Shown here piece by piece: positions 1 through 64,000 of a DNA stretch of 64,000 nucleotides. Source of the stretch: a virus. A model generated the notes under the pieces. The model saw only the letters and a list, made by a program, of their open reading frames with translations, did no database searches and was not told where the DNA came from. The position numbers and the translations under genes are program-made. Each line of letters opens with the position of its first letter. The stretch's first letter is position 1. Where the stretch lies: positions 88,720-152,719 of IMG/VR virus record IMGVR_UViG_3300033183_000354, one strand, 5' to 3'.

Positions 1-150
1 AAAGATAAAACTTATTTCGCGAAGATATGGAAGGGTGAAGAATATCTTAATTTTGTCTATGATGTTAATCACCCATGGGAAGAAGAAGCTTATCGTTTAC
101 AGGAGGTAATTTTAGAAGCATGGAAACGTACTCGTTCGGGATCCCCTTGA
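1..150 (+). CDS. C-terminal end of an unidentified phage protein (partial)
   Basis: The window opens inside a reading frame that starts upstream and stops with TGA at 148-150. Only the last 49 residues are visible. They are mixed charged and aromatic, with a patch reading NHPWEEEAY near the middle and a basic tail. I do not recognise the family. Its last 31 bases overlap the next gene, whose ribosome binding site (AGGAGG at 101-106) lies inside this frame, so the two are probably translated as a coupled pair. Confidence 0.6.
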   Translation, partial: KDKTYFAKIWKGEEYLNFVYDVNHPWEEEAYRLQEVILEAWKRTRSGSP

Positions 151-392
151 AACCGGTGGATCAAACTGACAAAGAAGCTGAATACTACCGTGACATGGTA
201 GTAAAACAAGGCGATCATATTGAACTGCTCAAGCAAAATGTTCATGAATTACAAGGTCAACTACAGCAAGCATATCGTCGAATCGCTGAATTGAGAGAAG
301 CACTCGATGTAGAAATTGGAGAAAAACAAAATGAAGAAAATCTTATTGTCGACTACACCCTTATTCCTACTCGCAACGACAGCATTCGCTGA
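120..392 (+). CDS. Small coiled-coil phage protein, unknown function
   Basis: A 90-residue protein. The ATG at 120 is preferred over an in-frame start at 75 because AGGAGG lies 13 bases upstream. The middle (about residues 27-65) is rich in Leu, Gln and Glu with heptad-like spacing (LLKQNVHELQGQLQQAYRRI), which predicts a coiled coil, so it probably oligomerises or binds a partner. No catalytic motif is visible. It overlaps the following signal-peptide gene by about 60 bases in another frame. I do not recognise a specific T4 homologue. Confidence 0.65.
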   Translation: METYSFGIPLKPVDQTDKEAEYYRDMVVKQGDHIELLKQNVHELQGQLQQAYRRIAELREALDVEIGEKQNEENLIVDYTLIPTRNDSIR

Positions 393-717
393 GACTACTC
401 AAGATCATTATAAAACTGTTATTGTTCAAAAGCCATATACAGTTGAAATCTGTACTCAAGGCAACAACAAGTCAGAAGTTCAAAACTTTCTAGAAGGAGC
501 TATTGTAGGTGGTGCTATTGGCAATAACATTCCTGGTGAAAAGAATGGTGGAGCGCTCGGAGCATTCTTAGGTGGTGTACTCAATACTGAGAGAAACAAA
601 GGACCTCAGTGTCGTACCGAAACACGATATGAGGAAGAGACAAAGACAATCTATTCTCATTCAACTGTTACCTTTACGCATGAAGGTCGTCAATACTCAC
701 TGAGGTTTCAGAAATAA
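331..717 (+). CDS. Secreted glycine-zipper protein
   Basis: The product begins with a typical Sec signal peptide: two lysines, a hydrophobic core (LLSTTPLFLLATTA) and an AFA-E cleavage site near residue 20. The ATG at 331 is chosen because it puts the signal peptide at the N-terminus; the upstream TTG at 316 would add four charged residues. Residues about 56-85 hold small-residue repeats (GAIVGGAIGNNIPG, GGALGAFLGGV) typical of glycine-zipper membrane proteins, followed by two cysteines and a beta-rich tail. It probably acts in the periplasm or envelope of the infected cell, perhaps in superinfection exclusion or envelope stress; this role is inferred. Its stop overlaps the glutaredoxin start by one base, so the two are co-translated. 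Confidence 0.7.
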   Translation: MKKILLSTTPLFLLATTAFAETTQDHYKTVIVQKPYTVEICTQGNNKSEVQNFLEGAIVGGAIGNNIPGEKNGGALGAFLGGVLNTERNKGPQCRTETRYEEETKTIYSHSTVTFTHEGRQYSLRFQK

Positions 718-965
718 TGTACACCGTCTACTCAAAAGCAGGATGCATCTTTTGCGATGCAGCAATGGATCTAATGGATCGCCATCACATTCAATACAAA
801 GAAATCAAAGTTCATCTAGACGAAGGTGCTCGAGCTCTATTCAAGCAGAGAAAATGGACAACTGTTCCTCAGATTATTGATGATAACGGCATCCATATTG
901 GTGGCTATGAGGACTTTAAAAAAAGTCTGATTGTTGAAAACCCAGCCGAGGTAAATTCATTTTAA
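717..965 (+). CDS. Glutaredoxin
   Basis: An 82-residue thioredoxin-fold protein of normal glutaredoxin length. The N-terminal strand is followed by the dithiol active site CIFC (residues 10-13), then the cis-proline motif TVPQI (about 48-52) and a glycine pair (IGGYEDF) that contacts glutathione. Glutaredoxins reduce disulfides and supply electrons to ribonucleotide reductase; T4 encodes a comparable protein (nrdC), and a role in nucleotide synthesis is inferred from that. The ATG overlaps the previous stop (TAATG). A sigma70-like promoter for the next operon begins 22 bases after the stop. Confidence 0.9.
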   Translation: MYTVYSKAGCIFCDAAMDLMDRHHIQYKEIKVHLDEGARALFKQRKWTTVPQIIDDNGIHIGGYEDFKKSLIVENPAEVNSF

Positions 966-987
966 TTGAAAAAAGTGCATTTTTTAG

Positions 988-1016
988 TGTACATTTACTG
1001 AGAGTTGTAGTATAAT
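988..1016 (+). promoter_or_regulatory. Sigma70-like early promoter
   Basis: TGTACA (988-993) as -35, a 17-base spacer ending in TTGTAG, and a perfect TATAAT -10 (1011-1016). The same layout occurs at 5392, 6199 and 9138. An upstream block TGC-A-TTTTTT at 976-985 is shared with the 5392 promoter. It would start transcription near 1023, just before the gene at 1047. Confidence 0.75.
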
Positions 1017-1046
1017 ATATACATGATTGAAAAAGAGGAGCTAATC

Positions 1047-1346
1047 ATGTCTTACATTATGGAAAAAAATCTCGTCGATTACATCAACGCTCAGCGCGCT
1101 GAGGCCGAAGAGTTCTCAAAGCAGCCTGGCTGTTGGATGGGTAAGATGGTCGATCCCGCTGATATCGAATACTGGAGCCAGCGTGTTCCTTCCGGTACTC
1201 TCAAAGAGTTCCAGCGTATCCAACTCATCGAGGATGCGTACTATATCACCGCTGATCATGTCAGCAAGTCGTATGCTCGGTCTCTCGAGTTTCATAAGTG
1301 GACCGATGAGAAGATTGAGGCTCATATAGAAAGGATGTGTGCATGA
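1047..1346 (+). CDS. Conserved small T4-like phage protein, unknown function
   Basis: 99 residues. The ATG at 1047 is preferred over the in-frame ATG at 1023, because AGGAG lies 8 bases upstream of 1047 and the 1023 codon coincides with the expected transcription start. The sequence pattern (YINAQRAEAEEFSKQPGCW, then a DPADIEYWSQR stretch) resembles small acidic proteins found in many T4-like marine phages that have no assigned function. It is the first gene behind a strong early promoter, so it may be expressed at the start of infection and act on the host; this is inference. Its stop overlaps the next start (ATGA). Confidence 0.75.
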   Translation: MSYIMEKNLVDYINAQRAEAEEFSKQPGCWMGKMVDPADIEYWSQRVPSGTLKEFQRIQLIEDAYYITADHVSKSYARSLEFHKWTDEKIEAHIERMCA

Positions 1347-1561
1347 TGGAGTACGCAGGTTCAGGATCTCCCTTTGTTCGAGGCGGTATGGATAGCTATT
1401 ATCGCAGACCTCGCTGTCCTCACTATCACATGAATGGTATTAATGAATACGGCAATCCGTGTATTAATAGAGTCTATGATCTGACCGAAGAACAGATCAA
1501 AGAATATCATGCTGGTTATGATGAGAACGAAGAGCGCGGTGACTATAAGGATTGGGGTTAA
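1343..1561 (+). CDS. Small Cys/His-containing phage protein
   Basis: 72 residues from the ATG that overlaps the previous stop (ATGA at 1343-1346); a GTG at 1337 is an alternative. The middle reads CPHYHMNG, then GNPCINR; with the two cysteines and two histidines this could form a small metal site, but the spacing does not match a family I know. The C-terminus is acidic and Tyr-rich. Second gene of the early operon that starts at the 988 promoter. Function unknown. Confidence 0.6.
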   Translation: MMEYAGSGSPFVRGGMDSYYRRPRCPHYHMNGINEYGNPCINRVYDLTEEQIKEYHAGYDENEERGDYKDWG

Positions 1562-1563
1562 TC

Positions 1564-1665
1564 ATGAAAATCATTATAGGTATTCTCATGATATTACTAT
1601 TAGGTTATAATGATTGGGAATTATTAGATATATTACAACGACATGTAGTAGAGTTTTTAAAATGA
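1564..1665 (+). CDS. 33-residue putative membrane peptide
   Basis: A short frame starting two bases after the previous stop and ending with TGA that overlaps the next ATG (ATGA at 1662). The first 15 residues (MKIIIGILMILLLGY) form a hydrophobic helix long enough to insert in a membrane, followed by a charged tail. Tight fit between two genes and the coupled junction support it as a real gene. Phages use such peptides for lysis timing or envelope effects, but no function can be assigned here. Confidence 0.5.
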   Translation: MKIIIGILMILLLGYNDWELLDILQRHVVEFLK

Positions 1666-1829
1666 CATCACAAGAATTCGAATTATTTGAACGTCGCATT
1701 GATAACTGTTTTCGTGCAGCAGATCTTGCTAATGATCCAGATTTTAAGAAACTTTGGTATCAAACTGCAATGGCTCTGCTACGTAAAATGAATTATAGAA
1801 TGAATGGCTCCGTAGCTCAGCTGGATTAG
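1662..1829 (+). CDS. Small helical phage protein ending inside tRNA-Arg
   Basis: 55 residues from the ATG in the ATGA junction at 1662. The body (residues 3-45) is helical and charged (EFELFERRIDNCFRAADLAND). The last eight codons (NGSVAQLD) are read from the 5' end of the tRNA-Arg gene, and the stop codon lies in its D-arm. Either this overlap is tolerated, with the tRNA processed from the same transcript, or the frame was extended when the tRNA arrived. Function unknown. Confidence 0.55.
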   Translation: MTSQEFELFERRIDNCFRAADLANDPDFKKLWYQTAMALLRKMNYRMNGSVAQLD

Positions 1830-1883
1830 AGCAATTGCCTTCTAAGCAATGGGTCGGGGGTTCGAGTCCTCCCGGAGTCGCCA
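1806..1883 (+). tRNA. tRNA-Arg (anticodon UCU)
   Basis: Cloverleaf with acceptor GGCTCCG/CGGAGTC, anticodon stem ATTGC/GCAAT, loop CTTCTAA (anticodon TCT), T-arm GGGGG-TTCGAGT-CCTCC and encoded CCA at 1881-1883. It reads AGA codons, which suit an AT-rich genome. First of three tandem tRNA genes. Confidence 0.95.
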
Positions 1884-1888
1884 ATATT

Positions 1889-1978
1889 GGAGGGCTGGCA
1901 GAGTCTGGCTTAATGCACCTGGTTTGAAACCAGGAGATGGGCAACCATCCGGGGGTTCGAATCCCTCGCCCTCCGCCA
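1889..1978 (+). tRNA. tRNA-Ser (anticodon UGA)
   Basis: Acceptor GGAGGGC/GCCCTCC, anticodon stem CCTGG/CCAGG with loop TTTGAAA (anticodon TGA), a long class II variable arm (ATGG...CCAT), T-loop TTCGAAT and encoded CCA. It reads UCA codons. Starts five bases after tRNA-Arg. Confidence 0.95.
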
Positions 1979-1981
1979 TAT

Positions 1982-2066
1982 GCGGGCGTGGTGGAATAGG
2001 TAGACACACAGGACTTAAAATCCTGAGGCTTAGGCCGTGAGAGTTCGAGTCTCTCCGTCCGTACCA
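1982..2066 (+). tRNA. tRNA-Leu (anticodon UAA)
   Basis: Acceptor GCGGGCG/CGTCCGT (two G-U pairs), anticodon stem CAGGA/TCCTG with loop CTTAAAA (anticodon TAA), class II variable arm, T-loop TTCGAGT and encoded CCA at 2064-2066. It reads UUA, the favoured Leu codon of AT-rich genomes. Only three bases separate it from tRNA-Ser. Confidence 0.95.
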
Positions 2067-2084
2067 AATTATATGAGGTGTTAT

Positions 2085-2366
2085 ATGTTAGGTAAAGATT
2101 TTTGGGAAGATTTAGATATTGATGCTGCTGAATTTAATGTTCAGATTGAAGTATCTGCAAAAGCATTAATTGATGAATGGGGTTCTAAGTTGACTGAAGC
2201 TGATCTTCTAAAACTAAATGCATATGTACATGCTCAAGATAAATCGATCGAAGGATCTATTGCAGCATCTGCGCTTGAATACTACTTAACTAAAGATTAT
2301 AATCCACAGTTTATCCATTACTATGAGTCAAAGAAAAAAGCTCCGTGGTGGAAATTCTGGAAATAA
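2085..2366 (+). CDS. Small acidic protein with Trp-rich basic tail
   Basis: 93 residues. The ATG at 2085 has GAGG about 8 bases upstream; the longer frame from 2037 would start inside tRNA-Leu and is rejected. Most of the protein is acidic and helical; the end is a short cationic aromatic tail (KKKAPWWKFWK), a pattern that often sits at a membrane surface. A membrane-proximal role is therefore possible. The family is not recognised. Confidence 0.65.
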   Translation: MLGKDFWEDLDIDAAEFNVQIEVSAKALIDEWGSKLTEADLLKLNAYVHAQDKSIEGSIAASALEYYLTKDYNPQFIHYYESKKKAPWWKFWK

Positions 2367-2374
2367 ATAGTAGT

Positions 2375-2533
2375 ATGAGAAAATTAAACGTTACACTTGG
2401 CGATATTGTCGTCATTCTTCCTTTTGCTTGGGTTATATCACAGTCATTACTGTATATGAATTTTTTTTGGGCAATAGGTGCTTTATTTTTATTTGACGTT
2501 TATGCTGCCAATAGGAGGAGATGGAATGTCTGA
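2375..2533 (+). CDS. Small two-helix membrane protein
   Basis: 52 residues from the ATG at 2375. Two hydrophobic stretches are visible (about residues 10-26, DIVVILPFAWVISQSLL, and 28-42, MNFFWAIGALFLFDV), followed by a basic end (ANRRRWNV), which suggests a small inner-membrane protein with its C-terminus in the cytoplasm. It overlaps the next gene by 8 bases. No clear Shine-Dalgarno motif precedes it, so it may be translated by coupling. Function unknown. Confidence 0.5.
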   Translation: MRKLNVTLGDIVVILPFAWVISQSLLYMNFFWAIGALFLFDVYAANRRRWNV

Positions 2534-2789
2534 TGATATTTTTGATTTTGGTTTTACTGCTGTAGATGAGACAGAACTAAAAGCAGTTCAAGATGTTGCT
2601 GCCAAAGCAGAATCTTTGGGTGCTAATGCACTAAACACTCAAGAAAAACTTGATAAACTATATAATGCCATCACACCTCTGCTTAACAACCTTAAGAAGA
2701 ATCCAGAAAAAGAATATATCCTTTGGCCTAATCGTATTGAAAAGGTTGAGGCATTCGAGGATTATTTGTATAAGATTTACTCAAAATGA
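2526..2789 (+). CDS. Conserved T4-like phage protein, unknown function
   Basis: 87 residues from the ATG at 2526, behind a strong AGGAGG (about 2514-2519). The sequence MSDDIFDFGFTAVDE and the later NPEKEYILWPNR block match a short protein family widely found in T4-like phages, including cyanophages, without known function. The middle is a predicted helix with heptad character. Its stop overlaps the next start (ATGA), linking it to the 2OG oxygenase gene. Confidence 0.75.
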   Translation: MSDDIFDFGFTAVDETELKAVQDVAAKAESLGANALNTQEKLDKLYNAITPLLNNLKKNPEKEYILWPNRIEKVEAFEDYLYKIYSK

Positions 2790-3757
2790 CTTTTTACGAC
2801 GACCAAATTATCCTAAATAAAAAGATAGAGAATTTTCTTTCCTCTGATTTAATTCAAGAAATAAAAGATAATTTCTTAGAATGTGAAGAATTAATTAAAG
2901 AAGAATATGATAGAGATGAAAAATATGATGGATTAAATGAATTTTATTTCACATATACTGGAGAATATTTTTTAAATGATCATGCTCTATTAAAAAATAG
3001 GTCTAACTTTGATCAAATGGTTTTAGTGCCAGAACACATGCATATTAAGGTTAGAGAAAAATTATCTAAAATGTTTTTCGCTGATATTTTTGATGAAATT
3101 AAAGAACATATAGAAAACACGATCGGCTTAGGATACGTTGAACGATTAGCATTCATGAATATGCCAAGTGATTTTCAAATTCACACAGATAGTTTAGATG
3201 TAAAAAATAGATTTATAAAACGACCAAATAATTGGGATGATTTAAAAAAAGAAGATTATCATCCAGACAACGTAACTAATTGGCCGATTTATCAAGGGTT
3301 AATTAATATTGACGCACCTTCTAATAACGGAACTATAATTTTTGATCAATGGTTTCCATATTCAGTTTATTGGTCTCCGCAAAATACTTCTAAAGAAACT
3401 GATGGAACCAGAAGCGCTAAGAAAGATATTATATTTTTTTATTCTGACGATCAACCACATAGATTTGAAGAAAGCATTAGAAATTTTACTGGCCAAGAAA
3501 TATCAGAAAAAGATTTCAATTTATTAATTGAAAAATCTCCAAGACCAGATAGAGTTAAAAAAGATGAATACTATGGATTATCGATTGATTCATTAATGAC
3601 TTTCGATACTCCAGGAACTCTTAATATGTGGGACAGTAAAAAGTTTCATAAAACGATACCGTTTAAGCACCATGGTAAAAATCAAAATAGATTAGTTTTA
3701 CAATTTATTGCAATGAAAAAACCATTATTTTATAAAACAGGGCATACTATATTTTAG
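2786..3757 (+). CDS. 2-oxoglutarate/Fe(II)-dependent oxygenase
   Basis: 323 residues. The iron-binding facial triad is visible: HxD as IHTD (His133, Asp135) and a distal His288 in MWDSKKFHKTIPF, with Arg302 in NRLVLQF placed to bind 2-oxoglutarate. Such enzymes couple 2OG decarboxylation to hydroxylation of a protein, nucleic acid or small molecule; the substrate cannot be read from the sequence. Double-stranded beta-helix oxygenases are common accessory genes of marine T4-like phages. The gene looks more AT-rich than its neighbours, and its end overlaps the end of a convergent paralogue by 11 bases. Confidence 0.8.
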   Translation: MTFYDDQIILNKKIENFLSSDLIQEIKDNFLECEELIKEEYDRDEKYDGLNEFYFTYTGEYFLNDHALLKNRSNFDQMVLVPEHMHIKVREKLSKMFFADIFDEIKEHIENTIGLGYVERLAFMNMPSDFQIHTDSLDVKNRFIKRPNNWDDLKKEDYHPDNVTNWPIYQGLINIDAPSNNGTIIFDQWFPYSVYWSPQNTSKETDGTRSAKKDIIFFYSDDQPHRFEESIRNFTGQEISEKDFNLLIEKSPRPDRVKKDEYYGLSIDSLMTFDTPGTLNMWDSKKFHKTIPFKHHGKNQNRLVLQFIAMKKPLFYKTGHTIF

Positions 3758-4703
3758 ATCTACAAACAAATTGTAAAACTTTTCTACTTGTTTGATCTTC
3801 AAATTTATATGGCATCTGACAATGATATCGTCGACTATCCCATAGACTAGTAGTTCCAGGTTTATCAAAAAAGAAAAGTTTTTCTAAGCTGAGTCCATAA
3901 CCTTGATCTCTATTAAATTTCCCATTATCTACTAAATTATTGGTTATCATATTGAAATCATCATCAGAAAATGGTTTGTATGTAAAATTTTTTATAGTGT
4001 GACCAAATCGCGTTGGTGAATCATCTTTATAAAATGTAATAAAGGGATATCCACATATAGTATTTTTATATCCCGAATATTCTTTATCAAATGCAAGATA
4101 CGTTGTAAAAGGAAACATCTGATCAAATAGGATTGTTCCATGAGTCGTAGGAGCATTAATATTAATTAATCCTTGGTATATGTTCATTCTATTGATATAA
4201 TCGTCTTGCATATAATCTTTTTGAATTAGACTATCCCAATCATCTGGTCTATCCATATATTTGTCTTTTACTGCTAATCTATCAGTATGAATTTCAAATG
4301 AGGATTTCATATTCATGAATTCAAACCAAGCTATTTTAATATTAGAATCATTTAATCGAGTAAGTATTTTTTCTTTGTATTCAAAAATTTTATCATTTAA
4401 ATCTTTTAATTCAATTGCTGCATATTCCTTAAAATCTTCTATTAACTCTAAACGTTCTAACTTTGAATAAAATAAGACTTCATTAATAGTAAAATCCATT
4501 ATAATTCCAGTCTCTTTTTCATCATCAAAATGGTGGAATATTGAATGTAATCTTAATTGAGAAATGGGTCGAGTACTTCCCCAATAATCTTGGGCGATTC
4601 TTTCGGCATACTGGTCAAAGATAGATTCGAGTTCTGCTGCTTCTTCGACAGAGAAAAAATCTTTATCTTGAATAGTAGGATAAATATAATCGTTATCTAA
4701 CAT
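3747..4703 (-). CDS. 2-oxoglutarate/Fe(II)-dependent oxygenase, paralogue
   Basis: 318 residues and clearly related to the preceding plus-strand protein: both have the blocks xxFxIHTD, RPxxWDxL, GLINIxAP and SLWDSRRYH. The iron ligands are His139, Asp141 and His294, with Arg307 as the probable 2OG ligand. The pair is convergent, so an inverted duplication or two separate acquisitions are possible. An exact late element TATAAATA lies five bases before the ATG, so late and possibly leaderless expression is suggested. Visibly AT-rich. Substrate unknown. Confidence 0.8.
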   Translation of the reverse strand: MLDNDYIYPTIQDKDFFSVEEAAELESIFDQYAERIAQDYWGSTRPISQLRLHSIFHHFDDEKETGIIMDFTINEVLFYSKLERLELIEDFKEYAAIELKDLNDKIFEYKEKILTRLNDSNIKIAWFEFMNMKSSFEIHTDRLAVKDKYMDRPDDWDSLIQKDYMQDDYINRMNIYQGLININAPTTHGTILFDQMFPFTTYLAFDKEYSGYKNTICGYPFITFYKDDSPTRFGHTIKNFTYKPFSDDDFNMITNNLVDNGKFNRDQGYGLSLEKLFFFDKPGTTSLWDSRRYHCQMPYKFEDQTSRKVLQFVCRSKI

Positions 4704-4708
4704 AGGAA

Positions 4709-4716
4709 TATTTATA
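4709..4716 (-). promoter_or_regulatory. T4-type late promoter, five bases from a start codon
   Basis: Plus strand reads TATTTATA, i.e. TATAAATA on the minus strand, followed by five bases and then ATG of the minus-strand oxygenase. In T4 the element spans about -13 to -6, which would place +1 on the A of the ATG. The same spacing is seen at 14900 and 60899. Confidence 0.65.
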
Positions 4717-5357
4717 TGGCATTTTTAGTACATCCACTTCCACCTATTCCAGTCTATGTAAAAAAAGAATATCTGTATGATCTAGAAAGGGGTCACGGTG
4801 AATATACACCTGGCATCTGGATCGCAGTTAAATCAATACAATATAAAGCACTTTATTTCGAAACCCTATTAACAGATTATGGAGCACTATATGATAAACT
4901 CCCTTTGGTAGCGTTTGTTCATAGCCTTGATCATAGCGACCTTCCTCTCGATGTTCTTCAGCTTTGGGATTGTTTTGATTATGACATTACTGTAGTTCAA
5001 AAACCACTATTAAGCAGATGTGAATTCTTTGGAAAGGATCGCAAGATGCATTCGGGTGAGTATATGTTTACTATTGATAACGCTCATCGAGATCATGCAT
5101 ATCTTGATACTAACTTTAGTGAACACGATCCTGAACATAAGTCATTCAATATCATTAAGTTAGATAGTGGTCAGTTTGCTGCTCAACCAAACAATAGAGT
5201 CATCTTTAGAGACTCAAGCCTTACACCTGAGAAGTTACTGATGCCAGATTTTAAAGTCTGTACTCAGAACTATGCAGTAGAGACTGAACCAAAATGGTCA
5301 GTTGGCCACACAGACGAATGGCAATACAAGACTGAAGATGAAAAAAATCACATCTAA
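4716..5357 (+). CDS. Conserved phage protein, unknown function
   Basis: 213 residues starting at the ATG at 4716, with AGGA eight bases upstream. The protein is mixed alpha/beta in composition, rich in His and Tyr, with blocks PGIWIAVKSIQYKALYFE and SGEYMFTIDNAHRDHAYLD. No signal peptide, membrane helix or known catalytic motif is evident. It is divergent from the oxygenase at 4703. A weak hairpin follows the stop. I do not recognise a characterised family. Confidence 0.65.
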   Translation: MAFLVHPLPPIPVYVKKEYLYDLERGHGEYTPGIWIAVKSIQYKALYFETLLTDYGALYDKLPLVAFVHSLDHSDLPLDVLQLWDCFDYDITVVQKPLLSRCEFFGKDRKMHSGEYMFTIDNAHRDHAYLDTNFSEHDPEHKSFNIIKLDSGQFAAQPNNRVIFRDSSLTPEKLLMPDFKVCTQNYAVETEPKWSVGHTDEWQYKTEDEKNHI

Positions 5358-5371
5358 TTGTTTTTATTAGA
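5353..5371 (+). terminator. Weak hairpin at gene end
   Basis: TCTAAT (5353-5358) pairs with ATTAGA (5366-5371) around a T-rich loop; an A/T-rich tract and TTTTTTT (5384-5390) follow. The stem is short and AT-only, so termination would be inefficient at best. It overlaps the last codon and stop of the preceding gene. Confidence 0.3.
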
Positions 5372-5391
5372 TAAAATAATGCGTTTTTTTG

Positions 5392-5420
5392 TGTACATTG
5401 CCTAAAGATTGTAGTAGTAT
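5392..5420 (+). promoter_or_regulatory. Sigma70-like early promoter
   Basis: TGTACA (5392-5397), 17-base spacer ending TTGTAG, then TAGTAT (5415-5420). The upstream TGC-G-TTTTTTT block sits exactly 12 bases before TGTACA, as at 976. A perfect TATAAT at 5426-5431 could serve as an alternative -10 but has no matching -35 at normal spacing. Confidence 0.6.
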
Positions 5421-5447
5421 AGTCCTATAATCAAAGAGGAGTTTATT

Positions 5448-5684
5448 ATGATTATTAAACCTGAAGATCGTCTGGCTTATATCAAAAAAGCTGCAGCCAA
5501 GTTTAACAAAAAAGTTAAGCGGAATGCTCGTGTTCGCGACTATACCACTCCTGTCGAAGATCGTAGCACTGACGACTCTGTTAACATCAACGCTTGGACT
5601 GATGCCGAAAAGTATGTCGACGAATATTATGGCGATCGCGTACGTGGTCAAACTGCATACGAATCATATGAAGGATGGAACTAA
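5448..5684 (+). CDS. Small basic N-terminal phage protein
   Basis: 78 residues, first gene of the operon behind the 5392 promoter, with AGAGGAG eight bases upstream of the ATG. The N-terminal half is basic and helical (YIKKAAAKFNKKVKRNARVR); the C-terminal half is acidic with Tyr and Asp. This charge division could suit nucleic acid or RNA polymerase binding, but that is a guess. TAATG junction with the next gene. Confidence 0.65.
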   Translation: MIIKPEDRLAYIKKAAAKFNKKVKRNARVRDYTTPVEDRSTDDSVNINAWTDAEKYVDEYYGDRVRGQTAYESYEGWN

Positions 5685-5836
5685 TGTTTGAAGTATTTCT
5701 CACAAATTTTGGCTTTACTCACAGCTCTCATAAAACTTTAGAAGATGCGATTAAGGCTGCCAAGAATACTGGTTTTCAGTGTCACATCTTTAAGAGTACA
5801 GATCCTTTCACTATCTTAAAGACGGTATGGAACTAA
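5684..5836 (+). CDS. 50-residue phage protein
   Basis: Starts at the ATG overlapping the previous stop (TAATG at 5682-5686) and ends TAA at 5834-5836, itself overlapping the next ATG. The product (MFEVFLTNFGFTHSSHKTLE at the start, ILKTVWN at the end) has alternating hydrophobic residues and a helix with DAIKAAKNTG, giving a small alpha/beta domain. The perfect coupling on both sides argues that it is real despite its size. Function unknown. Confidence 0.6.
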   Translation: MFEVFLTNFGFTHSSHKTLEDAIKAAKNTGFQCHIFKSTDPFTILKTVWN

Positions 5837-6195
5837 TGACTATGCATCTTGTTCATGGTATGTCTACCACATCAACTCGAAAGCGTAAGACCAAGCGTAC
5901 TCCTGGCTGGCAGAAAGCCGAAGCTAAACACAATGCTTGGCTGCGTAAGATGGGTGTGCATCCTGATCAGCTCAAAACAAAGGAGAAATCAAGTGGCGCG
6001 AGTATTCCGAATTATGCAGAGACACGCTTCAGCATCCCGACGTCGGACGTCGTTACACCCATCGCAGGAAAGCGAAAGGCACAAGAGTATTCAGGAGACT
6101 ACATCGTCGGGCTCGCAACAATGCACAAATCAAACACAGTTCCAGTGGGTAGATCCGATTCCCCAGAAATATATGCACAAATGAGGCGAAATTAA
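5836..6195 (+). CDS. Conserved basic phage protein, unknown function
   Basis: 119 residues from the ATG at 5836, which overlaps the previous stop; an upstream in-frame ATG at 5827 lies inside the previous gene. The N-terminal part has a basic segment (TRKRKTKRTPGWQKAEAKH) followed by a HNAWLRKMGVHPDQL helix, and the C-terminus has QEYSGDYIVG. This pattern occurs in a family of uncharacterised proteins of T4-like marine phages. Nucleic acid binding is possible from the charge, not shown. Confidence 0.7.
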   Translation: MTMHLVHGMSTTSTRKRKTKRTPGWQKAEAKHNAWLRKMGVHPDQLKTKEKSSGASIPNYAETRFSIPTSDVVTPIAGKRKAQEYSGDYIVGLATMHKSNTVPVGRSDSPEIYAQMRRN

Positions 6196-6198
6196 TGG

Positions 6199-6227
6199 TT
6201 TACTTTTGTGGAAAACTGTAGTAGAAT
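6199..6227 (+). promoter_or_regulatory. Sigma70-like promoter before a structured non-coding stretch
   Basis: TTTACT (6199-6204), 17-base spacer ending CTGTAG, and TAGAAT (6222-6227). The TGTAG-TA junction at the -10 is the same as at 1011 and 5415. Expected start near 6234, at the beginning of 240 bases with no convincing gene. Confidence 0.6.
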
Positions 6228-6473
6228 ATATCTACAATAAAAAATTGTCGAACGAGTATAAACGTGGTTAAGCCTGTAAACGACATTAAAATTAAGACGC
6301 AGGTGGGAATGAAGAGCCCTCATAAGAAAGACTCAACTGGGAATGGTCCGTTCGTCCAGTCTAAAAATTAAGGAACGCGCGAGTTACGAGGCCCCCGGGC
6401 TCGAAAATAGAATGAAAAAGACCGTCCTAGGAATCGGTTTGGGGTCCCATATTATTATTGAGGAGCAAACATA
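6228..6473 (+). ncRNA. Candidate structured RNA or long structured leader
   Basis: About 245 bases between a promoter and the next ATG. Complementary arms seen by eye: TGTCG 6246-6250 with CGACA 6281-6285; ACTGG 6336-6340 with CCAGT 6356-6360; a GC-rich hairpin at 6387-6403 (CGAG...CTCG around CCCCCGGG); ACCG 6421-6424 with CGGT 6435-6438. Local GC is well above the AT-rich surroundings, a common mark of functional RNA in such genomes. It may be an independent small RNA or the 5' leader of the gene at 6474. A 20-codon frame at 6309-6371 is possible but weak. Confidence 0.45.
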
Positions 6474-7598
6474 ATGGCATTACAAAAACGTAAGAAGAAA
6501 ACAGTTCGCGCTCGTGCGCGTACAGGGATAGCTGCAGCACCTATCGATAAGGGCTTTGAGGCTGTTAAAGATTATTTCCATATGGAGATCGATCGTAAAG
6601 ACATCTCAGCTCAAATCAAGACTTATATCAAGAAAACATTGAATAAGTCAGATCAGCGCGCCGCGCTTGCCTGTCCTGAATATAAGTTTGTTCTCGGATA
6701 TTTAGGTGCCACAGCATTTTGGAATAATCAAGGGTTGACTCAATGTGATAAATCAAAGTCATATACAGCACACTTAGATGCTAAGATTGCTGATCTAGTA
6801 GTACTTGGTAAGACCATCTTAGCAGAGAAAAAGGCTGAAGCAAAGACAGAAAGTAACGTAATAACACTTTCTCCAGCACAACGCCTTCAGAATAAGATTA
6901 GTAATACTATTATGCAAGATCTACTTAATCTCGAAGATCAGTGGATCGAAGGTAAGAAGACTACAATTGATGTTTATCTTCTCTTTAAGAAATACAGTTT
7001 GGCTGGATCGGCTACATTGCCAGTCCGCCAGGTGATTGAGGGATGGTTGCTAGATTATGAAGATGCATACCATAAGCGTTGTGACCAAGCCGTCGAGGGC
7101 TATTCACATGTGAAAAGACCTGAACTCAATCGCCGCATTAAAGCGTGTCAAGACATGCTCCTCGATCTTGACCGCATTAAGTCCGCAGCGAAGGCTACTC
7201 GTAAAACTCGAGTCAAACAGCCTAAAGCTGCGGACAAACAAATCTCGAAGGTTAAATACAAGACCGAAGATACTACATATAAACTAGTATCAATCCCACC
7301 AATTCAAATGGTCGGTAAGATTCGATTGTATACCTTCAATACGAAGACTCGTACTCTTACAGAGTATGTAACACAAAGTACAAATGGGTTTGAAATCTCA
7401 GGTAGTACTATCAAGAACATTGATACTGTTAATAGTCGTCAAGTTCGTCTTCGTAAACCAGATGAGTTTCTTCCGCTTGTGCTAACAAAAACTGTAAGAC
7501 AGGTTGACGCCGAGTGGAAGAAGCTCACTACTAAAACAAGTGTGCCAAACGGTCGTATTAATGCAGATACTATTCTATTGAGGGTATTAGACAAATGA
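6474..7598 (+). CDS. Basic T4-like phage protein, unknown function
   Basis: 374 residues, ATG with GAGGAG 9 bases upstream. The N-terminus is very basic (QKRKKKTVRARARTG), a likely nucleic-acid contact. Residues about 30-240 are helical; around 225-255 is a Lys/Ala/Arg-rich linker (AAKATRKTRVKQPKAADK), and the rest looks beta-rich. Two-domain proteins of this type are conserved in marine T4-like phages without known function. Overlaps the next gene by four bases (ATGA). The long structured leader upstream suggests controlled expression. Confidence 0.65.
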   Translation: MALQKRKKKTVRARARTGIAAAPIDKGFEAVKDYFHMEIDRKDISAQIKTYIKKTLNKSDQRAALACPEYKFVLGYLGATAFWNNQGLTQCDKSKSYTAHLDAKIADLVVLGKTILAEKKAEAKTESNVITLSPAQRLQNKISNTIMQDLLNLEDQWIEGKKTTIDVYLLFKKYSLAGSATLPVRQVIEGWLLDYEDAYHKRCDQAVEGYSHVKRPELNRRIKACQDMLLDLDRIKSAAKATRKTRVKQPKAADKQISKVKYKTEDTTYKLVSIPPIQMVGKIRLYTFNTKTRTLTEYVTQSTNGFEISGSTIKNIDTVNSRQVRLRKPDEFLPLVLTKTVRQVDAEWKKLTTKTSVPNGRINADTILLRVLDK

Positions 7599-7861
7599 TT
7601 AAAGTAGATTATGAAGAAGAAGTGATGATGCTTCGCAAGAAGGTTAGAGCCTATGAGGATACAAACTCTCAGGCATCAGATGAACTCGTTGTAAAATCCT
7701 TGAAGAAATACTATGATATTTGTAGTATACCTGACAAGGTTGATTTGTCAGACGACATCATCGAACCAGATGAAGAACTGCTTAAGGCAATTAATCGAGT
7801 TCTTGCTGATTATATGCCCCAGGATGACTATGATAGGTGGAAAAATGAAAACAATCTCTGA
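7595..7861 (+). CDS. Small acidic phage protein
   Basis: 88 residues starting in an ATGA junction. It is strongly acidic, with a helical start (EEEVMMLRKKVRAYEDT) and an acidic middle (DLSDDIIEPDEELLKA). No motif is recognised. It is one of a run of six tightly coupled small genes (7595-9122) leading to gp33 and gp32, so it may belong to the replication/transcription accessory set; this rests on position only. Confidence 0.6.
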   Translation: MIKVDYEEEVMMLRKKVRAYEDTNSQASDELVVKSLKKYYDICSIPDKVDLSDDIIEPDEELLKAINRVLADYMPQDDYDRWKNENNL

Positions 7862-8066
7862 CGAAGAATATGAGTTATTTCAAAAACTAAAAACTATTGT
7901 AAAGCACTCTAATCCAGAACGCTCTGGTGTATTTTTCATCTGCGGTGCTGGAGGTGAACGAGACAACATGGGTTTACCAGAAAGAATCAATGTTTGTCCT
8001 GCGTATGGGTTAGATGGAATGGCACAGTATACAAAGTCGAAAGACTATTCAGCACCAGGGTGGTAA
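7845..8066 (+). CDS. Small phage protein, unknown function
   Basis: 73 residues. The ATG at 7845 has AGGTGG six or so bases upstream and overlaps the end of the previous gene by 17 bases; the longer frame from 7713 would run wholly within that gene and is rejected. The product has a helical start (SDEEYELFQKLKTIVKH) and a Gly-rich strand region (GVFFICGAGGERDNMG). Not recognised. Confidence 0.55.
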   Translation: MKTISDEEYELFQKLKTIVKHSNPERSGVFFICGAGGERDNMGLPERINVCPAYGLDGMAQYTKSKDYSAPGW

Positions 8067-8068
8067 AA

Positions 8069-8398
8069 ATGACTGAATATAAACCAGACAACTGGGTGAT
8101 TATCAAAATGAAAGGTGATGATCCACACTATCGAGTACTTGCCGGCTGGTCGGGTGGTTATTTGGATGGTGATAGTTGGCGTATAAACAGCGGTATTACT
8201 CGTCACGAATTTGATGGAGATTACTGGTATTTCTATGGATCTTCTGGAAGTTGTTATAAATGCCATGTTGATAGTTATCATTTGAGAATGAACAATGCAC
8301 ACGTCTGGGGACAATTACAAGAACTGCATGGCGTTAAAGTAGAGATGCTTGAAAATCTAGCATGGACTAAAAAAGATTGGGATTGGATAATTAAATGA
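8069..8398 (+). CDS. Small aromatic-rich beta protein
   Basis: 109 residues from the ATG at 8069; the frame from 7994 overlaps the previous gene and lacks a ribosome binding site. The sequence is rich in Tyr, Trp and Gly with repeated short strands (YRVLAGWSGGYLDGDSWRIN, DYWYFYGSSGSCYKC), which suggests a compact beta-barrel or SH3-like fold. The C-terminus is Trp-rich (LAWTKKDWDWIIK). Stop overlaps the next start (ATGA). Function unknown. Confidence 0.65.
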   Translation: MTEYKPDNWVIIKMKGDDPHYRVLAGWSGGYLDGDSWRINSGITRHEFDGDYWYFYGSSGSCYKCHVDSYHLRMNNAHVWGQLQELHGVKVEMLENLAWTKKDWDWIIK

Positions 8399-8715
8399 GT
8401 AATGATTATGTAGTTGTAACAACAATCAGTCAGTTTAGACACCGATATGTGATGCATAAGGATGATCTACAAAAACTGAATCCTGATATTCCTGTCAATC
8501 CCATTGAATGGGCTTGTGATACAGTCACTTCAGAAGAAGCAGAAGAGTTTTCTCAGTATTGGTTAGGTGAGACTATTATCGATACTACCACAATGACAAA
8601 AGATGAAATGTTGGAACTGTTTGATCAAGATAACGACTATCTGAAAGATTGGACACATGAGTATAAAATTGAGTGGGTTAGGAAGAATCTAAAAGGAAAA
8701 GATGACCATGACTAA
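8395..8715 (+). CDS. Conserved small phage protein
   Basis: 106 residues, start coupled to the previous stop. The N-terminal half has strands (DYVVVTTISQFRHRYVM), the C-terminal half an acidic helical stretch (MTKDEMLELFDQDNDYL). Proteins of this outline occur near gp32 in T4-like phages but no function is established that I can name. The next gene starts within its last 14 bases. Confidence 0.6.
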   Translation: MSNDYVVVTTISQFRHRYVMHKDDLQKLNPDIPVNPIEWACDTVTSEEAEEFSQYWLGETIIDTTTMTKDEMLELFDQDNDYLKDWTHEYKIEWVRKNLKGKDDHD

Positions 8716-8890
8716 GGTATTAATGTGTGATCCACCGAGTGGGTGGAAGTATGGATTTCCAAAGCCAATGCCTAGAGATGTCAAAGATGTCAAAGCGTGG
8801 TTGGTAGAGAATGGTTATCCACAAAGAGAAATTGATCAGTGTGGTGATCATTTCTGGGTAAGACATTGGGAGACGGAACTTGACAATTGA
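8702..8890 (+). CDS. Small conserved phage protein
   Basis: 62 residues; ATGs at 8702 and 8708 are both in frame, and AGG at 8694-8696 fits the first better. The product contains CDPPSGWKYGFPKPMP and VKAWLVENGYPQREIDQ, a short proline-rich segment followed by a helix. It sits directly before gp33 with an 11-base overlap. I recognise no family with a known role. Confidence 0.6.
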   Translation: MTMTKVLMCDPPSGWKYGFPKPMPRDVKDVKAWLVENGYPQREIDQCGDHFWVRHWETELDN

Positions 8891-9122
8891 AGAAAACTTT
8901 TTAACTAAATCTAAATTTACTAAGCTTATTGAAGCAACAGTAGTTGAGACACGACTATCGTATATGGATACGATCTTACATCTTTGTGAAGAAAACAACA
9001 TTGATCCAGAAGATGTAAAGAAATTCATCTCGCCTATCATCAAAGATAAGCTAGAGGCAGAGGCAATGGCCTTAAACTTTTTGCCAAAACAAAATACATT
9101 AGACTCGTCTTTATTTGAATAG
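8880..9122 (+). CDS. 33: gp33-like late transcription co-activator
   Basis: 80 residues starting at TTG (8880), with GGGAGA about eight bases upstream; the first in-frame ATG would remove the first third. The protein is helical (KLIEATVVETRLSYMDTILH, then a DPEDVKKFI block) and ends in a short hydrophobic-acidic tail (TLDSSLFE). Tails of this sort in T4 gp33 and gp55 bind the sliding clamp. gp33 binds the RNA polymerase beta flap and links it to the clamp to activate TATAAATA promoters, which are abundant in this window. Position just before gp32 matches T4-like gene order (T4: 33-59-32). Confidence 0.7.
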   Translation: MTIEENFLTKSKFTKLIEATVVETRLSYMDTILHLCEENNIDPEDVKKFISPIIKDKLEAEAMALNFLPKQNTLDSSLFE

Positions 9123-9137
9123 TACGTATATATACTA

Positions 9138-9166
9138 TGTACAATACAGTCGATACGATGTATAAT
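9138..9166 (+). promoter_or_regulatory. Sigma70-like promoter of gene 32
   Basis: TGTACA (9138-9143), 17-base spacer, TATAAT (9161-9166). Start expected near 9173, leaving a leader of about 30 bases with AGGA before the gene 32 ATG. The -35/-10 geometry is identical to the promoter at 988, though the spacer sequence differs. Confidence 0.7.
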
Positions 9167-9204
9167 ACTACAGTTAATATTACAGCACATACAAGGATAC
9201 AAAC

Positions 9205-10119
9205 ATGTCATTCGAAAATCTAAAACGCAATCGCGACCAAATCTCCAAACTTGTTCAAGCAGCCGAAGCCACCAACGGAGGTGGTGAAAAGAAGTCGTAT
9301 GTCGATGAACGAATTTGGAAACCTACAGTAGACAAAGCGGGTAACGGCTATGCAGTCATTCGATTCCTCCCAGCAGCAGAAGGCCAAGAACTCCCATGGG
9401 TTCGATACTGGGATCATGGATTCAAAGGACCAACCGGTCAGTGGTATATCGAAAACAGCCTTACTTCTATTGGTCAACCTGATCCAGTTGGTGAACTCAA
9501 CTCAAAGTTGTGGAATTCTGGGTTCGAGGAAGACAAAGAAAAAGCCCGAGCACAAAAGCGTCGACTCCACTATGTAACTAATATCCTCGTTCTTCAGGAT
9601 CCAAGTGCTCCTCAAAACGAAGGTAAAGTATTCCTCTATAAGTTTGGTAAAAAGATCTTTGATAAGATCATGGACTCTATGCAACCAGACTTTGCAGATG
9701 AAACACCAGTCAATCCATTTGACTTTTGGTCAGGTGCAGACTTTAAGTTGAAGATCCGTCAAGTAGAAGGATATCGTAATTATGATAAGTCGGAGTTTGC
9801 AGGAACATCTTCTCTCTATGATGGAGATGAATCCAAGTTGGAAACAGTCTATAACCAACTACATGATCTCAGTGAGTTCACCGATCCAAAGAACTACAAA
9901 ACGTATGACGAGCTCAAAGCAAAGTTGATGCGTGTTCTCGGTGAAGAGGCCACAGCAGGTTCATATACGATTAAGCAAGAAGCGATGATCAATGAACCGG
10001 CACCAATGCTTGAACCTCGTTCAGCTGAACCAGTAACGGCAGATCAATTGTCTGCTAGCTCACTCGAAGATGACGATGATACCATGTCATATTTCGCTCG
10101 GTTAGCTAGTGACGAATAA
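9205..10119 (+). CDS. 32: Single-stranded DNA-binding protein gp32
   Basis: 304 residues, close to T4 gp32 (301). It coats single-stranded DNA during replication, recombination and repair. The basic N-terminal cooperativity region (NLKRNRDQISKLV) is followed by the OB-fold core with the conserved blocks IRFLPA, WYIENSLTSIGQPDPVGE and KVFLYKFGKKIFDKI. The C-terminus is acidic (LEDDDDTMSYFARLASDE), the arm that recruits partner proteins in T4. I see no cysteine in the protein, so the T4 zinc site is absent, as in cyanophage gp32 proteins. It has its own promoter and is followed by a long non-coding region. Confidence 0.95.
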   Translation: MSFENLKRNRDQISKLVQAAEATNGGGEKKSYVDERIWKPTVDKAGNGYAVIRFLPAAEGQELPWVRYWDHGFKGPTGQWYIENSLTSIGQPDPVGELNSKLWNSGFEEDKEKARAQKRRLHYVTNILVLQDPSAPQNEGKVFLYKFGKKIFDKIMDSMQPDFADETPVNPFDFWSGADFKLKIRQVEGYRNYDKSEFAGTSSLYDGDESKLETVYNQLHDLSEFTDPKNYKTYDELKAKLMRVLGEEATAGSYTIKQEAMINEPAPMLEPRSAEPVTADQLSASSLEDDDDTMSYFARLASDE

Positions 10120-10535
10120 TATATATAATTCTGCATCCACATTTTATTTCGTGGCTCTGCTGAATAAAGGGGTTGGCCGCCAGAAATAAGCTCGTACAGA
10201 TCAACGGTTAGTCTGTCAAATAAGCATGTGGATGATCTAATAGGTAAGATGCTGGGATAACTCGGCAATGGGAGTTCGAATCTCTCTCCACATACTCCAT
10301 AAAGCGTCCTCGAACCGGGCGCTAGGATATGTCTGATTATGCTATGTAGGGTCGATATATCTGACAGGGAAGTAACCCGTTTTAGATCGATAGCTATCTC
10401 TATATTGGGTGGCGGTATAGAGCGATATATCAAATGCCTTCTGCAGAGCGGTAGGTATAGGCCACCCCAAATTTTGTTTATTTTAAGTCATAGATTGTTA
10501 CTCATAGTACTAATTGAATGACTATAATAAACCTT
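10120..10535 (+). ncRNA. Non-coding stretch with tRNA-like element and possible pseudoknot
   Basis: More than 400 bases without a convincing protein gene. Besides the tRNA-like element (10226-10293) it holds a hairpin GCGTCC 10304-10309 / GGGCGC 10317-10322, a hairpin CTCTATA 10398-10404 / TATAGAG 10416-10422, and GGGTGGC 10407-10413 in the loop of that hairpin, complementary to GCCACCC 10461-10467. The last two could form an H-type pseudoknot, followed by a T-rich tract (ATTTTGTTTATTTT). An unidentified phage RNA read through from gene 32, or processed with the tRNAs, is plausible. The 60-residue and 129-residue frames here look spurious. Confidence 0.45.
10226..10293 (+). tRNA. tRNA-like element, identity unresolved (possible degenerate tRNA)
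   Basis: Acceptor-like arms ATGTGGA (10226-10232) and TCCACAT (10287-10293) pair perfectly over seven bases. The D-arm is ATCT-AATAGGTA-AGAT with the conserved GG; the T-arm is GGGAG-TTCGAAT-CTCTC. Only 19 bases remain between D- and T-arms, three or four short of normal. The best anticodon stem is GCTG/CGGC with an eight-base loop (GGATAACT) that has no proper U33-anticodon-purine37 arrangement. CCA is not encoded directly after the acceptor, unlike the other four tRNAs here. It may be a decayed tRNA or a tRNA-like domain of a larger RNA. Confidence 0.5.
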
Positions 10536-10609
10536 GCGGGTATAGTATAATGGTATTACAATCGCCTTCCAAGCCAAAGACCTCGGTTCGATTCCGGGTA
10601 CCCGCTCCA
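10536..10609 (+). tRNA. tRNA-Gly (anticodon UCC), weak anticodon stem
   Basis: Acceptor GCGGGTA/TACCCGC, discriminator T, encoded CCA, T-arm CTCGG-TTCGATT-CCGGG and loop CTTCCAA with anticodon TCC, all as in tRNA-Gly(UCC). The anticodon stem as read is ATCGC opposite GCCAA, leaving two mismatches (C-C and A-A) in five pairs. It could still work, as tRNA-Gly tolerates some loss, or may be under decay. Confidence 0.8.
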
Positions 10610-10732
10610 GTTTAGGTCAGCCAACCGATTAGGCCTAGTCGCTGAGTAAGCCTCGGACAAAAGTTGGTGCAACTGAAAGGAGAGAGACTACTTCGGTAGT
10701 CGGGGATTAGGAGACTTCGGTCTCCTAATTCT
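10610..10732 (+). other. Structured tail after tRNA-Gly with two UUCG-capped hairpins
   Basis: Between tRNA-Gly and the convergent tape-measure gene. CCAAC (about 10621-10625) pairs with GTTGG further on, enclosing AGGC/GCCT and CCG/CGG arms; an AGTTG-GTG-CAACT hairpin follows; then GACTAC-TTCG-GTAGTC at 10686-10701 and a stronger TTCG-capped stem at 10706-10729. No protein frame. It looks like the processed or terminated 3' end of the plus-strand RNA, with nested pairings that go beyond a plain terminator. Confidence 0.45.
10706..10729 (+). terminator. UUCG-capped terminator hairpin between convergent genes
   Basis: ATTAGGAGAC (10706-10715), loop TTCG, GTCTCCTAAT (10720-10729): a perfect ten-pair stem followed by TCTTT. 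It lies four bases before the stop of the minus-strand tape-measure gene, so it could end plus-strand transcription from the gene 32/tRNA unit. As part of the minus transcript there is no downstream T-run, so its role is mainly for the plus strand. Confidence 0.6.
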
Positions 10733-12568
10733 TTATGGGCCTTGATCCCAAATCATCTCGCTAGGATTAAATGAACTCACATCACCGCGTGGAAGAAAGG
10801 TGTTATTTTCATTTTGAATAGAAACGTTATCACCTACTTGACCTACAGCTACAGTTCCTCTTGATACAGGTACATTATTATTTGTTGAAGCAGTAATTTG
10901 AGCTGCGCCAGACGCGACACCACTATCAACTTGAGGCTTGCTTATGGCTTGTCGCGGCTTGGGTGCCGGTGTATAACTCTCATCAAATGTATTAGTGTCA
11001 GGCAATGTTGATGCAACGCGGGCCGCTTCTCTTAATTTTAGTTCTTCATCTGTCTTTCCAATGAGCCATGCTGCAACTTTTCTTCCGGCATAATCACCAC
11101 CAAAATAACCAGCTAGTGTTCCAATGACACCACCAATGAGTGTTCCCGGTCCAGGGAATGCACTACCAATAGCACCTCCAAGTAATCCGAATCCAATCGT
11201 TCCAAGTGTTCCTCCAATAAGAGGACCTAATTGTTCAATCTTTTCATCCATGCTTAGACTATCATCCATCATAATTGATGCTGCCAGCGCGCTATCGAGT
11301 GCAGCAAAGAGTAACGCTGAACCCGGAATCCCACGTAAGCCTTTAATCCGTGGAAACTTTTGCCACCATTTGGCTCCAGTACCAACTGGCTTCATCTTCT
11401 TTAAGTCTGCTTCACTTAATACTTGACTAGTCGCTTTACCATCTGCACCGGCGATCGCATAGTTGCCTTTAGCAGTCTTTACAACGTTCTTACCGTCTAA
11501 TGTACCATAGACTCGAGGAGCTGATGGCATCCTAGTATTTGCTGCCCTTTGAGCATCAATTTCTGCTGCAGTAGGACCTCTACGTACCATATTAGATACG
11601 CCCTTTGCAGCTAAAGCTGCGCCACCAGCGACAGCAGCCCCTCCAACAATATCTTCGGTTGTAATTTCTCCTGATCCATCATCACCTACTATACCATCAA
11701 AAAATTTATCATATACGTATGTTCCAGCTGCAACTGCAGCTGCTATTGCAAGAAGCCTTCCTCCTTTGCGCGTGCCAGCAAATAGTGCAATATTTTTTAA
11801 ACCTCTCATAAATGGACCAGGGGCAATGAGCAATGCCATACCAGCAAGAAGACCTGCAGTTTCTTTAAAGTTTGATGTTAATGTATCCCAGTCTCCTGTG
11901 ATAAGAGCATTTATACCATCTAACCCTTTACCTACACCTTCTTGGAGTGCTACCATTACCTTTGTTAAATCTGGCAACTTAATTCCAAGATCATCTAATT
12001 TCTTTTTTAAGTTTTCTCCAAGTTCACCAAGCTTGTTCATATTCTCGTCAGTGGCAAGAGCACCGACTGCAACACCAATGAGACCGAATCTCTTGCCTAG
12101 AAGCGAACCAAATGAACCACCAAGTGTCGCTCTTTCGGCCGCATCGCCGAGTTCTTTTTTTCCAGTTTGACTTGTTACCCAATCTCCAATCTCATCTGCA
12201 AAGACTACACCAAGAGCAGCAGGAATACCTTTCTTTGCAAACGTACCAAATAGTGATTTACCAAAGGCAAGGAGTCCACCGCCGGTTAATAATCCAGTCG
12301 GTAACGTCGTAAATTTATCAAACTTATCTCCAAGAGATGAAGCTCCACGACCAATAGCTCCACCCGCTGCGCCTACACTTACACCAATCTTTTGCATCAG
12401 AGATTGTTTCATCTCTCTTTGTTCTTCAAGCTCATCGCCTTTCTTTGTTTCCATATAAGAAACAAAGCGATCAATAGCACCACTCGTTTTAGCAGTGTTA
12501 TCGCTCACTTGCGTAAGGATTTTACCTTGAGATAAAAGAGTATCGTTGAGTGCAGCTAAACTAGACAT
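10733..12568 (-). CDS. 29: Tail tape measure protein, gp29-like
   Basis: 611 residues (T4 gp29 has 590). The N-terminal about 60 residues are helical and polar (ILTQVSDNTAKTSGAIDRF), followed by several hydrophobic Gly/Ala-rich segments (around residues 85-130, 235-290, 300-320 and 440-495, e.g. IGFGLLGGAIGSAFPGPG) and a Ser/Asn-rich C-terminus. This outline is typical of tape measure proteins, which set tail length and enter the host envelope during ejection. The gene directly follows the gp26/frameshift pair, the usual place of a tape measure behind its assembly chaperones. The assignment rests on layout, position and length more than on a motif. Confidence 0.7.
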   Translation of the reverse strand: MSSLAALNDTLLSQGKILTQVSDNTAKTSGAIDRFVSYMETKKGDELEEQREMKQSLMQKIGVSVGAAGGAIGRGASSLGDKFDKFTTLPTGLLTGGGLLAFGKSLFGTFAKKGIPAALGVVFADEIGDWVTSQTGKKELGDAAERATLGGSFGSLLGKRFGLIGVAVGALATDENMNKLGELGENLKKKLDDLGIKLPDLTKVMVALQEGVGKGLDGINALITGDWDTLTSNFKETAGLLAGMALLIAPGPFMRGLKNIALFAGTRKGGRLLAIAAAVAAGTYVYDKFFDGIVGDDGSGEITTEDIVGGAAVAGGAALAAKGVSNMVRRGPTAAEIDAQRAANTRMPSAPRVYGTLDGKNVVKTAKGNYAIAGADGKATSQVLSEADLKKMKPVGTGAKWWQKFPRIKGLRGIPGSALLFAALDSALAASIMMDDSLSMDEKIEQLGPLIGGTLGTIGFGLLGGAIGSAFPGPGTLIGGVIGTLAGYFGGDYAGRKVAAWLIGKTDEELKLREAARVASTLPDTNTFDESYTPAPKPRQAISKPQVDSGVASGAAQITASTNNNVPVSRGTVAVGQVGDNVSIQNENNTFLPRGDVSSFNPSEMIWDQGP

Positions 12569-12744
12569 TATTGATTTGCTCTTTCGTTCTGTTCTTTTAT
12601 AAATTCATTTAATAATGCAATATAAATTTCTCTCTCCCACGGTATCATATTATCCAGCTCAGTTAGAGAATAACTAAAATGTTGCATCATTGTAAAATTA
12701 GTTCTATAAAAGTTCTCTAACGTTTCATGAGAGAGATTAATTAA
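12568..12744 (-). CDS. gp26-linked short frame, probably read by -1 frameshift
   Basis: In the -1 frame relative to gp26, 58 codons continue from the slippery run to TAA at 12570-12568, overlapping the tape-measure ATG. The peptide contains NFYRTNFTMMQHFSYSLTEL and then DNMIPWEREIYIALL, a conserved block I associate with baseplate-hub assembly proteins of T4-like phages. There is no ATG, GTG or TTG before residue 19, and the frame opens about 31 bases inside gp26. Translation is most simply explained by slippage on T-TTT-TTT (12750-12744), giving a 296-residue fusion with gp26. Starting at ATT (12741) or at the internal ATG pair is the alternative. Confidence 0.65.
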   Translation of the reverse strand, partial: LINLSHETLENFYRTNFTMMQHFSYSLTELDNMIPWEREIYIALLNEFIKEQNERANQ

Positions 12745-13457
12745 AAAAAATCCTGTAAGCCCTTTAATTCTATTTTATTGTGTTGATTGCAGCTTTTACA
12801 ATCATACTCAATCGTGTGTGTCAATATAGGCATACTATCAACAAAGGTCGTGATCCTATTCAACTGTTCATTTGTAAGTGAACTCATGAACCTTTCAACC
12901 TCTTCACGAGGCTCATCTTTAATCATGATGTTTTCTTCTTCTGTCTGCACAGAATGAATACATGCTACGACCGTCTCGAATAAAACATCGACTACACGAG
13001 AATCATCACTAAAGATCTTTTCATTGTTGATCATATCTTCATATGTAGGATACTTCATCTTAACACTAACCGTATCATTAAGAGGAATAGTCGAAGACGC
13101 GATATCATCAACATTTATTTCAATTTGAGAAAGATCAATTGATACACTATTTTCATGTTCACAATTGCTGCAGCGTGATGATATGTTAGACGTTTCACCG
13201 ACAGATTTAGATCTCACTTTTGTAAACATATAGTCAACATCAAAAGTTGAGAGGTCTTTGACATTAATATCAGAAACACAAGACTGTAAACAACTTAACA
13301 TTGAATTTAAAATTTGTTTTGAATCTTGAGATTCCAATGCAATCAAAAGATTCTTTTGTTCCTTCACTAGAAATGGCCTAAACTTAACTGTCTTCTTTGT
13401 TGAAGGAATAACCATTTCATAGATTGGATTATCATTATTTAACTTTGGTAAAGCCAT
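12741..13457 (-). CDS. 26: Baseplate hub assembly protein gp26
   Basis: 238 residues, T4 baseplate gp26 family (T4_baseplate type). Features: an N-terminal PSTKKTVKFRPFLVKEQKNL block, a Cys pair (CSNC, around residue 91) and a second pair near the C-terminus (CKSC, about 223), which probably bind one zinc as in the family, and acidic helices between. In T4, gp26 takes part in hub assembly. The last codons are GAT TTT TTT TAA, a perfect slippery run directly before the stop, so some ribosomes should shift into the following frame. An AGG-type motif lies upstream of the run. Start overlaps the previous stop (TAATG). Confidence 0.85.
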   Translation of the reverse strand: MALPKLNNDNPIYEMVIPSTKKTVKFRPFLVKEQKNLLIALESQDSKQILNSMLSCLQSCVSDINVKDLSTFDVDYMFTKVRSKSVGETSNISSRCSNCEHENSVSIDLSQIEINVDDIASSTIPLNDTVSVKMKYPTYEDMINNEKIFSDDSRVVDVLFETVVACIHSVQTEEENIMIKDEPREEVERFMSSLTNEQLNRITTFVDSMPILTHTIEYDCKSCNQHNKIELKGLQDFF

Positions 13458-13702
13458 TATGCAGATCTCCTACGCCATACGTCATTGGCATTCACACGAA
13501 TAAATCTTTTATTCGTTTCATTCTTATTTGGATTTTCGATAGTCAGCATTACATTCTTGCCTTTTAGCCAAGCTGCATATTTAGCTGTCATCTGTTCTGT
13601 GCTACCAACCCATTCTCTACGAGATGCTTTAACCAATTGACGATCAATTGGACTACGTTCACCCTTCGAGGTATATTTCGTTCTTTGTCTTTTCTTTCCC
13701 AT
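13457..13702 (-). CDS. Small basic conserved phage protein
   Basis: 81 residues, strongly basic at the start (GKKRQRTKYTSKGERSP) and ending with a strand segment (VMLTIENPNKNETNKRFIRV, then NANDVW). Homologous short proteins accompany gp26 in T4-like marine phages and have no known function. Stop and gp26 start overlap, so the two are co-translated. A role in tail or head assembly is inferred from its neighbours only. Confidence 0.75.
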   Translation of the reverse strand: MGKKRQRTKYTSKGERSPIDRQLVKASRREWVGSTEQMTAKYAAWLKGKNVMLTIENPNKNETNKRFIRVNANDVWRRRSA

Positions 13703-13707
13703 TCACT

Positions 13708-14310
13708 TCACCCTAAATTTAATGATGCTGTTATAAAGTCTTGCGGGTTTTCATCAACCAGCCAGTTTGTATATGAAATTTCTACAGTTAACTGTACTAG
13801 ACCATCAAGTTCATTTGTTAATTCAACTGCATTAATAGTCGTTGGAAATGCATCGATTAGTTTTACAGAATAAACTGTACCCTGACCAATGCCAATATTT
13901 GCTCTTAATGGGCCAATAGATTTGCTAAAGCCAGTAAGAGGTTTTCTTAATTGATGAATTGTAACATCTTCTACATATTCATTCTTATATGATAAATCAT
14001 AAATGCCTTCATTAATGATACTTGATCTCCAAGTATCAAAATATTTTTTTACGCCATAATCATTCATTAGATAAAATGTCATTACCACATCAGTAACAGC
14101 ATAACCATATGCCACCTTTTGGAATTCCATTCCAATCCTACGATCAGTAGTTAAGATTTGTTTACCTGGTAAAGCAACACTAGAACATAGAACATTCATT
14201 TCTCTCCCATCAACTCCAAAACGAGAAGGAAGGTTTACCAAGAAATTATTTGGACGAGCAAAGCCTAATTTTGCTGACGCAATGGATTTAATATCGTCTA
14301 TCGTTGCCAT
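13708..14310 (-). CDS. Tail-tube-fold protein (gp19/gp54 type)
   Basis: 200 residues. Blocks RPNNFLVNLPSRF, MNVLCSSVALPGKQI, then the YGYAVTDVVMTFYLMNDYG segment and VEISYTNW are typical of the tail-tube fold shared by T4 gp19 and gp54: an N-terminal strand pair, a conserved fastening loop with leucine/proline, and a long helix around SWKSSI-like residues (YFDTWRSSII). T4 gp54 starts tube polymerisation on gp48; whether this is the major tube protein or the initiator cannot be decided from one sequence. The tube gene proper would normally lie near the sheath gene, outside this window, so the initiator role is slightly favoured. Confidence 0.6.
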   Translation of the reverse strand: MATIDDIKSIASAKLGFARPNNFLVNLPSRFGVDGREMNVLCSSVALPGKQILTTDRRIGMEFQKVAYGYAVTDVVMTFYLMNDYGVKKYFDTWRSSIINEGIYDLSYKNEYVEDVTIHQLRKPLTGFSKSIGPLRANIGIGQGTVYSVKLIDAFPTTINAVELTNELDGLVQLTVEISYTNWLVDENPQDFITASLNLG

Positions 14311-14894
14311 TAGATCATAGCCCTCGAATCTTTATAAACCTTTGCGCCACTTGCCTTACGCCAATCTGCAGTCGGTAAGAACGTCGCTATCTCCCATTCG
14401 GGAGCAGATACTAAAGCAAAACGACTACGGACATGACTTGTTAAGTATCTCTTATAACAAGGTTTAAAATGCCTAAACTTCTGTGAACCTTTCAATAGCT
14501 TATAAGATAAATCAAACTTTGTCTTCTCATCATAGTTTTTATTCGTCGTAATGTCAAGTAGCGCATCGAGGAACTTAGCCCTTAATATTGGCGGCAAATA
14601 ATGGATATTAAGACCATAAAACCCACCTTCTGCTCGCTCTACCGGAATCACGAGAGGAAACGCATCATAATAAGGTAACGTGTCCTTTGTCTTCGGGTCA
14701 TAGAAGAACATGTACATATTACCAGGAGAAAACTGATTTCTCAGTTTGATCTCATCTTCTTGCATCAATTGATTACGATTGATTCTCTGCATCTGCTGAG
14801 CCTTTTTACGAAACCAATCGCGCGACTCTTTCGTACGCGGATTAATACCTGCACGAAAGGCTTCAAGTTCTAGCTTTTGAAATAGATTCGACAT
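14310..14894 (-). CDS. Conserved T4-like morphogenesis protein
   Basis: 194 residues with blocks FRAGINPRTKESRDWFR, GNMYMFFYDPKTKDTLPYYD, then FPLVIPVERAEGGFYGLNIH and YLPPILRAKFLDAL. This is a recognisable conserved family in T4-like and marine phages, but I cannot tie it securely to a T4 gene; the neighbourhood (next to gp4) allows a gp2-like DNA-end role or another assembly role. An exact late promoter element sits five bases before the ATG. Start/stop overlaps with the next gene (14310). Confidence 0.6.
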   Translation of the reverse strand: MSNLFQKLELEAFRAGINPRTKESRDWFRKKAQQMQRINRNQLMQEDEIKLRNQFSPGNMYMFFYDPKTKDTLPYYDAFPLVIPVERAEGGFYGLNIHYLPPILRAKFLDALLDITTNKNYDEKTKFDLSYKLLKGSQKFRHFKPCYKRYLTSHVRSRFALVSAPEWEIATFLPTADWRKASGAKVYKDSRAMI

Positions 14895-14899
14895 AATTC

Positions 14900-14907
14900 T
14901 ATTTATA
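14900..14907 (-). promoter_or_regulatory. T4-type late promoter, five bases from a start codon
   Basis: TATAAATA on the minus strand, GAATT, then ATG at 14894. By T4 geometry the transcript would start on the ATG itself. It lies between gp4 and the next gene, so it could give extra late transcripts of the tail-assembly genes separate from gp4. Confidence 0.65.
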
Positions 14908-14908
14908 A

Positions 14909-15415
14909 TTATTTCTTACGTTTTTTACGAGAGTAAGGTGCAAGCTTTTTTAATGGTTTCTTAATTTTTCCAGGCATAGCTTTAGGTAATAGCTTCATCT
15001 TTCGAAGCGTATCTTCTGTCCATATCTGAAATTCCCAACCTCTATCCTTTGCATATTCATTTGCAGCTTCCCATTTATTCATATTCTTAATATAAGTTAA
15101 GCTCTCATTAATATATCTCTTCGTACGTTTTTCTCCGATAGGAGGTGCAGTCTCTTTTGCAGGTTTAATCTCAACAAGGACAGTTTTATGATTTGTAAAA
15201 GTAATTTTTATATCTACAAAATATCGATGATATTTCTTATCAACCTCATAATAGTATGGTATGACTGTCTCTTCTGAGCTCCATTCTTTTATGTCAGGAT
15301 TATTATCACACCATTCAAATACTTTCTTTTCCCATGAAGAACGATAGATGACGTTTGTAAAGTCACCTTTGTACTTCTTTGTATTGATTACTTTGTATCG
15401 TCCGGAATATACCAT
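14909..15415 (-). CDS. 4: Head completion protein gp4 (nuclease-like)
   Basis: 168 residues (T4 gp4 is about 150). The conserved blocks are visible: VIYRSSWEKKVFEWCDNNP, WSSEETVIPYYY, KYHRYFVDIKI and VLVEIKPAKE. The E, D and ExK residues fit a restriction-endonuclease-like (PD-ExK/TnsA type) core. gp4 acts after packaging, before tail joining, and may trim or close the DNA end in the portal. The C-terminus is very basic (KIKKPLKKLAPYSRKKRKK). First gene of the minus-strand operon, divergent from gp48. Confidence 0.85.
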   Translation of the reverse strand: MVYSGRYKVINTKKYKGDFTNVIYRSSWEKKVFEWCDNNPDIKEWSSEETVIPYYYEVDKKYHRYFVDIKITFTNHKTVLVEIKPAKETAPPIGEKRTKRYINESLTYIKNMNKWEAANEYAKDRGWEFQIWTEDTLRKMKLLPKAMPGKIKKPLKKLAPYSRKKRKK

Positions 15416-15422
15416 TTTTGAA

Positions 15423-15430
15423 TATAAATA
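15423..15430 (+). promoter_or_regulatory. T4-type late promoter for the baseplate operon
   Basis: Exact TATAAATA in the divergent region between gp4 and gp48. Start expected near 15436, giving a leader of about 30 bases with AGGA before the gp48 ATG. It would drive the long plus-strand structural operon. Confidence 0.75.
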
Positions 15431-15466
15431 AGAAAGAATTATTTAATCTATATATAGGATCTTTTC

Positions 15467-16561
15467 ATGGCTTACGAAAGAGAACGAGTATTGATATCAC
15501 AAGGCGGAGAGAATCAAAGCCGATTGGTTGCGACTGAATATGCGTCAACGAGTACTCAGCCAACTGCGGCCGATAATGGTGAAATACCAGATATTCCGGC
15601 CAATTTACAGTTTCCTCTTATCGATGATCCTGCCTATGCCGGAAAGATTTCATTTGAAGTCTATAAAGTAAAACCTATCGATATTAATGGTCGACCTCTT
15701 TATGAGTCAAAGATCTTCGATAATGTAAGAAAATATATTCCAGGTAGTGGAACTAAAAATTCTGCAACAGCCGATGACGGATTTGCATTTGCTCAAGAAA
15801 AAGAAATTGCAGATAAGACAAAAGAAAATGCTAATATTGTAGCAGATGCTATTATTAATGGGATGGAAACAGAAGATCTTAATAAAAAAGTGACATTATT
15901 TTTTCCTCTTTCAATCAATGTCGATGATGGAGTAGAATACACTAATGGTAATTTAGGAGTACTTGGTGCTGGTGTTCTACAAGGATTAAAAGAAGGAAAC
16001 CCTATCGGGAAGGCAATTGGTGGTTCAATAACTGAAAGTTTAGGCAATTTATTTGATTTTGCTCTTGGATCAGCTAATCAAGAAGCTGCACAATTTGCGG
16101 CATCGAGACTTGCTAAGTTTGGTGCACAGAGTATTAACACTGCTGCAGCAATCGCAACTCAAGTAACTGTTAATCCAAATAGTCGTACTGTATTTGATAA
16201 TGTACGAATTAGAGATTTTGCTTTTACTTTTAAATTAATTCCTAAATCTGCTGCAGAAGCAAGAGAAATCGCCAATATCGTAAAATTCTTTAGACATGAA
16301 TTATATCCTGAAGTAAAAGATGTAGGCGGTTTACCGATTGCATATGAGTTTCCAAATGTATTTAAGATTCGCTTCTTACATCGTGGTCTTGATGCTCGTA
16401 TCCCTAAACTTGAATTCTGTTATTTAGTAGGCGTATCTTCATCGTATAACCCAACGAGTGCTACATTCTTCAAAGATGGTCATCCAAATGAGATTGATAT
16501 GACTTTAAGGTTTAGAGAAATGAGAGCTCTTCATAAGAAAGACGTAAGGGAAGGTAAATAA
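15467..16561 (+). CDS. 48: Baseplate tail-tube cap gp48
   Basis: 364 residues, the same length as T4 gp48. Gp48 sits on the hub and, with gp54, starts tail-tube growth. The diagnostic C-terminal part is clear: VTVNPNSRTVFDNVRIRDF then FTFKLIPKSAAEAREIANIV and later LEFCYLVGVSSSYNPTSATFF, DMTLRFREM. The middle (about 190-240) is Ala/Gly-rich and may touch the tape measure. First gene of the operon behind the 15423 late promoter; stop overlaps gp53 start (TAATG). Confidence 0.9.
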   Translation: MAYERERVLISQGGENQSRLVATEYASTSTQPTAADNGEIPDIPANLQFPLIDDPAYAGKISFEVYKVKPIDINGRPLYESKIFDNVRKYIPGSGTKNSATADDGFAFAQEKEIADKTKENANIVADAIINGMETEDLNKKVTLFFPLSINVDDGVEYTNGNLGVLGAGVLQGLKEGNPIGKAIGGSITESLGNLFDFALGSANQEAAQFAASRLAKFGAQSINTAAAIATQVTVNPNSRTVFDNVRIRDFAFTFKLIPKSAAEAREIANIVKFFRHELYPEVKDVGGLPIAYEFPNVFKIRFLHRGLDARIPKLEFCYLVGVSSSYNPTSATFFKDGHPNEIDMTLRFREMRALHKKDVREGK

Positions 16562-17298
16562 TGCAGTACTTTAAAAACTTTGATGATGTACTCTATAAAT
16601 TTGGCGATGAACAATCTACTGTCGCCTTTCAAGATATTACGACTTATATCGATGTCGTAGATCAAATTAAGGATGCAACTTCTTTTTACACTTATTATAA
16701 TATCCAAGAGTTTGAAAGACCTGACATACTTTCGATTAAGCTTTATGACACACCACTTTATTATTGGACTTTTTTCTTAATGAATGATAAGCTAAGGCAA
16801 CAAGGTTGGCCTCTTACAAATGAAGAACTTGATCGAATAATTAAAAAACAATATCCTCACCGTGTAATTACGACAAGAAATAATTTAACTGGCATCTTTA
16901 AGATAGGCCAAACTGTAACCGGTTCAAGTTCAGGTGCAACCGGTACAATCGCACATCGTCATCTCGATCTTGGTCAAATTATGCTCGATGATGCAAATGG
17001 TACCTTTATTGATGGTGAACAGATTCAATCAATTGCTGTAGGTGAATTTGAAGATACAGTACAATCAATCAATATTGTATCTTCAGAAGAAGAATATAAT
17101 GCAGCACATCATTATGAAGATGTAAATGGTAAGATCGTTGACATTGATCCGTATGTGGGTCCTGGTGCACAATTAACTGAAATTACTAATTATCAAAATT
17201 ATTATAATATTAATCAAGACTTACACCAGATTCGTGTTATCAAGCCAAGTCTTATTGATACAGTAGTATCGAACTATAAAAAAGCATTGAAACAATAA
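16561..17298 (+). CDS. 53: Baseplate wedge protein gp53
   Basis: 245 residues (T4 gp53 is 196). Gp53 joins the wedges to the hub. N-terminal half: FKNFDDVLYKFG and the typical YYNIQEFERPDILSIKLYDT, YYWTFFLMNDKLRQQGWPLT blocks. Residues about 111-160 form an extra beta module (TGSSSGATGTIAHRHLDLG, then TFIDGEQI) not in T4 gp53, which explains the added length; similar modules occur in the gp8 and DUF4815 proteins of this window. C-terminus has the helical tail RVIKPSLIDTVVSNYKKALK. Next gene follows one base later. Confidence 0.85.
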   Translation: MQYFKNFDDVLYKFGDEQSTVAFQDITTYIDVVDQIKDATSFYTYYNIQEFERPDILSIKLYDTPLYYWTFFLMNDKLRQQGWPLTNEELDRIIKKQYPHRVITTRNNLTGIFKIGQTVTGSSSGATGTIAHRHLDLGQIMLDDANGTFIDGEQIQSIAVGEFEDTVQSINIVSSEEEYNAAHHYEDVNGKIVDIDPYVGPGAQLTEITNYQNYYNINQDLHQIRVIKPSLIDTVVSNYKKALKQ

Positions 17299-17299
17299 T

Positions 17300-18685
17300 A
17301 TGACGACTAATCAAACTAATAATGGTCTAAATGTTGCAGATGATTTCGAAATCATTGAAGCACTTCTCATTACCGAGAGGGCGGGCGGACTAACATATGA
17401 CGTCTCGAGAATCATTACAGATTTTGAGATCTATGAGCATATCGATAAACCATTCTTAACAGCGCGTATAGCGATGATTGATGGTAATTCAATTATGGAA
17501 GCTTCTGATATTCAGGGCGGTGAAAAGATTAGGATTCGATTCCAATCTGTTGAAACAAAGAAAGAGTCAACTTCTATTGTAAAAACATTTATTATCGATA
17601 AGGTTATTAAAACTACTCGAGCGAATGAAAGAACTGATGTCGTCTATTTTAGTTGTTATGAAGACGTGATGCTAAAATCAAGCCTCATAAATGTGAATAA
17701 ACATTATAAAGGTAATATGGGAGGCATCGTCTCAAAGATATTATTTGAACACCTCAATAAAAGTACTATCGTTTCGAATGATCTCTTTCAATCAGATATT
17801 CAATTAATTGTACCAAATATGCATCCTATCGAAGCTGCATCATGGGTTAAAAATAGAATTACGAGTAAAGATGGATTTCCATTTTATCTCTATAAGACTT
17901 TAAATAGCGATGACTTTCATCTCATTGATTTAGGTACTTTGATTAAGAGAGAACCGATTAATAAGAGAGCACCATTCCTATATTCAAGAGGAGCTGCACA
18001 AGCTTCATTAGAACAAAGGCATTTGATTATTAAACACTATAAGCATGAAAATACAGATGACATTATGACTTTAGTGCGAAAAGGTTATGTAGGCGCGACT
18101 TACAATTTTATCGATACATTAAAAGGAATTAATCGTAAAGTTGATTTTGATGTGGCAAGTGATGTGTTTTATAATATAGCCGATAAAGATTATCTCGGCA
18201 CATCTCCAAGATTTAATTATGCACCAGATCAAAAGATGGATGATATAAAATTAAGCTCTTATCGATCAACTAATTATAGCGTGATCACTGGTAATGGTGC
18301 GCATACATATGATAATTATAGTATTAAGTCATTAGATGAAGAAGACTATCAGTCATCATATAAAAAGCGTATTGTATCACATGCGCTTAAGAACTTTATG
18401 ACAAAAACCCCTATATCCGTTGTAGTTCCGGGTCGACCTTTTATGAGAGGTGACGGTGACTATACTATTGGTAATGTCGTACGACTGATCTTTCTAGAAT
18501 CAACAAATGATGATCAGAATGAAAAGCGAATTGATACAAAGAAGTCAGGTGATTATGTTCTTTATTCTACTAAACATAGCTTTTCTGTAGCTAGTCCAAA
18601 TCGAATAGATAGCACATTGTTATGCGCCAAGCTTTCTTCATTTGATGTTGGTGTTTCTATTGGAGACTTGCTCAATGTTTCATAA
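17300..18685 (+). CDS. 27: Baseplate hub protein, gp27-like
   Basis: 461 residues (T4 gp27 is 391). Central hub ring that carries the spike. N-terminal tube-like domain: ITDFEIYEHIDKPFLTARIAM, then KTFIIDKVIKTTRANER; followed by VPNMHPIEAASWVKNRITSK and, near the C-terminus, VPGRPFMRGDGDYTIGNVVR, a pattern seen in gp27/VgrG-type hub proteins. The order hub then gp5 matches the function. Overlaps the gp5-like start by 11 bases. Assigned from blocks and position. Confidence 0.8.
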   Translation: MTTNQTNNGLNVADDFEIIEALLITERAGGLTYDVSRIITDFEIYEHIDKPFLTARIAMIDGNSIMEASDIQGGEKIRIRFQSVETKKESTSIVKTFIIDKVIKTTRANERTDVVYFSCYEDVMLKSSLINVNKHYKGNMGGIVSKILFEHLNKSTIVSNDLFQSDIQLIVPNMHPIEAASWVKNRITSKDGFPFYLYKTLNSDDFHLIDLGTLIKREPINKRAPFLYSRGAAQASLEQRHLIIKHYKHENTDDIMTLVRKGYVGATYNFIDTLKGINRKVDFDVASDVFYNIADKDYLGTSPRFNYAPDQKMDDIKLSSYRSTNYSVITGNGAHTYDNYSIKSLDEEDYQSSYKKRIVSHALKNFMTKTPISVVVPGRPFMRGDGDYTIGNVVRLIFLESTNDDQNEKRIDTKKSGDYVLYSTKHSFSVASPNRIDSTLLCAKLSSFDVGVSIGDLLNVS

Positions 18686-19466
18686 GTTTTATGGAGACGA
18701 GACGAGATGGTTTATCGGTGTAGTCGTTGATAACAATGATCCATTAAACCTTGGAAGAGTCAAAGTGCGTATTCACGGTATTCATAGTGATAATAAAGAA
18801 GAGATCCCAGATTGGGCGTTGCCATGGGCTCAGGTTCTTATACCTGTTACAGAAGAAGGTACTACGGGCTATGGCTATAATCCTTATATTATTCCAACTG
18901 CGCAAGTCTTTGGTATTTTCTTAGATGGTAAGAGTTCACAGTTACCTCTTATTCTCGGATCTATTCCAAAAATTGAACAAGGATATGAATCAAGTCAAAC
19001 AGATGAAGATTTAGAAGGAGCTACTCTTGAAGAAAAAGCATTCCTTTATCTTATATCAGATGATCAGCATGCATATACGCCTATACAAGCTGCCGGCATA
19101 TTAGGTAATTTGATTCATGAATCTGGTTTAAATCCTCGTCAAGTATCTAAAGTACCAGGAGAAGATTCATATGGTATCGCACAATGGAATCCAGCAGTTG
19201 GTAGAAAACAAGAGTTATTTGAGTGGTGTAAATTAAATAAGCTTGATCCTTCATCATTGATCGGTCAATTAAAGTTTATTAAATATGATCTTGATAAAAA
19301 TAGTGATCAATATCGTATTGATAAAACACTTGGTGATTTGCAGAATGCTACAACTATTGAAACTGCATGTAAGATCTTTGAAAAGAGATATGAACGACCA
19401 AAGGCCGGAAGTACACAAGCCAGATTAGATGAAGCAATAAAAATTTATGAAAGGCTAGCAGTATAA
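18675..19466 (+). CDS. 5: gp5-like hub protein: OB fold plus lysozyme
   Basis: 264 residues from the ATG at 18675, with GGAG upstream; the frame from 18642 lies within the hub gene. Residues 1-100 form the gp5-type OB domain (GRVKVRIHGIH, LPWAQVLIPVT, QVFGIFLDG). Residues about 115-264 form a tail lysozyme of the Phage_lysozyme2 type: AAGILGNLIHESGLNPRQ with candidate catalytic Glu149, then SYGIAQWNP. T4 gp5 instead carries a T4-lysozyme domain and continues into a beta-helix; here the spike is a separate gene at 21484. The enzyme should cut peptidoglycan during penetration. Confidence 0.85.
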   Translation: MFHKFYGDETRWFIGVVVDNNDPLNLGRVKVRIHGIHSDNKEEIPDWALPWAQVLIPVTEEGTTGYGYNPYIIPTAQVFGIFLDGKSSQLPLILGSIPKIEQGYESSQTDEDLEGATLEEKAFLYLISDDQHAYTPIQAAGILGNLIHESGLNPRQVSKVPGEDSYGIAQWNPAVGRKQELFEWCKLNKLDPSSLIGQLKFIKYDLDKNSDQYRIDKTLGDLQNATTIETACKIFEKRYERPKAGSTQARLDEAIKIYERLAV

Positions 19467-21484
19467 TGGCTCAAAAGATTGCCTATAATACAAATATTAT
19501 TATCCTTGACCATGATCCAATTAAGGTCACGTCTGTACGTGCAAGAAATAAAACGTCACAATTCTATACTACTGTCCAAAACTATAATATTACTGGTAGA
19601 AAAATTACCTTAAATAAAAAATATCAAAATGTAATAGTTGATTATGATTATGATTTAGGTAAAGATCCAGAAGCAGTAACTAATTATGTTGCCTTTTCTG
19701 ATAAGTATTTTAATGAAGAACTTAGTAGTCTTATTAAAAGAAGTGCTAGTGATCAGTTATCAGAAAAGACTACATCTGCACAAAAGAAAAGAGCTGCAGT
19801 CGAAGGTACCACATTAGGTACATCTGTTAAAAAAACTTCGAGTGGTTTTACTTCAATCACCTCAAACTTTTCAGAAGTAGAGACTGCAACAGATGAAGTA
19901 GTCGTAGCATTATTAAGCGGTGATGCAACAGGCGTTAAGGTCGTAAAAGAATTATCTACTGATGAAGCTAATGAGATAACAACTCTAACAGGTAAATCAT
20001 CGAGCGGTGGTTTATTGAATACAGTTGTAGTAAGTGGTAATGCAGAAGGTATTGAAGAAGCTCTTGTAAATGTAATAGGTACGCCAAAGAGTGCCACAAA
20101 AGCAACATTAAGATCAGTATCTCCACATGCAGATGAAGTTGATACTGCAATTGAAGAGCCTATTGCAAATAATATTGCGAATGAATCTGAGAAGATTGCT
20201 ACTCGTACAGTTAATCTATTAAATGAACCATTTAAATCTGTTGATCCAGTAACTGGTCAAAAAGGATTTGGCTCTCTTGGTTTAGATTTTGGTAATATAC
20301 TTGGTGCTATTTTAGGTAAATCAATGTCATTGCCTCAAGTAAGAGCATTTGGTCAAGAAATACCAAGCTTGCCTGCAGGATTTAAACTACCAACTGGTTT
20401 AACTGCACCTCCTGCAATTATCGATAAAACGTCTTCTACTAATATTAGAAACAATTTAAGAAACCTTGCACCATTATCTGCAGCAGTTCAAAACTCAAAT
20501 GCTACATATGTAATTGGTCAAAATAATACTAAGTTTACATATCCTCTGCCAAGTACATATGAGTTTAAGACGATCGGTGGTTATGAAGAACTTGAAAGAG
20601 AACTTAGACTTTCGAAACGAGATATTACTACAGCTATCGTACGTTGGTCATTGACATATACTGATCAGTGGCTTGATGCAAATGATATGCACAAAGAACA
20701 TACTACTTTAATGGTAGATGCACTCGGTGGAACTGAAAAAGCAAAACGTGTATCTCAAACTGTAGGTATTCAATGGCATTATGTGATTCGGCGCGATGGT
20801 GTTATTCAAAGAGGAAGACCTATCGAAAAGAAGACTTATAGCGGAGTAGATGGAATTGATAACCATTCTATTCATATTGGGTTTATTGCAGGATATAATG
20901 GACCTGCAGGATGGGAACATTCAAAGGTAAGTGCAGATTCAATTAATGATGCTCAATGGGAAGCTTTTGATTCATTCATTAAAGCCTTTTATTCAGCTAT
21001 TCCGGGTGGTCAGATATATCCGTATAGTAAATTTAATACGCAATCTCGAGCACCTGGTTTTGATGTAGAACTTTATATTAGTGGTAAATATGGTAAATCT
21101 AATATTGAAACTGCAAGTGTTCTTTCTTCTGAAGAAGTTAATTCAAAGCCTGCAGCGGTAGTAGTTAGTCCTTCTCGCTCACCGCATGCAGACTTTCCGG
21201 CGCTTATACCTGATACAGGACCTGCAACTTCGAGCCTTTCTCCAGGCGAATATAATCAAAAGTCAAGGCAGGCGAATATCTTAAGTAGAGAATTAAAAGC
21301 TTTATTAAAAGATATAAAAGAAAAATATGGTAGACAAATACCAAACAAAGTACAAACAGACATTGATCTAAAAACTGCTGACTTAAATAAAATTGAAGAT
21401 GAATTGTATGGACTTAGAAGAAACTTAAGAAATAATGGTTATGTTTGGGACGCTACTACACAAAGCTTTAAGAAGGATGCATAA
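19466..21484 (+). CDS. Baseplate protein with degenerate amidase domain
   Basis: 672 residues. The N-terminus (about 1-75) is a small beta domain, followed by a low-complexity Ser/Thr/Ala region. Residues about 370-560 resemble the T7-lysozyme/PGRP amidase fold: IVRWSLTYTDQ, WHYVIRRDGVIQRGRP, NHSIHIGFIAGYNG and RAPGFD. In active enzymes the zinc ligands lie in VHxSxT, an upstream His and CPxFD; here the first His is Arg393, the Cys is Ala529, and no His occurs in the 14 residues before Ala529. It therefore probably binds peptidoglycan or serves structure without cutting. The C-terminal part is helical (KIEDELYGLRRNLR). Confidence 0.75.
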   Translation: MAQKIAYNTNIIILDHDPIKVTSVRARNKTSQFYTTVQNYNITGRKITLNKKYQNVIVDYDYDLGKDPEAVTNYVAFSDKYFNEELSSLIKRSASDQLSEKTTSAQKKRAAVEGTTLGTSVKKTSSGFTSITSNFSEVETATDEVVVALLSGDATGVKVVKELSTDEANEITTLTGKSSSGGLLNTVVVSGNAEGIEEALVNVIGTPKSATKATLRSVSPHADEVDTAIEEPIANNIANESEKIATRTVNLLNEPFKSVDPVTGQKGFGSLGLDFGNILGAILGKSMSLPQVRAFGQEIPSLPAGFKLPTGLTAPPAIIDKTSSTNIRNNLRNLAPLSAAVQNSNATYVIGQNNTKFTYPLPSTYEFKTIGGYEELERELRLSKRDITTAIVRWSLTYTDQWLDANDMHKEHTTLMVDALGGTEKAKRVSQTVGIQWHYVIRRDGVIQRGRPIEKKTYSGVDGIDNHSIHIGFIAGYNGPAGWEHSKVSADSINDAQWEAFDSFIKAFYSAIPGGQIYPYSKFNTQSRAPGFDVELYISGKYGKSNIETASVLSSEEVNSKPAAVVVSPSRSPHADFPALIPDTGPATSSLSPGEYNQKSRQANILSRELKALLKDIKEKYGRQIPNKVQTDIDLKTADLNKIEDELYGLRRNLRNNGYVWDATTQSFKKDA

Positions 21485-22887
21485 TGGTTGATTTTACTGA
21501 CGAATACTTTGACAATCAAAGAAAGAGTAAGGTATCTAAGACTCGAGGACGTGTAGAAGCAGATGCCTATAAGGATAACGATAAACGCTATCCTTTGCCT
21601 ACATATGAGAATCAATCTTCACTTAATAAAGCTACACGAGGCGGTAAAGAGAATAGAGCCTATATTGGCGGAGGCGATGTAGTAGTTGATCTCAATCTAA
21701 AACCTACTATGCCGTCTCGCTCACCTAAAAATCATGTTAAGCAAACAATTACCGGACATATATTTGAAGTCGATGATACAAAAGGCAATGAACGTATCTT
21801 ATATAAGCATGCAACAGGATCAGCAATTGAAATGCAGGCTGATGGAACTGTCATCGTTAGTTCGCTCTTCAATACTGTACGTTTTACTGGTGGAGATGAA
21901 AAAGTAATTATCGAAGGTGATGGTACAATCTCTTATAATGGTAATTTAACGCTTGACGTAACAGGCGATTTTAATCTAAAAGTTGGACAAAACTTCAATA
22001 TAGATGTTGGAGGTGACGTAGTACAGACTGTTGACGGCGGCGTTAAACATACAGTTGAAAAGAATTTCAAACAAATTATCAAACAAAACTATAGTGATTA
22101 TGTCCTTGGTGTACGTACCGAAGAGACTTTAAATGATCGATATATTATTACTAAAGGATTATTTGATAACTATGCACAAAATGATATCAAGCAATTTGCT
22201 GGTAATGATATCATTACAACAGCACAAAAGACATTTACTGCTTCATCAAAAAATATTAATATTATGGCAAGAGATCTTACTGTGATTGGTGATAGTGGTA
22301 CAATGGGTGGTGAGAATATTATCGCATATAACTATAATATGTACACAGGTCATTCAATTGAAGCCGGTGATACTATAACTACACCAGTTGTATATGGCGA
22401 TTTACAAGGTACAGCCACAAAAGCTATAGACGCAGATACAGCTCATAGTCAATCATATGGCGATTTCCATGGTGATGTCGGTTCTTCTCCAGGGTATACA
22501 GCAGATAATACCTCTGTCGATACAACTGCAACTTTATTGCCAAACAGTACACGTCTCACAAATACATTATATAAATCTGATCTTGGCATAAGAAAAGTAT
22601 CGATCGATCCAGGTGATAAGATGAAGAATCAAATCGATCGATCAGCAAAATATGGTGGTATTGCTACACGAAAACTTACGACAGCAGAAGTTAGATCAAA
22701 GATGCGAGATCCAATTACTGCAACAAATAAAGCATTTATTGGTTCTATGCTTTCTGAAGGCGTATTGTCTGCACAATATATTAATTCGATTCCACCTCGA
22801 ATTGGAAGAAAAGTTGGTGCTGAACCTACACCAAGAAGAAATAGCGAACCAATTGGTTATAGAAAAGATACTGGAAGGTTTGTATAA
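21484..22887 (+). CDS. Spike protein with beta-helix (gp5 C-domain-like)
   Basis: 467 residues. Residues about 95-300 have the short repeats of the T4 gp5 triple-stranded beta-helix: HATGSAIEMQADGTVIVSS, then GTISYNGNLTLDVTGDFNLK, GQNFNIDVGGDV and VDGGVKHTVEKNF. The block GHIFEVDDTKGNERILYKH at about 86 is the usual entry into this domain in phage and type VI spikes. In T4 this is the C-terminus of gp5; here it is separate, behind the lysozyme and the amidase-like genes. The C-terminal 150 residues are basic and unusual for a spike. It probably forms the trimeric needle with the hub. Confidence 0.8.
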   Translation: MVDFTDEYFDNQRKSKVSKTRGRVEADAYKDNDKRYPLPTYENQSSLNKATRGGKENRAYIGGGDVVVDLNLKPTMPSRSPKNHVKQTITGHIFEVDDTKGNERILYKHATGSAIEMQADGTVIVSSLFNTVRFTGGDEKVIIEGDGTISYNGNLTLDVTGDFNLKVGQNFNIDVGGDVVQTVDGGVKHTVEKNFKQIIKQNYSDYVLGVRTEETLNDRYIITKGLFDNYAQNDIKQFAGNDIITTAQKTFTASSKNINIMARDLTVIGDSGTMGGENIIAYNYNMYTGHSIEAGDTITTPVVYGDLQGTATKAIDADTAHSQSYGDFHGDVGSSPGYTADNTSVDTTATLLPNSTRLTNTLYKSDLGIRKVSIDPGDKMKNQIDRSAKYGGIATRKLTTAEVRSKMRDPITATNKAFIGSMLSEGVLSAQYINSIPPRIGRKVGAEPTPRRNSEPIGYRKDTGRFV

Positions 22888-23522
22888 TGGCTATTACGAA
22901 AAATTATATTCCAGATCCATCATATAACCCTGAATTTCAAACTGAAATTACTGCGAGGACAAAATTGGCTCCTGGTATTAGTATGGCAAAGTTTTTAGCT
23001 GGCTATGGAGATAAGTCAAATCTTAATCATATTGCAACAAGACAAGAAAAACTTAAGTTGGCTAAACAATATTATCTTCATGCTCAAGCAGTCTTGACAG
23101 TATCTCAAAATATGAGTGACTTCGAAGAATATCGCTTAATAGTAGCAGAAGGTTTATATAAACCTGGACCAAGTGAAGTCTTACAAAAAGGAAGTATTAA
23201 TGAGAGTCTACAAAAAGGACTTGCTGTAGTATATGAGCTTAGAGATAATAGAGGCAATAATGCTCTTGATAAAACATTCGATCTTGCGGTTCATTGGAAA
23301 GATACACTTAATTTTAATAAACTAATCCTCGATTATGATACGTATGATCCAAATGGAAGTTTAAACGCTCAAATCATTTTGATTATGCCTCAAATATTTG
23401 ATCCATGGAAAGTAACTTATGATAATATTATTGAAACGAGATTTAATAACTATGTCCAAGCTACAAATGAATTAATTGAAATTTTACTTCCTAAAGAAGA
23501 AAGTACTGCTAAAGTTTATTAA
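22887..23522 (+). CDS. Conserved structural protein of the baseplate operon
   Basis: 211 residues. Sequence blocks: YNPEFQTEITARTKLAPGI, ATRQEKLKLAKQYYLHAQAV, then GPSEVLQKGSINESLQKGLA (a peptidase-like Ser/Gly pattern is not supported). Mostly helical in the first half, mixed after. Similar proteins lie before gp25 in marine T4-like phages and have no assigned role that I know. Start coupled to the previous stop (TAATG). A baseplate part or assembly factor is inferred from the operon. Confidence 0.65.
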   Translation: MAITKNYIPDPSYNPEFQTEITARTKLAPGISMAKFLAGYGDKSNLNHIATRQEKLKLAKQYYLHAQAVLTVSQNMSDFEEYRLIVAEGLYKPGPSEVLQKGSINESLQKGLAVVYELRDNRGNNALDKTFDLAVHWKDTLNFNKLILDYDTYDPNGSLNAQIILIMPQIFDPWKVTYDNIIETRFNNYVQATNELIEILLPKEESTAKVY

Positions 23523-23528
23523 TAAATA
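23521..23528 (+). promoter_or_regulatory. Variant late promoter before gp25
   Basis: AATAAATA, one mismatch to TATAAATA, directly at the stop of the previous gene and 27 bases before the gp25 ATG, in one of the few intergenic gaps of the operon. Possible weak late promoter. Confidence 0.3.
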
Positions 23529-23555
23529 GGATAGATACATTCTTAAGAGAAAAAA

Positions 23556-23999
23556 ATGGCTAAACGAGCATTTGCAGTAGAAGATGGTAACTTACAGATA
23601 AAATCTGTGACAGTTGCAAAAGAAAGGGTTTATAAAGATATAGACCTGACATTTGCGCGTAAACCTTCTGGTGATATTTACAAGAAGACTGATGCTGCAG
23701 CAGTGAAACAAGCAGTAAAAAACGTCTTACTTACTAATAAGTATGAAAAGCCATTTGCTCCATCTTATGGTGCTAACTTAAATGCACTTCTTTTTGAACT
23801 TGAATCAGAATTTGAAGATGATAAGATAAGAGATGTCATTAAACAAACTATAAGAAAATATGAACCAAGGGCTCGAGTTGCTGGCGTAAAGACAAAGATT
23901 AACCCAAATAATAATGCTGTTACAGTTACAGTTAATTTTCAAATCGTAAGCACTTCAGAAGAATTTACACTCGATCTAACACTAGCGAGGCTGAGATAA
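23556..23999 (+). CDS. 25: Baseplate wedge protein gp25
   Basis: 147 residues (T4 gp25 is 132), of the GPW/gp25 family that forms the inner baseplate and triggers sheath assembly. Blocks: YKDIDLTFARKPSGDIYKKT, AVKQAVKNVLLTNKYEKPF, then APSYGANLNALLFE and the C-terminal strands AVTVTVNFQIVSTSEEFTL. The order gp25-gp6 matches contractile tails in general. Directly abuts gp6. Confidence 0.95.
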   Translation: MAKRAFAVEDGNLQIKSVTVAKERVYKDIDLTFARKPSGDIYKKTDAAAVKQAVKNVLLTNKYEKPFAPSYGANLNALLFELESEFEDDKIRDVIKQTIRKYEPRARVAGVKTKINPNNNAVTVTVNFQIVSTSEEFTLDLTLARLR

Positions 24000-25832
24000 A
24001 TGGCGACCACAATTAAATCAACTGATCTAGATTTTGATACGATCAAAGCAAGGTTGAAAGATTATTTAAAGTCAACCGGAGAGTTTTCTGATTATAATTT
24101 TGAAGCCTCAGGTATCTCAAACGTATTAGACGTATTGGCATATAATACTCATTTTAATGGGTTGACTGCTAACTTTGCTTTGAATGAATCATTCCTTAAT
24201 ACTGCTCAATTAAGAAGCTCAGTTGTATCTCATGCCGAAGCTTTAGGCTATGTACCAAGATCTTATACTTCAGCAAAAGCATTAATCAATATTTCTATTA
24301 CTATTTCTGCTGTTACTAGACCAGTTACGGTTACATTACCACGTGATACAAAGTTCACATCTGAAGTCAATGGTATCACTTATACTTATCAGACTCTTTC
24401 TAATTATACTGCAACTGATGATGGTTCAGGCGTTTATCAGTTTACAACTTCTGAAGGCATAGAATCAATTCCCATTTATGAAGGTTCATTAAAGACTAAA
24501 ACTTTCTTTGTTGGAGAAACCGAAGAAGAACAGATTTATGTGCTATCAGATATTACGATGGATACGCAAACACTTGAAGTAAAAGTATATGAATCTTCTT
24601 CAAGTAGTACTTATGAATCTTATACTAATTTAAGAGATGCGAGTCGTATTACTACTACCTCAACTCATTATCAAATTAAAGAAGTGCCAAATGGTAACTA
24701 TGAACTTTTATTTGGGGATGGAGTTACGACTGGTAAGAAACCGAGCGCAGGTAATAAGATTGTAGTTACATATCTATCAACTGCAGCAGGCGCATCAAAT
24801 GGTGCAACTACTTTTACTCCTTCATCTACGTTTACAGTTGATGGCACTGATTATAATCTTGGAGTTACTACTGTATCTGAGTCAGCAGGTGGAGCATTTA
24901 AAGAAACTATTGATTCTATTCGTCGTAATGCTCCGATTGGATTTGCTACTCAACAAAGACTTGTGACTGCAGAAGATTATCGTGCACAGATCTTATCAAA
25001 ATATGGAAACTATATTGATGATGTTATCTCTTGGGGTGGAGCAGATAATGATCCTCCTCGTTACGGTGCAGTATACGTATCACTTGACTTTAAAGATGAT
25101 ATTTCATCTGATGTGCAGACTGAAGTAAAAAATGCAATTGTTAACGATCTTACTTCAAATATCTCGATTATGTCAATCGATACTCTTTTCTCTGATGCTA
25201 TTACTACGTATCTCGAATTAAATACATTCTTTAACTTAGATCCTGATTTAACTTCTTCTACGCCTCGAGCAGTTGAAAATGATGTATCAGAATTAGTCAT
25301 TGATTACTTTAATAATAATCTGAAAAGCTTTAATAAAGTATTTAGAAGATCTCAATTATTGGCTACTATCGATGATTTCGATGTTGCTATTCTTAACTCT
25401 CGAATGGATGTGAAGGTACAACAAAGGTTTACGCCTTCATTAAGTCAATCACTATCATATGATGTTAAGTTTCCAGTAACATTAGCAAATCCAGATGATG
25501 AGTTTTACCGTATTACTTCGAATCGTTTTACTTATAATGGTGTAGCTTGCTTGATTCGTAATAAATTAAAATCAAATAAACTTGAAATCGCTGATATCGA
25601 TGGCAATATTCAAGTAGATAATATTGGTTCATATTCTCCAGATAATGGTACTGTTAATATTGTTGGATTTAAACCTTCTTCTATTGAAGGCAGTTCGCAA
25701 ATAAAAATCTCTGCTACTCCTTCAAATCAAAGTACAATTAGACCTTTAAGAAATTATATCATCGACTTAGATCAAGAGCTTTCGATTGCGTCAGCTCAGA
25801 TTGATTATCAAGAAACAAGAATTAATCTCTAA
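24000..25832 (+). CDS. 6: Baseplate wedge protein gp6
   Basis: 610 residues (T4 gp6 is 660), baseplate-J family. It forms the inner iris of the baseplate. Blocks: STGEFSDYNFEASGISNVLD, ALNESFLNTAQLRSSVVSHA then EALGYVPRSYTSAKA, and ETIDSIRRNAPIGFATQQRL followed by VTAEDYRAQI, the classic J-protein signature. C-terminal half contains IDLDQELSIA. Located right after gp25 as in T4-like and P2-like tails. Confidence 0.95.
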   Translation: MATTIKSTDLDFDTIKARLKDYLKSTGEFSDYNFEASGISNVLDVLAYNTHFNGLTANFALNESFLNTAQLRSSVVSHAEALGYVPRSYTSAKALINISITISAVTRPVTVTLPRDTKFTSEVNGITYTYQTLSNYTATDDGSGVYQFTTSEGIESIPIYEGSLKTKTFFVGETEEEQIYVLSDITMDTQTLEVKVYESSSSSTYESYTNLRDASRITTTSTHYQIKEVPNGNYELLFGDGVTTGKKPSAGNKIVVTYLSTAAGASNGATTFTPSSTFTVDGTDYNLGVTTVSESAGGAFKETIDSIRRNAPIGFATQQRLVTAEDYRAQILSKYGNYIDDVISWGGADNDPPRYGAVYVSLDFKDDISSDVQTEVKNAIVNDLTSNISIMSIDTLFSDAITTYLELNTFFNLDPDLTSSTPRAVENDVSELVIDYFNNNLKSFNKVFRRSQLLATIDDFDVAILNSRMDVKVQQRFTPSLSQSLSYDVKFPVTLANPDDEFYRITSNRFTYNGVACLIRNKLKSNKLEIADIDGNIQVDNIGSYSPDNGTVNIVGFKPSSIEGSSQIKISATPSNQSTIRPLRNYIIDLDQELSIASAQIDYQETRINL

Positions 25833-26773
25833 TGGCACATAAAATATCTGATTATAATCGTAGAGAAATAAACTTAATCCAAAGACGGATTAAAGAAGTT
25901 TTGCCTGAATATTTTACGGCAGAATATCCTGACTTGATTAAGTTTCTCGAAGCGTATTATGATTTTATGAATCAAGATACAACAGCAAATAACCACGATA
26001 TTGATATTCATCAACTTTATCGTGTAAGAGATATTCCTGAAACTGAACTATCGAATCTTAATCAAATCATTAAAGAGTTAAGTGCTGGCCTTGAGAATGG
26101 TGAAGCATTTACTGATGCTAGGTTTACAGCAAGAAGATTTGCTGATTTCTATAGATCAAAGGGTTCTCGTAATTCAATCGAAGAATTCTTTCGTGCCTTT
26201 TTTCAACAAGAAGTTGAAGTTGAATATCCTAAAAAACAAATGTTTATTGTAGGTGAATCAGAAATTGGTTTCGATTCTCTTAAATTTATTCAAGATTATG
26301 CTTTATATCAAACGTTCTCTATTCTTATTAAGAGCGGATTAGGTACGAGAACATGGGATAAACTATATAAAAAATATGTACATCCGGCTGGATGGTATTT
26401 TCAAGGGCAAGTAGTAAATGAAGGGGTAGCTGATTTTGGTATTGGTAATATGCCATTATCACTTAAAGATTCTGGAATTGGTCCTGTTCTTGTCGGTGAA
26501 GCTATTCTTACTACAACTGCTCCATTTATTCAAGATGTAGCATTTGTAGAAAATGATACGATTATTACTGGTATCGATAATAATCTTATCTCACGTTATC
26601 AGTCATTGACTGCAACTCAACTTCAAAATAACTTCAATGATATTACTGATCTTATTTCACCGAATGCACCTACATTTGATGATAGTGCTACAGAAGGTGA
26701 AGCCGATATGGCTGGAACAGTTTACACAATGGATGGTGCGAGATATACTGATAGTAATAACGCATATCTTTAG
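25832..26773 (+). CDS. Baseplate wedge structural protein
   Basis: 313 residues. N-terminal helical domain (INLIQRRIKEVLPEYFTAEY, DLIKFLEAYYDFM), then RFADFYRSKGSRNSIEEFFR and the LYKKYVHPAGWYFQGQVVNE block. This is a known structural protein type that follows gp6 in cyanophages and other marine T4-like phages; the place corresponds to T4 gp7, but it is far shorter and I see no proof of homology. The C-terminus is acidic and Asn/Asp/Thr-rich. Stop of gp6 overlaps its start. Confidence 0.75.
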   Translation: MAHKISDYNRREINLIQRRIKEVLPEYFTAEYPDLIKFLEAYYDFMNQDTTANNHDIDIHQLYRVRDIPETELSNLNQIIKELSAGLENGEAFTDARFTARRFADFYRSKGSRNSIEEFFRAFFQQEVEVEYPKKQMFIVGESEIGFDSLKFIQDYALYQTFSILIKSGLGTRTWDKLYKKYVHPAGWYFQGQVVNEGVADFGIGNMPLSLKDSGIGPVLVGEAILTTTAPFIQDVAFVENDTIITGIDNNLISRYQSLTATQLQNNFNDITDLISPNAPTFDDSATEGEADMAGTVYTMDGARYTDSNNAYL

Positions 26774-26793
26774 TAAAGAGCATAAACTTTCAT

Positions 26794-26801
26794 TATAAAT
26801 A
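26794..26801 (+). promoter_or_regulatory. T4-type late promoter
   Basis: Exact TATAAATA in the 55-base gap before the fibre gene at 26829. Start expected near 26807; leader of about 22 bases with AAGGGA. Confidence 0.7.
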
Positions 26802-26828
26802 CCTTTAATCACGGTGTAAGGGATTAAG

Positions 26829-27830
26829 ATGACTAGACAGAATATTGCAATTGGATCTTCGGCGAATGATGGTACTGGTGATACCCTCAGAGCAGCAGGT
26901 CAAAAAATTAATCAAAACTTCGTAGAGATCTATCAACGTCTTGGCGGAGATAGCGATGTTTTTTCGACTCAAATTAGTTTTACTGGTTCTGCAATTGTCT
27001 GGGAAGGAACCAGCGCTGATAGTTGGGAAACAAATCTTATTGTAGCAGATCCTACTGCTGATAGGACTATAACTATCCCTGATGCTACTGGAACGATCGT
27101 ATTAAATAGTGCGACTCAAACTCTTACAAATAAGACTTTGACTACACCTACTTTAACGACTCCAAAGATCAATGATACTTCGGCAGATCATACATATAAT
27201 ATTGCGGTCAGTGAATTGGCTGCTAATAGAACAATAACACTTCCTCTCTTAACAGGAAATGATACGTTTGTTTTTGCTGATCATACTCAGACATTAACAA
27301 ATAAAACTTTGACTACGCCGACTCTAAATTCGCCGACAATTGGCACATTAATCAACGATGCAAATGGCGCTGAGATTATTAAACTAACGGCTACATCTTC
27401 TGCGGTCAATGAAATTACAATTGCGAACGCGGCCGCAGGTTCTGGTCCTACTATTTCTGCTACTGGTACTGGTACAAATATAAACCTAAACTTAAGCGCT
27501 AAAGGCACAGGTGCTGTCGAAACAAATAAGTTTGCTTTTAATCATGAAAATCAGGTTTCAAATGGAGCAGTATCTGCCGAGAGATCTTTCATCATCTTTA
27601 GCAAAGCAACTGCTTTAGCTGCTACACTTGCAGATGGTACGGTTACAGGTGAATTTAAATTAATGGTAAATGCTAATACTGGTTTAGTTACAGTTACTCC
27701 TTCTAATTTTGCACAAGGCACTTCTTTCTCAATTGCACAAAACGGTTCATGTCAAGTTATTTGGGACGGTAGCAATTGGTTCATGATTGGATCTGCTGAT
27801 TCGTCTGACACATATATAACTATTACTTAA
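26829..27830 (+). CDS. Baseplate/fibre attachment protein with short repeats
   Basis: 333 residues. The N-terminus (NIAIGSSANDGTGDTLRAAG then KINQNFVEIYQRLGGD) is a widespread baseplate or tail-fibre attachment module in T4-like marine phages. It is followed by two copies of TQTLTNKTLTTPTL separated by about 60 residues, then a beta-rich Ala/Thr-rich shaft and a C-terminal head (FAQGTSFSIAQNGSCQVIWD, then GSNWFMIGSADS). Probably trimeric. It lies between wedge genes, so a fibre close to the baseplate rim is likely. Confidence 0.7.
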   Translation: MTRQNIAIGSSANDGTGDTLRAAGQKINQNFVEIYQRLGGDSDVFSTQISFTGSAIVWEGTSADSWETNLIVADPTADRTITIPDATGTIVLNSATQTLTNKTLTTPTLTTPKINDTSADHTYNIAVSELAANRTITLPLLTGNDTFVFADHTQTLTNKTLTTPTLNSPTIGTLINDANGAEIIKLTATSSAVNEITIANAAAGSGPTISATGTGTNINLNLSAKGTGAVETNKFAFNHENQVSNGAVSAERSFIIFSKATALAATLADGTVTGEFKLMVNANTGLVTVTPSNFAQGTSFSIAQNGSCQVIWDGSNWFMIGSADSSDTYITIT

Positions 27831-27840
27831 GAGATAAACG

Positions 27841-29214
27841 ATGACAGCAATTATTACAGACGCACTCAAAAAACAACTGCTCGATACCGTATATAACGAG
27901 TTTACTGCTGGAAGCACTAAATACTATATTGGTGTTGGCAGATCCGAGCAATGGGATAGCGCTGAAACAGTACCTACTCCTACAAACTCTTTAAGAACAC
28001 AACGTAATGCTCGTTTATCATTACAGGCAATTAAACTTGCAACTGATGCATCTTATGTAATTCCTCGTTATAACTGGACTTCTGGTACAATTTATAGTGG
28101 CTATGATGATGCATTTAATAGATATCCTACTAATTCATATTACGTATTAACAGAAGATAATCACATTTATATTTGTCTTCAACAAGGTAAATCTTCGACA
28201 GGTATTTCTGTTGCATCAACTGTTAAACCTACTGGTACAACTACTACTCCATTTAGAACTTCAGATGGTTATGTTTGGAAGTTTTTATATGCACTAAGTG
28301 GTGTAACTTCTGCTAGATTTTTGTCGGCTAACTATATGCCAGTTCAGTTTATTAATGATTCTTCAGGCTCAGAGGCAATTGGTATTATCTCTCAACAGCA
28401 AGCGACTATTCAAGAAGCAGCATCTGAAGGTCAAATTATTGGTATTCGAGTTTCTAATGGTGGCACTGGTTATACATCTGCTCCTACTGTAACTATTTCC
28501 GGTGATGGTGCCGGCGCAAGTGCTACTGCTTACGTAAGTGGTGGTTCTATTACAAAGATTGAACTTGATTCAAGTGGCGATAGCGGCATGACGATGGGTC
28601 ATAGTTATAAATATGCGGGTATTTCATTTAGCGGCGGTGGTGGTAGTGGTGCTGTGGCACGTGCTATTATTGGTCCTACTGGTGGTATTGGTGCAAATCC
28701 AATTAATGATCTTCGTTCTACTGCGATTATGTTTAATACAAAACCTGCAGGTGCAGAAGGCAATGACTTTATTGTCGATCAAGACTTTAGACAAATTGTT
28801 CTTATGAAAGCACCAACAGATTATAATGATTCTGCATATACAGATACGACAGGCAAAGTCCTTCGTTATCTTAAACTTACTTCAGCTGGTGACGCATCAA
28901 ACTTTATCGTAGATCGTACTATTACAGGTGGTACTTCTACTGCAAAAGCAATCATTGATCAAGTTGATAGTGATAATATCTACGCTCACCAAACTGAAGA
29001 TACTGGATTTATTAGCTTCCAAGAAGGCGAAGCAGTATCTGCACCTGGAGCAACTGGTACACTCGTTGCTGCTGGCTATGATGGAGATACAGATGCATTT
29101 ACAAATGATGATGTTAATAAGTTTTCTGGGGACATATTATACATAGAAAATAGAGCGCCAGTACTTCGAGCAGCTGATCAGACTGAAGATATTAAAGTCA
29201 TCATTTCACTTTAA
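27841..29214 (+). CDS. 8: Baseplate wedge protein gp8
   Basis: 457 residues (T4 gp8 is 334). Shared landmarks with T4 gp8: YYIGVGRSEQWD, VIPRYNWTSG, TSDGYVWKFLYAL, DFRQIVL and the C-terminus FSGDILYIENRAPVLRAADQ followed by TEDIKVI. Gp8 links wedge proteins gp7 and gp10 and follows baseplate expansion. The added length comes from two Gly/Ser/Thr-rich beta insertions, about residues 190-280 (ISGDGAGASATAYVSGGS) and 350-400 (TGGTSTAKAIIDQVDSD), the latter like the modules in gp53 and the DUF4815 protein. Confidence 0.9.
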   Translation: MTAIITDALKKQLLDTVYNEFTAGSTKYYIGVGRSEQWDSAETVPTPTNSLRTQRNARLSLQAIKLATDASYVIPRYNWTSGTIYSGYDDAFNRYPTNSYYVLTEDNHIYICLQQGKSSTGISVASTVKPTGTTTTPFRTSDGYVWKFLYALSGVTSARFLSANYMPVQFINDSSGSEAIGIISQQQATIQEAASEGQIIGIRVSNGGTGYTSAPTVTISGDGAGASATAYVSGGSITKIELDSSGDSGMTMGHSYKYAGISFSGGGGSGAVARAIIGPTGGIGANPINDLRSTAIMFNTKPAGAEGNDFIVDQDFRQIVLMKAPTDYNDSAYTDTTGKVLRYLKLTSAGDASNFIVDRTITGGTSTAKAIIDQVDSDNIYAHQTEDTGFISFQEGEAVSAPGATGTLVAAGYDGDTDAFTNDDVNKFSGDILYIENRAPVLRAADQTEDIKVIISL

Positions 29215-29224
29215 GGTATAGAGA

Positions 29225-32200
29225 ATGGCAACCGTACTAACTAAATCTACTTTTTCTAATACATATAAAGATGATTTTGCTGATAGTGACAATTATTACA
29301 GAATCCTTTTTAATAGTGGTAAAGCACTGCAAGCGAGAGAGCTTACGCAGATGCAAACTATTATTCAAAAACAAATTGAAAGATTTGGGAGTAATATTTT
29401 TAAAGAAGGTGGAGTCGTAAAACCTGGCGGCACAAACCTTAATCAAAAGTATGAATACATCAAATTAAATACTACGTCTAATACACTACCTACTGATACT
29501 TCAACTCTTATTGGTACACTCTTTACGGGTCAAACTTCTGGTGTTATCGCAAAAGTAATTCAAGTTGTATCTGCTACAGGTTCTGATCCAGCTACACTTT
29601 ACGTACAATATACTAATACCGCATCCTCAACGGCTGATACCTCTTCACCTATTCGAATGGAAGCAGGCGAAGATATTAATAATGGTTCAATTACTCTTAC
29701 TGTACAAACGACAAATACAACAGCAAATAGAGCAGTCGGTACTGGTACTATTGTTTCAATTGGTTCAGGCATTTATTATACAAAAGGTTTTTTTGTATAT
29801 ACTGAAAATCAATCGAAAATTGTTTCTAAATATTCTGATGCCCCTAACGTTGATGTTGGATTTAAGATCGTAGAAGATGTCGTCACTATTGCTGATAATA
29901 CCGCATTATACGATAATCAAGGATCGACTCCTAATTTATCTTCCCCAGGCGCTGATAGATATCGTATTCGTCTTCTTATCTCTACTCGTGATGAAATTGA
30001 TTCTGATCAAAATTTTATTCATATCGCTACTGTTAAAAATGGCGTAATCTTTGCAACAGCAAAAGAAACTGATGCATATGATATTCCTAATGATATGATT
30101 GCTCAGAGGATCTTTGAAAACTCTGGTAACTATATTGTTAATCCATTTACCGTTAAATTCAATGAAGATTCAGATAATACAAAACTACAGCTTGAAGTAA
30201 GTGATGGTGTAGCTGTTGTTGACGGCTATAGAGCTGAAAGATATTTCCCAACGGTTATTCGACTTGATAAGCCAACTACTACTATTACCAAAAATAACGA
30301 AGTTGTAGCAGCTGACTTTGGTAACTATGTTATTGTAAATCCAGCAAATGCTTCTGGTTTACCAAACTTAAATACGTGGGAACAGCTTAATCTACGTAGC
30401 GCTACTAATTACGGTGGATCTACGATTGGTACTGCAAGAGTAAAAGCTGTAACCGAAGATGGTGCAAACTATCGTTACCATCTTTTTGATATTCAAATGA
30501 ATTCTGGTCAAGCTTTTAGAAATGTTAAAAGTGTTGGTACAAGTATAACGAGTTATTTTAATCCAACTCTTGAAAATAGCAAAGCTGTACTAAAGGATCC
30601 TCTTAAGAATTCATCTCTCTTTGCGCTTCCTATTTCTCGACCTTCTTCAATTAGTGATATTTCTTTGGTAGTACAAAGAAGATTTGCTACTACTACGAAT
30701 GCAAGTGGTGAAGCATCACTGACTCTTACTGCTACTGGTGAAACTTTCTCTAATGTTGGTGACTGGATTTATGCTAATGCTGATAGCGACTTATATACTG
30801 GTTCAGTAAGTGTAAGTGGCGCAGGTACAGCAGCTGCTAGCATTAGCGGTCTTCCTGTAAGTTCTTCTAATCTCGAGATCTTAGCTTATGTTAATAAAGC
30901 TGCTGCCACTCCAAGATCTAAAACATTAACAACTCGTACAATAAACGCTACTGTTGATTCTGATGGCAATGGATTTAAGTATATTAATCTTGGTAAAGCC
31001 GATATCTATGATGTATCAGAAATTGTGAATGCTGCCGATAGTTCAATAAGCTATGCTAATCGATTTGTTCTTGATAATGGACAAAGAGATAATTATTATG
31101 GACTAGGTAAACTAGTATTAAAAGGTGGAAACGCGGCGCCAAGTGGCAATGTTTATGCAAGCTTTAGACATTTTGCACATGGTACTTCAGGCGATTTCTT
31201 TGCTGTTAACTCTTATACTGGTCAAGTTACATATAAAAACATTCCGTCTTATAGATTAAATGATGGAACTACGATTAATTTAAGAGATTACTTAGACTTT
31301 AGATCAGTACAAGATGCAAATGGCGCATATTCAAGTACTGCGACTGGGGCTCGAGTCAATCAACTTCCACAGCCTACTGATACTATTCAGTTCGATGCGG
31401 CTTATTATCTTCCAGTTGCTGGTAAGTTGACAATTGACACAGAAGGCATGCTAGATTTTGTCAAAGGCTCTCCTGAATTAATTCCACGTCCACCTGAAAA
31501 GGCTGATCAATCTCTTGGTCTTTATAATATTTGGATGGGCGGCAATACTCTTGATGATTCTGATGTTCTTTTACAGCGCATTGAACATAAACGCTTTACA
31601 ATGGCTGACATTGGTCAACTTGAGACACGAATCGATAAGCTTGAAGAATTAGCTTCTCTTAGCATGCTTGAAATGGATACGAAGAATTTCCAAGTTCTTG
31701 ACTCTGCTGGTCTTGATAGAACAAAATCAGGTTTCTTTGTAGATAACTTCTCTACACATATTTTATCTGACGTTGAAAATCCAGACTATTCGGCTGCACT
31801 TGATCCTTCTCGTCAAGAGTTAAGACCTGCATTTAGTGAAGATAATATTAAATTAATATATGATTCGGCTTCTTCGACCAATACTATTAAGAAGGGTGAT
31901 AATGTTTATATCAAGTATGACGAAGCAACTTATATTAATCAAAGTCTTGCAAGTCAGGCCATTCAAATTAACCCATTCTCTGTAGTTGTTCATGAAGGTA
32001 TCATAACGCTTTCTCCAGCATCAGATGAATGGAGAGATACCAAGCGTAAAGCTGCTAAAACTATTGATGGTGGTACTAAACTTAATACACAGCAAGCTTA
32101 TATGTGGAATAACTGGGAATGGAACTGGGGAGGTCGACCTCTTGATCAGTTGAGTGTTGGTGCGACTACTAACGTTAAGAAGACTTCTACTTCTACACAA

Positions 32201-33349
32201 AATATTACTAATGTGAATAAAGTGGTAAGTGAAGAAACAGTAAGAGAATTAGTCGCAGACCGAGTCATCGATGTTGCGGTTATTCCTTTCATGAGATCAC
32301 GTAAGATCTACTTTAAAGCACAAGGCTTAAGACCGAATTCGAAAGTATTTGCTTTCTTCGATAATGTATCGGTAGCAGATTGGGTAAGATCAGAATCGTT
32401 TGCTTATTATTCAGATGATACTACAGATTATGGTAACCTATATGCTAATGCTACTGCACATCCTGATGGAGCGACTACACTTCAAACTGATGCAAATGGT
32501 GAAGTTTCTGGCACATTCTTTATTCCAAATTCTTCTACTCGTCGTTTTAGAACAGGTAGAAAAGAATTTAAGATCCTTGACATTAGTGTCAATAAAGATA
32601 ATCAAGCTCTTGCTGTAGCACGAGCATCATATACAAGTAAAGGGTATTTAGATACGTATCAGAAGGAATTCTTATCTACACGTATTCTTAATGTCGAAGG
32701 GATTAAAACTGTTACCAATAAAGCTCAAAAGTACAATTATGGCGGTGGCGGTGAAGGCGGCGGCGGAGGTTTCCAAGGTGGTATAGGAACTACTATTGGA
32801 AATCATACCTCGGTTCCTGGAAAGAATAATACATTTAGTAATGATCCATATGGCATTGGCCATTCAGGTGAATTTGGCGGAGGTACCGGTACCGGCTGTT
32901 TCTTAGCCGGTACAATGATTACTATGGAAGATGGTACTCAAAAGGCAGTTGAAACAATTGAACTTGGAGAAAATGTTGCAATTGGCGGGTTTGTATTTGC
33001 TAAAGGTTCATTCCTCGTTGACGATCTATATGACTATAAAGGCATTAAAGTATCTGGCTCTCATATGGTACATGAAGATGGAGTATGGGTCAGAGTCGAA
33101 GATTCGAAGTATGGTGTTCCAGAGCATGAAGAAACTGTGGTGGTATATAACTTCGGTACTGAAAATAGAAGATTACTTATCGAAGGTATTACATTTACAG
33201 ATTACTTCGAAGCTGATGGTAAAGCATTTCTTGAAGCAATGGGTGATGCATACTTTGATAAGTGGAGAGAAATCTCAGAAGATTATCATAATGAAATTGG
33301 AGTAAAAATTGTTAATGATGAAAGCCAGAAAATGGAACTTAGACAATGA
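29225..33349 (+). CDS. DUF4815 baseplate/fibre protein with C-terminal Hint domain
   Basis: 1374 residues. The N-terminus has the DUF4815 signature (SDNYYRILFNSGKALQAREL then TQMQTIIQKQIERFG). Long beta-rich body with DYLDFRSVQD, FTMADIGQLETRIDKLEELA and IPFMRSRKIYFKAQGLRPNS. Near residue 1165 it has the block STRILNVEGIKTVTNKAQ, after which related proteins usually run on into an AQSF-type domain. Here a Gly-rich linker (about 1172-1224) leads to Cys1225 and a Hint fold: CFLAGTMITMEDGTQKAVET, then SGSH (His1280) and EETVVVYNF. There is no His-Asn at the end, so splicing is not expected; thioester-type self-processing or linkage is possible. The next gene overlaps it by 35 bases. Confidence 0.8.
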   Translation: MATVLTKSTFSNTYKDDFADSDNYYRILFNSGKALQARELTQMQTIIQKQIERFGSNIFKEGGVVKPGGTNLNQKYEYIKLNTTSNTLPTDTSTLIGTLFTGQTSGVIAKVIQVVSATGSDPATLYVQYTNTASSTADTSSPIRMEAGEDINNGSITLTVQTTNTTANRAVGTGTIVSIGSGIYYTKGFFVYTENQSKIVSKYSDAPNVDVGFKIVEDVVTIADNTALYDNQGSTPNLSSPGADRYRIRLLISTRDEIDSDQNFIHIATVKNGVIFATAKETDAYDIPNDMIAQRIFENSGNYIVNPFTVKFNEDSDNTKLQLEVSDGVAVVDGYRAERYFPTVIRLDKPTTTITKNNEVVAADFGNYVIVNPANASGLPNLNTWEQLNLRSATNYGGSTIGTARVKAVTEDGANYRYHLFDIQMNSGQAFRNVKSVGTSITSYFNPTLENSKAVLKDPLKNSSLFALPISRPSSISDISLVVQRRFATTTNASGEASLTLTATGETFSNVGDWIYANADSDLYTGSVSVSGAGTAAASISGLPVSSSNLEILAYVNKAAATPRSKTLTTRTINATVDSDGNGFKYINLGKADIYDVSEIVNAADSSISYANRFVLDNGQRDNYYGLGKLVLKGGNAAPSGNVYASFRHFAHGTSGDFFAVNSYTGQVTYKNIPSYRLNDGTTINLRDYLDFRSVQDANGAYSSTATGARVNQLPQPTDTIQFDAAYYLPVAGKLTIDTEGMLDFVKGSPELIPRPPEKADQSLGLYNIWMGGNTLDDSDVLLQRIEHKRFTMADIGQLETRIDKLEELASLSMLEMDTKNFQVLDSAGLDRTKSGFFVDNFSTHILSDVENPDYSAALDPSRQELRPAFSEDNIKLIYDSASSTNTIKKGDNVYIKYDEATYINQSLASQAIQINPFSVVVHEGIITLSPASDEWRDTKRKAAKTIDGGTKLNTQQAYMWNNWEWNWGGRPLDQLSVGATTNVKKTSTSTQNITNVNKVVSEETVRELVADRVIDVAVIPFMRSRKIYFKAQGLRPNSKVFAFFDNVSVADWVRSESFAYYSDDTTDYGNLYANATAHPDGATTLQTDANGEVSGTFFIPNSSTRRFRTGRKEFKILDISVNKDNQALAVARASYTSKGYLDTYQKEFLSTRILNVEGIKTVTNKAQKYNYGGGGEGGGGGFQGGIGTTIGNHTSVPGKNNTFSNDPYGIGHSGEFGGGTGTGCFLAGTMITMEDGTQKAVETIELGENVAIGGFVFAKGSFLVDDLYDYKGIKVSGSHMVHEDGVWVRVEDSKYGVPEHEETVVVYNFGTENRRLLIEGITFTDYFEADGKAFLEAMGDAYFDKWREISEDYHNEIGVKIVNDESQKMELRQ

Positions 33350-33779
33350 TTATGAGACACTAAAAAAGTGGTGGGAAGATTGGGAATTTGGTGTAGTTCC
33401 ACTTGAGGTTTTACCTCCACTTGGTATCATGATTGAGAATAATGAAGGTCCAATTTGTGCGGCCGGATTATATGTAGGCACTGGTACAAAGTTTTGTATT
33501 ATGGAATGGCTTATTAAAGATAAGCATAGTTCATTGAAAGAATCACATAGAGCGATTCAACTTTGTATTAATGAAGTAATAAAATTAGCTAAAGATAACG
33601 ATTGTACGCTAATGTATACGGTAACAGGTGATGATTCATTGATGAAGAGATATACACGCTTACACGGAATGAAACTAACAGAGAATAATGTGAGAACGTT
33701 TATTAAAGATTTAAATAATTCTTATACTGATTTTGAGTTTGTACAAGATGATGAACAGTGGGAAAAGGATCAAGAGTAG
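33315..33779 (+). CDS. GNAT-like acetyltransferase
   Basis: 154 residues from ATG 33315 (33318 is also possible). Blocks KWNLDNDYETLKKWWEDWEF, PPLGIMIENNEGPICAAGLY and IMEWLIKDKHSSLKESHRA follow the beta/alpha order of GNAT acetyltransferases; the usual Q/RxxGxG/A acetyl-CoA loop is poorly kept, so activity is uncertain. Similar proteins lie among structural genes of marine T4-like phages. Its position between the Hint-bearing protein and the separately encoded continuation (33788) is striking and may mean it modifies one of these virion proteins. Confidence 0.6.
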   Translation: MMKARKWNLDNDYETLKKWWEDWEFGVVPLEVLPPLGIMIENNEGPICAAGLYVGTGTKFCIMEWLIKDKHSSLKESHRAIQLCINEVIKLAKDNDCTLMYTVTGDDSLMKRYTRLHGMKLTENNVRTFIKDLNNSYTDFEFVQDDEQWEKDQE

Positions 33780-33787
33780 AGGTATAA

Positions 33788-35356
33788 ATGGCAACTTCAC
33801 TTGGATATAAATTAAACAAAAATCCAATCGCTCAATCATTTTTTGTTGATACGACGAGTGGGATTTTTGCTACGAAGATTGATGTCTTCTTTGCTCAAAG
33901 GGATACGTCTTTCCCTGTTACTCTGCAATTAAGGCCGATGGTGAATGGATATCCTTCGTCGCAAACGATTATCCCTGGATCAACAGTAGTAATTCCTGGC
34001 AGTTCTATTAACGTATCAGCCGATGCGTCATCTGCTACTAGTTTTACATTCCCTGAACCAATCTATTTGAAAGGTTTAACAGATTATGCTATTGTAATTA
34101 CAGTAAATTCTCCAGATTACAAGATTTATATTGCAGAAACTAATCAATTCCTTCTTGGCTCGACAGAAAAAAGAGTGGATCGTCAACCGACTCTTGGAAG
34201 TCTTTTCTATTCTCAAAACTCAGTTACATTTACGGCCGCTCAAAATCAAGATTTGACATTTAAATTATATCAAGCTAAATTTAAACATAATTCAGCAGCT
34301 GCAGTCTTTCATAATACTGATGTACCTCAGTCACTTTTGGCAAATAACCCAATTCAAACTACTGCAGGCAGTTCTACAGTAAAAGTATCACATTATAATC
34401 ATGGCCTATACGTTGGTAATACAGTTACAATTGCAGGCGTTGATTCTGATGGCGTAGGTGGTCTTACTTATTCACAGCTAACTGGTAATAAAACAGTAAC
34501 TGCAATTGATTATAGTGGATTTGAATTCAGTGCAGGAGCAACTGCAGATTCAGATGTTACTGGTGGTGGAATAAACGTAAAAACGACAAAAAATATTCCA
34601 TATTCAATTATGTATCCTCATATGCAAACTTTACAGCCATTCTCAACAGCTATAGAAGCGGTTGCTCGAGGTACGACTGGTAAATCATTTGCTGGTACTG
34701 AGACGGCTTTCCAAAAGAGTACTGATTATAGCGTTATTAAATTAAATCAAAATAACGAAGCAAATGAAATGTACACGATTGCTAATACTGCAACAGAAAC
34801 TGCAGAATTAGGCGCAGGAGTCAGATCATTTGATATGGCTGTTAATATGTTTAGTATTGACTCAAACGTATCTCCTATTCTCGATTTGCAGAGAAGTTCT
34901 CTTAGCGGTATTTCATATGTAATTGATAAACAAGATTCTGCTGCTACTGCAGGATTTAATGTGCCTCTTAACTTCGTAAATGAAACTTCTGCGAATGGTG
35001 GCAGTTCTCCTTCGAAACATATTACAAAGACTATTACGCTAGTCGAAGATGCAGTTGGCATTAAAGTGTTATTTGCTGCTAATAGACCTTCGACTTCTGA
35101 TATCCAACTTTATTATAGAGTTTCAAGTGGCGATGAACTAATTACTGAAAAGACATGGGCATTAGCGACCGAAGAAACAAGCAATCCAGCAGATGAAAAT
35201 AGAACAATCTTTAGAGAATATCAATACTTGATCGGTGGTCAAGGTGGTAATCTTCCAGCATTTACTCAAATGCAATTGAAGTTTGTATTTAGATCTACCA
35301 ATAATGCACGTGTTCCTGTAATGAAAGATTTGAGAGTAATCGCGCTGAGCGTATAA
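33788..35356 (+). CDS. Virion protein equivalent to the C-terminal part of DUF4815 proteins
   Basis: 522 residues. The start NKNPIAQSFFVDTTSGIFAT then KIDVFFAQRDTSFPVTLQLR and PMVNGYPSSQTIIPGS matches the AQ(S/T)F region that, as I recall, directly continues the DUF4815 polypeptide in many cyanophages. Here it has its own ATG after the Hint domain and the GNAT gene. The middle contains a small beta module (VSHYNHGLYVGNTVTIAGVD) and the end VFRSTNNARVPVMKDLRVIA. It probably assembles with the 1374-residue protein in the baseplate or proximal fibre. Confidence 0.75.
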   Translation: MATSLGYKLNKNPIAQSFFVDTTSGIFATKIDVFFAQRDTSFPVTLQLRPMVNGYPSSQTIIPGSTVVIPGSSINVSADASSATSFTFPEPIYLKGLTDYAIVITVNSPDYKIYIAETNQFLLGSTEKRVDRQPTLGSLFYSQNSVTFTAAQNQDLTFKLYQAKFKHNSAAAVFHNTDVPQSLLANNPIQTTAGSSTVKVSHYNHGLYVGNTVTIAGVDSDGVGGLTYSQLTGNKTVTAIDYSGFEFSAGATADSDVTGGGINVKTTKNIPYSIMYPHMQTLQPFSTAIEAVARGTTGKSFAGTETAFQKSTDYSVIKLNQNNEANEMYTIANTATETAELGAGVRSFDMAVNMFSIDSNVSPILDLQRSSLSGISYVIDKQDSAATAGFNVPLNFVNETSANGGSSPSKHITKTITLVEDAVGIKVLFAANRPSTSDIQLYYRVSSGDELITEKTWALATEETSNPADENRTIFREYQYLIGGQGGNLPAFTQMQLKFVFRSTNNARVPVMKDLRVIALSV

Positions 35357-35565
35357 TGTTTAATGAATATAAAAAAGTTGAAGGTGAACCTGGTTATATT
35401 AGGCATGAACAAACAGGTGTGGTGTTGAATATAAATAGTAGTGAAGCGAATAGTGCTAGAGAAAGAAAAAAATTAAGAAGACAAAAAGAGCAGGAACTTG
35501 AAGAATTAAAGAATGAAGTAAGTGAGATCAAAGAATTGCTTCTTAAATTAGTAGAGAAACAGTAA
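35356..35565 (+). CDS. Small coiled-coil protein before the fibre gene
   Basis: 69 residues, start and stop each overlap the neighbouring genes (TAATG at both ends). The first 30 residues are mixed (GEPGYIRHEQTGVVLNINSS); the last 35 form a charged coiled coil (RERKKLRRQKEQELEELKNE). It resembles small virion-associated proteins in T4-like phages. A fibre-assembly chaperone or a minor structural part are both possible from its place. Confidence 0.65.
   Translation: MFNEYKKVEGEPGYIRHEQTGVVLNINSSEANSARERKKLRRQKEQELEELKNEVSEIKELLLKLVEKQ
35430..35437 (+). promoter_or_regulatory. Possible intragenic late promoter
   Basis: Exact TATAAATA inside the small coiled-coil gene, about 130 bases before the fibre gene at 35565. 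It may be chance in AT-rich DNA or give extra late transcripts of the fibre. Confidence 0.3.
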
Positions 35566-37391
35566 TGGCAAAACCTATCATTAATTACTCTGATACGATT
35601 ACCGGTTGGATAGATAAGAACAACTTATTGACAAATGATGTCGGGGATCTTGCTAATCTTAATACTACGGTTGATTCTGATATCGTAGGTGCATTAAATG
35701 GTATCGATTCTGATATTGGCGCTGTATCTTCTCTGAATACATCAAATAAAACGCTTGTAGGAGCTATTAATGAGAACCACGGTCAACTTGATCAAGTTGA
35801 TTCAGATCTTGGTGCTCGGACTTCGCTAACTACCACTGATAAGACAGACGTCGTTTCGGCTATTAATGAATTAGATGCTGAACTTGGTACTATTACAGCT
35901 GGTGCCATGGGTACTACTGCTTCTACTGTAGGAGGAGCTATTTCTGAACTTGAAGTTGAGATCGATACTCTAAATACAAAAGTAGAACCTAGTCAAGCTT
36001 TGACTACTACCGCTACTACTCTTTCAGATGCTATTAATGAGCATGAGACCGATATCTCTACTATCAACGATACAATTGGCAGTGGCGGACTTAATACAAC
36101 TGCTCAAACGCTGATCGGTGCTATTAACGAACATGACGCTGAGATTGGTGCTGCTTCATTAAATACGAGTGCTACTACGCTTCGTGGAGCTATTAATGAA
36201 CATGAAGCTGATATTGGTAATATGACATTTACTGGTCTTTCAGCGACTAATATTTCAGCTGCTATTCGTGAAACTGTGACAGAACTTGGCGCAGTAACTT
36301 CATTAACAACTTCTGCTTCAACTGCAGTAACTGCTATTAATGAACTTGATGCTGAACTTGGTACTATTACTTCAGGCGCGATGGGAACCACAGCTTCAAC
36401 CGTTTCTGGCGCTATTGCTGAACTTGAAGCAGAGATTAATACACTTAATACATTTACTGATGTTGGGACATCGCTTAATACCACTGCTACATCTTTAGCT
36501 GATGCTATTAATGAACATGAGACATTGATCAATAATTTAGACAGTGATATTGGTACAAGAACAAATCTAACGACTTCAACTACTTCAAGTTTAGTAGGAG
36601 CTATTAATGATCTTCAATCTCAAATTGATGTTCTTGATAGTAGTACAAATAACTCAGTCGGCGATTTGAATGACTTAGATACGACTGCTAAGACTAATGT
36701 CGTTGCTGCGATTAATGAAGTATATAATAGCATCGGTGCTGATATTGATGAAACGATTCAAGATGCAGTTGGATCAATGTTCTCAAGTAATACTGAAACT
36801 GGTATTGCCGTAACATATGATGATAATAATAATAAAACTAATTTTGTAGTTGATCAATCTTGGGTACGAGGTAGATTATCTGGTAGTTCAGGCATTTCAT
36901 ATAATTCTAGTACTGGTGCTATTAGCCATAGTGATACTTCTTCTGCCACTTCTGTAAATAATAGTGGTCAAACGTTTATTCAAGATATTACAGTTGATGC
37001 ATTTGGTCACATTACAGCTATCGGTAGCGCCACTGCTTCTCACTATCAAGGTTGGGACTTATATACAGACGGCACGAGCCGCGGCTCAATCTCCAGTGAA
37101 GAGAACGTAAACTTTGCTGGTGGAAGCGGTATTAGTATCACATATAGTTCTAGTAATAATACGATGACGTTTGCGGCTACATCTGATCCAGTTGTAACAG
37201 TTACTCTTACAGGTGATGTTACCGGTTCAGGATCAGCTACTCTCACCAATCTTGGTAACGGAACAGCTTCATTCTCTACATCACTTGCAGCAAATACCGT
37301 TACTTCATCCGAACTCTCGGGTGCAACATCTCTTATCATTTATAACTCAGCCGGTACGGCAGTAAAGACGCTCTATGGCGCAGGATCTTAA
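35565..37391 (+). CDS. Tail fibre with repeated helical shaft
   Basis: 608 residues. Residues about 25-400 consist of more than ten repeats of roughly 20-40 residues with the core LNTTAxTLxGAINEHDAEIG (e.g. TTAQTLIGAINEHDAEIGAA), which predict a trimeric coiled-coil shaft broken by short turns. The C-terminal 180 residues are beta-rich (YNSSTGAISHSDTSSATSVN, GWDLYTDGTSRG) and look like a fibre tip. The start (KPIINYSDTITGWIDKNN) is probably the attachment end. A long or side tail fibre is likely. Confidence 0.8.
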   Translation: MAKPIINYSDTITGWIDKNNLLTNDVGDLANLNTTVDSDIVGALNGIDSDIGAVSSLNTSNKTLVGAINENHGQLDQVDSDLGARTSLTTTDKTDVVSAINELDAELGTITAGAMGTTASTVGGAISELEVEIDTLNTKVEPSQALTTTATTLSDAINEHETDISTINDTIGSGGLNTTAQTLIGAINEHDAEIGAASLNTSATTLRGAINEHEADIGNMTFTGLSATNISAAIRETVTELGAVTSLTTSASTAVTAINELDAELGTITSGAMGTTASTVSGAIAELEAEINTLNTFTDVGTSLNTTATSLADAINEHETLINNLDSDIGTRTNLTTSTTSSLVGAINDLQSQIDVLDSSTNNSVGDLNDLDTTAKTNVVAAINEVYNSIGADIDETIQDAVGSMFSSNTETGIAVTYDDNNNKTNFVVDQSWVRGRLSGSSGISYNSSTGAISHSDTSSATSVNNSGQTFIQDITVDAFGHITAIGSATASHYQGWDLYTDGTSRGSISSEENVNFAGGSGISITYSSSNNTMTFAATSDPVVTVTLTGDVTGSGSATLTNLGNGTASFSTSLAANTVTSSELSGATSLIIYNSAGTAVKTLYGAGS

Positions 37392-37393
37392 TT

Positions 37394-38323
37394 ATGGCAG
37401 TCAGAAGGCCACTTTATTATGATTCAGGCAATCTTCGTGAAATGTCTGATTCGATGCTCACAGCTATTCGACAGCGCTGTGTATATCTCTATGGTGGATC
37501 ACCAGCAGTAGATCTTTCTGTAGTAGCAAGCAGTGGTTCTCTTGCATCAATAAGTGATACCAGAAAATCTGCTGGTGCATATTCTACTCGAGTTGATGAA
37601 TATCCAACAGAAGCAGAGACTGCGGAACCTGGTACAGTTACAGTCACTTATGATAAAATTAATTCTTCTACAGATTCTGTAAGTGCCATCACTGATACTA
37701 ATAATAAGTTATATCCTATCTATAATAGTAGTGGTAATCTTAGAGCTATGACTGCTACGGATATTTTCGACACATTCATTACGCAGGCAATTGATCTATT
37801 AGTTGATGGCAATGATAGAGACGGTACTTACCGAATTTATACTGGAACTTCTCTATCAAATCATACTCTTATTTCTGCTACTCCGGTTTTCTCTGATACA
37901 AGAGCTAACACAGGAGCATATACTGCTGGTGGAATTCCAGAAGTAGAGGATCAGCCTACGACCATTACTAATTACTATCTGATGAGAACGAATCAAGGTA
38001 CAGCATATGGTACTCCATCAATAACAGCACCGCTTTATATCCGTACTGATAATAATTTACAAACATATACGAGTGGATCATTTGATACAATTTTACAAAA
38101 TGAAATGAGATATCATACAGCAAATACTGTAGGATCAAGAATTACATATAGTATTAATGGAACCGGCAATAACCGAGGATCTGCAATGGTAAATACGATT
38201 CTTAATGGTGGCGGAAATTATCAAACACGGTTTGTTAATGATAATGATTATCGTGCACAAGAATTCCCGGACGGTACGGCTGTTACGGCTAATACATATT
38301 ATTTAAGGATTACGAGGTCTTAA
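37394..38323 (+). CDS. Fibre-associated structural protein
   Basis: 309 residues. N-terminus AVRRPLYYDSGNLREMSDSM with a second copy-like motif PIYNSSGNLRAMTATDIFDT at about residue 113, so the first part seems built of two related units. The rest is Thr/Asn/Tyr-rich and beta (TITNYYLMRTNQGTAYG, TVGSRITYSINGTGN). Conserved in marine T4-like phages as a virion protein with unknown place. It follows the coiled-coil fibre with only two bases between, so they probably work together. Confidence 0.65.
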   Translation: MAVRRPLYYDSGNLREMSDSMLTAIRQRCVYLYGGSPAVDLSVVASSGSLASISDTRKSAGAYSTRVDEYPTEAETAEPGTVTVTYDKINSSTDSVSAITDTNNKLYPIYNSSGNLRAMTATDIFDTFITQAIDLLVDGNDRDGTYRIYTGTSLSNHTLISATPVFSDTRANTGAYTAGGIPEVEDQPTTITNYYLMRTNQGTAYGTPSITAPLYIRTDNNLQTYTSGSFDTILQNEMRYHTANTVGSRITYSINGTGNNRGSAMVNTILNGGGNYQTRFVNDNDYRAQEFPDGTAVTANTYYLRITRS

Positions 38324-38324
38324 A

Positions 38325-38807
38325 ATGGAAGGACATGAGTTTTTAACTGCGCATTTTTGTAATAACGAGAGAACGACCATCGAAGTCTATTGGGCAACCG
38401 AAGACGAGACTCGTGTTACTTATGTTGAGGCGAAAGATGGAGATCCTCAATACGAAGAAGTATTAAAGCATGTATCTATCGATCAACTTCATGAGAACAC
38501 TTATAAACATATTCGCGAACAAAATCAATTATTTGAAGAACAAGTAATCGCGATCGCTAAAGAACGTGGGATGATTTATGATATTGATTCTATTAATACC
38601 GATATCTACAAAGCTATTGGATCAGCAATCTTTGCGCCATTTGATCCTGAGAAAGACAAAGAAAAACTTTTTATGTACAAGTTACAATTATTTGAAGTAG
38701 AATCAATTAAAAATTCAAAAGATAAAGAACTAAAAGCACAATTAAGAAAAGCTAAGAATCTATTGGAATCTACCAAAATTGCTATTCAGATTGTAGAAAA
38801 TAATTAG
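38325..38807 (+). CDS. Conserved protein following fibre genes
   Basis: 160 residues, acidic, with beta start (EGHEFLTAHFCNNERTTIEV) and a helical C-terminal half (DKEKLFMYKLQLFEVESIKN, then ELKAQLRKAKNLLESTKIA). This layout is seen in marine T4-like phages next to fibre genes, perhaps as an assembly factor; no role has been shown that I can name. Its last 26 bases overlap the end of the convergent glycosyltransferase gene. Confidence 0.65.
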   Translation: MEGHEFLTAHFCNNERTTIEVYWATEDETRVTYVEAKDGDPQYEEVLKHVSIDQLHENTYKHIREQNQLFEEQVIAIAKERGMIYDIDSINTDIYKAIGSAIFAPFDPEKDKEKLFMYKLQLFEVESIKNSKDKELKAQLRKAKNLLESTKIAIQIVENN

Positions 38808-39354
38808 ACCACCAACCATTTATATTCATTAGTTCATGTGATTGATTAAAGAGGCAAACATTAACGTTTGTCTCTTTTTTATTAGTTTGAACTGATGCAT
38901 ACAATTCATCCTCAAACATTTTAGGTCTGTAAACTGCCCATAACCATTGATCGATCCCTCTATCATACTCTTTCATAAATTCTTTTGAATTAGATTCGAA
39001 AAATTTAAATATAGATGATCGATCTCCATACCAGGAAATTATACTTGAGTTAATTGGATTAGTTTTATAAAATCCTCCTTCAACTCTCCAATGAGCATGA
39101 CATACAGTTAAGTCTTTGCGAATAAATTTATTACAATCATCTTTGATTAAAACATCTAAATCAAAATATAAATTTTGGCCATCTCTAAACTTATCAAACA
39201 TTTGCAGTTTATCATATACACCTCCAAAGATAACCTCATCGATTACTTCAAATGAAGTATATTCAAGATTAGAATATTTGTCAATCATATACTTTAGATT
39301 TTCTGTATGCCATTGACTATACTTATTTCCAGTATTAACACAGATTAATCTCAT
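38782..39354 (-). CDS. Glycosyltransferase-like protein
   Basis: 190 residues from the ATG at 39354, which overlaps the previous stop (ATGA); the frame extending to 39471 lies within that gene. The N-terminus (MRLICVNTGNKYSQWHTENL) and the DxD motif in LYFDLDVLI (metal and sugar nucleotide binding) followed by GIDQWLWAVY fit GT-A fold glycosyltransferases. Last gene of the minus-strand cassette and very AT-rich. Substrate unknown. Confidence 0.7.
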   Translation of the reverse strand: MRLICVNTGNKYSQWHTENLKYMIDKYSNLEYTSFEVIDEVIFGGVYDKLQMFDKFRDGQNLYFDLDVLIKDDCNKFIRKDLTVCHAHWRVEGGFYKTNPINSSIISWYGDRSSIFKFFESNSKEFMKEYDRGIDQWLWAVYRPKMFEDELYASVQTNKKETNVNVCLFNQSHELMNINGWWSNYFLQSE

Positions 39355-40442
39355 TTGTGTATTGACCTCACTTGTTGTTTGTCGAATGATTTTTGTTGTG
39401 TGCTGCAATGTTTTTTGCAAACATAAATGGGGCTGTCTGATATGCTTTTTTGTAACTGACCGTTGAACCAAGAGTTTTCGATAATTTTATTTAAAGGTGT
39501 AAACTTTATATTATTATCAAGTCTCATTAAATTATATTGTTTTGCTATATCAGTTTCAAAAAATGTATCTTTTATTTGTTCATATATTATATGTTCTTTT
39601 ACACCAAAAAAACAACAAGGCCAAACTTGACCATCAAAATTAATATTTAAAGTATTATCAGCAGCCCATTTACATATTACCTTTTCTTCTATATCAATAT
39701 TGGTTTCTGAATAATGAGCTAAAAATGGATTTTCAAATTCTTTATCTGCCCATTCTAATATTTCTTCTTCACCATTTTCATTAAGATATGTGTATGGTTT
39801 ATAATTACCGTTTTCATCTAATCCGAATCTATCACTTTTAACATAGGTATGCCTTTGACTCCCGTATTTTTTAGCTAAATCACCAATTTCTTTTACATAA
39901 TCTTGATTATGTTTAAATACGATTGTTTGTGAATTAACAATCGATTTACCATTTTCACTAAATGCTAACATATTATCTAAGACTTTTTGGAGTTTCGTAT
40001 TTTTTCGATATTTACTATGCATCTCTTGATTTACACCATCAATATCAAAGCAAACTCTTAAATGTTTTCTTCTATGTTTATACGCTAAAGATCCAAAATT
40101 CCACCAAAAATCTTCATCTCTTATTGATCCATTGGTACAAATAGAAAGTATAGAATCATTCGGTAAAGATGAAAGTAAATAATCACTAATATCATAAATT
40201 TCAGGATTCATTATTGGATCTCCCCAACTAGGAGACATATGAATACTAATAACATTCTCTAATTGATCTTGAGGATAAGATAACATAACTTCTGGTAATG
40301 ACCAATGTATTAATGGAAGACTAGGTATCTTTTTTAAACCTCCATTGATATTATCAGTTCTACTACATTGAGGGCATTTAGCATTACAATGTGTTGTAAT
40401 ATCTATTGTAAGTTTTAAATTTTTATTATACCATCTATGCAT
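39351..40442 (-). CDS. Radical SAM protein with SPASM/twitch-type domain
   Basis: 363 residues from the ATG at 40442. The 4Fe-4S cluster motif CNAKCPQC (Cys19, 23, 26) follows a typical first strand (LKLTIDITTHC). The GDP-like loop SPSWGDPIMNPEIYD and the strands SICTNGS and VCFDIDGVNQEMHSKYRKN fit the barrel. The C-terminal part has ICKWAADNTLNINFDGQVWP, CCFFG and a final CKKHC, cysteines for an auxiliary cluster as in SPASM/twitch proteins. In this cassette with glycosyltransferases it may modify a sugar or a peptide; the substrate is not known. Confidence 0.85.
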   Translation of the reverse strand: MHRWYNKNLKLTIDITTHCNAKCPQCSRTDNINGGLKKIPSLPLIHWSLPEVMLSYPQDQLENVISIHMSPSWGDPIMNPEIYDISDYLLSSLPNDSILSICTNGSIRDEDFWWNFGSLAYKHRRKHLRVCFDIDGVNQEMHSKYRKNTKLQKVLDNMLAFSENGKSIVNSQTIVFKHNQDYVKEIGDLAKKYGSQRHTYVKSDRFGLDENGNYKPYTYLNENGEEEILEWADKEFENPFLAHYSETNIDIEEKVICKWAADNTLNINFDGQVWPCCFFGVKEHIIYEQIKDTFFETDIAKQYNLMRLDNNIKFTPLNKIIENSWFNGQLQKSISDSPIYVCKKHCSTQQKSFDKQQVRSIHK

Positions 40443-41208
40443 TAAAACTAATACCGAAATCTTTATTAACGTGGTGCAAAATATAAGCTGCTGCAGAAGG
40501 ATCCGGAGAAGATTGATCCAATATAAAATTCCATTGAATACCAATATTTGTATATGGTACGTCAAATTTTTCTATTAAATATGAAATATAAACTTCATTA
40601 TTATGAATCCAACTTTTATTTATTTCTTCAGGATATAGGTTGTCTAGACTAGCCTCTTCAAACTTATTAAAACAATAATCAAATCGTTCACTAAATTTTA
40701 ACTTATCAATGGAATTTTTATTTGCAGCAATAACTCCAGTATTAAGCATCTCATCATTACCATTTATATCATCAAGTAAAAGCATAGCATTCTTAGCGCA
40801 TGTTTTACTATACATATCCATCTTATGCCAAGAATCGTTTTTTAATCTAGAATGCATTTGGTCTGAAGTTGGTTTTTTAACTATACCATATGCGCAAATT
40901 TTATTCAAATCAAAAGAATCAAATATATTCTTTGTTGTCTGAGGTACTATATCAAAATCAAAGTAAACTACTTCATCATAATCATTGACGAGTTTTTCAA
41001 GTAGAAAGATTTTTTCAAATTGAATTTTATCATAGTCTGAAACAGAAGTTGTAAATAATTCATAGTCAGCGCCACAATTTTTTGCATAGGATTTCTGCGA
41101 TTCTAAGATTTGATCTTTGAATTTGATAAACTGATTACGCTTGAAATCGGGGACAGAACTATGTTCTTCCACTTGATCGGTATATAAACTATAGATAATT
41201 CTTTTCAT
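40435..41208 (-). CDS. Glycosyltransferase (GT-A, DxD type)
   Basis: 257 residues. N-terminus MKRIIYSLYTDQVEEHSSVP, DxD in VVYFDFDIVPQT (about residues 97-108) and MLNTGVIAANKNSI further on are typical of family 8-like glycosyltransferases; the C-terminus has HHVNKDFG. Paralogous to the next upstream gene (same IIYSLY start, DFDxVP and xNKDFG end). Overlaps the radical SAM gene by 8 bases and the upstream glycosyltransferase by 20. Confidence 0.8.
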   Translation of the reverse strand: MKRIIYSLYTDQVEEHSSVPDFKRNQFIKFKDQILESQKSYAKNCGADYELFTTSVSDYDKIQFEKIFLLEKLVNDYDEVVYFDFDIVPQTTKNIFDSFDLNKICAYGIVKKPTSDQMHSRLKNDSWHKMDMYSKTCAKNAMLLLDDINGNDEMLNTGVIAANKNSIDKLKFSERFDYCFNKFEEASLDNLYPEEINKSWIHNNEVYISYLIEKFDVPYTNIGIQWNFILDQSSPDPSAAAYILHHVNKDFGISFNA

Positions 41209-42088
41209 ACCATTCCTTTACATAACCAAAATCTTTATTAATCACATGAACTAAATTAATATCATGTGGTATGTAATTCCATTTATCTAAAACATGATGC
41301 CATTGATTCGTTAAATCTTGCCTTTGAACTTGATTCATTGACATCTTATAACTCCAGATAGTTTCGTTATCCCAACCAAACATATACCTGATATGATTTG
41401 GCCACATACTAAACTCGTCGTTCTTTAGTTCACTCATCATATTAATGACATCATCAAAATCGCCCCAATAATCTAACTTTTCTAATTGTTCTTTCGAAAC
41501 TCCGACGATACCAGTATTATAAACGTCATTCTTTCCAGACATATCTGATTCAATAAGCATTGCTCGAGCGTTCCAGTATTTTGCTGTCGGCGATCTATTC
41601 GATAACATGCTCATGCTATTAAAATTTTGTTCACTGATGACCATCTTATGCAATGATGTATCAATTGAGTTTCTATTCGCCATAATAGTGATACCATTTT
41701 TTGGTATATCCCAATGGTCAAAAAAATTGATCTTTGTTAATGGAACTACATCAAAGTCGAGATATAATATCTCGTCATATTTTTTAGCCAGTTCATACAT
41801 CAAGTGAATCTTATAAAAGTTCACAATATTGTATGCAGTAATTATAGGATACTTTTCATTAAACCATTCTTTATATTTGATGTAATTATCATCATATTCA
41901 AATAGTTTATACTCAACACCAATACTATCAGCATACTTCTGCTGTACTTCTTTTAACCATGAATAGTATGTTCTTAATTGTCTTTTAGTCTCAAGTGTTT
42001 TAGGTTCTTCTTTACCATAGAACGGAGGCTGATAATCTAGTTCATTTTCAGGGATATCGATATAAAGACTATAAATAATTCTTGCCAT
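41189..42088 (-). CDS. Glycosyltransferase (GT-A, DxD type), paralogue
   Basis: 299 residues. ARIIYSLYIDIPENELDYQ start, YDEILYLDFDVVPLTK with the DxD motif, NRNSIDTSLHKMVISEQNF, NDVYNTGIVGVSKEQLEK and VHVINKDFGYV at the end. Same build as the downstream enzyme, so the two arose by duplication and may add successive sugars. First gene of the minus-strand set; its start codon overlaps the divergent methyltransferase start in a CATG palindrome. Confidence 0.8.
   Translation of the reverse strand: MARIIYSLYIDIPENELDYQPPFYGKEEPKTLETKRQLRTYYSWLKEVQQKYADSIGVEYKLFEYDDNYIKYKEWFNEKYPIITAYNIVNFYKIHLMYELAKKYDEILYLDFDVVPLTKINFFDHWDIPKNGITIMANRNSIDTSLHKMVISEQNFNSMSMLSNRSPTAKYWNARAMLIESDMSGKNDVYNTGIVGVSKEQLEKLDYWGDFDDVINMMSELKNDEFSMWPNHIRYMFGWDNETIWSYKMSMNQVQRQDLTNQWHHVLDKWNYIPHDINLVHVINKDFGYVKEWYEKNYL
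42070..42077 (+). promoter_or_regulatory. T4-type late promoter inside the opposite gene
   Basis: Exact TATAAATA on the plus strand, within the first codons of the minus-strand glycosyltransferase, nine bases before the ATG at 42087. T4 geometry predicts a leader of only about four bases. Confidence 0.55.
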
Positions 42089-42638
42089 GATATTAGAATA
42101 CGCTATTGAAAAAATACAAACTTGTGATGATATTGAAGTAGCAAAATCAATCGCTAATTCAGTTAATCAAAATCAGTTAAAAAACAAATACTGGTTAATC
42201 GAGCATTTACAACCTTACTTAGATATGTATATCGATCCTAAGATCGTAGTTGCTGCAGGTTGGCATGGCCTTACTGCTCATATGTTAGATAATAATGTTA
42301 TGTCATTTGATATGGATCCAGTTTGTAAAGAAGTTCGCCTCTTTCCAAACGTGAATTATAAAACTTCGAAGATAGAAGACTTTGATCCTTCTCAGTACGA
42401 TATCATCATATGCACATCATGCGAGCATATTACCGATGATGTTATCAATAATTTTATCGCTAAGAAAAATCCAACTAGTATCTGCCTCCTCCAAAGCAAT
42501 AACTATTATTATATACCAGAACACGTCAATTGTAAACAAAATTGTGACGAATTTGCTGAAAAAATTAACCTTAAGATACTTGATAAATTTACACTTGAAT
42601 GCGATAAGTACGATCGTTTTATGATAATAGGAATCTAA
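42087..42638 (+). CDS. SAM-dependent methyltransferase-like protein
   Basis: 183 residues. IVVAAGWHGLTAHMLDNN followed by SFDMDPVCKEV fits motif I and the acidic loop II of class I methyltransferases, and YDIIICTSCEHI fits motif IV. The GxGxG signature is changed to AGWHG, so substrate or activity may differ. Divergent from the glycosyltransferase cassette and probably part of it. A small-molecule or glycan methyl transfer is inferred only. Confidence 0.65.
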   Translation: MILEYAIEKIQTCDDIEVAKSIANSVNQNQLKNKYWLIEHLQPYLDMYIDPKIVVAAGWHGLTAHMLDNNVMSFDMDPVCKEVRLFPNVNYKTSKIEDFDPSQYDIIICTSCEHITDDVINNFIAKKNPTSICLLQSNNYYYIPEHVNCKQNCDEFAEKINLKILDKFTLECDKYDRFMIIGI

Positions 42639-42642
42639 TTAT

Positions 42643-42650
42643 TATAAATA
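42643..42650 (+). promoter_or_regulatory. T4-type late promoter of the distal fibre locus
   Basis: Exact TATAAATA right after the methyltransferase stop. Start near 42656 gives a leader of about 49 bases that contains a UUCG hairpin and GGAAGG before the ATG at 42705. Confidence 0.7.
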
Positions 42651-42664
42651 CCTCCTGTAGGCAG

Positions 42665-42678
42665 GGGCGTTCGCGTCC
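42665..42678 (+). other. UUCG-capped hairpin in the 5' leader
   Basis: GGGCG (42665-42669), TTCG, CGTCC (42674-42678), in the leader between the 42643 promoter and the ATG at 42705. It may protect the RNA 5' end or affect translation. The same loop type caps the hairpins at 10686 and 10706. Confidence 0.5.
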
Positions 42679-42704
42679 GACAAAGAAATCACGGAAGGTA
42701 TTTC

Positions 42705-43058
42705 ATGGCCCAATACGAAGAATTTACCATCGATCAAGGAGCGGACGTCGCCTTTGAACTTCATCTAACAGATGTTAACGGTGCAGCCAAAAATCTGAAT
42801 GGCTATACTGTGTCTGCTAAAATGAAGAAGAATTATAACAGCGACAGCGCCGATACTCACGACTTTACTAGTATAGTCGCTTCTCCATATACAGATGGCA
42901 TTGTCACATTGTCGCTCACAAATACTCAGACTGATGTTCTCAAGGCTGGAAGATACGTATATGACGTAGAGCTTTCATATCTTGATAGCAGTGATAACAC
43001 CGTGATTGAGAGGATACTTGAAGGCCGCATTCAAGTAACACCATCGGTGACGAAATGA
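42705..43058 (+). CDS. Beta-sandwich structural protein (BppU-N-like)
   Basis: 117 residues with the pattern FTIDQGADVAFELHLTDVNG, NLNGYTVSAKMKKNYNSDS, LSLTNTQTDVLKAGRYVYD. This is an all-beta domain seen at the start of phage fibre or baseplate appendage proteins (BppU N-terminal type) and in stand-alone form in cyanophages. Probably an adaptor binding a fibre to the baseplate. First gene of the distal fibre operon behind a late promoter. Confidence 0.65.
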   Translation: MAQYEEFTIDQGADVAFELHLTDVNGAAKNLNGYTVSAKMKKNYNSDSADTHDFTSIVASPYTDGIVTLSLTNTQTDVLKAGRYVYDVELSYLDSSDNTVIERILEGRIQVTPSVTK

Positions 43059-43067
43059 GTATTTTAA

Positions 43068-43997
43068 ATGTCGACAGATAAGATCCTTGTAAAGGTCTCT
43101 CAAAACGCTCAGGTAAAGATTTCTGACGATCAAACGATAGTCAAGAAGATTGTCGTTGGAACTCCTGTTAAGAAAGTTACTGCTGCTCGTTTTGATGCTT
43201 TAACACTAAGTGGCAACTCGGCCTCTTATTATCTTGACTACAATAACTTTACAAATACTCCTACAATCTTAGATTCTGATATGATCAAGAGATTTACTCT
43301 TGATTCTTCTGAAGTATTAGCTCTGATTGACTCTGACTATTTTGATCAGATTGGCCTACAAAATATAGAAGACAGTGGCAGTGGCATTAAACTCATTGGC
43401 CCGGTTAAAATTACAGATCATGTATTACCCAATGCGAATCAGCGATATGATCTTGGTTCCCCAACAAATAAATTTAGAGCTCTCTATATTGCGGGTAGAA
43501 CCATTTATATGGGTGGATTATCTTTATCTGATTCTGGTGGATCTCTTACAATCGGTGCTACTGACTCAAATGGAAATATTATTCCGGGATCAGAGAACGC
43601 TGTACTAACATCTGCTATTGATTCTGATCAAGTCAATCGTATTATCGATGATCGCCTAGATTCTTCTCTATATGATGGTAGACTTCTAGAAGAAGTATCT
43701 CAAGATTTTACTACGATTACGCAACAAACGATTGATACTTTCTCGGCTGCAGCTTTAAGAACAGCAAAATATCTAGTACAGATTGAACATGATTCTGATA
43801 GCAAATATCATTCTTCAGAATTATTATTAACACATAATGGATCAGAAGTTTATATTACTGAATATGCGATGGTGACGACTGATTCATCTCTTGGAGAATT
43901 TGATGCTTCTATATCAGGTGGAAACGTAACTCTTAAGTTAACTCCATCTTATACTAATACAAGTTTCAAATCAAAAAGAATTGATATAAATGCATAA
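43068..43997 (+). CDS. Fibre protein with conserved C-terminal domain
   Basis: 309 residues. The middle has DHVLPNANQRYDLGSPTNKF, RALYIAGRTIYMGG, a motif that often precedes fibre shafts in T4-like phages. The C-terminus (FSAAALRTAKYLVQIEHDSD, YHSSELLLTHNGSEVYITEY) is a well-known beta domain of marine phage fibres. The section NNFTNTPTI recurs in the 47257 protein. Followed three bases later by a late promoter for the next gene. Confidence 0.75.
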   Translation: MSTDKILVKVSQNAQVKISDDQTIVKKIVVGTPVKKVTAARFDALTLSGNSASYYLDYNNFTNTPTILDSDMIKRFTLDSSEVLALIDSDYFDQIGLQNIEDSGSGIKLIGPVKITDHVLPNANQRYDLGSPTNKFRALYIAGRTIYMGGLSLSDSGGSLTIGATDSNGNIIPGSENAVLTSAIDSDQVNRIIDDRLDSSLYDGRLLEEVSQDFTTITQQTIDTFSAAALRTAKYLVQIEHDSDSKYHSSELLLTHNGSEVYITEYAMVTTDSSLGEFDASISGGNVTLKLTPSYTNTSFKSKRIDINA

Positions 43998-44000
43998 TAT

Positions 44001-44008
44001 TATAAATA
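44001..44008 (+). promoter_or_regulatory. T4-type late promoter
   Basis: Exact TATAAATA in the 41-base gap before the ATG at 44039, with TTTAGGA as the ribosome binding site region. It would transcribe the large fibre at 44347. Confidence 0.7.
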
Positions 44009-44038
44009 GAGTTAACAAGATTTTATTTAGGATTTATC

Positions 44039-44347
44039 ATGGCCGTTAAAAAGAATTTTGTAGTTAAAACGGGACTTGAAGTAGCAGATTCGGCTGTTGT
44101 GACAGGAGTGTTCAAAGCTTCGGGCTTAAGATATCCTACTGCAGACGGGAATGCAAATGAAGTAATTAAAACAAACGGAAATGGAATTTTAAATTTTGGT
44201 AAGTTGAGAGTTGGGGATCTTGATGATGTTAATTTGGCCACGCTCGCTGAAGAAGGTATTTTAGTTTATGATTCAGCTACCGAAAAATGGATCGCCAAGA
44301 ATGAACTTGTTGGCACCGATATAACATCAGACGGAGGCTTTTACTAA
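44039..44347 (+). CDS. Small fibre-linked protein
   Basis: 102 residues with VKKNFVVKTGLEVADSAVVT and the later GILNFGKLRVGDLDDVNLAT, YDSATEKWIAKNELV. These blocks (KTGLEV and a WxxxNEL end) are common as fibre shaft start and pre-head segments in marine T4-like phages. Shares a stop/start overlap with the 946-residue fibre, so they should be made in linked amounts. Confidence 0.65.
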   Translation: MAVKKNFVVKTGLEVADSAVVTGVFKASGLRYPTADGNANEVIKTNGNGILNFGKLRVGDLDDVNLATLAEEGILVYDSATEKWIAKNELVGTDITSDGGFY

Positions 44348-47187
44348 TGGCGTCAATTATTAAGATTAAACGATCGGCTACCAACGGAGCGCCGACTTCC
44401 CTACAATTAGGGGAAATGGCGTATTCGTATCTAACAGGTACAGAAGGAAATGGCGGTGACCGACTATATATTGGTGCAGTACCATCTGGCCAATCTTTAC
44501 AACCAGTTGTTATTGGTGGTGTTTATTTTACCAGTAAATTAGATCACACTCCTGGTACACTCACTGCATCAAGCGCTATTATCACGGACGCGTCAAATAA
44601 AATTGACGTCTTAAACGTTGATAATATTACGATCAACGGTAATACTATTAGCTCAACAGATACTAATGGCCATATCATCCTTGATCCAAATGGCGCCGGT
44701 GAAATTCAAGCCTCCTCCGCAAAAATCACCGGTGTTGCTGATCCATCAAGTGCACAAGATGCTGCCACAAAAGCTTATGTTGATTTAGTCTCTGGCGCCA
44801 AGACTATTACTATCAACGGTGATACTGGAACTGATACTGTTAATATTGCAGATTCAGCTTTAACCATTGATGGAGCCGATGGCCTCGCTGTAACGGTTAC
44901 TAACAATAATGTTACGGTAGGTGTTGCCGGTTCTGGTATTCCTAACTCAAGCCTAACAAATAGTACTGTTACTATTGCGGCTGATGCTGGTTCAAATGAC
45001 GCAGTTTCCCTTGGTGAAACCTTTACTCTTACAGGTGGAACAGGTCTTACTTCAACTGTTGGAACAAATGAAGTAACATTTGCTCTTGACAATACAGCAG
45101 TTTCGGCTGGATCATATGGTAATGCATCTAATATTCCAGTTTTTACTGTTGATGCTCAAGGTCGTTTAACATCAGCAACAACTGCTGCGATCTCTACTGA
45201 TCTTTCAATTGCCGCAGATACTGGTACAGATACAGTTAACCTACTTGATTCTGATATTACCTTTACTGGTGGTACCGGTATCACGACTGCAGTAACAGAT
45301 AATACGGTTACTATTACAGGTGATAATGCTACGACGACCACTAAAGGTGTGGCATCGTTTAGTGGATCTGACTTTACAGTTTCATCTGGAGCAGTTTCGA
45401 TCGCTACAGGCGGTGTTTCAAATGCTCAGTTGGCCGGTTCTATCACAAATGCTAAATTGGTTAATAGCTCTATTATCATTAGTGATGGTGTTGATACTGA
45501 TCCAGTATCGTTAGGTGGAACACTCCTTATCTCTACGAGTAATGGTGTTGATTTTGTAGTCAATGGCAATGATTCTGCTACCATCTCAGGCGTTGATGCT
45601 ACAACGTCGACGAAGGGTGTGGCATCATTTAGCTCAAATGACTTTGCTGTTACTTCTGGCGCTGTTACTATCAAGACACAAGGTGTTAGCGCTACACAGT
45701 TAGAAAATACTTTAGACCTTTCTGGTAAGTCAGTTACTCTTGCTGCTGGTGAAATCAGTAACTCTGAACTTGCTAACTCTAGCTTAACGATTAACGGTAC
45801 TGCTATTTCACTTGGCGGTTCTGGTTCAATCGATACTGATGACATCAGTGAAGGCAACACGAACCTTTGGTATACTACTGCAAGAGCAGATAGTGATGCA
45901 AAGAGAGCAGTTAGCGTAACAGATGCTGGCGGAGATGGTTCTCTTACTTATGATGAAGCGAGTGGTGTATTTACTTACACTGGTCCTTCTGCATCTGAAG
46001 TAAGAGCTCATTTCTCAGGTGGCACTGGTGTAACATACAACTCAGGTACTGGTCAAATCTCGATTGGTCAAGCAGTTGACTCAACCGATGATGTTATCTT
46101 CAACAACATTAATACTCATGGTAATGTAACGATTGATGGTAATCTTGCAGTTAACGGTACAACTACTACGGTTAACTCAATAACGGTTACTACAAATGAT
46201 CCGTTAATGCATCTTGCCGATTCGAATGATACGACAGATGCTCTTGATATTGGTTTTATCGGTCAATACTATAGTTCAGCTAATACTCGAGTTGAAAGAA
46301 CTGGTTTCTTTAGAGATGCGACCGATGGTCAATACAGACTCTTTACTGGTTTAGCTGATGATACTTTAGATAGTAATAACGTTGTTGACATCGATGGTAC
46401 TGGATTTACTCTTGCTGATCTGAATGTCGGAACGTTAAGAGCTACTTCAATTATTGGTGTTCATAGTGGATTTGACTCTGACTTTGCTCAGAAGACGACT
46501 GACGACTTAACAGAAGGTTCAAACCTCTATTATACGACTGCTAGAGTCGATTCTGATATGGGTGATATCCTTACTGCTGGTGAAGGTATCGATATCACTG
46601 CAGGCTCCGGTATCATTACGATTGATGCCGAACTGGCAACTACTACTAACAAAGGTGTCGCATCGTTTGCTACTGCAGACTTTAACGTAACGAGTGGCGC
46701 GGTTGAATTAAAAGACACAGTCATCAAGTCAGTTTCTACTGATGGATCGGCTGCTACTCCTTCAACTCATGCCTTTACGATTGCAGGTACATCTGCACAA
46801 GGTATCACGACCTCTGGTTCTGGTTCGACAGTCACGATCACGGCGGCGAATGCTGCTGCTGATGGAAGCACGAAAGGTGTCGCAGCATTTAATAGCACAC
46901 ACTTCTCGGCTGCTTCCGGTATCGTTTCGGCCAATGATGTTACACTCTATAGTGGTAACACGAATACTGGTCAAGGTTCTGGTATCGCTGCAACGATCGG
47001 TGAATCCTTTAACATCTACGGTGATTGGACGCAAGGTATTACGTCGACGATCTCTTCAGGAAATCTTGTCATTCAAGGTAGAAATGCTACGACTACATCG
47101 AAGGGTGTTGCATCATTTAATGATTCAAACTTTGATGTTGTATCAGGCGCTGTATCGATCGATACCGTTGATGGTGGAAGTTATTAA
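44347..47187 (+). CDS. Large tail fibre with repeated beta units
   Basis: 946 residues. N-terminus ASIIKIKRSATNGAPTSLQL, then GEMAYSYL is a common fibre attachment motif. The body has at least five copies of a unit reading approximately ATTTTKGVASFSGSDFTVSS-GAVSI, spaced by 70-150 residues, as well as VTDAGGDGSLTYDEASGVFT and the DDTTDALDIGFIGQYY segment found in fibres before the tip. Low cysteine, high Thr/Ser/Gly/Asp. Probably a trimeric fibre with the repeats as shaft. A terminator hairpin follows. Confidence 0.8.
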   Translation: MASIIKIKRSATNGAPTSLQLGEMAYSYLTGTEGNGGDRLYIGAVPSGQSLQPVVIGGVYFTSKLDHTPGTLTASSAIITDASNKIDVLNVDNITINGNTISSTDTNGHIILDPNGAGEIQASSAKITGVADPSSAQDAATKAYVDLVSGAKTITINGDTGTDTVNIADSALTIDGADGLAVTVTNNNVTVGVAGSGIPNSSLTNSTVTIAADAGSNDAVSLGETFTLTGGTGLTSTVGTNEVTFALDNTAVSAGSYGNASNIPVFTVDAQGRLTSATTAAISTDLSIAADTGTDTVNLLDSDITFTGGTGITTAVTDNTVTITGDNATTTTKGVASFSGSDFTVSSGAVSIATGGVSNAQLAGSITNAKLVNSSIIISDGVDTDPVSLGGTLLISTSNGVDFVVNGNDSATISGVDATTSTKGVASFSSNDFAVTSGAVTIKTQGVSATQLENTLDLSGKSVTLAAGEISNSELANSSLTINGTAISLGGSGSIDTDDISEGNTNLWYTTARADSDAKRAVSVTDAGGDGSLTYDEASGVFTYTGPSASEVRAHFSGGTGVTYNSGTGQISIGQAVDSTDDVIFNNINTHGNVTIDGNLAVNGTTTTVNSITVTTNDPLMHLADSNDTTDALDIGFIGQYYSSANTRVERTGFFRDATDGQYRLFTGLADDTLDSNNVVDIDGTGFTLADLNVGTLRATSIIGVHSGFDSDFAQKTTDDLTEGSNLYYTTARVDSDMGDILTAGEGIDITAGSGIITIDAELATTTNKGVASFATADFNVTSGAVELKDTVIKSVSTDGSAATPSTHAFTIAGTSAQGITTSGSGSTVTITAANAAADGSTKGVAAFNSTHFSAASGIVSANDVTLYSGNTNTGQGSGIAATIGESFNIYGDWTQGITSTISSGNLVIQGRNATTTSKGVASFNDSNFDVVSGAVSIDTVDGGSY

Positions 47188-47199
47188 TATATAGAATAT

Positions 47200-47227
47200 A
47201 GTCGGAGGGTTTTCTAATCCTCCGACT
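47200..47227 (+). terminator. Rho-independent terminator-like hairpin
   Basis: AGTCGGAGG (47200-47208) pairs with CCTCCGACT (47219-47227), nine pairs, loop of ten bases, followed by an A-rich stretch and TTTTTT at 47240-47245. It separates the 946-residue fibre from the next fibre gene. Confidence 0.6.
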
Positions 47228-47256
47228 TAAAACAAAACCTTTTTTAAGGAATTGAG

Positions 47257-47943
47257 ATGTCAACTATTAAGCTGAAAAAGTCCAGTATATCTGGACGCGT
47301 GCCAACTTTAAGTGACCTAGACTACGGGGAATTAGCCATCAACTATGCTGATGGCGTTTTATATTATAAAAACTCGTCTACAGGCATTCAAAGGATTGGC
47401 GCTACTCCGATCGGAGTCGATTCAGCTGCAGTTATTAATATCATCGATAAAGCATTTATCGATAATCTTGACGTTAATGCTGGTACATTAGACGGACAAG
47501 ATGGCACTTATTTCCTCAACTATAATAACTTTACGAATACGCCAACAGCAGCTGATTTTAGAGACTCTGCTTTTGTCACAAGTATTGCTTCACAAACTAA
47601 AAGCCCGGCAGACTCTGCTTCTGTAGCATCTATCGTTGATAGTGCCTTTGTACAAACTCTCATAAGAGAAGACTATGTTGCTACTATCGTCGATTCGGCG
47701 TATGTTGCTTTACGCGTAGGCGATTTTACAGATAACTTTGGAACAGTCGCAGTCGTCGGTGATTTATCTATCGATGCTACGACAGGTGGTGATACGATTA
47801 CCTTTGCAGCTGGATCGGGAGTTGATATTTCAACAAACGTAGCTCAAAAGAGAGTAACGATTTCTGCAACACCAAGTACAGTATATGATTTTGGAACGAT
47901 TACGAGTCCGGTTGGATTTACACTTGATATGGGTGCTATATAA
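47257..47943 (+). CDS. Fibre protein with D-S-A-F/Y-V motifs
   Basis: 228 residues. Start STIKLKKSSISGRVPTLSDL, DYGELAINYADGVLYYKNSS is the usual fibre N-terminal module. It has NNFTNTPTAADFRDSAFVTS and several D-S-A-F/Y-V segments, a shorter form of the repeats in the next gene. The end (TSPVGFTLDMGAI) is beta. It may be an adaptor between the fibre shafts. The late promoter of the next gene overlaps its stop. Confidence 0.7.
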   Translation: MSTIKLKKSSISGRVPTLSDLDYGELAINYADGVLYYKNSSTGIQRIGATPIGVDSAAVINIIDKAFIDNLDVNAGTLDGQDGTYFLNYNNFTNTPTAADFRDSAFVTSIASQTKSPADSASVASIVDSAFVQTLIREDYVATIVDSAYVALRVGDFTDNFGTVAVVGDLSIDATTGGDTITFAAGSGVDISTNVAQKRVTISATPSTVYDFGTITSPVGFTLDMGAI

Positions 47944-47946
47944 ATA
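47939..47946 (+). promoter_or_regulatory. T4-type late promoter
   Basis: Exact TATAAATA overlapping the stop codon of the previous gene, 21 bases before the ATG at 47968. The following bases (GGTTAAAGG) resemble those after the variant element at 55091. Confidence 0.7.
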
Positions 47947-47967
47947 GGTTAAAGGTTAGAGGATAAC

Positions 47968-50900
47968 ATGACATTACAACTAAGAAGAGGTACTGACTCC
48001 GATAGATTAACGATCACCCCCTCGGCCGGTGAACCTATTTGGACGACTGATACTGAGAAATTATATGTAGGTGACGGTACTACTGCGGGCGGTGTACTTG
48101 TAACCGGAAGTGGAACAGCTGGTACTGATTCAGCTACTGTAAGTTCGATCATTTCGGCAACCGTTGACTCTGCGTATGTACAAGCAAGACAAACTGACGT
48201 TTATAGAGATTCTGCTTTTGTAACGAATATTATTGATAGTGCATATATTCAAGCGAGACAGACTGACATCTATCGTGATTCTGCCTTTGTAACAAATATT
48301 GTTGATTCTGCCTATATTCAAGCTAGACAAGCTGACGTTTATAGAGATTCTGCCTTTGTTACTTCAATTGTTAATGCAGCTTATATTCAAGCAAATCAAG
48401 CTGACATCTATCGTGATTCTGCCTTTGTAACAAATATCATCGACTCTGCTTATATTACAGCAAGAGCGTCTACTTATGATTCAGCCAATTTTACTGGTCA
48501 ATTAGCGGCTGCTAGTACTTCAGATTTAAGTGAAGGTACTAACCTTTACTATACGACTGCTCGAGCTGATTCTGATGCGAAGAATGCTATTAGTGTTACT
48601 GATGCCGGTGGTGATGGATCTTTAACTTATAACAATGGTGTCATCACTTATACTGGTCCTTCTGCATCTGAAGTAAGAGCACACTTTAGCGCAGGCACTG
48701 GTGTCACGATTAGTTCTGGTCAAATTAGTATTGGACAAGCATTAGGAACGACCGATAGTGCTGTCTTTGCTTCAGTTACTACTACAGGTAATATTATAGT
48801 CGGTGGTAATTTACAGGTGACTGGTACTACTACCACAATTAACTCTGAAACCCTTAATATTACTGACAACATGATCTATATGAATGCTGGGGAATCTTCT
48901 GGTTCATCAACAGCTTCGATTGATGTTGGTTGGGCAGCAAACGTTAACGACGATGGATCATATACCCATGTTGGTATGTTCCGTGACGCGACTGATAACA
49001 CATTTAAGGTATTTGGAGCTTATTCTCTCGAACCAGATGCTGCAGTAGAAATTAATACTGGCCATGCTTCATTTGCTCTTGCTCCATTCGCAGCGTCTAC
49101 ATTGAGCGGAAAATATCTTGGGTTTGACTCAGACTTCACAGCAAAATCTACTTCTGATCTTACCGAAGGTACTAATCTTTATTATACGACAGCAAGAGCA
49201 GATAGTGATATTACTGTAAAAGTAACGAATACATTCCTTCGCGGTCTTATCGATGATTCTTCGGTTATTATTGATGGTAATGGTTCTACTGGTGGTGTTA
49301 CAATTGCTGACGGCGGAATCACAATTAAATCTGGTACAGGTAGCGTAGCTTATACTGATTTCTACTGTGAAGCATCAAATGCACATAGAACTCGAGTTAA
49401 ATCAGCAGCGCATGCCGATTATTCCGGTAATGTTGATGTTACACTTCCAACATCAACCGGTACTCTTGCTCTTACTTCTGATATTCCAACAGCTGTAAGT
49501 TCTTTAACAAATGATGCTAACTATCTCGATAGCACATATGCTCAAGCTCTTATTGACTCTGCTTATATTCAAGCAAGACAGACTTCAGGTGGTGGAACTA
49601 CTCAGCAGACATTTAAAACTATTTCAGTTTCAGGTCAATCTGATGTGGTTGCTGATGATTCGGCCGATACACTTACATTAGTTGCTGGGTCAAATATTAC
49701 TATTACAACTAACGCAGCTACTGATACTATTACAATTGCGTCAACTGGCGGTGGGGGTGGATCTGCAGATTCTGCTACGATCATTGCTATTGTTGATTCT
49801 GCCTATGTACAAGCAAGACAAACTAGTGTATCATCATCTTCTATTACCGCTACGGTAAGCAACTACACTTATACGGCCGATTCAGGCCAAACAGCATTTA
49901 GTGGTGTTGATGACTTTACAAATACGCTATCTTATACGGCTGGTACTGGTACTCAAGTATTCTTGAATGGTCTTCTCCTAGTTGATAGTGATGACTATAC
50001 TGCTACGAATGGTTCATCTATTACGTTAACAACAGCTGCTGATAGTGGAGATACTTTATCGATCGTTGCATGGAACACTACTCCTCAAGTTAATGTTGCG
50101 GCAGCGACTACTATTACTCAATATAACTATGAAGCTGATTCAGCTCAAACCACATTCGGTGGTTCTGATATTGATGGTCAGACTTTATCCTATACTGCAG
50201 GTGAGTTACAAGTATTCTTAAACGGTATCTTACTCGTAGATAGCAATGATTATACTGCTACAAATGGCTCAAATGTAGTCTTACAAAGTGGCGCTGATTC
50301 TGGCGATATGATTTCGGTCATCTCTTATGTAACAGCTACTTCGAATCTTAATTCAACAATTGAAAGCATTGTCGATTCTGCTTATGTACAGGCAAGACAA
50401 ACTGCCGGAGGCGGTGGCACAGTCGACTCAGCAGCCGTTATTGCAATTGTTAATACAATTGATCCTACAATCAATAACTATTATTATACAGCAACTGCTT
50501 CACAAACTGCTTTTACTGGTGCTGATAATGCTGGTAATACTTTAAGCTATACAACTGATAAGCTTCAAGTTTATCTAAACGGTATTTTATTAATTGATAG
50601 TGACGATTATACTCAAACTAATAGTAGCACTGTAACTCTTACTTCAGCTGCTTCAAGCGGCGATACAGTTACAGTAGTTAGCTACAAGACAGGTAGTGCC
50701 GCAGTAAATGACGCGATCGCCGCCGTGGTCGATTCGGCTTATGTTACTGCTCGAGCAGGTGGTGCACATAGTTGGACCGAAAAGACAACTAATTATACTG
50801 CTGTAGCTAATGATAGATTATTTGTTGATGCTTCAAGCGGTGCAATTACAGTAACGCTTCCTGCTACCCCTTCAATGGGTGATGAAATAAGAATCATCGA

Positions 50901-51057
50901 TGCATATGGTGTAGCAGCAACAAATAATATTACTATCTCAAGAAATAGTAAGAAAATTAATGCTGTTGATTCTGACTTTGTTCTTGATGTTAACAGAGCA
51001 GCTATTGGCTTAGTATATTATAATGATTCAAACGGATGGCTATTAATAGAGAGATAA
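47968..51057 (+). CDS. Large tail fibre with two kinds of internal repeat
   Basis: 1029 residues. N-terminal attachment motif (LQLRRGTDSDRLTITPSAGE, PIWTTDTEKLYVGDG). Residues 67-158 are four 23-residue repeats (DSAYIQARQTDVYRDSAFVT). Then LNITDNMIYMNAGESSGS and a mid part like the 946-residue fibre. Residues about 630-910 hold three copies of a 70-90 residue beta unit with QVFLNGILLVDSNDYTATNG. The C-terminus has AVANDRLFVDASSGAITVTL and a final NDSNGWLLIER, like a collar or knob. A trimeric fibre is likely. Confidence 0.8.
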   Translation: MTLQLRRGTDSDRLTITPSAGEPIWTTDTEKLYVGDGTTAGGVLVTGSGTAGTDSATVSSIISATVDSAYVQARQTDVYRDSAFVTNIIDSAYIQARQTDIYRDSAFVTNIVDSAYIQARQADVYRDSAFVTSIVNAAYIQANQADIYRDSAFVTNIIDSAYITARASTYDSANFTGQLAAASTSDLSEGTNLYYTTARADSDAKNAISVTDAGGDGSLTYNNGVITYTGPSASEVRAHFSAGTGVTISSGQISIGQALGTTDSAVFASVTTTGNIIVGGNLQVTGTTTTINSETLNITDNMIYMNAGESSGSSTASIDVGWAANVNDDGSYTHVGMFRDATDNTFKVFGAYSLEPDAAVEINTGHASFALAPFAASTLSGKYLGFDSDFTAKSTSDLTEGTNLYYTTARADSDITVKVTNTFLRGLIDDSSVIIDGNGSTGGVTIADGGITIKSGTGSVAYTDFYCEASNAHRTRVKSAAHADYSGNVDVTLPTSTGTLALTSDIPTAVSSLTNDANYLDSTYAQALIDSAYIQARQTSGGGTTQQTFKTISVSGQSDVVADDSADTLTLVAGSNITITTNAATDTITIASTGGGGGSADSATIIAIVDSAYVQARQTSVSSSSITATVSNYTYTADSGQTAFSGVDDFTNTLSYTAGTGTQVFLNGLLLVDSDDYTATNGSSITLTTAADSGDTLSIVAWNTTPQVNVAAATTITQYNYEADSAQTTFGGSDIDGQTLSYTAGELQVFLNGILLVDSNDYTATNGSNVVLQSGADSGDMISVISYVTATSNLNSTIESIVDSAYVQARQTAGGGGTVDSAAVIAIVNTIDPTINNYYYTATASQTAFTGADNAGNTLSYTTDKLQVYLNGILLIDSDDYTQTNSSTVTLTSAASSGDTVTVVSYKTGSAAVNDAIAAVVDSAYVTARAGGAHSWTEKTTNYTAVANDRLFVDASSGAITVTLPATPSMGDEIRIIDAYGVAATNNITISRNSKKINAVDSDFVLDVNRAAIGLVYYNDSNGWLLIER
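48166..48441 (+). repeat. Four tandem 69-base coding repeats
   Basis: Four in-frame copies of a 23-residue unit beginning D-S-A-Y-(V/I)-Q-A-R-Q. DNA copies are similar but not identical and encode protein, so this is a fibre shaft repeat, not a CRISPR. Related single D-S-A-Y units recur further on in the same gene. Confidence 0.8.
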
Positions 51058-51058
51058 T

Positions 51059-52018
51059 ATGGGAACTTATTCGTCGGCTCTTCGAGCCACTGCAAACGCA
51101 GCAGATATTACAGGTGCGACTGATACGTATGCAACACCAAGTCTTTTACCTCTTTCTGGAGTAACGGCCGGTTCACAGGCATATGTGTCCTCTACTAATC
51201 GATTGTATATCTTTACCGGTACTGGTTGGTATAGCATTGCTCTTGTCAATAATAATCCAGTTATTTCAAGTATTTTAACTTCTAACGATAGTTCAAGTCC
51301 TATTGCTCTTAAGACATCTGGCAATAATACGATCGTAACGGTTAATGCAGTTGATTCTGAAGGAATACCTCTTACTTATTCATATGTAACAGATAGCGGG
51401 TTTGATGGTCTTGCTACGATTAGTGCTCAAGATTCGAGTGTATTTACGATTACTCCATTTAGCTCAGACTCTGCTACAACTACTTCAGGCATCGTGACAT
51501 TTAAGGCAAGTGATGGAATAAATGTTACAACTACTAATACTACATTTACGCTTTCATTCCTCACTCTTATTGATGCTGATATGGTTCAAGGTTCTTGGGG
51601 TAAGCAAAGTTATGCAGCACACTCGTTTAGCGGTACTGAAGTATATGTTACTCATAGTCAAAACTTTAATACTAATTCACATCGCGAATTTACTGGTCTT
51701 ACTATCGGGCAAACATATCAACTCGATTATGAACATAAGTCTGCTACGAGTGGTGGTACCGAAACATTCTATATAACAGATACTCTGTATACTACTACTA
51801 GTTTGTCTAGTCTTAATGTTACTCAATTAGCTGGTACTACTTGGAGTGAATCAAATACTATTTCAAATGGCGCTAGTTATGCTGAATCTACGTCTTATGT
51901 GTCATTTAGCTTCCGATTTGAAGCATCTGCGACAACTATGTATGCTGTCTTTGCACCAGATTATCCGGATCAAAATGCGTATTACGTAAGAAATCTTAAA
52001 CTATATAAAGTAGGTTGA
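51059..52018 (+). CDS. Adhesin paralogue 1: unique C-terminal head
   Basis: 319 residues, first of seven related genes. Residues 1-65 carry the shared module LPLSGVTAGSQAYVSSTNRL, FTGTGWYSI; residues about 85-165 a cadherin/Ig-like domain (PLTYSYVTDSGFDGLATISA, FTITPFSSDSATTTSG, VTFKASDG). The C-terminal about 145 residues (HREFTGLTIGQTYQLDYEHK, YYVRNLKLYKVG) form a beta-jelly-roll-like head not found in the other copies. Only one base lies between this gene and the preceding fibre. Probably a receptor-binding tip. Confidence 0.7.
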   Translation: MGTYSSALRATANAADITGATDTYATPSLLPLSGVTAGSQAYVSSTNRLYIFTGTGWYSIALVNNNPVISSILTSNDSSSPIALKTSGNNTIVTVNAVDSEGIPLTYSYVTDSGFDGLATISAQDSSVFTITPFSSDSATTTSGIVTFKASDGINVTTTNTTFTLSFLTLIDADMVQGSWGKQSYAAHSFSGTEVYVTHSQNFNTNSHREFTGLTIGQTYQLDYEHKSATSGGTETFYITDTLYTTTSLSSLNVTQLAGTTWSESNTISNGASYAESTSYVSFSFRFEASATTMYAVFAPDYPDQNAYYVRNLKLYKVG

Positions 52019-52026
52019 TGTCATAA

Positions 52027-55000
52027 ATGGCAAACTATTCTTCTATATTAAGGTCTGATGCTACGTCGATATCAGGGTTTACTTCACAGGTCAATGTTTA
52101 TTCTACTATCAATGATTTACCTTTAAGTGGAGTTGCAACTGGTTTAAGGGCATATGTTACTGGCAATAATCGTTATTATTTTTATAACGGTACAGGCTGG
52201 TCAAGTATCGGTATTGCAAATACTTCTCCATCTTTGACAGATTCAGGAACACCTGAATCTACATATGCACTTGCAATCGATGGCTCTACACCTACGATTA
52301 TTACTATTATTGCGACAGATCCAGAAGAACTTCCTATTACATATTCTGTTGTCGCAGATTCTGACTTTAGTGGATTAGCATCTGTTTCTCAAGATTCAAA
52401 TGTATTTACAATTACACCATTTAGTTCTGACTCTGCTACGACTACTTCTGGTACTCTTACCTTTAAGGCAAGTGACGGCGTTAATATCGCGACTGCATCA
52501 TCAACGTTTACTCTTACGTTTGAGATTGCTAATTCGAATTATACAACACTTCTAGCAAAAGCAAGTGGAAATTCTGGTACAAATACTTCTGTTACTGATT
52601 CTTCTTCAAATGCTCATACGATGACAGTTAGCGGTGACGTTAGGACTACTTCATTTAGTCCTTATAGAAGTGGTGGATATAGCTACTATCTTAATGGATC
52701 GTCATATGTACGTCCTACTAATAAGCATTCTGTAACTACAGGTAATTGGACGATGGAATTTTGGGCATATATGCCTGATCTTAATACTTCAAATACTTAT
52801 GCAATTGCTGAATTTCAAGTAAATAATAGTTCTGCGTTTGAAGTTTTGATGCCAAACTTGGATGGTTTAGCGCTTAAAGCCACTTCAGTTGGTACTACCT
52901 TTGACTCTAGGACTTCAGGCGGTAATCCTACTGCATATCCACCTGTAAGAGAATGGTTCCATATAGCTATAACTTATAATGGTAGTTATGTTAAATTATA
53001 TTTAAATGGTGCTGAATTATTATCAGTGGCTAACTCATCACTAGATGTTACTAATACACATTTAAATGTTGGAGCATGTTTAAGAGGTACTGACTTCTAC
53101 TTTACAGGCTATATCTCAGACTTTAGATTGGTAAAAGATGTAGTATATAATGGCAATTTTATTCCACCAACCGAACGTTTAACTACGATCACAAATACTG
53201 ATCGTTTATTAGCTAGTTTACCATATTTAGGTGACGCGTCTGATAGTACTGAACCTTTGATAGCTTCAGGAAGCCCAACTATTGAGGCATTTGCTCCATA
53301 TAATTATTCGCCTTATAGTGCTTCTTCTCATGGCGGGTCTGTATACTTTGATGGCAGCGGTGATTATTTAACTGTAACATATAATTCTAATCTCGACTTA
53401 ACTCAAGCTTCAACTCATACTATTGAAGCGTGGGTATATCTTACATCTACTCCAAGTGCTAACACATCAATTATTACTACAAGACCAAGTTCAGGTCCAT
53501 ATGGCTACGACGTTAGAGTTAATACTAGTCGTCAAATTCAATATTATCATACTGGTGCTGGTTCAGTTACTGGCAGTGTTGCGATGGTATTAAACACGTG
53601 GAATCATGTTGCTGTAGTATTAACAGGTGGAACTGCTTATATTTACATTAATGGAATACTCGACACTTCTGGATCTTTTTCTTCTGGATTTGCTACTACT
53701 CAATCGCCATATATTGGAAGAAGTGGTACTTCTGTAGCTTATTTGCCTGGATATATCGCAGATCTAAGAGTCGTAAATGGTACGGCTGTATATACGGCTG
53801 CATTTACTCCACCAACTTCTCCATTAACAGCTATAACTAATACTGCACTCTTAATGAGCGGTCAAGATGCTAAAGTATATGATGCATCACAAACTGTTGG
53901 TGCATTAACACTAGCTGGTAATGCAACATCATCAACTACGCAAACAAAATATGCTTCATCTTCTGTTGCTCTTGATGGCACTGGAGATTATATTTCTGTT
54001 GATAAAACTATTGGTCATTTTGGAACGAGTAATTTTACAATTGAAGGATGGTGGTATTTTAATACTGTATCTGCTGGTTATCAACCAATTATAACACTAG
54101 GACAAGATGCGGATCAAAGAGGATGGGGTCTTATCACTGAAACAGATAATGAACTAGCATTTTATATGAGCAACGGATCAGCGTGGTCTTATAATATTGC
54201 ATCAACAACAGTACCTAATTTAAATGCGTGGAATCATATTGCTGTTACACGTAGTGGCGGTACTTTAACGCTATTTTTGAATGGTACATCAATAGGCACT
54301 GCTAGTATAGGAGCTAATAGTACTCACACTACAACTTCTGGAGCTCTATATATTGGTCACTACCCATTTTTCCCTGGAGGTGCTCGTTCTTTTAATGGTT
54401 ACATAGAAGATGTTAGAATTACAAAGAGTCTTTCACGTTATCCATTTATTCCAACAAAAGAGACACTTACAGCAGTTTCAGGAACATCAATACTAACTGC
54501 ACATACATCAAGTTTAACTGATGGATCAAGTAATAGTCATACCATTACTACTAATGGATCAATGGCTTCTCCTACTTCATTTGCTCCTTCTAGTGGAATG
54601 TATTCTCAATATTTTGATGGATCAGATGATTATATTACAACTTCTTCTGATACATCATTTGGTCTTGGCACAGCTGACTTTACTTTTGAGTGCTGGTATT
54701 ATTGGCCTTCTGGTTCTACATATGCTTGGCTTATGGATATGCGAGATGTTGGTACGAGCTATATTCAAACTAAACCTGCATTATATTCAACTACTAGTAA
54801 TTTAATATATTATGTTGATGGTGGGGATTTCATTTCCGCTCCTGTATTACCTACAAATAAATGGGTACATGTAGCTTTAGTAAGAGCAAGTAGCGTAACA
54901 AGAATATTTGTAGATGGATCGATAGTCGCTTCAGGAAATGATACAAAAGATTATGGATCAAGTGCATCATTTAAATTTGGTAGAAATGAAAATACTTATT

Positions 55001-55095
55001 ATGGTACAGGGTATGCTTCTAATATAAGACTGGTTAAAGGAACTGCTCTCTATTCAGAAGACTTTACGCCTCCTACTAGTCAATTGAATGGATAA
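52027..55095 (+). CDS. Adhesin paralogue 2: four LamG-type domains
   Basis: 1022 residues. Shared N-terminal module (INDLPLSGVATGLRAYVTGN) and Ig-like domain (to about residue 172), then four LamG/concanavalin-like domains of about 170-200 residues, each with the pattern YFDGSGDYLT ... IEAWVYL ... WNHVAVV ... YINGILDTSG ... IADLRVV. LamG domains bind sugars, so it may recognise a host surface glycan. It is closely similar to the 57805 protein, with a 31-base identical DNA stretch. Confidence 0.8.
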   Translation: MANYSSILRSDATSISGFTSQVNVYSTINDLPLSGVATGLRAYVTGNNRYYFYNGTGWSSIGIANTSPSLTDSGTPESTYALAIDGSTPTIITIIATDPEELPITYSVVADSDFSGLASVSQDSNVFTITPFSSDSATTTSGTLTFKASDGVNIATASSTFTLTFEIANSNYTTLLAKASGNSGTNTSVTDSSSNAHTMTVSGDVRTTSFSPYRSGGYSYYLNGSSYVRPTNKHSVTTGNWTMEFWAYMPDLNTSNTYAIAEFQVNNSSAFEVLMPNLDGLALKATSVGTTFDSRTSGGNPTAYPPVREWFHIAITYNGSYVKLYLNGAELLSVANSSLDVTNTHLNVGACLRGTDFYFTGYISDFRLVKDVVYNGNFIPPTERLTTITNTDRLLASLPYLGDASDSTEPLIASGSPTIEAFAPYNYSPYSASSHGGSVYFDGSGDYLTVTYNSNLDLTQASTHTIEAWVYLTSTPSANTSIITTRPSSGPYGYDVRVNTSRQIQYYHTGAGSVTGSVAMVLNTWNHVAVVLTGGTAYIYINGILDTSGSFSSGFATTQSPYIGRSGTSVAYLPGYIADLRVVNGTAVYTAAFTPPTSPLTAITNTALLMSGQDAKVYDASQTVGALTLAGNATSSTTQTKYASSSVALDGTGDYISVDKTIGHFGTSNFTIEGWWYFNTVSAGYQPIITLGQDADQRGWGLITETDNELAFYMSNGSAWSYNIASTTVPNLNAWNHIAVTRSGGTLTLFLNGTSIGTASIGANSTHTTTSGALYIGHYPFFPGGARSFNGYIEDVRITKSLSRYPFIPTKETLTAVSGTSILTAHTSSLTDGSSNSHTITTNGSMASPTSFAPSSGMYSQYFDGSDDYITTSSDTSFGLGTADFTFECWYYWPSGSTYAWLMDMRDVGTSYIQTKPALYSTTSNLIYYVDGGDFISAPVLPTNKWVHVALVRASSVTRIFVDGSIVASGNDTKDYGSSASFKFGRNENTYYGTGYASNIRLVKGTALYSEDFTPPTSQLNG

Positions 55096-55098
55096 ATA
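55091..55098 (+). promoter_or_regulatory. Variant late promoter
   Basis: GATAAATA, one mismatch, at the stop of paralogue 2; followed by GGTCAAAGG, which resembles GGTTAAAGG after the exact element at 47939. The next ATG lies 17 bases downstream. Confidence 0.35.
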
Positions 55099-55114
55099 GG
55101 TCAAAGGTGTAAGT

Positions 55115-56509
55115 ATGGTCTCGAGAGCAAGAACATTATCTGATAGAGTTGCTAAAGCGTATGCGGCCGGTAAATTAAATACTGACGGCACAATTACTGG
55201 TGCAGCTGTTACGACTTATAGTACTTATGCTAGTGTCTCAAATACTGGTAATTCAGTAGGAGACATTGCTATTGTTAATTCAACTAAAAGCATGTATGTT
55301 TGGGATAGTGATGGTTGGAGAACTATTACTACCTATAACTTTACTCCTATTATTGATGATAGCTCTTATAATAGTAGTTATACCCTTGATTCAGGTGGAA
55401 ACCCAACTATTCTTAGCTTGACTGCTACTGATTCAGATGGCGCAATTCAAAATATTTCTTGGTCATATACTGCTTCTGATTCTGCTTCTACATTTGTAAC
55501 TATTTCTCAAGATTCGAGTGTATTTACAATTACTACGAAAAATGATTCAGATATTCAAGCGATATATCCAGATGGTGGTGATTTTACTATTACCTTTACT
55601 GCGACTGATAGTGTATCATCTGATACTGCTACTGTAACCTTTACTCGAACATATTATCCAACTCTTGAGATTTATATGTGGGGTGGTGGTGCTTCGGCTG
55701 GTTATCAAAATTACACTTCTCCTTATACAGGAAAGGCTGGTAATGGTGGTGGTGGCGGTGCTGTCTATGGAGAAATTAACCCAGGATCATATATTGGTAG
55801 TACATTTAAAATTGAAAATAATAGAGGAGCTGGACCAACAGATACTGGTATAGCCGGAAATAATGGTTATGGAGGAGGATGTTCAGCCCTTTGGACTCAA
55901 AATAGTAATAGTGACCTCAATTATCTAGCACTTGTTGCCGGAGGTGGAGGTGGCGGTGGTGGTAATAAATCAGGTGGTGGAGATTATTCTTCAGGAAGAG
56001 CAGGCGGGCCAGGAGGAGGAAATTCTGGCACAACCGGCAATGGATCTTATCCTGGAGGAGGAGGTACTCAATCTGCCGGTGGCGCGAGTGGCGGGTCTGG
56101 TGGTAGTGCCGGTAGTCAATTTCAAGGTGGATCTGGTTATTATCCTTCTATTAATTTTGGAGAAAATAGTGGCGGCGGTGGCGGTGGATATTATGGCGGC
56201 GGTGGCGGCGGTTCTGACGGTGGTAATAATACTGGCGGCGGAGGCGGAGGATCGAGCTATATCAATACGAGTATAGTGTCGAATGGTGTAACATACTCTG
56301 GTTCAGGTGCATATCCAGGAAATTCTTCATCATCTTATAGGGGTGGTGCTGGCAATGGGGTAGTTTCTGGTGTTCAAGGTAGATCTAATTCGCGAGTAGT
56401 AATTAGATATCAAGGTTCACAGATTGCTACAGGTGGTACCATTACGACATCAGGTGGTTATACTCAACATGTATTTACCGGTAATGATACATTTACGCTT
56501 ACAGGATAA
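55115..56509 (+). CDS. Adhesin paralogue 3: glycine-rich head
   Basis: 464 residues. N-terminus SRARTLSDRVAKAYAAGKLN; then the shared module in a more distant form, and an Ig-like domain (ISWSYTASDSASTFVTISQD). From about residue 187 the chain is a glycine-rich domain (EIYMWGGGASAG, VAGGGGGGGGNKSGGGDYSS, YYGGGGGGSDGGNN) ending in SRVVIRYQG and TQHVFTGNDTFTLTG. Gly-rich sheets of this sort make the receptor-binding tips of T-even gp38 adhesins (polyglycine II). A different head on the same stem is likely. Confidence 0.75.
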   Translation: MVSRARTLSDRVAKAYAAGKLNTDGTITGAAVTTYSTYASVSNTGNSVGDIAIVNSTKSMYVWDSDGWRTITTYNFTPIIDDSSYNSSYTLDSGGNPTILSLTATDSDGAIQNISWSYTASDSASTFVTISQDSSVFTITTKNDSDIQAIYPDGGDFTITFTATDSVSSDTATVTFTRTYYPTLEIYMWGGGASAGYQNYTSPYTGKAGNGGGGGAVYGEINPGSYIGSTFKIENNRGAGPTDTGIAGNNGYGGGCSALWTQNSNSDLNYLALVAGGGGGGGGNKSGGGDYSSGRAGGPGGGNSGTTGNGSYPGGGGTQSAGGASGGSGGSAGSQFQGGSGYYPSINFGENSGGGGGGYYGGGGGGSDGGNNTGGGGGGSSYINTSIVSNGVTYSGSGAYPGNSSSSYRGGAGNGVVSGVQGRSNSRVVIRYQGSQIATGGTITTSGGYTQHVFTGNDTFTLTG

Positions 56510-56512
56510 AAG

Positions 56513-57802
56513 ATGGCAAAGTCGAGAAATAGAGATATAGCTTCTACGTTTGGAGGTGCTGTTGCTAATAATAAATTATCAGCCTCTGGTGTATTTAATT
56601 CAGCCACAGTAAATCATTATGATTCAATTGGTGGATTGCCTTTATCTTCGGTTGATTCAGGAAGCTTGGCTTTTGTTGTACCTACTGATAAGTTTTATGT
56701 TTTTACTAATAGTGGATGGTATAATATAACTTTATCCAATAATACTCCATATTTTATTGTTGGACCTGATTCTGCATATACAATCGATAGTGCAACTGGA
56801 GCAACTATATCATTGAGTGCAGGCGATTCAGATTTTAATAATTTAGATAATATTATAACATATTCTGTGACACTGGATTCTAATTTTAGTCGAATGGCTA
56901 CTATTACTCAAGATTCAAGTGTATTCACGATTAGTCCTAAAAGTGCCACAGTTGCAGATTCTGCAGTAGTAGCAGCTGGCGCAGGTAATACGTCGACGAT
57001 TACATTTACAGCATCTGATGGTATTACTTCGGCAAGTCAAAATTCAGTTATTACTTATACTGGAATAGGTCAACCTGCTCGAAACTTTGTTACAGATTCT
57101 ATTGTTGCTTTTTATGACGCGCAAGACACTTCGAGTTATTCTGGTTCAGGCAGTACATGGACAAATATTTCTGGTCAAAGTGGTGATCTTACGATATATA
57201 ATAGTCCAACTTGGAATAGTAATGGCTACTTTACTTTTAATGGTTCAACTCAATATATGAGAAATACAAATCTATTTAATATGGGTATGGGTGAAACCTT
57301 TACTGTTGAAGGATTTGTTTTTATTCCATCTTCACCATCTTATTTTAAAGTATTTAGTAATGACAGAGTAGCTTATCAGGGTTCAGAAGGATGGATAGAT
57401 GTTGAAGCCACAACAGGAAAAATTAGATATGGGGTTGATTCGAGAGTTGGTTCACCTTATAGTTATTTTATGTCAAGTGGAACATCTAATATTAATCTGA
57501 ATGGATGGAATTATTTCTCTATGACAGGTAATATTGGTACTACATCAATGTCAGGTAGACTTTTAATTAATGGTGAAATTGAAAATCTTTCTGCTTCTTT
57601 AACTTGGTCAGGTTTTACTGATCAAAACTATACTCAATTTAGTGTTGGTAGACATTATAATCATGTTTACAGTGATAATTATTTTAATAGTTCTATCTCA
57701 ATGATTAGATTATATAATGATCAACTTACTCAAGCAGAGCAAGAGCAAAACTTTGAAGACTTTTTAAACTTCAATAGCATATCATTTACATATACGAGTT
57801 AA
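56513..57802 (+). CDS. Adhesin paralogue 4: one LamG-type domain
   Basis: 429 residues. N-terminus KSRNRDIASTFGGAVANNKL, shared module (IGGLPLSSVDSGSLAFVVPT) and Ig-like domain (DNIITYSVTLDSNFSRMATI). A LamG-like C-terminal domain from about residue 195: IVAFYDAQDTSSYSGSGSTW, YFTFNGSTQYMRNT, FTVEGFVFIP, GWNYFSMTGNIG, ISMIRLYNDQLTQAEQEQNF. The TQAEQEQNF end is common in phage LamG heads. Three bases after the previous gene. Confidence 0.75.
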   Translation: MAKSRNRDIASTFGGAVANNKLSASGVFNSATVNHYDSIGGLPLSSVDSGSLAFVVPTDKFYVFTNSGWYNITLSNNTPYFIVGPDSAYTIDSATGATISLSAGDSDFNNLDNIITYSVTLDSNFSRMATITQDSSVFTISPKSATVADSAVVAAGAGNTSTITFTASDGITSASQNSVITYTGIGQPARNFVTDSIVAFYDAQDTSSYSGSGSTWTNISGQSGDLTIYNSPTWNSNGYFTFNGSTQYMRNTNLFNMGMGETFTVEGFVFIPSSPSYFKVFSNDRVAYQGSEGWIDVEATTGKIRYGVDSRVGSPYSYFMSSGTSNINLNGWNYFSMTGNIGTTSMSGRLLINGEIENLSASLTWSGFTDQNYTQFSVGRHYNHVYSDNYFNSSISMIRLYNDQLTQAEQEQNFEDFLNFNSISFTYTS

Positions 57803-57804
57803 CG

Positions 57805-60800
57805 ATGGTATCATTAAATAGAAATTTAGCAGCAGCATTAGGTCAATCAGCGGCAAATGATACTGTAAGCGATACAGGTGCGCCAGCTGGTGGATTAACT
57901 ATATTCGATTCAATCGGAGAAATGACAGCTACTACGGCTACTGCATCAAGTGGTGAATTAGGTCTATTAAGAGATTCAAATCTTTTATATGTGCATAATG
58001 GTTCAGGTTGGTTTAAGATGGCAGTTATTAATACTTCACCATCTTTTTCTACTTCTCCAGAAACTACGTATGAACTTTCAAATACAGGAGCAGTAACTAC
58101 AATTACTATCCTTGCAACCGATCCTGAAGGTCTTCCTATTACATATAGCGCATCAGGTAATAATGATTTTAATGGTCTTGCAACTGTTTCTCAAGATTCG
58201 AGTGTATTTACTATTACACCTTTAAGCGAAGACTCTGCTACGACTACTTCTGGTATATTAACATTTACTGCTTCAGATGGAGTAAATCTTGCTACAGCTA
58301 CTTCAACCTTTAGCTTAGTATTTAAAGTAGAAAATGCAAATTATACTCGGCTTTTAATAAAAGCTTCTGGCAATTCTGGTACAAATACTAGTATTACTGA
58401 TTCTTCCTCAAACTCACATTCTCTTACGATTAATGGCAATACACATGCAAGCTCATTAAGTCCATATTCTTCAGGTGGCTATAGTTATTATTTTAATGGA
58501 TCAAGTGATTATCTTTATGCAGCTGCATCATCTGATTTTGCTTTTGGCACCGGTGACTTTACAATTGAATTTTGGGCATATATTACTAATACCACTACTA
58601 GTCGAATTTTAACTAATAGAGCTACTCAAACCGGCGCCGCCGGTACATGGTCTTTAACTTTAAATTACAATACAATTAGATTTACAGAAGTTATATCTGG
58701 TGAGCCAGGACCGACAGCAAATATCGATATGTTAAATAGATGGGCTCATATTGCTGTTGCTAGAAGTTCTGGTACTACAAAGATATTTGTTGATGGTATT
58801 GAAATTGCAAGTGCAACGCAAACTACAAACTTCAGCAACTCTTCATATAATTTACATATTGGAACTTCTCCTAACGAAAACTACCGAGAAGGCTATTTTA
58901 GTGATATTCGAATAGTTAAAGGTACTGCTTTATATACTTCTAATTTTACTCCACCGACTGAAAGACTAACTGCAGTATCTGGTACAGTTTTACTTACTTG
59001 TCATCTTCCTTATCTTGTAGATGGTTCTTCTGCTGCAAGAACTATTAACATTAATAGTGTCAGAGCGACTGCTTTTAGTCCATATTTGTCATATGCTTAT
59101 TCTGCATCTTCTTATGGAGGATCTGTATATTACGATGGGACTGGTGATTATATTGATTTTTCACCGAGTTCCGATTTTGGATCTAGTGATTTTACGATAG
59201 AAGCATGGTTATATCCTACAGATAGTACTGCTTATCGAGTAGTCTCAGCTAGAAATAGCAATAGTGGATTAACTTTCGGTAGAGCTGCAAATGGCACTTT
59301 TAGTATATTTTATGGAAATGGTACTGCATATCTAGATATAGCAAATGTTGTTCCTTTAAATGTATGGACACACGCAGCATTAGTTAGAGAGAGCGGAACG
59401 GCTAAAGTTTATATTAATGGAATATTTAAAGGATCTGTAGATTGGTCGGGTAAATCATTTACTTCAACTACTTATAGAATTGGTAATAGCTATGATACCC
59501 GAAATGAAACTTTTGATGGAAATGTTTCTGACTTACAGATGATCAGTGGTACTGCAAAGTATACTGCTAATTTTACTCCTAACACAAGCCCTATTTCAAC
59601 TGCAAGCGGGGCGATGCTTCATTTAAAAGGACAAGATGCTAAAGTATATGATGCATCACAAAATAAAGTAATAACTTTAGCTGGTAATACTTCTTCATCA
59701 ACTGGACAAACAAAATATGCTTCTTCTTCAGTTTATTTTGATGGTACCGGAGACTATGCTACTATATCATATGATGCTGAATTAACAAAATGGTGGACAA
59801 AACCATATACAATTGAAGCATGGATATATCCTACTAATCTTGCAAATTGGGGATATGATGCTAGTTATCGTCCTAATTTAATTTGTCACGGCACACATAA
59901 TTCTACTATAAACTATTGGTCATTTGGTACCAGTGACGATGGTGCAGTATATTTCTATTATTGGAATGGTGCTGTTAATGACGTTAAATCTACAACTGGT
60001 CTTGTGACTGCTAATACATGGTCTCATATTGCTATGACTCACAATAACGGTGTTATTAATTTATATCATAATGGGACGCATGTAAAAACGGCAAATGTAA
60101 GTGGAACGCCTCAGGAAAGTTCTAGCTATCCTATCAATATTGGAATGATTAATAATGTAGGTATTATTGGTTATGTAGAAGATTTAAGAATAACAACTGG
60201 TCTTAGTCGATATTCATATATTCCTGCAAAGGAAACTTTGTCTGTGGATGCTAATACTATTTTATTAACAGCGCATGCTTCATCTGTCACGGACGGTACT
60301 AGTAACTCTTCTCCAACAGCATCTGGTAATGCTGCAGTAACAACACATGCTCCAAAACAAGGTATGTATTCAATCGATTTTGATGGAACAGACGATAAAG
60401 TCTCGATAAGCAATCCTAATACTGCATTTGGAAGTTTAACAGGTGACTATACTATTGAATGTTGGGTTAATATGGATGCTGTGCCTTCAGGTGATGGTAA
60501 TGGAGATGAAAACCAAATTATTGGTCAATCAACTTGGCCAGAAAATGCAACTAGTGGTAATTGGTGGGTATTGTTTGCTGTAGCAAGTGGTGTTTATTTC
60601 TACACTGCTGATGGGTCTAATTATACTGCTCATCATGCAACTGCTATGTCTTGGACAGTCGGAAAATGGACTCACATAGCTGTAGTAAAATCAAGTGGGA
60701 CTGTTTCTGTCTATATTGATGGATCACTTCAGACTTCTGGTTCCAATGATGATACTCTTATTGCTGATAACAATAGAGCTTTAACTATTGGCAATGATGC

Positions 60801-60903
60801 CGGAAATACTAATGACTTTAATGGACAAATATCGAATTTACGTGTATCAAATACTGCTCGTTATACAAGTGATTTTACACCACCTTCTTCGGCATTAGTA
60901 TAA
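57805..60903 (+). CDS. Adhesin paralogue 5: four LamG-type domains
   Basis: 1032 residues, nearly the same build as paralogue 2: N-terminal module (NLLYVHNGSGWFKMAVINTS), Ig-like domain (LPITYSASGNNDFNGLATVS, FTITPLSEDSATTTSGILTF), then four LamG-type domains with YFNGSSDYLYAA, IEFWAYI, WAHIAVAR, FVDGIEIAS, FSDIRIVKGTALY. The third LamG domain shares a 31-base identical DNA block with paralogue 2. It may be an older duplicate now diverged for another glycan. Its stop overlaps the late promoter of the next gene. Confidence 0.8.
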   Translation: MVSLNRNLAAALGQSAANDTVSDTGAPAGGLTIFDSIGEMTATTATASSGELGLLRDSNLLYVHNGSGWFKMAVINTSPSFSTSPETTYELSNTGAVTTITILATDPEGLPITYSASGNNDFNGLATVSQDSSVFTITPLSEDSATTTSGILTFTASDGVNLATATSTFSLVFKVENANYTRLLIKASGNSGTNTSITDSSSNSHSLTINGNTHASSLSPYSSGGYSYYFNGSSDYLYAAASSDFAFGTGDFTIEFWAYITNTTTSRILTNRATQTGAAGTWSLTLNYNTIRFTEVISGEPGPTANIDMLNRWAHIAVARSSGTTKIFVDGIEIASATQTTNFSNSSYNLHIGTSPNENYREGYFSDIRIVKGTALYTSNFTPPTERLTAVSGTVLLTCHLPYLVDGSSAARTININSVRATAFSPYLSYAYSASSYGGSVYYDGTGDYIDFSPSSDFGSSDFTIEAWLYPTDSTAYRVVSARNSNSGLTFGRAANGTFSIFYGNGTAYLDIANVVPLNVWTHAALVRESGTAKVYINGIFKGSVDWSGKSFTSTTYRIGNSYDTRNETFDGNVSDLQMISGTAKYTANFTPNTSPISTASGAMLHLKGQDAKVYDASQNKVITLAGNTSSSTGQTKYASSSVYFDGTGDYATISYDAELTKWWTKPYTIEAWIYPTNLANWGYDASYRPNLICHGTHNSTINYWSFGTSDDGAVYFYYWNGAVNDVKSTTGLVTANTWSHIAMTHNNGVINLYHNGTHVKTANVSGTPQESSSYPINIGMINNVGIIGYVEDLRITTGLSRYSYIPAKETLSVDANTILLTAHASSVTDGTSNSSPTASGNAAVTTHAPKQGMYSIDFDGTDDKVSISNPNTAFGSLTGDYTIECWVNMDAVPSGDGNGDENQIIGQSTWPENATSGNWWVLFAVASGVYFYTADGSNYTAHHATAMSWTVGKWTHIAVVKSSGTVSVYIDGSLQTSGSNDDTLIADNNRALTIGNDAGNTNDFNGQISNLRVSNTARYTSDFTPPSSALV

Positions 60904-60906
60904 ATA
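60899..60906 (+). promoter_or_regulatory. T4-type late promoter, five bases from a start codon
   Basis: Exact TATAAATA overlapping the stop of paralogue 5, followed by GTGAT and then ATG at 60912. There is no room for a normal ribosome binding site. The spacing equals the sites at 4709 and 14900 on the minus strand. Confidence 0.65.
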
Positions 60907-60911
60907 GTGAT

Positions 60912-61976
60912 ATGGCACGTACGAGATCAGGTAATATCGCAGAAGCGATTCGAAAAGCATTAACTCGAGGAACTTTAACATCAGCTGGCAATTTAGTTGG
61001 TGCTGGTGGAGTTAATGTTTATGCTACGATTAGTCAACTGCCGCTTTCTGGTGTAACTGCTGGTACTCAAGCATATATTACAGCAACAAATAGATTATAT
61101 GTGCACAATGGTACAGGTTGGTATGCCATTAATGTAGGTGATGCATATTCAGCATTTCCAACTGTTATGGAATTTTATTTGTGGGGCGGGGGCGGAGAAG
61201 GTGGTATGCAGTATAGTACCAATGGGTCTGGTGCTGGAGGCGGCGGAGGATTTACTTATGGTGAGCTAGCTAGTCCTGCAAATTCTATAGGAACAACATA
61301 TACTCTTAAAGTGAATGCTGGCGGTGGATTTGCTTATTCTGGTGGCATTGGTGGCGGATATACTGGAGTCTTTACTTCTGCAACTATTTCTCAAGCAAAT
61401 GCTGCTCTGATTGCAGGTGGTGGAGGCGGAGGCGCAGCTAATCAAGGTGGTGCTGGCGGCGGATTAACTGGACAAAATGGTGCTTTTAATAGCAATGCCG
61501 GTGAAGGTTATGGGGGATCCCAATCTGCTGGTGGTGGATGGAGAAACACACCATATAATGATCCTGGTGGGTCTGGTTCCGCTTTAACTGGGTTTTCTCA
61601 AAATAGTGCCGGTGGTCCAGGCAATGGAAGTTATTCCGGTGGTGGTGGCGGTGGTTACTTTGGTGGCGGCGGTGGTGGTAAGTACTATGGTGGAGGCGCC
61701 GGTGGAGGTGGATCAGGATATGTGGATTCAGCTGAATTTGTAAATTCGTATACTCAAGTTGGAAGTAATGCAACTCCAGCAAATTCATCTTCGTCTCTAA
61801 GAAACGGTAGAGGTGAAGGAGGTTCAGCTCAGCAAACATCTGCGCCAACAAAGGGAATAGCTGTTATTCGTTATGAATCTGGAACTGCTGTAGCAACTGG
61901 TGGAACAATTACAACAGATGGAAGTTATATAGTTCATACGTTTGATTCAGATGGATCATTCTATATCACAGGATAA
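60912..61976 (+). CDS. Adhesin paralogue 6: glycine-rich head
   Basis: 354 residues. N-terminus ARTRSGNIAEAIRKALTRGT, LVGAGGVNVYATISQLPLSG, NRLYVHNGTGWYAI is the shared module. There is no Ig-like domain; the chain goes directly into a glycine-rich domain (MEFYLWGGGGEGGMQYST, GGGGGGYFGGGGGGKYYGGG) ending GIAVIRYESGTAVATGGTIT, SYIVHTFDSDGSFYITG. The end resembles that of paralogue 3, so the two heads are homologous. May start leaderless from the 60899 promoter. Confidence 0.75.
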   Translation: MARTRSGNIAEAIRKALTRGTLTSAGNLVGAGGVNVYATISQLPLSGVTAGTQAYITATNRLYVHNGTGWYAINVGDAYSAFPTVMEFYLWGGGGEGGMQYSTNGSGAGGGGGFTYGELASPANSIGTTYTLKVNAGGGFAYSGGIGGGYTGVFTSATISQANAALIAGGGGGGAANQGGAGGGLTGQNGAFNSNAGEGYGGSQSAGGGWRNTPYNDPGGSGSALTGFSQNSAGGPGNGSYSGGGGGGYFGGGGGGKYYGGGAGGGGSGYVDSAEFVNSYTQVGSNATPANSSSSLRNGRGEGGSAQQTSAPTKGIAVIRYESGTAVATGGTITTDGSYIVHTFDSDGSFYITG

Positions 61977-61979
61977 GAT

Positions 61980-64000
61980 ATGGCAGAGACAAGAGCAAGA
62001 GACGTAGCAAGAACATTTGGTCAAGCAATTGAACAGAATACTCTTACTGCAACAGGATCACTTGGTGTTACAGGTTTTTCTGTATACGTTACTATTGATG
62101 ATCTTCCTCTATCAGGAGTTCCAGCTGGAACTCAAGCATTAGTCACTTCAACAAATACTCTTTATATCAATAATGGCGTAGGTTGGTTTAAGATTGCTCT
62201 TCTCAATACTAATCCTTACTTTACTGATTCTGGTACACCAGAAAGTACATATGCTTTGTCCTCGCAAGGAATAGCAACTACTATTACATTAATTGCTGTT
62301 GACTCTGAAGGTATTCCTATTACATATAGTGCAGTTGCTGATTCAGATTTTGGTGGACTTGCATCTATTTCTCAAGACTCTTCGGTCTTTACTGTTACAC
62401 CATTTAGCGAAGATAGCGCAACGACTTCTTCTGGTACTGTCACATTTAAAGCAACTGATGGTGTTAATATTGCTTCTGCTCTTTCTACATTTACATTACA
62501 ATTTTCAATACCTAATTCAAGTCATACATTACTTCTTGCAAAGGCATCTGGCAATGACGGTACAAATGCTATTACCGATGAATCTTCGAATGGTTATACA
62601 CTAACAAAGTCTGGTGATGTAAAAAGATCTGCATTTAGTCCATATCGCGATGCTGGATATAGTTATTATAATAGTGGCGGAAGTGCAACAAAGGGATATT
62701 CATTTACTAATATTCTTGGTGGATATGGATCTGGTAATTTTACAGTAGAAACTTGGGTATATTTAACATCTAATAATGATTATTCTAAAACTATATTTTC
62801 TAATTTTTATTATTATAATGGAACATCAAATGCTAGTGTAAGATTAACTATAAACAGAGAAGATATTTATTGGAACATGTATACTGGTGGCGGGACAGCA
62901 GCCAATGGTGCGCCACAAACAAATTTACATTATGCAGCACAAGATAATTATTTAAATAGATGGGTTCATATTGCTATTGTAAGAAATAGCGGCTATATTT
63001 ATTTGTATGTTGATGGCATTCAAAGAATTAGTTCTGCTCTATCATCTGATAGTACTGTTAATTATCCAAATAGAGATTTATATATTGGCAGAAATTACTT
63101 ATATAGCGGAAGTCCATCAGAATCAAGAACCGACTATGGTGGACCACTTTATTTAAAAGATTTTAGAATATCTAGTAACGCAAGATATACCGCAGATTTT
63201 ACTCCGCCTACTGAAAAATTAACAGCTGATGCAAATACTGATTTATTACTATTTAATACACCATATGTGAAAGATGCATCATCTAATGATTATACTATAA
63301 CGCCTTATGATTTAACTCAATTAGAACCGTTTAGTCCATATGATAATACTGCATCTTATTCTGCATCTAATAACGGTTCGTCGTTATATTTTGATGGAAG
63401 TGGTGATTATCTAACAATTGCAGATACAAATTCACGAGTAAGTACAGGAAGTTATACAGTTGAGGGATGGTTCTATTTAGAAGGTCTACCATCTACAAGA
63501 TCTCAGCACGCAACTTTACATACACAATATTACCCGTCGTCTGGTGAAGGTGGTCGATATTTGACTTATATTTCTTCTAATGATAATGCATTTACTTATT
63601 GGGTTGGAGCAGATGGGTCTACAACACACTCGAATATTATTAAGACACATCAGTGGTATCATTTCGCGGCGGTAAGAAATGGGACTAGTTGTACATTATA
63701 TTTAAATGGTAAAGGTGAAACAGATGGTGTAGTTTATGATACTTCAATCTATCAAGAAAATCCACAGGTTGGTGCAGAACCTAATAATGGTACTTATTTA
63801 CAAGGATATATTGCCGATTGGCATTTAACAAAAGGTACTGCAAAGTATACTTCTGATTTTACTCCACCAACAGCTCCTATTAGTAATTCTAGTGCTACAA
63901 CATCAATTGCTAATGTATCTACACCTAATTTGTATAGTGCTTCTCAAAATAGAAATTCTCATGCTCTTTATGGAAATGTAAAGTCTTCGACTGGTCAAAC
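61980..64000 (+). CDS. Adhesin paralogue 7: LamG-type, cut by window end
   Basis: Starts at the ATG at 61980 and stays open to the end of the window (at least 673 residues). N-terminus AETRARDVARTFGQAIEQNT, shared module (IDDLPLSGVPAGTQALVTST), Ig-like domain (IPITYSAVADSDFGGLASIS, FTVTPFSEDSATTSSGTVTF), then at least two LamG-type domains (FTVETWVYLTSNN, RWVHIAIVRNSG, YFDGSGDYLTIA). By layout it resembles paralogues 2 and 5. The true end lies beyond the window. Confidence 0.8.
   Translation, partial: MAETRARDVARTFGQAIEQNTLTATGSLGVTGFSVYVTIDDLPLSGVPAGTQALVTSTNTLYINNGVGWFKIALLNTNPYFTDSGTPESTYALSSQGIATTITLIAVDSEGIPITYSAVADSDFGGLASISQDSSVFTVTPFSEDSATTSSGTVTFKATDGVNIASALSTFTLQFSIPNSSHTLLLAKASGNDGTNAITDESSNGYTLTKSGDVKRSAFSPYRDAGYSYYNSGGSATKGYSFTNILGGYGSGNFTVETWVYLTSNNDYSKTIFSNFYYYNGTSNASVRLTINREDIYWNMYTGGGTAANGAPQTNLHYAAQDNYLNRWVHIAIVRNSGYIYLYVDGIQRISSALSSDSTVNYPNRDLYIGRNYLYSGSPSESRTDYGGPLYLKDFRISSNARYTADFTPPTEKLTADANTDLLLFNTPYVKDASSNDYTITPYDLTQLEPFSPYDNTASYSASNNGSSLYFDGSGDYLTIADTNSRVSTGSYTVEGWFYLEGLPSTRSQHATLHTQYYPSSGEGGRYLTYISSNDNAFTYWVGADGSTTHSNIIKTHQWYHFAAVRNGTSCTLYLNGKGETDGVVYDTSIYQENPQVGAEPNNGTYLQGYIADWHLTKGTAKYTSDFTPPTAPISNSSATTSIANVSTPNLYSASQNRNSHALYGNVKSSTGQ

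Follow-up and report, generated by a model that had tools for sequence, protein, structure and literature searches.

The window analyzed here, a 64,000-nt stretch of a viral record, carries within its fiber region a cassette of five confirmed genes (38782-42638) that encode three DxD glycosyltransferases resembling family GT8, a radical SAM enzyme, and a class I methyltransferase. Four of the genes are antisense: GTS (38782-39354), which encodes a small glycosyltransferase, the radical SAM gene (39351-40442), GTB (40435-41208), and GTA (41189-42088). Only the methyltransferase gene, MT (42087-42638), lies on the sense (plus) strand, diverging from GTA with start codons that share a CATG. The better gene starts are 39354 rather than 39471 for GTS and about 40442 rather than 40565 for the radical SAM gene; with these revisions, each overlaps its upstream neighbor by a few bases. 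The cassette is preceded on the plus strand by genes for two proteins that we label FIB (37394-38323), a 309-residue fiber-region protein and candidate glycan acceptor, and FSP (38325-38807), a small fiber-adjacent protein that may be a partner of the fiber or of a glycosyltransferase. A hairpin resembling an intrinsic terminator, with a 12-bp stem and a T run (38848-38877, plus strand; folding z-score -4.0), lies 3′ of the FIB-FSP genes, within the 3′ end of GTS. Beyond MT, an exact match to TATAAATA (42643-42650, plus strand), which we take to be a late-promoter-like box from its role in T4-like phages, stands upstream of FIB2 (42705-43058, plus strand), a fiber-assembly-like protein at the island boundary.

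The cassette has a GC content of 0.295 compared to 0.373 in the remainder of the window. Among 602 sliding 3.8-kb stretches, five are as low, all of them overlapping the cassette, and the lowest value elsewhere is 0.321. The AT-richer, mainly antisense island described in the first-pass annotation is thus confirmed. Megablast of the region against phages returned no match. Genes of the set, which that annotation proposed to look for in other phages, are conserved in many phage contigs, and this rules out chance ORFs.

DxD motifs are present in all three glycosyltransferases (YFDLD in GTS, YFDFD in GTB, and YLDFD in GTA), and GTA and GTB are paralogs with 29% identity, as initially proposed. 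We use the term GT8-like because GTB matches the Pfam GT8 family (PF01501; E 8e-4) at 19.4 bits, below the 24.3-bit gathering cutoff, and GTA and GTS match no Pfam family. A GTS family profile shows weak similarity to glycogenin, a GT8 enzyme (E 0.0055), and a search of the PDB with the GTA/GTB profile gave nothing at 0.1. The GTS and GTA/GTB profiles align with each other across the DxD region in hhalign (E 5e-5, probability 67). Lys49, Asp65, and Asp67 are invariant in 24 aligned GTS sequences, as is the DxD motif of GTB in 14 sequences. Judged by weak profile similarity and the DxD motif, all three proteins are GT8-like glycosyltransferases. GT8 enzymes include transferases of the LPS core, which likewise act on the cytoplasmic face and need no membrane spans.

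The radical SAM protein matches PF04055 (E 2e-6) at 28.3 bits in one run and 29.7 bits in another (cutoff 29.5) and the SPASM family PF13186 at 22.2 bits, over the 21.5-bit cutoff. The three cysteines of the CX3CX2C core occur in 30 of 30 sequences and five C-terminal cysteines in 29 of 30, with one gap. A full SPASM domain contains seven auxiliary cysteines rather than five, and we therefore describe the C-terminus as SPASM/twitch-like. Family match and cysteines together identify the protein as a member of the radical SAM superfamily, in agreement with its first description. A PDB profile search with the alignment yielded nothing at 0.01, and similarity to the maturase models TIGR04317 and TIGR04321 is weak, far under their cutoffs. 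Among named phages, it matches only the radical SAM proteins of CP220 and F379 (29% identity across 73% of its length; E 8e-13); these Campylobacter phages infect a different host and show no match to GTA, GTS, or MT.

MT itself has no meaningful Pfam match; 16 of 50 members of its family match Methyltransf_25. Its structure model (pLDDT 96.8) finds matches in Foldseek at E 8e-9 and superimposes on the class I SAM methyltransferase fold with a VIA Z of 17.2 and an rmsd of 2.7 over 162 residues. The predicted fold makes MT a class I SAM methyltransferase, which sharpens its earlier designation as methyltransferase-like; many families tie, so the fold gives no pointer to the substrate.

FIB has 489 relatives among the matched viral stretches and matches no PHROG family; its gene position suggests a fiber protein. 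FSP has no convincing family match, and its structure model (pLDDT 94.6, pTM 0.61) matches nothing in the PDB or BFVD at E 0.001. Labels such as "tail assembly chaperone" come from weak rows of the structure search and were not counted as evidence. FIB2 matches phrog_1084 (E 2e-23) and phrog_3304, "L-shaped tail fiber protein assembly" (E 1e-16), and has matches in 114 named phage records.

The setting recalls the "host recognition cluster" of pelagimyophages, in which fibers, GT8-type glycosyltransferases, and radical SAM cassettes are mixed downstream of VrlC and whose far boundary is the neck gene gp14 (PMC7029224). Window positions 29225-33349 and 33788-35356 align to VrlC of phage HTVC008M (E 6e-87 and 1e-64), and the cassette lies downstream of them in the structural region together with fiber genes. 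In the parts of that paper drawn on here, the glycosyltransferases are treated as LPS genes, the GT8 genes are interpreted as modifiers of the host O-chain or LPS, and FIB, FSP, and a fiber-glycosyltransferase unit are not singled out. The same parts place only 63 of 162 LPS-related pelagimyophage proteins inside the island, so the rest must be encoded outside it.

Among named phages, the nearest island belongs to Pelagibacter phage Mosig EXVC030M (Mosig_00090-00097); it unites homologs of MT (27% identity), GTA (46%, Mosig_00091), GTS (40%), FSP (34%), and FIB (49%, Mosig_00097). It is larger than the cassette and includes annotated MoaA-like genes, a carbamoyltransferase, an aminotransferase, and a nitroreductase; the GTA query matched in one place only, and the window's radical SAM query found no match. 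Mosig and HTVC008M are both recorded from host strain HTCC1062, yet HTVC008M has no match for FIB, FSP, GTA, GTS, or MT.

To quantify linkage, we took Mosig and the loci of the FIB list and excluded those whose downstream sequence is shorter than 4.5 kb or whose FIB end is identical. FSP and a glycosyltransferase lie within 10 kb of FIB at all 39 distinct sites, with GTA/GTB at 38, MT at 37, GTS at 34, and a match to the radical SAM profile at 31; low-scoring matches to this profile include other proteins of the superfamily. Four loci (L096, L098, L100, and L101) have FIB-FSP and no glycosyltransferase in the stretch, and all have less than 4.5 kb downstream. Anchoring on GTA instead (the best 80 of 357 relatives), we found FIB or FSP in 69 of 80 loci and in 46 of the 48 that span at least 15 kb; the remaining two, L211 and L213, adjoin FIB2. 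Of the 80 FIB2-anchored loci, 58 extend upstream for 9 kb or more; among these, GTA, GTB, or GTS occurs in 13 of 13 with FIB versus 9 of 45 without it (p 1.6e-7, relatedness ignored). The 80-locus lists lean towards the window, as they hold the best-scoring of 489 (FIB), 357 (GTA), at least 575 (FIB2), and at least 555 (MT) relatives. Separately, L101 contains neck-like genes, as read by eye.

Distance correlations, whose pairs are non-independent, give rho values of 0.63 for FSP-GTA, 0.52 for GTS-GTA, and 0.40 for FIB-GTA, compared to 0.28 for FIB and its upstream neighbor FIB0. Co-inheritance is absent for FIB-MT (rho 0.10) and FIB-radical SAM (rho -0.07), and in some control pairs the correlation is about as high as that with FIB (GTA-FIB0, 0.38; FSP-P358, 0.52). 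FSP, the glycosyltransferases, and FIB thus move together more than FIB does with MT or the radical SAM gene, with some controls equal.

We consider the cassette to be a fiber-glycosylation island of a marine phage, with a probability of about 0.5. This reading gains support from the tight linkage of the glycosyltransferases to FIB and FSP, and the fact that such enzymes travel with FIB in the related phages examined suggests that FIB itself may be sugar-coated. Bacterial flagellin glycosylation islands, in which glycosyltransferases, a methyltransferase, and an aminotransferase adjoin the filament gene that they decorate, offer a likeness by analogy. FIB would be made together with FSP, which may present or chaperone it. 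In the cytoplasm, soluble GTA, GTB, and GTS would next use host nucleotide sugars to assemble a short glycan, with FIB or another fiber protein as the acceptor. MT and the radical SAM enzyme could modify the sugar, for example by O- or N-methylation, oxidation, or epimerization, and a carbamoyltransferase, aminotransferase, and epimerase may add further groups in some relatives. Decoration of the fiber would serve to adjust adsorption or to shield the virion. Gene content, enzyme classes, the linkage to FIB and FSP, and the scarcity of predicted membrane proteins are shown directly; that FIB accepts the glycan, what FSP does, in which order the steps run, and any effect on adsorption are inferred.

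In two of the relatives examined, L172 and L012, the island additionally encodes NAD-dependent epimerases, a DegT aminotransferase, and a carbamoyltransferase. The first-pass annotation suggested an unusual sugar or a modified peptide; these genes and the sugar genes of Mosig favor the sugar, and nothing specific speaks for the peptide. It also named fiber or host-surface glycans as targets, of which the fiber gains from the link to FIB and FSP, while the host surface is also the published guess in the parts of PMC7029224 considered. Such islands have themselves been described there; what is new is the tie between the glycosyltransferases, the fiber-region gene FIB, and FSP. Glycans are reported on mycobacteriophage virion proteins, namely capsid and tail tube (Freeman 2023, as cited in PMC12619734); hosts and proteins differ, and virion glycans are shown there and inferred here. 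If the reading is correct, pelagimyophage glycosyltransferases decorate the phage's own fibers rather than host LPS, which is the target named in the portions of PMC7029224 cited above. Phages of very abundant ocean bacteria would then carry dedicated protein-glycosylation islands of unusual chemistry, involving radical SAM enzymes and carbamoylation, and these islands could determine which hosts are infected and how stable the particles are.

The main rival, which we judge unlikely overall, is that the decorated sugar is added to the LPS core or O-chain of the host during infection, blocking adsorption of other phages or keeping progeny off debris. Typically, GT8-like enzymes serve in building the LPS core, and the sugar-decoration genes of the two relatives would fit as well. 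The published interpretation of pelagimyophage GT8 genes, in the parts of PMC7029224 cited, takes this line. Minus-strand sigma-70-like sites (11/12) in or near the cassette number three versus 0.1 expected per 4.7-kb shuffle. One lies upstream of GTA, as in 3 of 14 divergent loci (the window, L012, and L163, the latter two being one contig), and could mean early expression of the antisense genes, which suits host modification. TATAAATA is absent within 600 bases upstream of the antisense genes in all 14, the window included; it recurs at 42070, just upstream of MT, but the first codons of GTA, which are conserved, cover this site, so the match may be due to chance.

Against a host-surface target, the enzymes remain beside one fiber-region gene in the loci seen. 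With a single peptide pattern, GTA relatives number 357 in viral contigs versus three in genome_contigs, and all three of these contigs are phage-like and also have FIB, FSP, GTS, and MT. Phage serotype-conversion (gtr) clusters combine a membrane flippase with a polyprenyl or membrane transferase. By a crude hydropathy count, at least two membrane spans are predicted in 5 of 399 interval proteins, none of them in the window, and on visual inspection none of the five looks like a flippase or a polyprenyl transferase. The linkage could instead have arisen because host-range genes are transferred together; the enzymes would then act on the receptor to which the same fiber binds.

It is improbable that the radical SAM enzyme cross-links or epimerizes a fiber peptide in a RiPP-like manner and that the glycosyltransferases act on the product. 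SPASM-type enzymes are often peptide modifiers, and the faint maturase similarity points the same way, but five conserved C-terminal cysteines fall short of a full SPASM domain. The gene is also dispensable, with a profile match in 30 of 44 FIB-FIB2 intervals (one of which, L099, runs from a second FIB copy to FIB2 without the cassette). Glycosylation of modified phage DNA bases is more improbable still: the same record has a match to the thymidylate synthase family, interrupted by one stop, and after it an ORF resembling dCMP deaminase by eye, but these genes lie about 92 kb away and the cassette tracks the fiber region.

Fiber glycosylation may extend beyond FIB. FSP also adjoins fibers with GNYxGxY repeats, and the genes that come after it there encode a DxD protein (GTX) and one that is oxygenase-like (OGX). 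Neither has a plausible profile match or a Pfam or PHROG family, so "glycosyltransferase" rests on the DxD motif and "oxygenase" on invariant His, Asn, His, and Arg; alignments of the GTX profile with GTA/GTB (E 0.17) and GTS (E 0.12) are unconvincing. In the 58 FIB2-anchored loci, FSP and a glycosyltransferase occur together in 18, FSP alone in 23, a glycosyltransferase alone in 4, and neither in 13 when GTA, GTB, and GTS are counted, which is not significant (p 0.23). The corresponding numbers are 41, 0, 4, and 13 when GTX, backed by no family, is included and 12, 0, 4, and 13 when GTX loci are removed (p 6e-5, relatedness ignored). The 22 loci with less than 9 kb upstream comprise 15 with both, 6 with neither, and one with a glycosyltransferase only, GTX included. 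L383 has FIB and glycosyltransferases and lacks FSP.

We tentatively propose that FSP marks a general fiber-modification system of marine T4-like phages, in which each fiber type has FSP and its own enzymes. Glycosyltransferases, methyltransferase, radical SAM enzyme, and carbamoyl- and aminotransferases would accompany FIB, and the oxygenase-like protein may hydroxylate the GNYxGxY repeats ahead of glycosylation. Abundant ocean phages would then display dedicated, swappable fiber glycans. Among 141 FSPs distinct by exact sequence, near-duplicates included, 107 have GTA, GTB, or GTS within four genes on the 3′ side, 30 more have only GTX, and 4 have neither.

The window spans positions 88720-152719 of a 152,719-base virus record, and its baseplate and fibre genes mark the phage as a T4-like myovirus. 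The baseplate wedge protein has its nearest named relative in Phage C48C1 (43% identity), followed by the Methylophilales phage Melnitz and the Pelagibacter phages HTVC008M and Mosig. The cassette lies between FSP (38325-38807), a small fibre-adjacent protein, and FIB2 (42705-43058), a fibre-assembly-like protein. GTS, the radical SAM gene, GTB and GTA occupy the minus strand, while the methyltransferase gene MT, on the plus strand, diverges from GTA and shares its start bases CATG. The AT-richer, mainly antisense island described in the first-pass annotation is borne out: GC content is 0.295, compared with 0.373 in the rest of the window, and of 602 sliding stretches, only five have a GC content as low as the cassette, and each of them overlaps it. 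Just past FSP, the antisense GTS gene contains at its 3′ end a terminator-like hairpin that is strong (38848-38877, z -4.0), and a TATAAATA box (42643) precedes FIB2, so the cassette appears to be set apart from the fibre operon.

The enzyme classes proposed in that annotation also hold. GTA and GTB are paralogs at 29% identity with an invariant DxD; GTB has a weak, below-cut-off Pfam GT8 match, and the GTS profile weakly matches glycogenin and aligns with GTA and GTB around the DxD. All three glycosyltransferases (GTs) are best called GT8-like on these profiles. The predicted radical SAM-SPASM/twitch protein retains its three core cysteines in all 30 sequences aligned, and a further five near the C-terminus in 29/30, with a SPASM match barely over the cut-off. 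The methyltransferase-like protein is modeled as a class I SAM methyltransferase (pLDDT 96.8) and has a TSCEH motif that does not vary across 50 sequences. None of these results (families, motifs, or the MT model) names a substrate.

Viral contigs were sampled from four starting genes (MT, FIB, GTA, and FIB2), taking the best 80 loci for each. From the putative fibre gene FIB (37394-38323; best 80 of 489 relatives), FSP and a GT are present at every one of the 39 distinct sites that have 4.5 kb or more of downstream sequence, with GTA/GTB at 38, MT at 37, GTS at 34, and a radical SAM match at 31. Gene order and strand differ between phages, yet the set is kept together. From GTA (best 80 of 357), FIB or FSP is present at 69/80 loci and at 46 of the 48 loci of at least 15 kb, the remaining two having GTA and GTB beside FIB2. 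From MT (best 80 of at least 555), FIB or FSP occurs with GTs at 13/80 loci and GTs alone at 4/80; the other 63 lack fibre genes and GTs, and each has at least one radical SAM profile match, many being multi-radical-SAM clusters. MT relatives at L033, L035, L057, L087, and other loci sit in such clusters without fibre genes, L033 having 11 ORFs that match the profile in 16 kb.

FIB2 provides a less biased start (best 80 of at least 575; 58/80 loci kept, with at least 9 kb upstream). GTA, GTB, or GTS is present at 13/13 loci with FIB versus 9/45 without it (p 1.6e-7, kinship ignored). The FSP-GT link at these loci depends on GTX, a DxD protein without a family match that lies beside repeat fibres. 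Counting GTX as a GT (n = 58), both are present at 41 loci, FSP alone at 0, a GT alone at 4, and neither at 13; excluding GTX loci gives 12, 0, 4, and 13 (p 6e-5, kinship ignored), and counting only GTA/GTB/GTS (n = 58) gives 18, 23, 4, and 13 (p 0.23). At nine of the 13 loci with neither (L339, L343, L346, L350, L352, L357, L391, L407, and L415), VrlC and other genes run into FIB2 with no cassette, leaving an empty site. At the other four (L345, L349, L353, and L359), VrlC is not among the nine genes shown.

Among 44 FIB-FIB2 intervals, a GT is present in 43 (the exception, L099, spans a second FIB copy to FIB2), FSP in 42, GTS in 41, MT in 38, GTA or GTB in 35, and a radical SAM match in 30. 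Given these counts and the smallest interval (L182), which holds just FSP, GTA, and GTB, the radical SAM protein and MT appear to be optional additions to a core of GTs. Distance correlations appear consistent with this in part: rho is 0.63 for FSP-GTA, 0.52 for GTS-GTA, 0.40 for FIB-GTA, 0.37 for FIB-FSP, and 0.32 for FIB-GTS, compared with 0.28 for FIB and its upstream neighbor, 0.10 for FIB-MT, and -0.07 for FIB-radical SAM, but some control pairs are similarly high (GTA and its upstream neighbor, 0.38; FSP and the control gene P358, 0.52). A second FIB-FSP pair occurs in some phages (L099 and L104, on one contig; L101), which in L101 is followed by neck-like genes, judged by eye, and no cassette.

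C48C1 (L336, 910-7936) has a different module, also seen among L338-L417, in the order long GNYxGxY-repeat fibre protein, FSP, DxD protein, 2-oxoglutarate-oxygenase-like protein, and FIB2. Of the 43 loci of this type, counting C48C1, 40 show one or more G-x-Y-x-G-x-[YF] matches in the gene ahead of FSP, and 34 show five or more. The module may hydroxylate and glycosylate the repeat fibre, and would strengthen the case for fibre modification provided that GTX is a glycosyltransferase.

As the GT core tracks a single fibre-region gene together with the small protein that partners it, fibre modification is the simplest explanation, and we give fibre glycosylation a probability of about 0.5, ahead of host-surface modification. 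The latter is the role proposed for a published counterpart: pelagimyophages carry after VrlC a large variable island named the host recognition cluster, which combines fibres with glycosyltransferases (GT8 commonest) and radical SAM cassettes, holds 63/162 of their LPS-related proteins, and is proposed to modify the host O-chain (Zaragoza-Solas et al. 2020, PMC7029224). The window resembles it, with VrlC just upstream of the island, so this kind of island is already known from that account. Titles and abstract openings in a limited literature set do not treat these genes as a fibre-dedicated unit. A host-surface role for the cassette is less likely but plausible, since alteration of the fibre might oblige a phage to alter the receptor as well.

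VrlC is split in the window (29225-35356) into an N-terminal ORF (29225-33349; residues 10-1454 of HTVC008M VrlC) and a C-terminal ORF (33788-35356; residues 1475-2001), separated by a 156-aa ORF (33309-33779, phrog_17252). A separate C-terminal ORF is visible in several relatives too.

Fibre glycosylation by such a fibre-linked island is testable on isolates sharing a host. In tblastn searches of 50,697 phage records, FIB, MT, GTA, and GTS each match Mosig alone, FSP matches Mosig and C48C1, the radical SAM protein matches only Campylobacter phages (29%), and FIB2 matches 114 records. HTVC008M and Mosig have identical recorded host strains, and HTVC008M has only three ORFs annotated hypothetical (one of 626 aa) from VrlC to FIB2.

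In L172, a larger relative, the island includes genes for a carbamoyltransferase (E 8e-65), a DegT aminotransferase (2e-81), an NAD-dependent epimerase (8e-26), and another radical SAM protein; that of L012 encodes an epimerase. Because multi-span membrane proteins are rare (5/399 interval proteins with at least two spans by a crude hydropathy count), the enzymes probably gain access to their acceptor, either a protein or the LPS core, from the cytoplasmic side. Island proteins at L019 (9001-10272) and L212 (5173-5772) are multi-span, with openings that by eye resemble a TctA-type transporter and a fatty-acid desaturase.

The GTA family has 357 relatives in viral contigs versus three in genome_contigs, a set that represents 84,980 species by a single genome each; the latter come from a single-peptide-pattern scan that would miss distant bacterial relatives. 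The three contigs with these matches (L173, L174, and L175, from GTDB metagenome bins) all hold FIB, FSP, GTS, and MT as well, and so appear to be phage. In the window's own record (L418), a thymidylate-synthase-family match with one internal stop (G000:C1:34985-35614) is followed by a dCMP-deaminase-like ORF, a possible sign of base modification.

Follow-up and report, generated by a model that had tools for sequence, protein, structure and literature searches.

Tandem adhesin-like paralogues before the neck genes of a probable T4-like marine myophage: a predicted trimerization stem, and head replacement among relatives

Are the adhesin-like genes that lie end to end in the last part of a virus record paralogues with a common stem and different heads, and are those heads exchanged? 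The initial annotation of this locus proposed that they are, and that the array is either displayed together as a set of glycan binders or kept as a store of heads. The question bears on host recognition, the step that is least well understood in marine T4-like phages, a group with many members known from metagenomes alone. We analyzed the window, by which we mean the whole stretch of 64,000 nucleotides at the end of the 152,719-bp IMG/VR record IMGVR_UViG_3300033183_000354, together with the start of the same record, which is called L009 below.

Eight paralogous genes upstream of gp13

The two ends of the record share 131 identical bp (window 63870–64000 and L009:1–131), so that the array continues at the record start; the identical ends make it probable that the record is a complete, circularly permuted genome. 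A search of the whole record with a profile of the stem and Ig-like domain gave matches at exactly eight places, all in the array (E 1e-19 to 2e-84). Because the matches were confined to this region, the paralogue array is not due to chance. All seven starts originally assigned in the window were real open frames on the + strand (Table 1), and the count of at least seven paralogues rose to eight: gene 7 crosses the record ends, and gene 8 precedes gp13. The description of the array as nearly gapless was borne out by gaps of 2–19 bp between the seven genes. The shared motifs LPLSGV and NGxGWYxI were intact in some copies, and elsewhere the module could be recognized by profile only. An Ig-like domain was found in most of the genes, as proposed, and was absent only from gene 6.

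Table 1 Features of the array and its surroundings. Positions are those of the window unless preceded by L009, the start of the same record.
Feature	Position	Strand	Length (aa)	Domains and matches
phrog_358 gene, first	29225–33349			phrog_358; DUF4815
phrog_358 gene, second	33788–35356			phrog_358
Radical SAM/SPASM and GT8-like glycosyltransferase genes	39351–41208	−
Three fibre-type genes	44347–51057			Mtd_N or similar N-termini; DSAY(V/I)xAR repeats
Upstream tail-fibre gene	47968–51057	+		Mtd_N (PF18454, E 2e-8); different N-terminus; flanks the array, no member
Array gene 1	51059–52018	+	319	stem 51059–51244; Ig 51245–51553; head 51554–52015, unclassified, beta-rich
Array gene 2	52027–55095	+	1022	stem 52027–52215; Ig 52216–52521; four LamG 52654–55077 (Laminin_G_3, E 6e-73, Pfam)
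Array gene 3	55115–56509	+	464	stem 55115–55333 (PF20010 match); Ig-like 55334–55654; Gly-rich head 55655–56506; weak PKD match
Array gene 4	56513–57802	+	429	stem 56513–56734 (PF20010 match); Ig 56735–57055; single head, distantly LamG-like; PHROG_24074 match
Array gene 5	57805–60903	+	1032	stem (PF20010 match); Ig; four LamG 58456–60888
Array gene 6	60912–61976	+	354	stem 60912–61136 (PF20010 match); no Ig; Gly-rich head 61137–61973; ALK_LTK_GRD above cut-off (E 1e-6)
Array gene 7	61980–64000 (window end), continuing to L009:1272	+	1053	stem 61980–62201; Ig 62202–62504; four LamG
Array gene 8	L009:1269–4433		1054	stem, Ig and four LamG; 4-bp overlap with gene 7
gp13 (Ad2)	from L009:4476			PHROG match
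Hc2 (gp14)	L009:5826–7019		397	PHROG match, residues 5–394

The array sits in the structural region, directly before the neck genes gp13 and gp14. The terminase was 74% identical to that of phage C48C1 (Kyanoviridae, 156 kb) and 46–47% identical to those of cyanophages. At the corresponding place C48C1 has other genes, with one weak stem-like match only. Pelagimyophages and cyanomyophages have a host recognition cluster (HRC), described as a hypervariable island that precedes a neck gene and encodes a number of putative fibres with concanavalin and Mtd domains, along with radical SAM and glycosyltransferase proteins (PMC7029224). The radical SAM/SPASM and glycosyltransferase-like genes within the structural region here, on the opposite strand, and the gp13 and gp14 genes downstream of the array fit that cluster. 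The hypervariability among relatives that marks an HRC was found in the array region as well. We conclude that the array is most likely the receptor-binding part of the HRC of a T4-like marine myophage. Neither an array of paralogues on one kind of stem nor head replacement at domain borders is described in the portion of that account considered here.

Several neighboring genes had features of their own. The fibre-type genes at 44347 and 47968 have a stretch of about 249 aa in common with 52% identity. An HRC starts after VrlC; the genes at 29225 and 33788, both large, matched phrog_358, a PHROG without a name, and they cover successive parts of its 2056 positions and look like one large protein split in two. 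In Hc2, the PHROG match spans nearly the whole protein and only 149 profile positions, and the middle of the protein has LamG-like wording with no Pfam match and looks like a large insertion.

The stem contains a predicted trimerization fold

The array proteins follow one plan, in which a short N-terminal helix or peptide leads into a domain of about 45 residues, followed by the Ig-like domain and finally the head. A fold search with the AlphaFold2 model of stem plus Ig (gene 7; 57 natural sequences; pLDDT 92) returned only Ig- and cadherin-type structures as its top matches, and the stem was therefore modeled alone (96 sequences; pLDDT 84). The predicted fold is beta-alpha-beta-beta-beta, with about 50 residues. 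In a Foldseek comparison of this model with the PDB, collagen XV/XVIII trimerization domains ranked highest, followed by Mtd structures; at least 14 of the first 16 fold matches belonged to these two groups, when fusion proteins are included. The best matches had an rmsd of about 1.9 Å over 49 residues, a TM score (target) of about 0.69 and a probability of 0.99–1.00, with E values of 0.09–0.5 for this short model. When stem alignments served as profiles against the PDB, the hits were weak and in part spurious, and they were set aside. A search of the whole record with PF20010, the Pfam model of the collagen domain, gave four matches only, all on stems, and two relatives had a match, again on a stem in both. 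The best scores (15 bits here and 18.3 bits in a relative) did not reach the gathering score of 23.8 bits.

The same fold has been published for the N-terminus of the K1 lyase, a phage depolymerase (PMC8822698). The stem domain differs from the collagen XV/XVIII domain in its marginal sequence similarity and its N-terminal position in adhesins. As judged by the best match of the predicted fold, the stem appears to carry a trimerization domain of the collagen XV/XVIII type. Each array gene would then most likely encode a homotrimeric adhesin.

A different role for the stem would be docking. The paralogues could bind each other in one branched complex, as in the Ackermannviridae, where up to four tail spikes are linked by gp10-like XD/TD domains and recombination between spikes has been seen in the laboratory (PMC11414711). 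In both systems several receptor-binding genes stand in tandem, each with a conserved module at the N-terminus and a binding part at the C-terminus that varies; the array here has eight. The many tandem adhesins with a common N-terminal module would suit such a complex. However, Pfam detected no gp10-like XD domain in the array proteins, and the fold matches of the stem indicate a collagen-like trimerization domain. We regard docking as unlikely.

The Ig-like domain gave a profile match to cadherin-23 (E 5e-4), and both profile and model show it to be cadherin-like. The heads comprise four with four LamG units each, two that are Gly-rich and two unclassified. The claim of different heads was thus correct for the LamG, Gly-rich and other kinds, but the eight heads fall into four types and are not all unrelated to each other. 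The head of gene 1 had no Pfam or PHROG match and no relative in the fetched loci, and that of gene 4 was similar to the head of gene 5. When the heads of genes 1, 3, 4 and 6 were compared with the fetched loci, the only useful similarity was a weak one between the two Gly-rich heads. Judging from the LamG and Gly-rich families, the lectin-like heads most likely contact host glycans.

The paralogues are old

The idea that all copies have the same stem was not upheld within this genome. Among the four long paralogues the mean identity was 32% for the trimerization domain and 73% for the Ig domain; the order is given for this genome only, since across arrays the Ig domains are not as a rule closer to each other than the stems are. 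We rejected recent gene conversion within the genome as an explanation of the Ig similarity, because fourfold sites were near saturation in all domains (0.40–0.47, compared with 0.40 expected). Because synonymous sites are near saturation, the duplications must be old. LamG units of the long paralogues were 39% identical at the same position and 34% at different positions, and the four LamG genes are old copies of a single gene plan with four LamG units. Paralogues had exact tracts of 44, 38 and 31 bp in common, which exceeded the expectation from codon resampling (p 0.0025–0.005), a hint that short exchanges may have taken place between paralogues inside this genome.

Heads are replaced as blocks in related phages

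Related contigs retrieved by IMG/VR searches contained 185 distinct stem genes. Of 57 related loci, 13 had stem genes upstream of gp13, and the other records searched, which were fragments in many cases, had up to five stem copies each. Neither near nor protein searches with the stem or the array found a match in the annotated phage collection, which left no isolates for the comparison, and a scan of bacterial genomes for relatives gave a single weak one.

Among 82 between-locus pairs with stems at least 85% identical, the heads were at most 40% identical in 47 and at least 80% identical in 19, with none at 60–70%. Pairs were scored as swaps when the stem was at least 85% identical, the head at most 40% identical and a 5' DNA block at least 85% identical. 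Thirty pairs qualified; they fall into seven locus clusters, so that the events are fewer than the pairs. The 5' DNA block ended 307–352 nt past the stem end, which is the end of the Ig domain, in 26 of the 30 pairs and 7–16 nt past the stem end in the other 4. Where a 3' match was present, it resumed between −31 and +21 nt of the stop codon. Loci L148 and L133 had 98% DNA identity to +536, followed by heads with 30% identity. Loci L172 and L173 had 97% to +568, heads with 29–30%, and 100% identity resuming at −6 of the gene end. In L022 and L025 four consecutive slots retained the stem and Ig with 80–92% DNA identity and had heads without a DNA match, and the DNA downstream of the changed slots was 91% identical over 7.1 kb. 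One slot in L153 and L138 had a LamG head in one phage and an FG-GAP beta-propeller head in the other, with stems 84% and downstream DNA 98% identical. The reverse arrangement was found in L110 and L137, where heads 92% identical over 416 aa are joined to stems only 44% identical and the DNA match runs from the conserved stem end to the gene end. The flanks of the swaps usually differ by several percent, so that a simple assembly duplication does not account for them.

These results support the proposed head exchange among relatives: a slot can carry another head although its stem, usually its Ig domain, and its flanks stay as they were, and one head can be seen on different stems. The exchanges are those of relatives of this phage. 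The members of the collection closest to the phage itself are too distant to show a swap in its own array; its best DNA matches to them start at 68268–68345 (joined coordinates), at the end of gene 8, and run into gp13. Within L172, the slots at 3834–5588 and 8213–9811 have unrelated stems (29%) and are 64% alike in the first 98 head residues, which is possibly a transfer of a head within one genome.

Turnover at the level of whole genes could account for such pairs, if genes had been gained and lost, non-orthologous paralogues were being compared and their stems were alike by selection. Whole-gene transfer is real, since L017 and L026 have a gene 80% identical over its length with unrelated flanks, and the array varies in size among the records. 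Such turnover would nevertheless not produce a border where the Ig domain ends. In L148/L133, L172/L173, L022/L025 and L026/L117 the stem and Ig DNA is 92–98% identical and, where the sequence is available, continuous with the upstream flank, and only the head differs. Turnover as the sole process is therefore quite improbable.

Divergence of the heads in place, by fast positive selection, was also considered. Many changed heads do stay in their class (LamG or FG-GAP) at 25–35% identity, as this would require. Against it are the gap in head identity at 60–70%, the way in which DNA similarity breaks off abruptly at a domain border beside flanks of 90–98%, the change of fold class in L153/L138 and the occurrence of one head on different stems. 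We give divergence in place very little credence and retain replacement of the heads as blocks.

Recombination machinery and expression

No reverse transcriptase (PF00078) was detected in the record and no DGR machinery was found; in this the array differs from DGR systems, although it resembles Mtd in the second group of stem fold matches and in the N-termini of the upstream fibre genes. No resolvase or invertase and no integrase was found, and inverted repeats of at least 20 nt were absent from window 47900–64000. The combination of inverted repeats and site-specific recombinase that characterizes an invertible tail-fibre shufflon was thus not found. A gene for a RecA-like recombinase was present.

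All eight array genes are full-length and intact and have their own start codons, which speaks against a silent form of the proposed store of heads. It is possible, if somewhat doubtful, that through alternative expression each virion incorporates a single adhesin of the eight or only a few. Eight large fibres would be many for one T4-like baseplate, and the late-promoter-like octamer TATAAATA was no commoner than chance (11 found, 11.4 expected). On the other hand, the intact and nearly gapless frames fit one operon, and neither invertible repeats, in the part of the array searched, nor an invertase was found.

Discussion

Taken as a whole, the array is likely to be an HRC array of homotrimeric adhesins in which homologous recombination exchanges whole heads as blocks. 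The N-terminal helix and peptide would attach each adhesin to the tail or to another fibre, the collagen XV/XVIII-like domain would trimerize the chains, the cadherin-like Ig domain would act as a joint, and the lectin-like head would touch host glycans. The trimerization domain is not the same from one paralogue to the next, so the chains of each protein probably assemble only with their own kind. Selection would maintain the stem of each slot, and usually its Ig domain. Recombination between co-infecting relatives, presumably by the RecA-like recombinase, would be anchored at the conserved stem or Ig before the head and at the gene junction behind it, where the borders lie in the relatives. 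The location and domains of the array proteins suggest that they are present in the virion, and several adhesins may be made and displayed side by side.

We also offer a more tentative proposal. The diverged stems may bar chain mixing and fix the position of each fibre, while the common Ig domain lets heads move between slots and phages; one virion might then carry up to eight glycan binders that can be reshuffled.

Parts of this picture are already known: exchange of modular receptor-binding parts (PMC10684548), clusters of several spikes (PMC11414711) and a hypervariable recognition cluster (PMC7029224). Phage receptor-binding proteins show ongoing domain mosaicism in which the N-terminal part is shared and the C-terminal part exchanged (PMC10684548); here, the exchange can be followed slot by slot. 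A limited literature search found no description of this stem family, its collagen-like fold, the eight-gene array or slot-by-slot replacement at fixed domain borders.

The unit of exchange can be read directly from these loci: the stem, usually with the Ig domain, is kept and the head is replaced, with borders at the Ig or stem end and the stop codon. This should be of use for finding receptor-binding heads in metagenomes, for counting exchange rates and for testing whether a particle carries many binders. Head replacement probably helps these viruses to track changing host surfaces.
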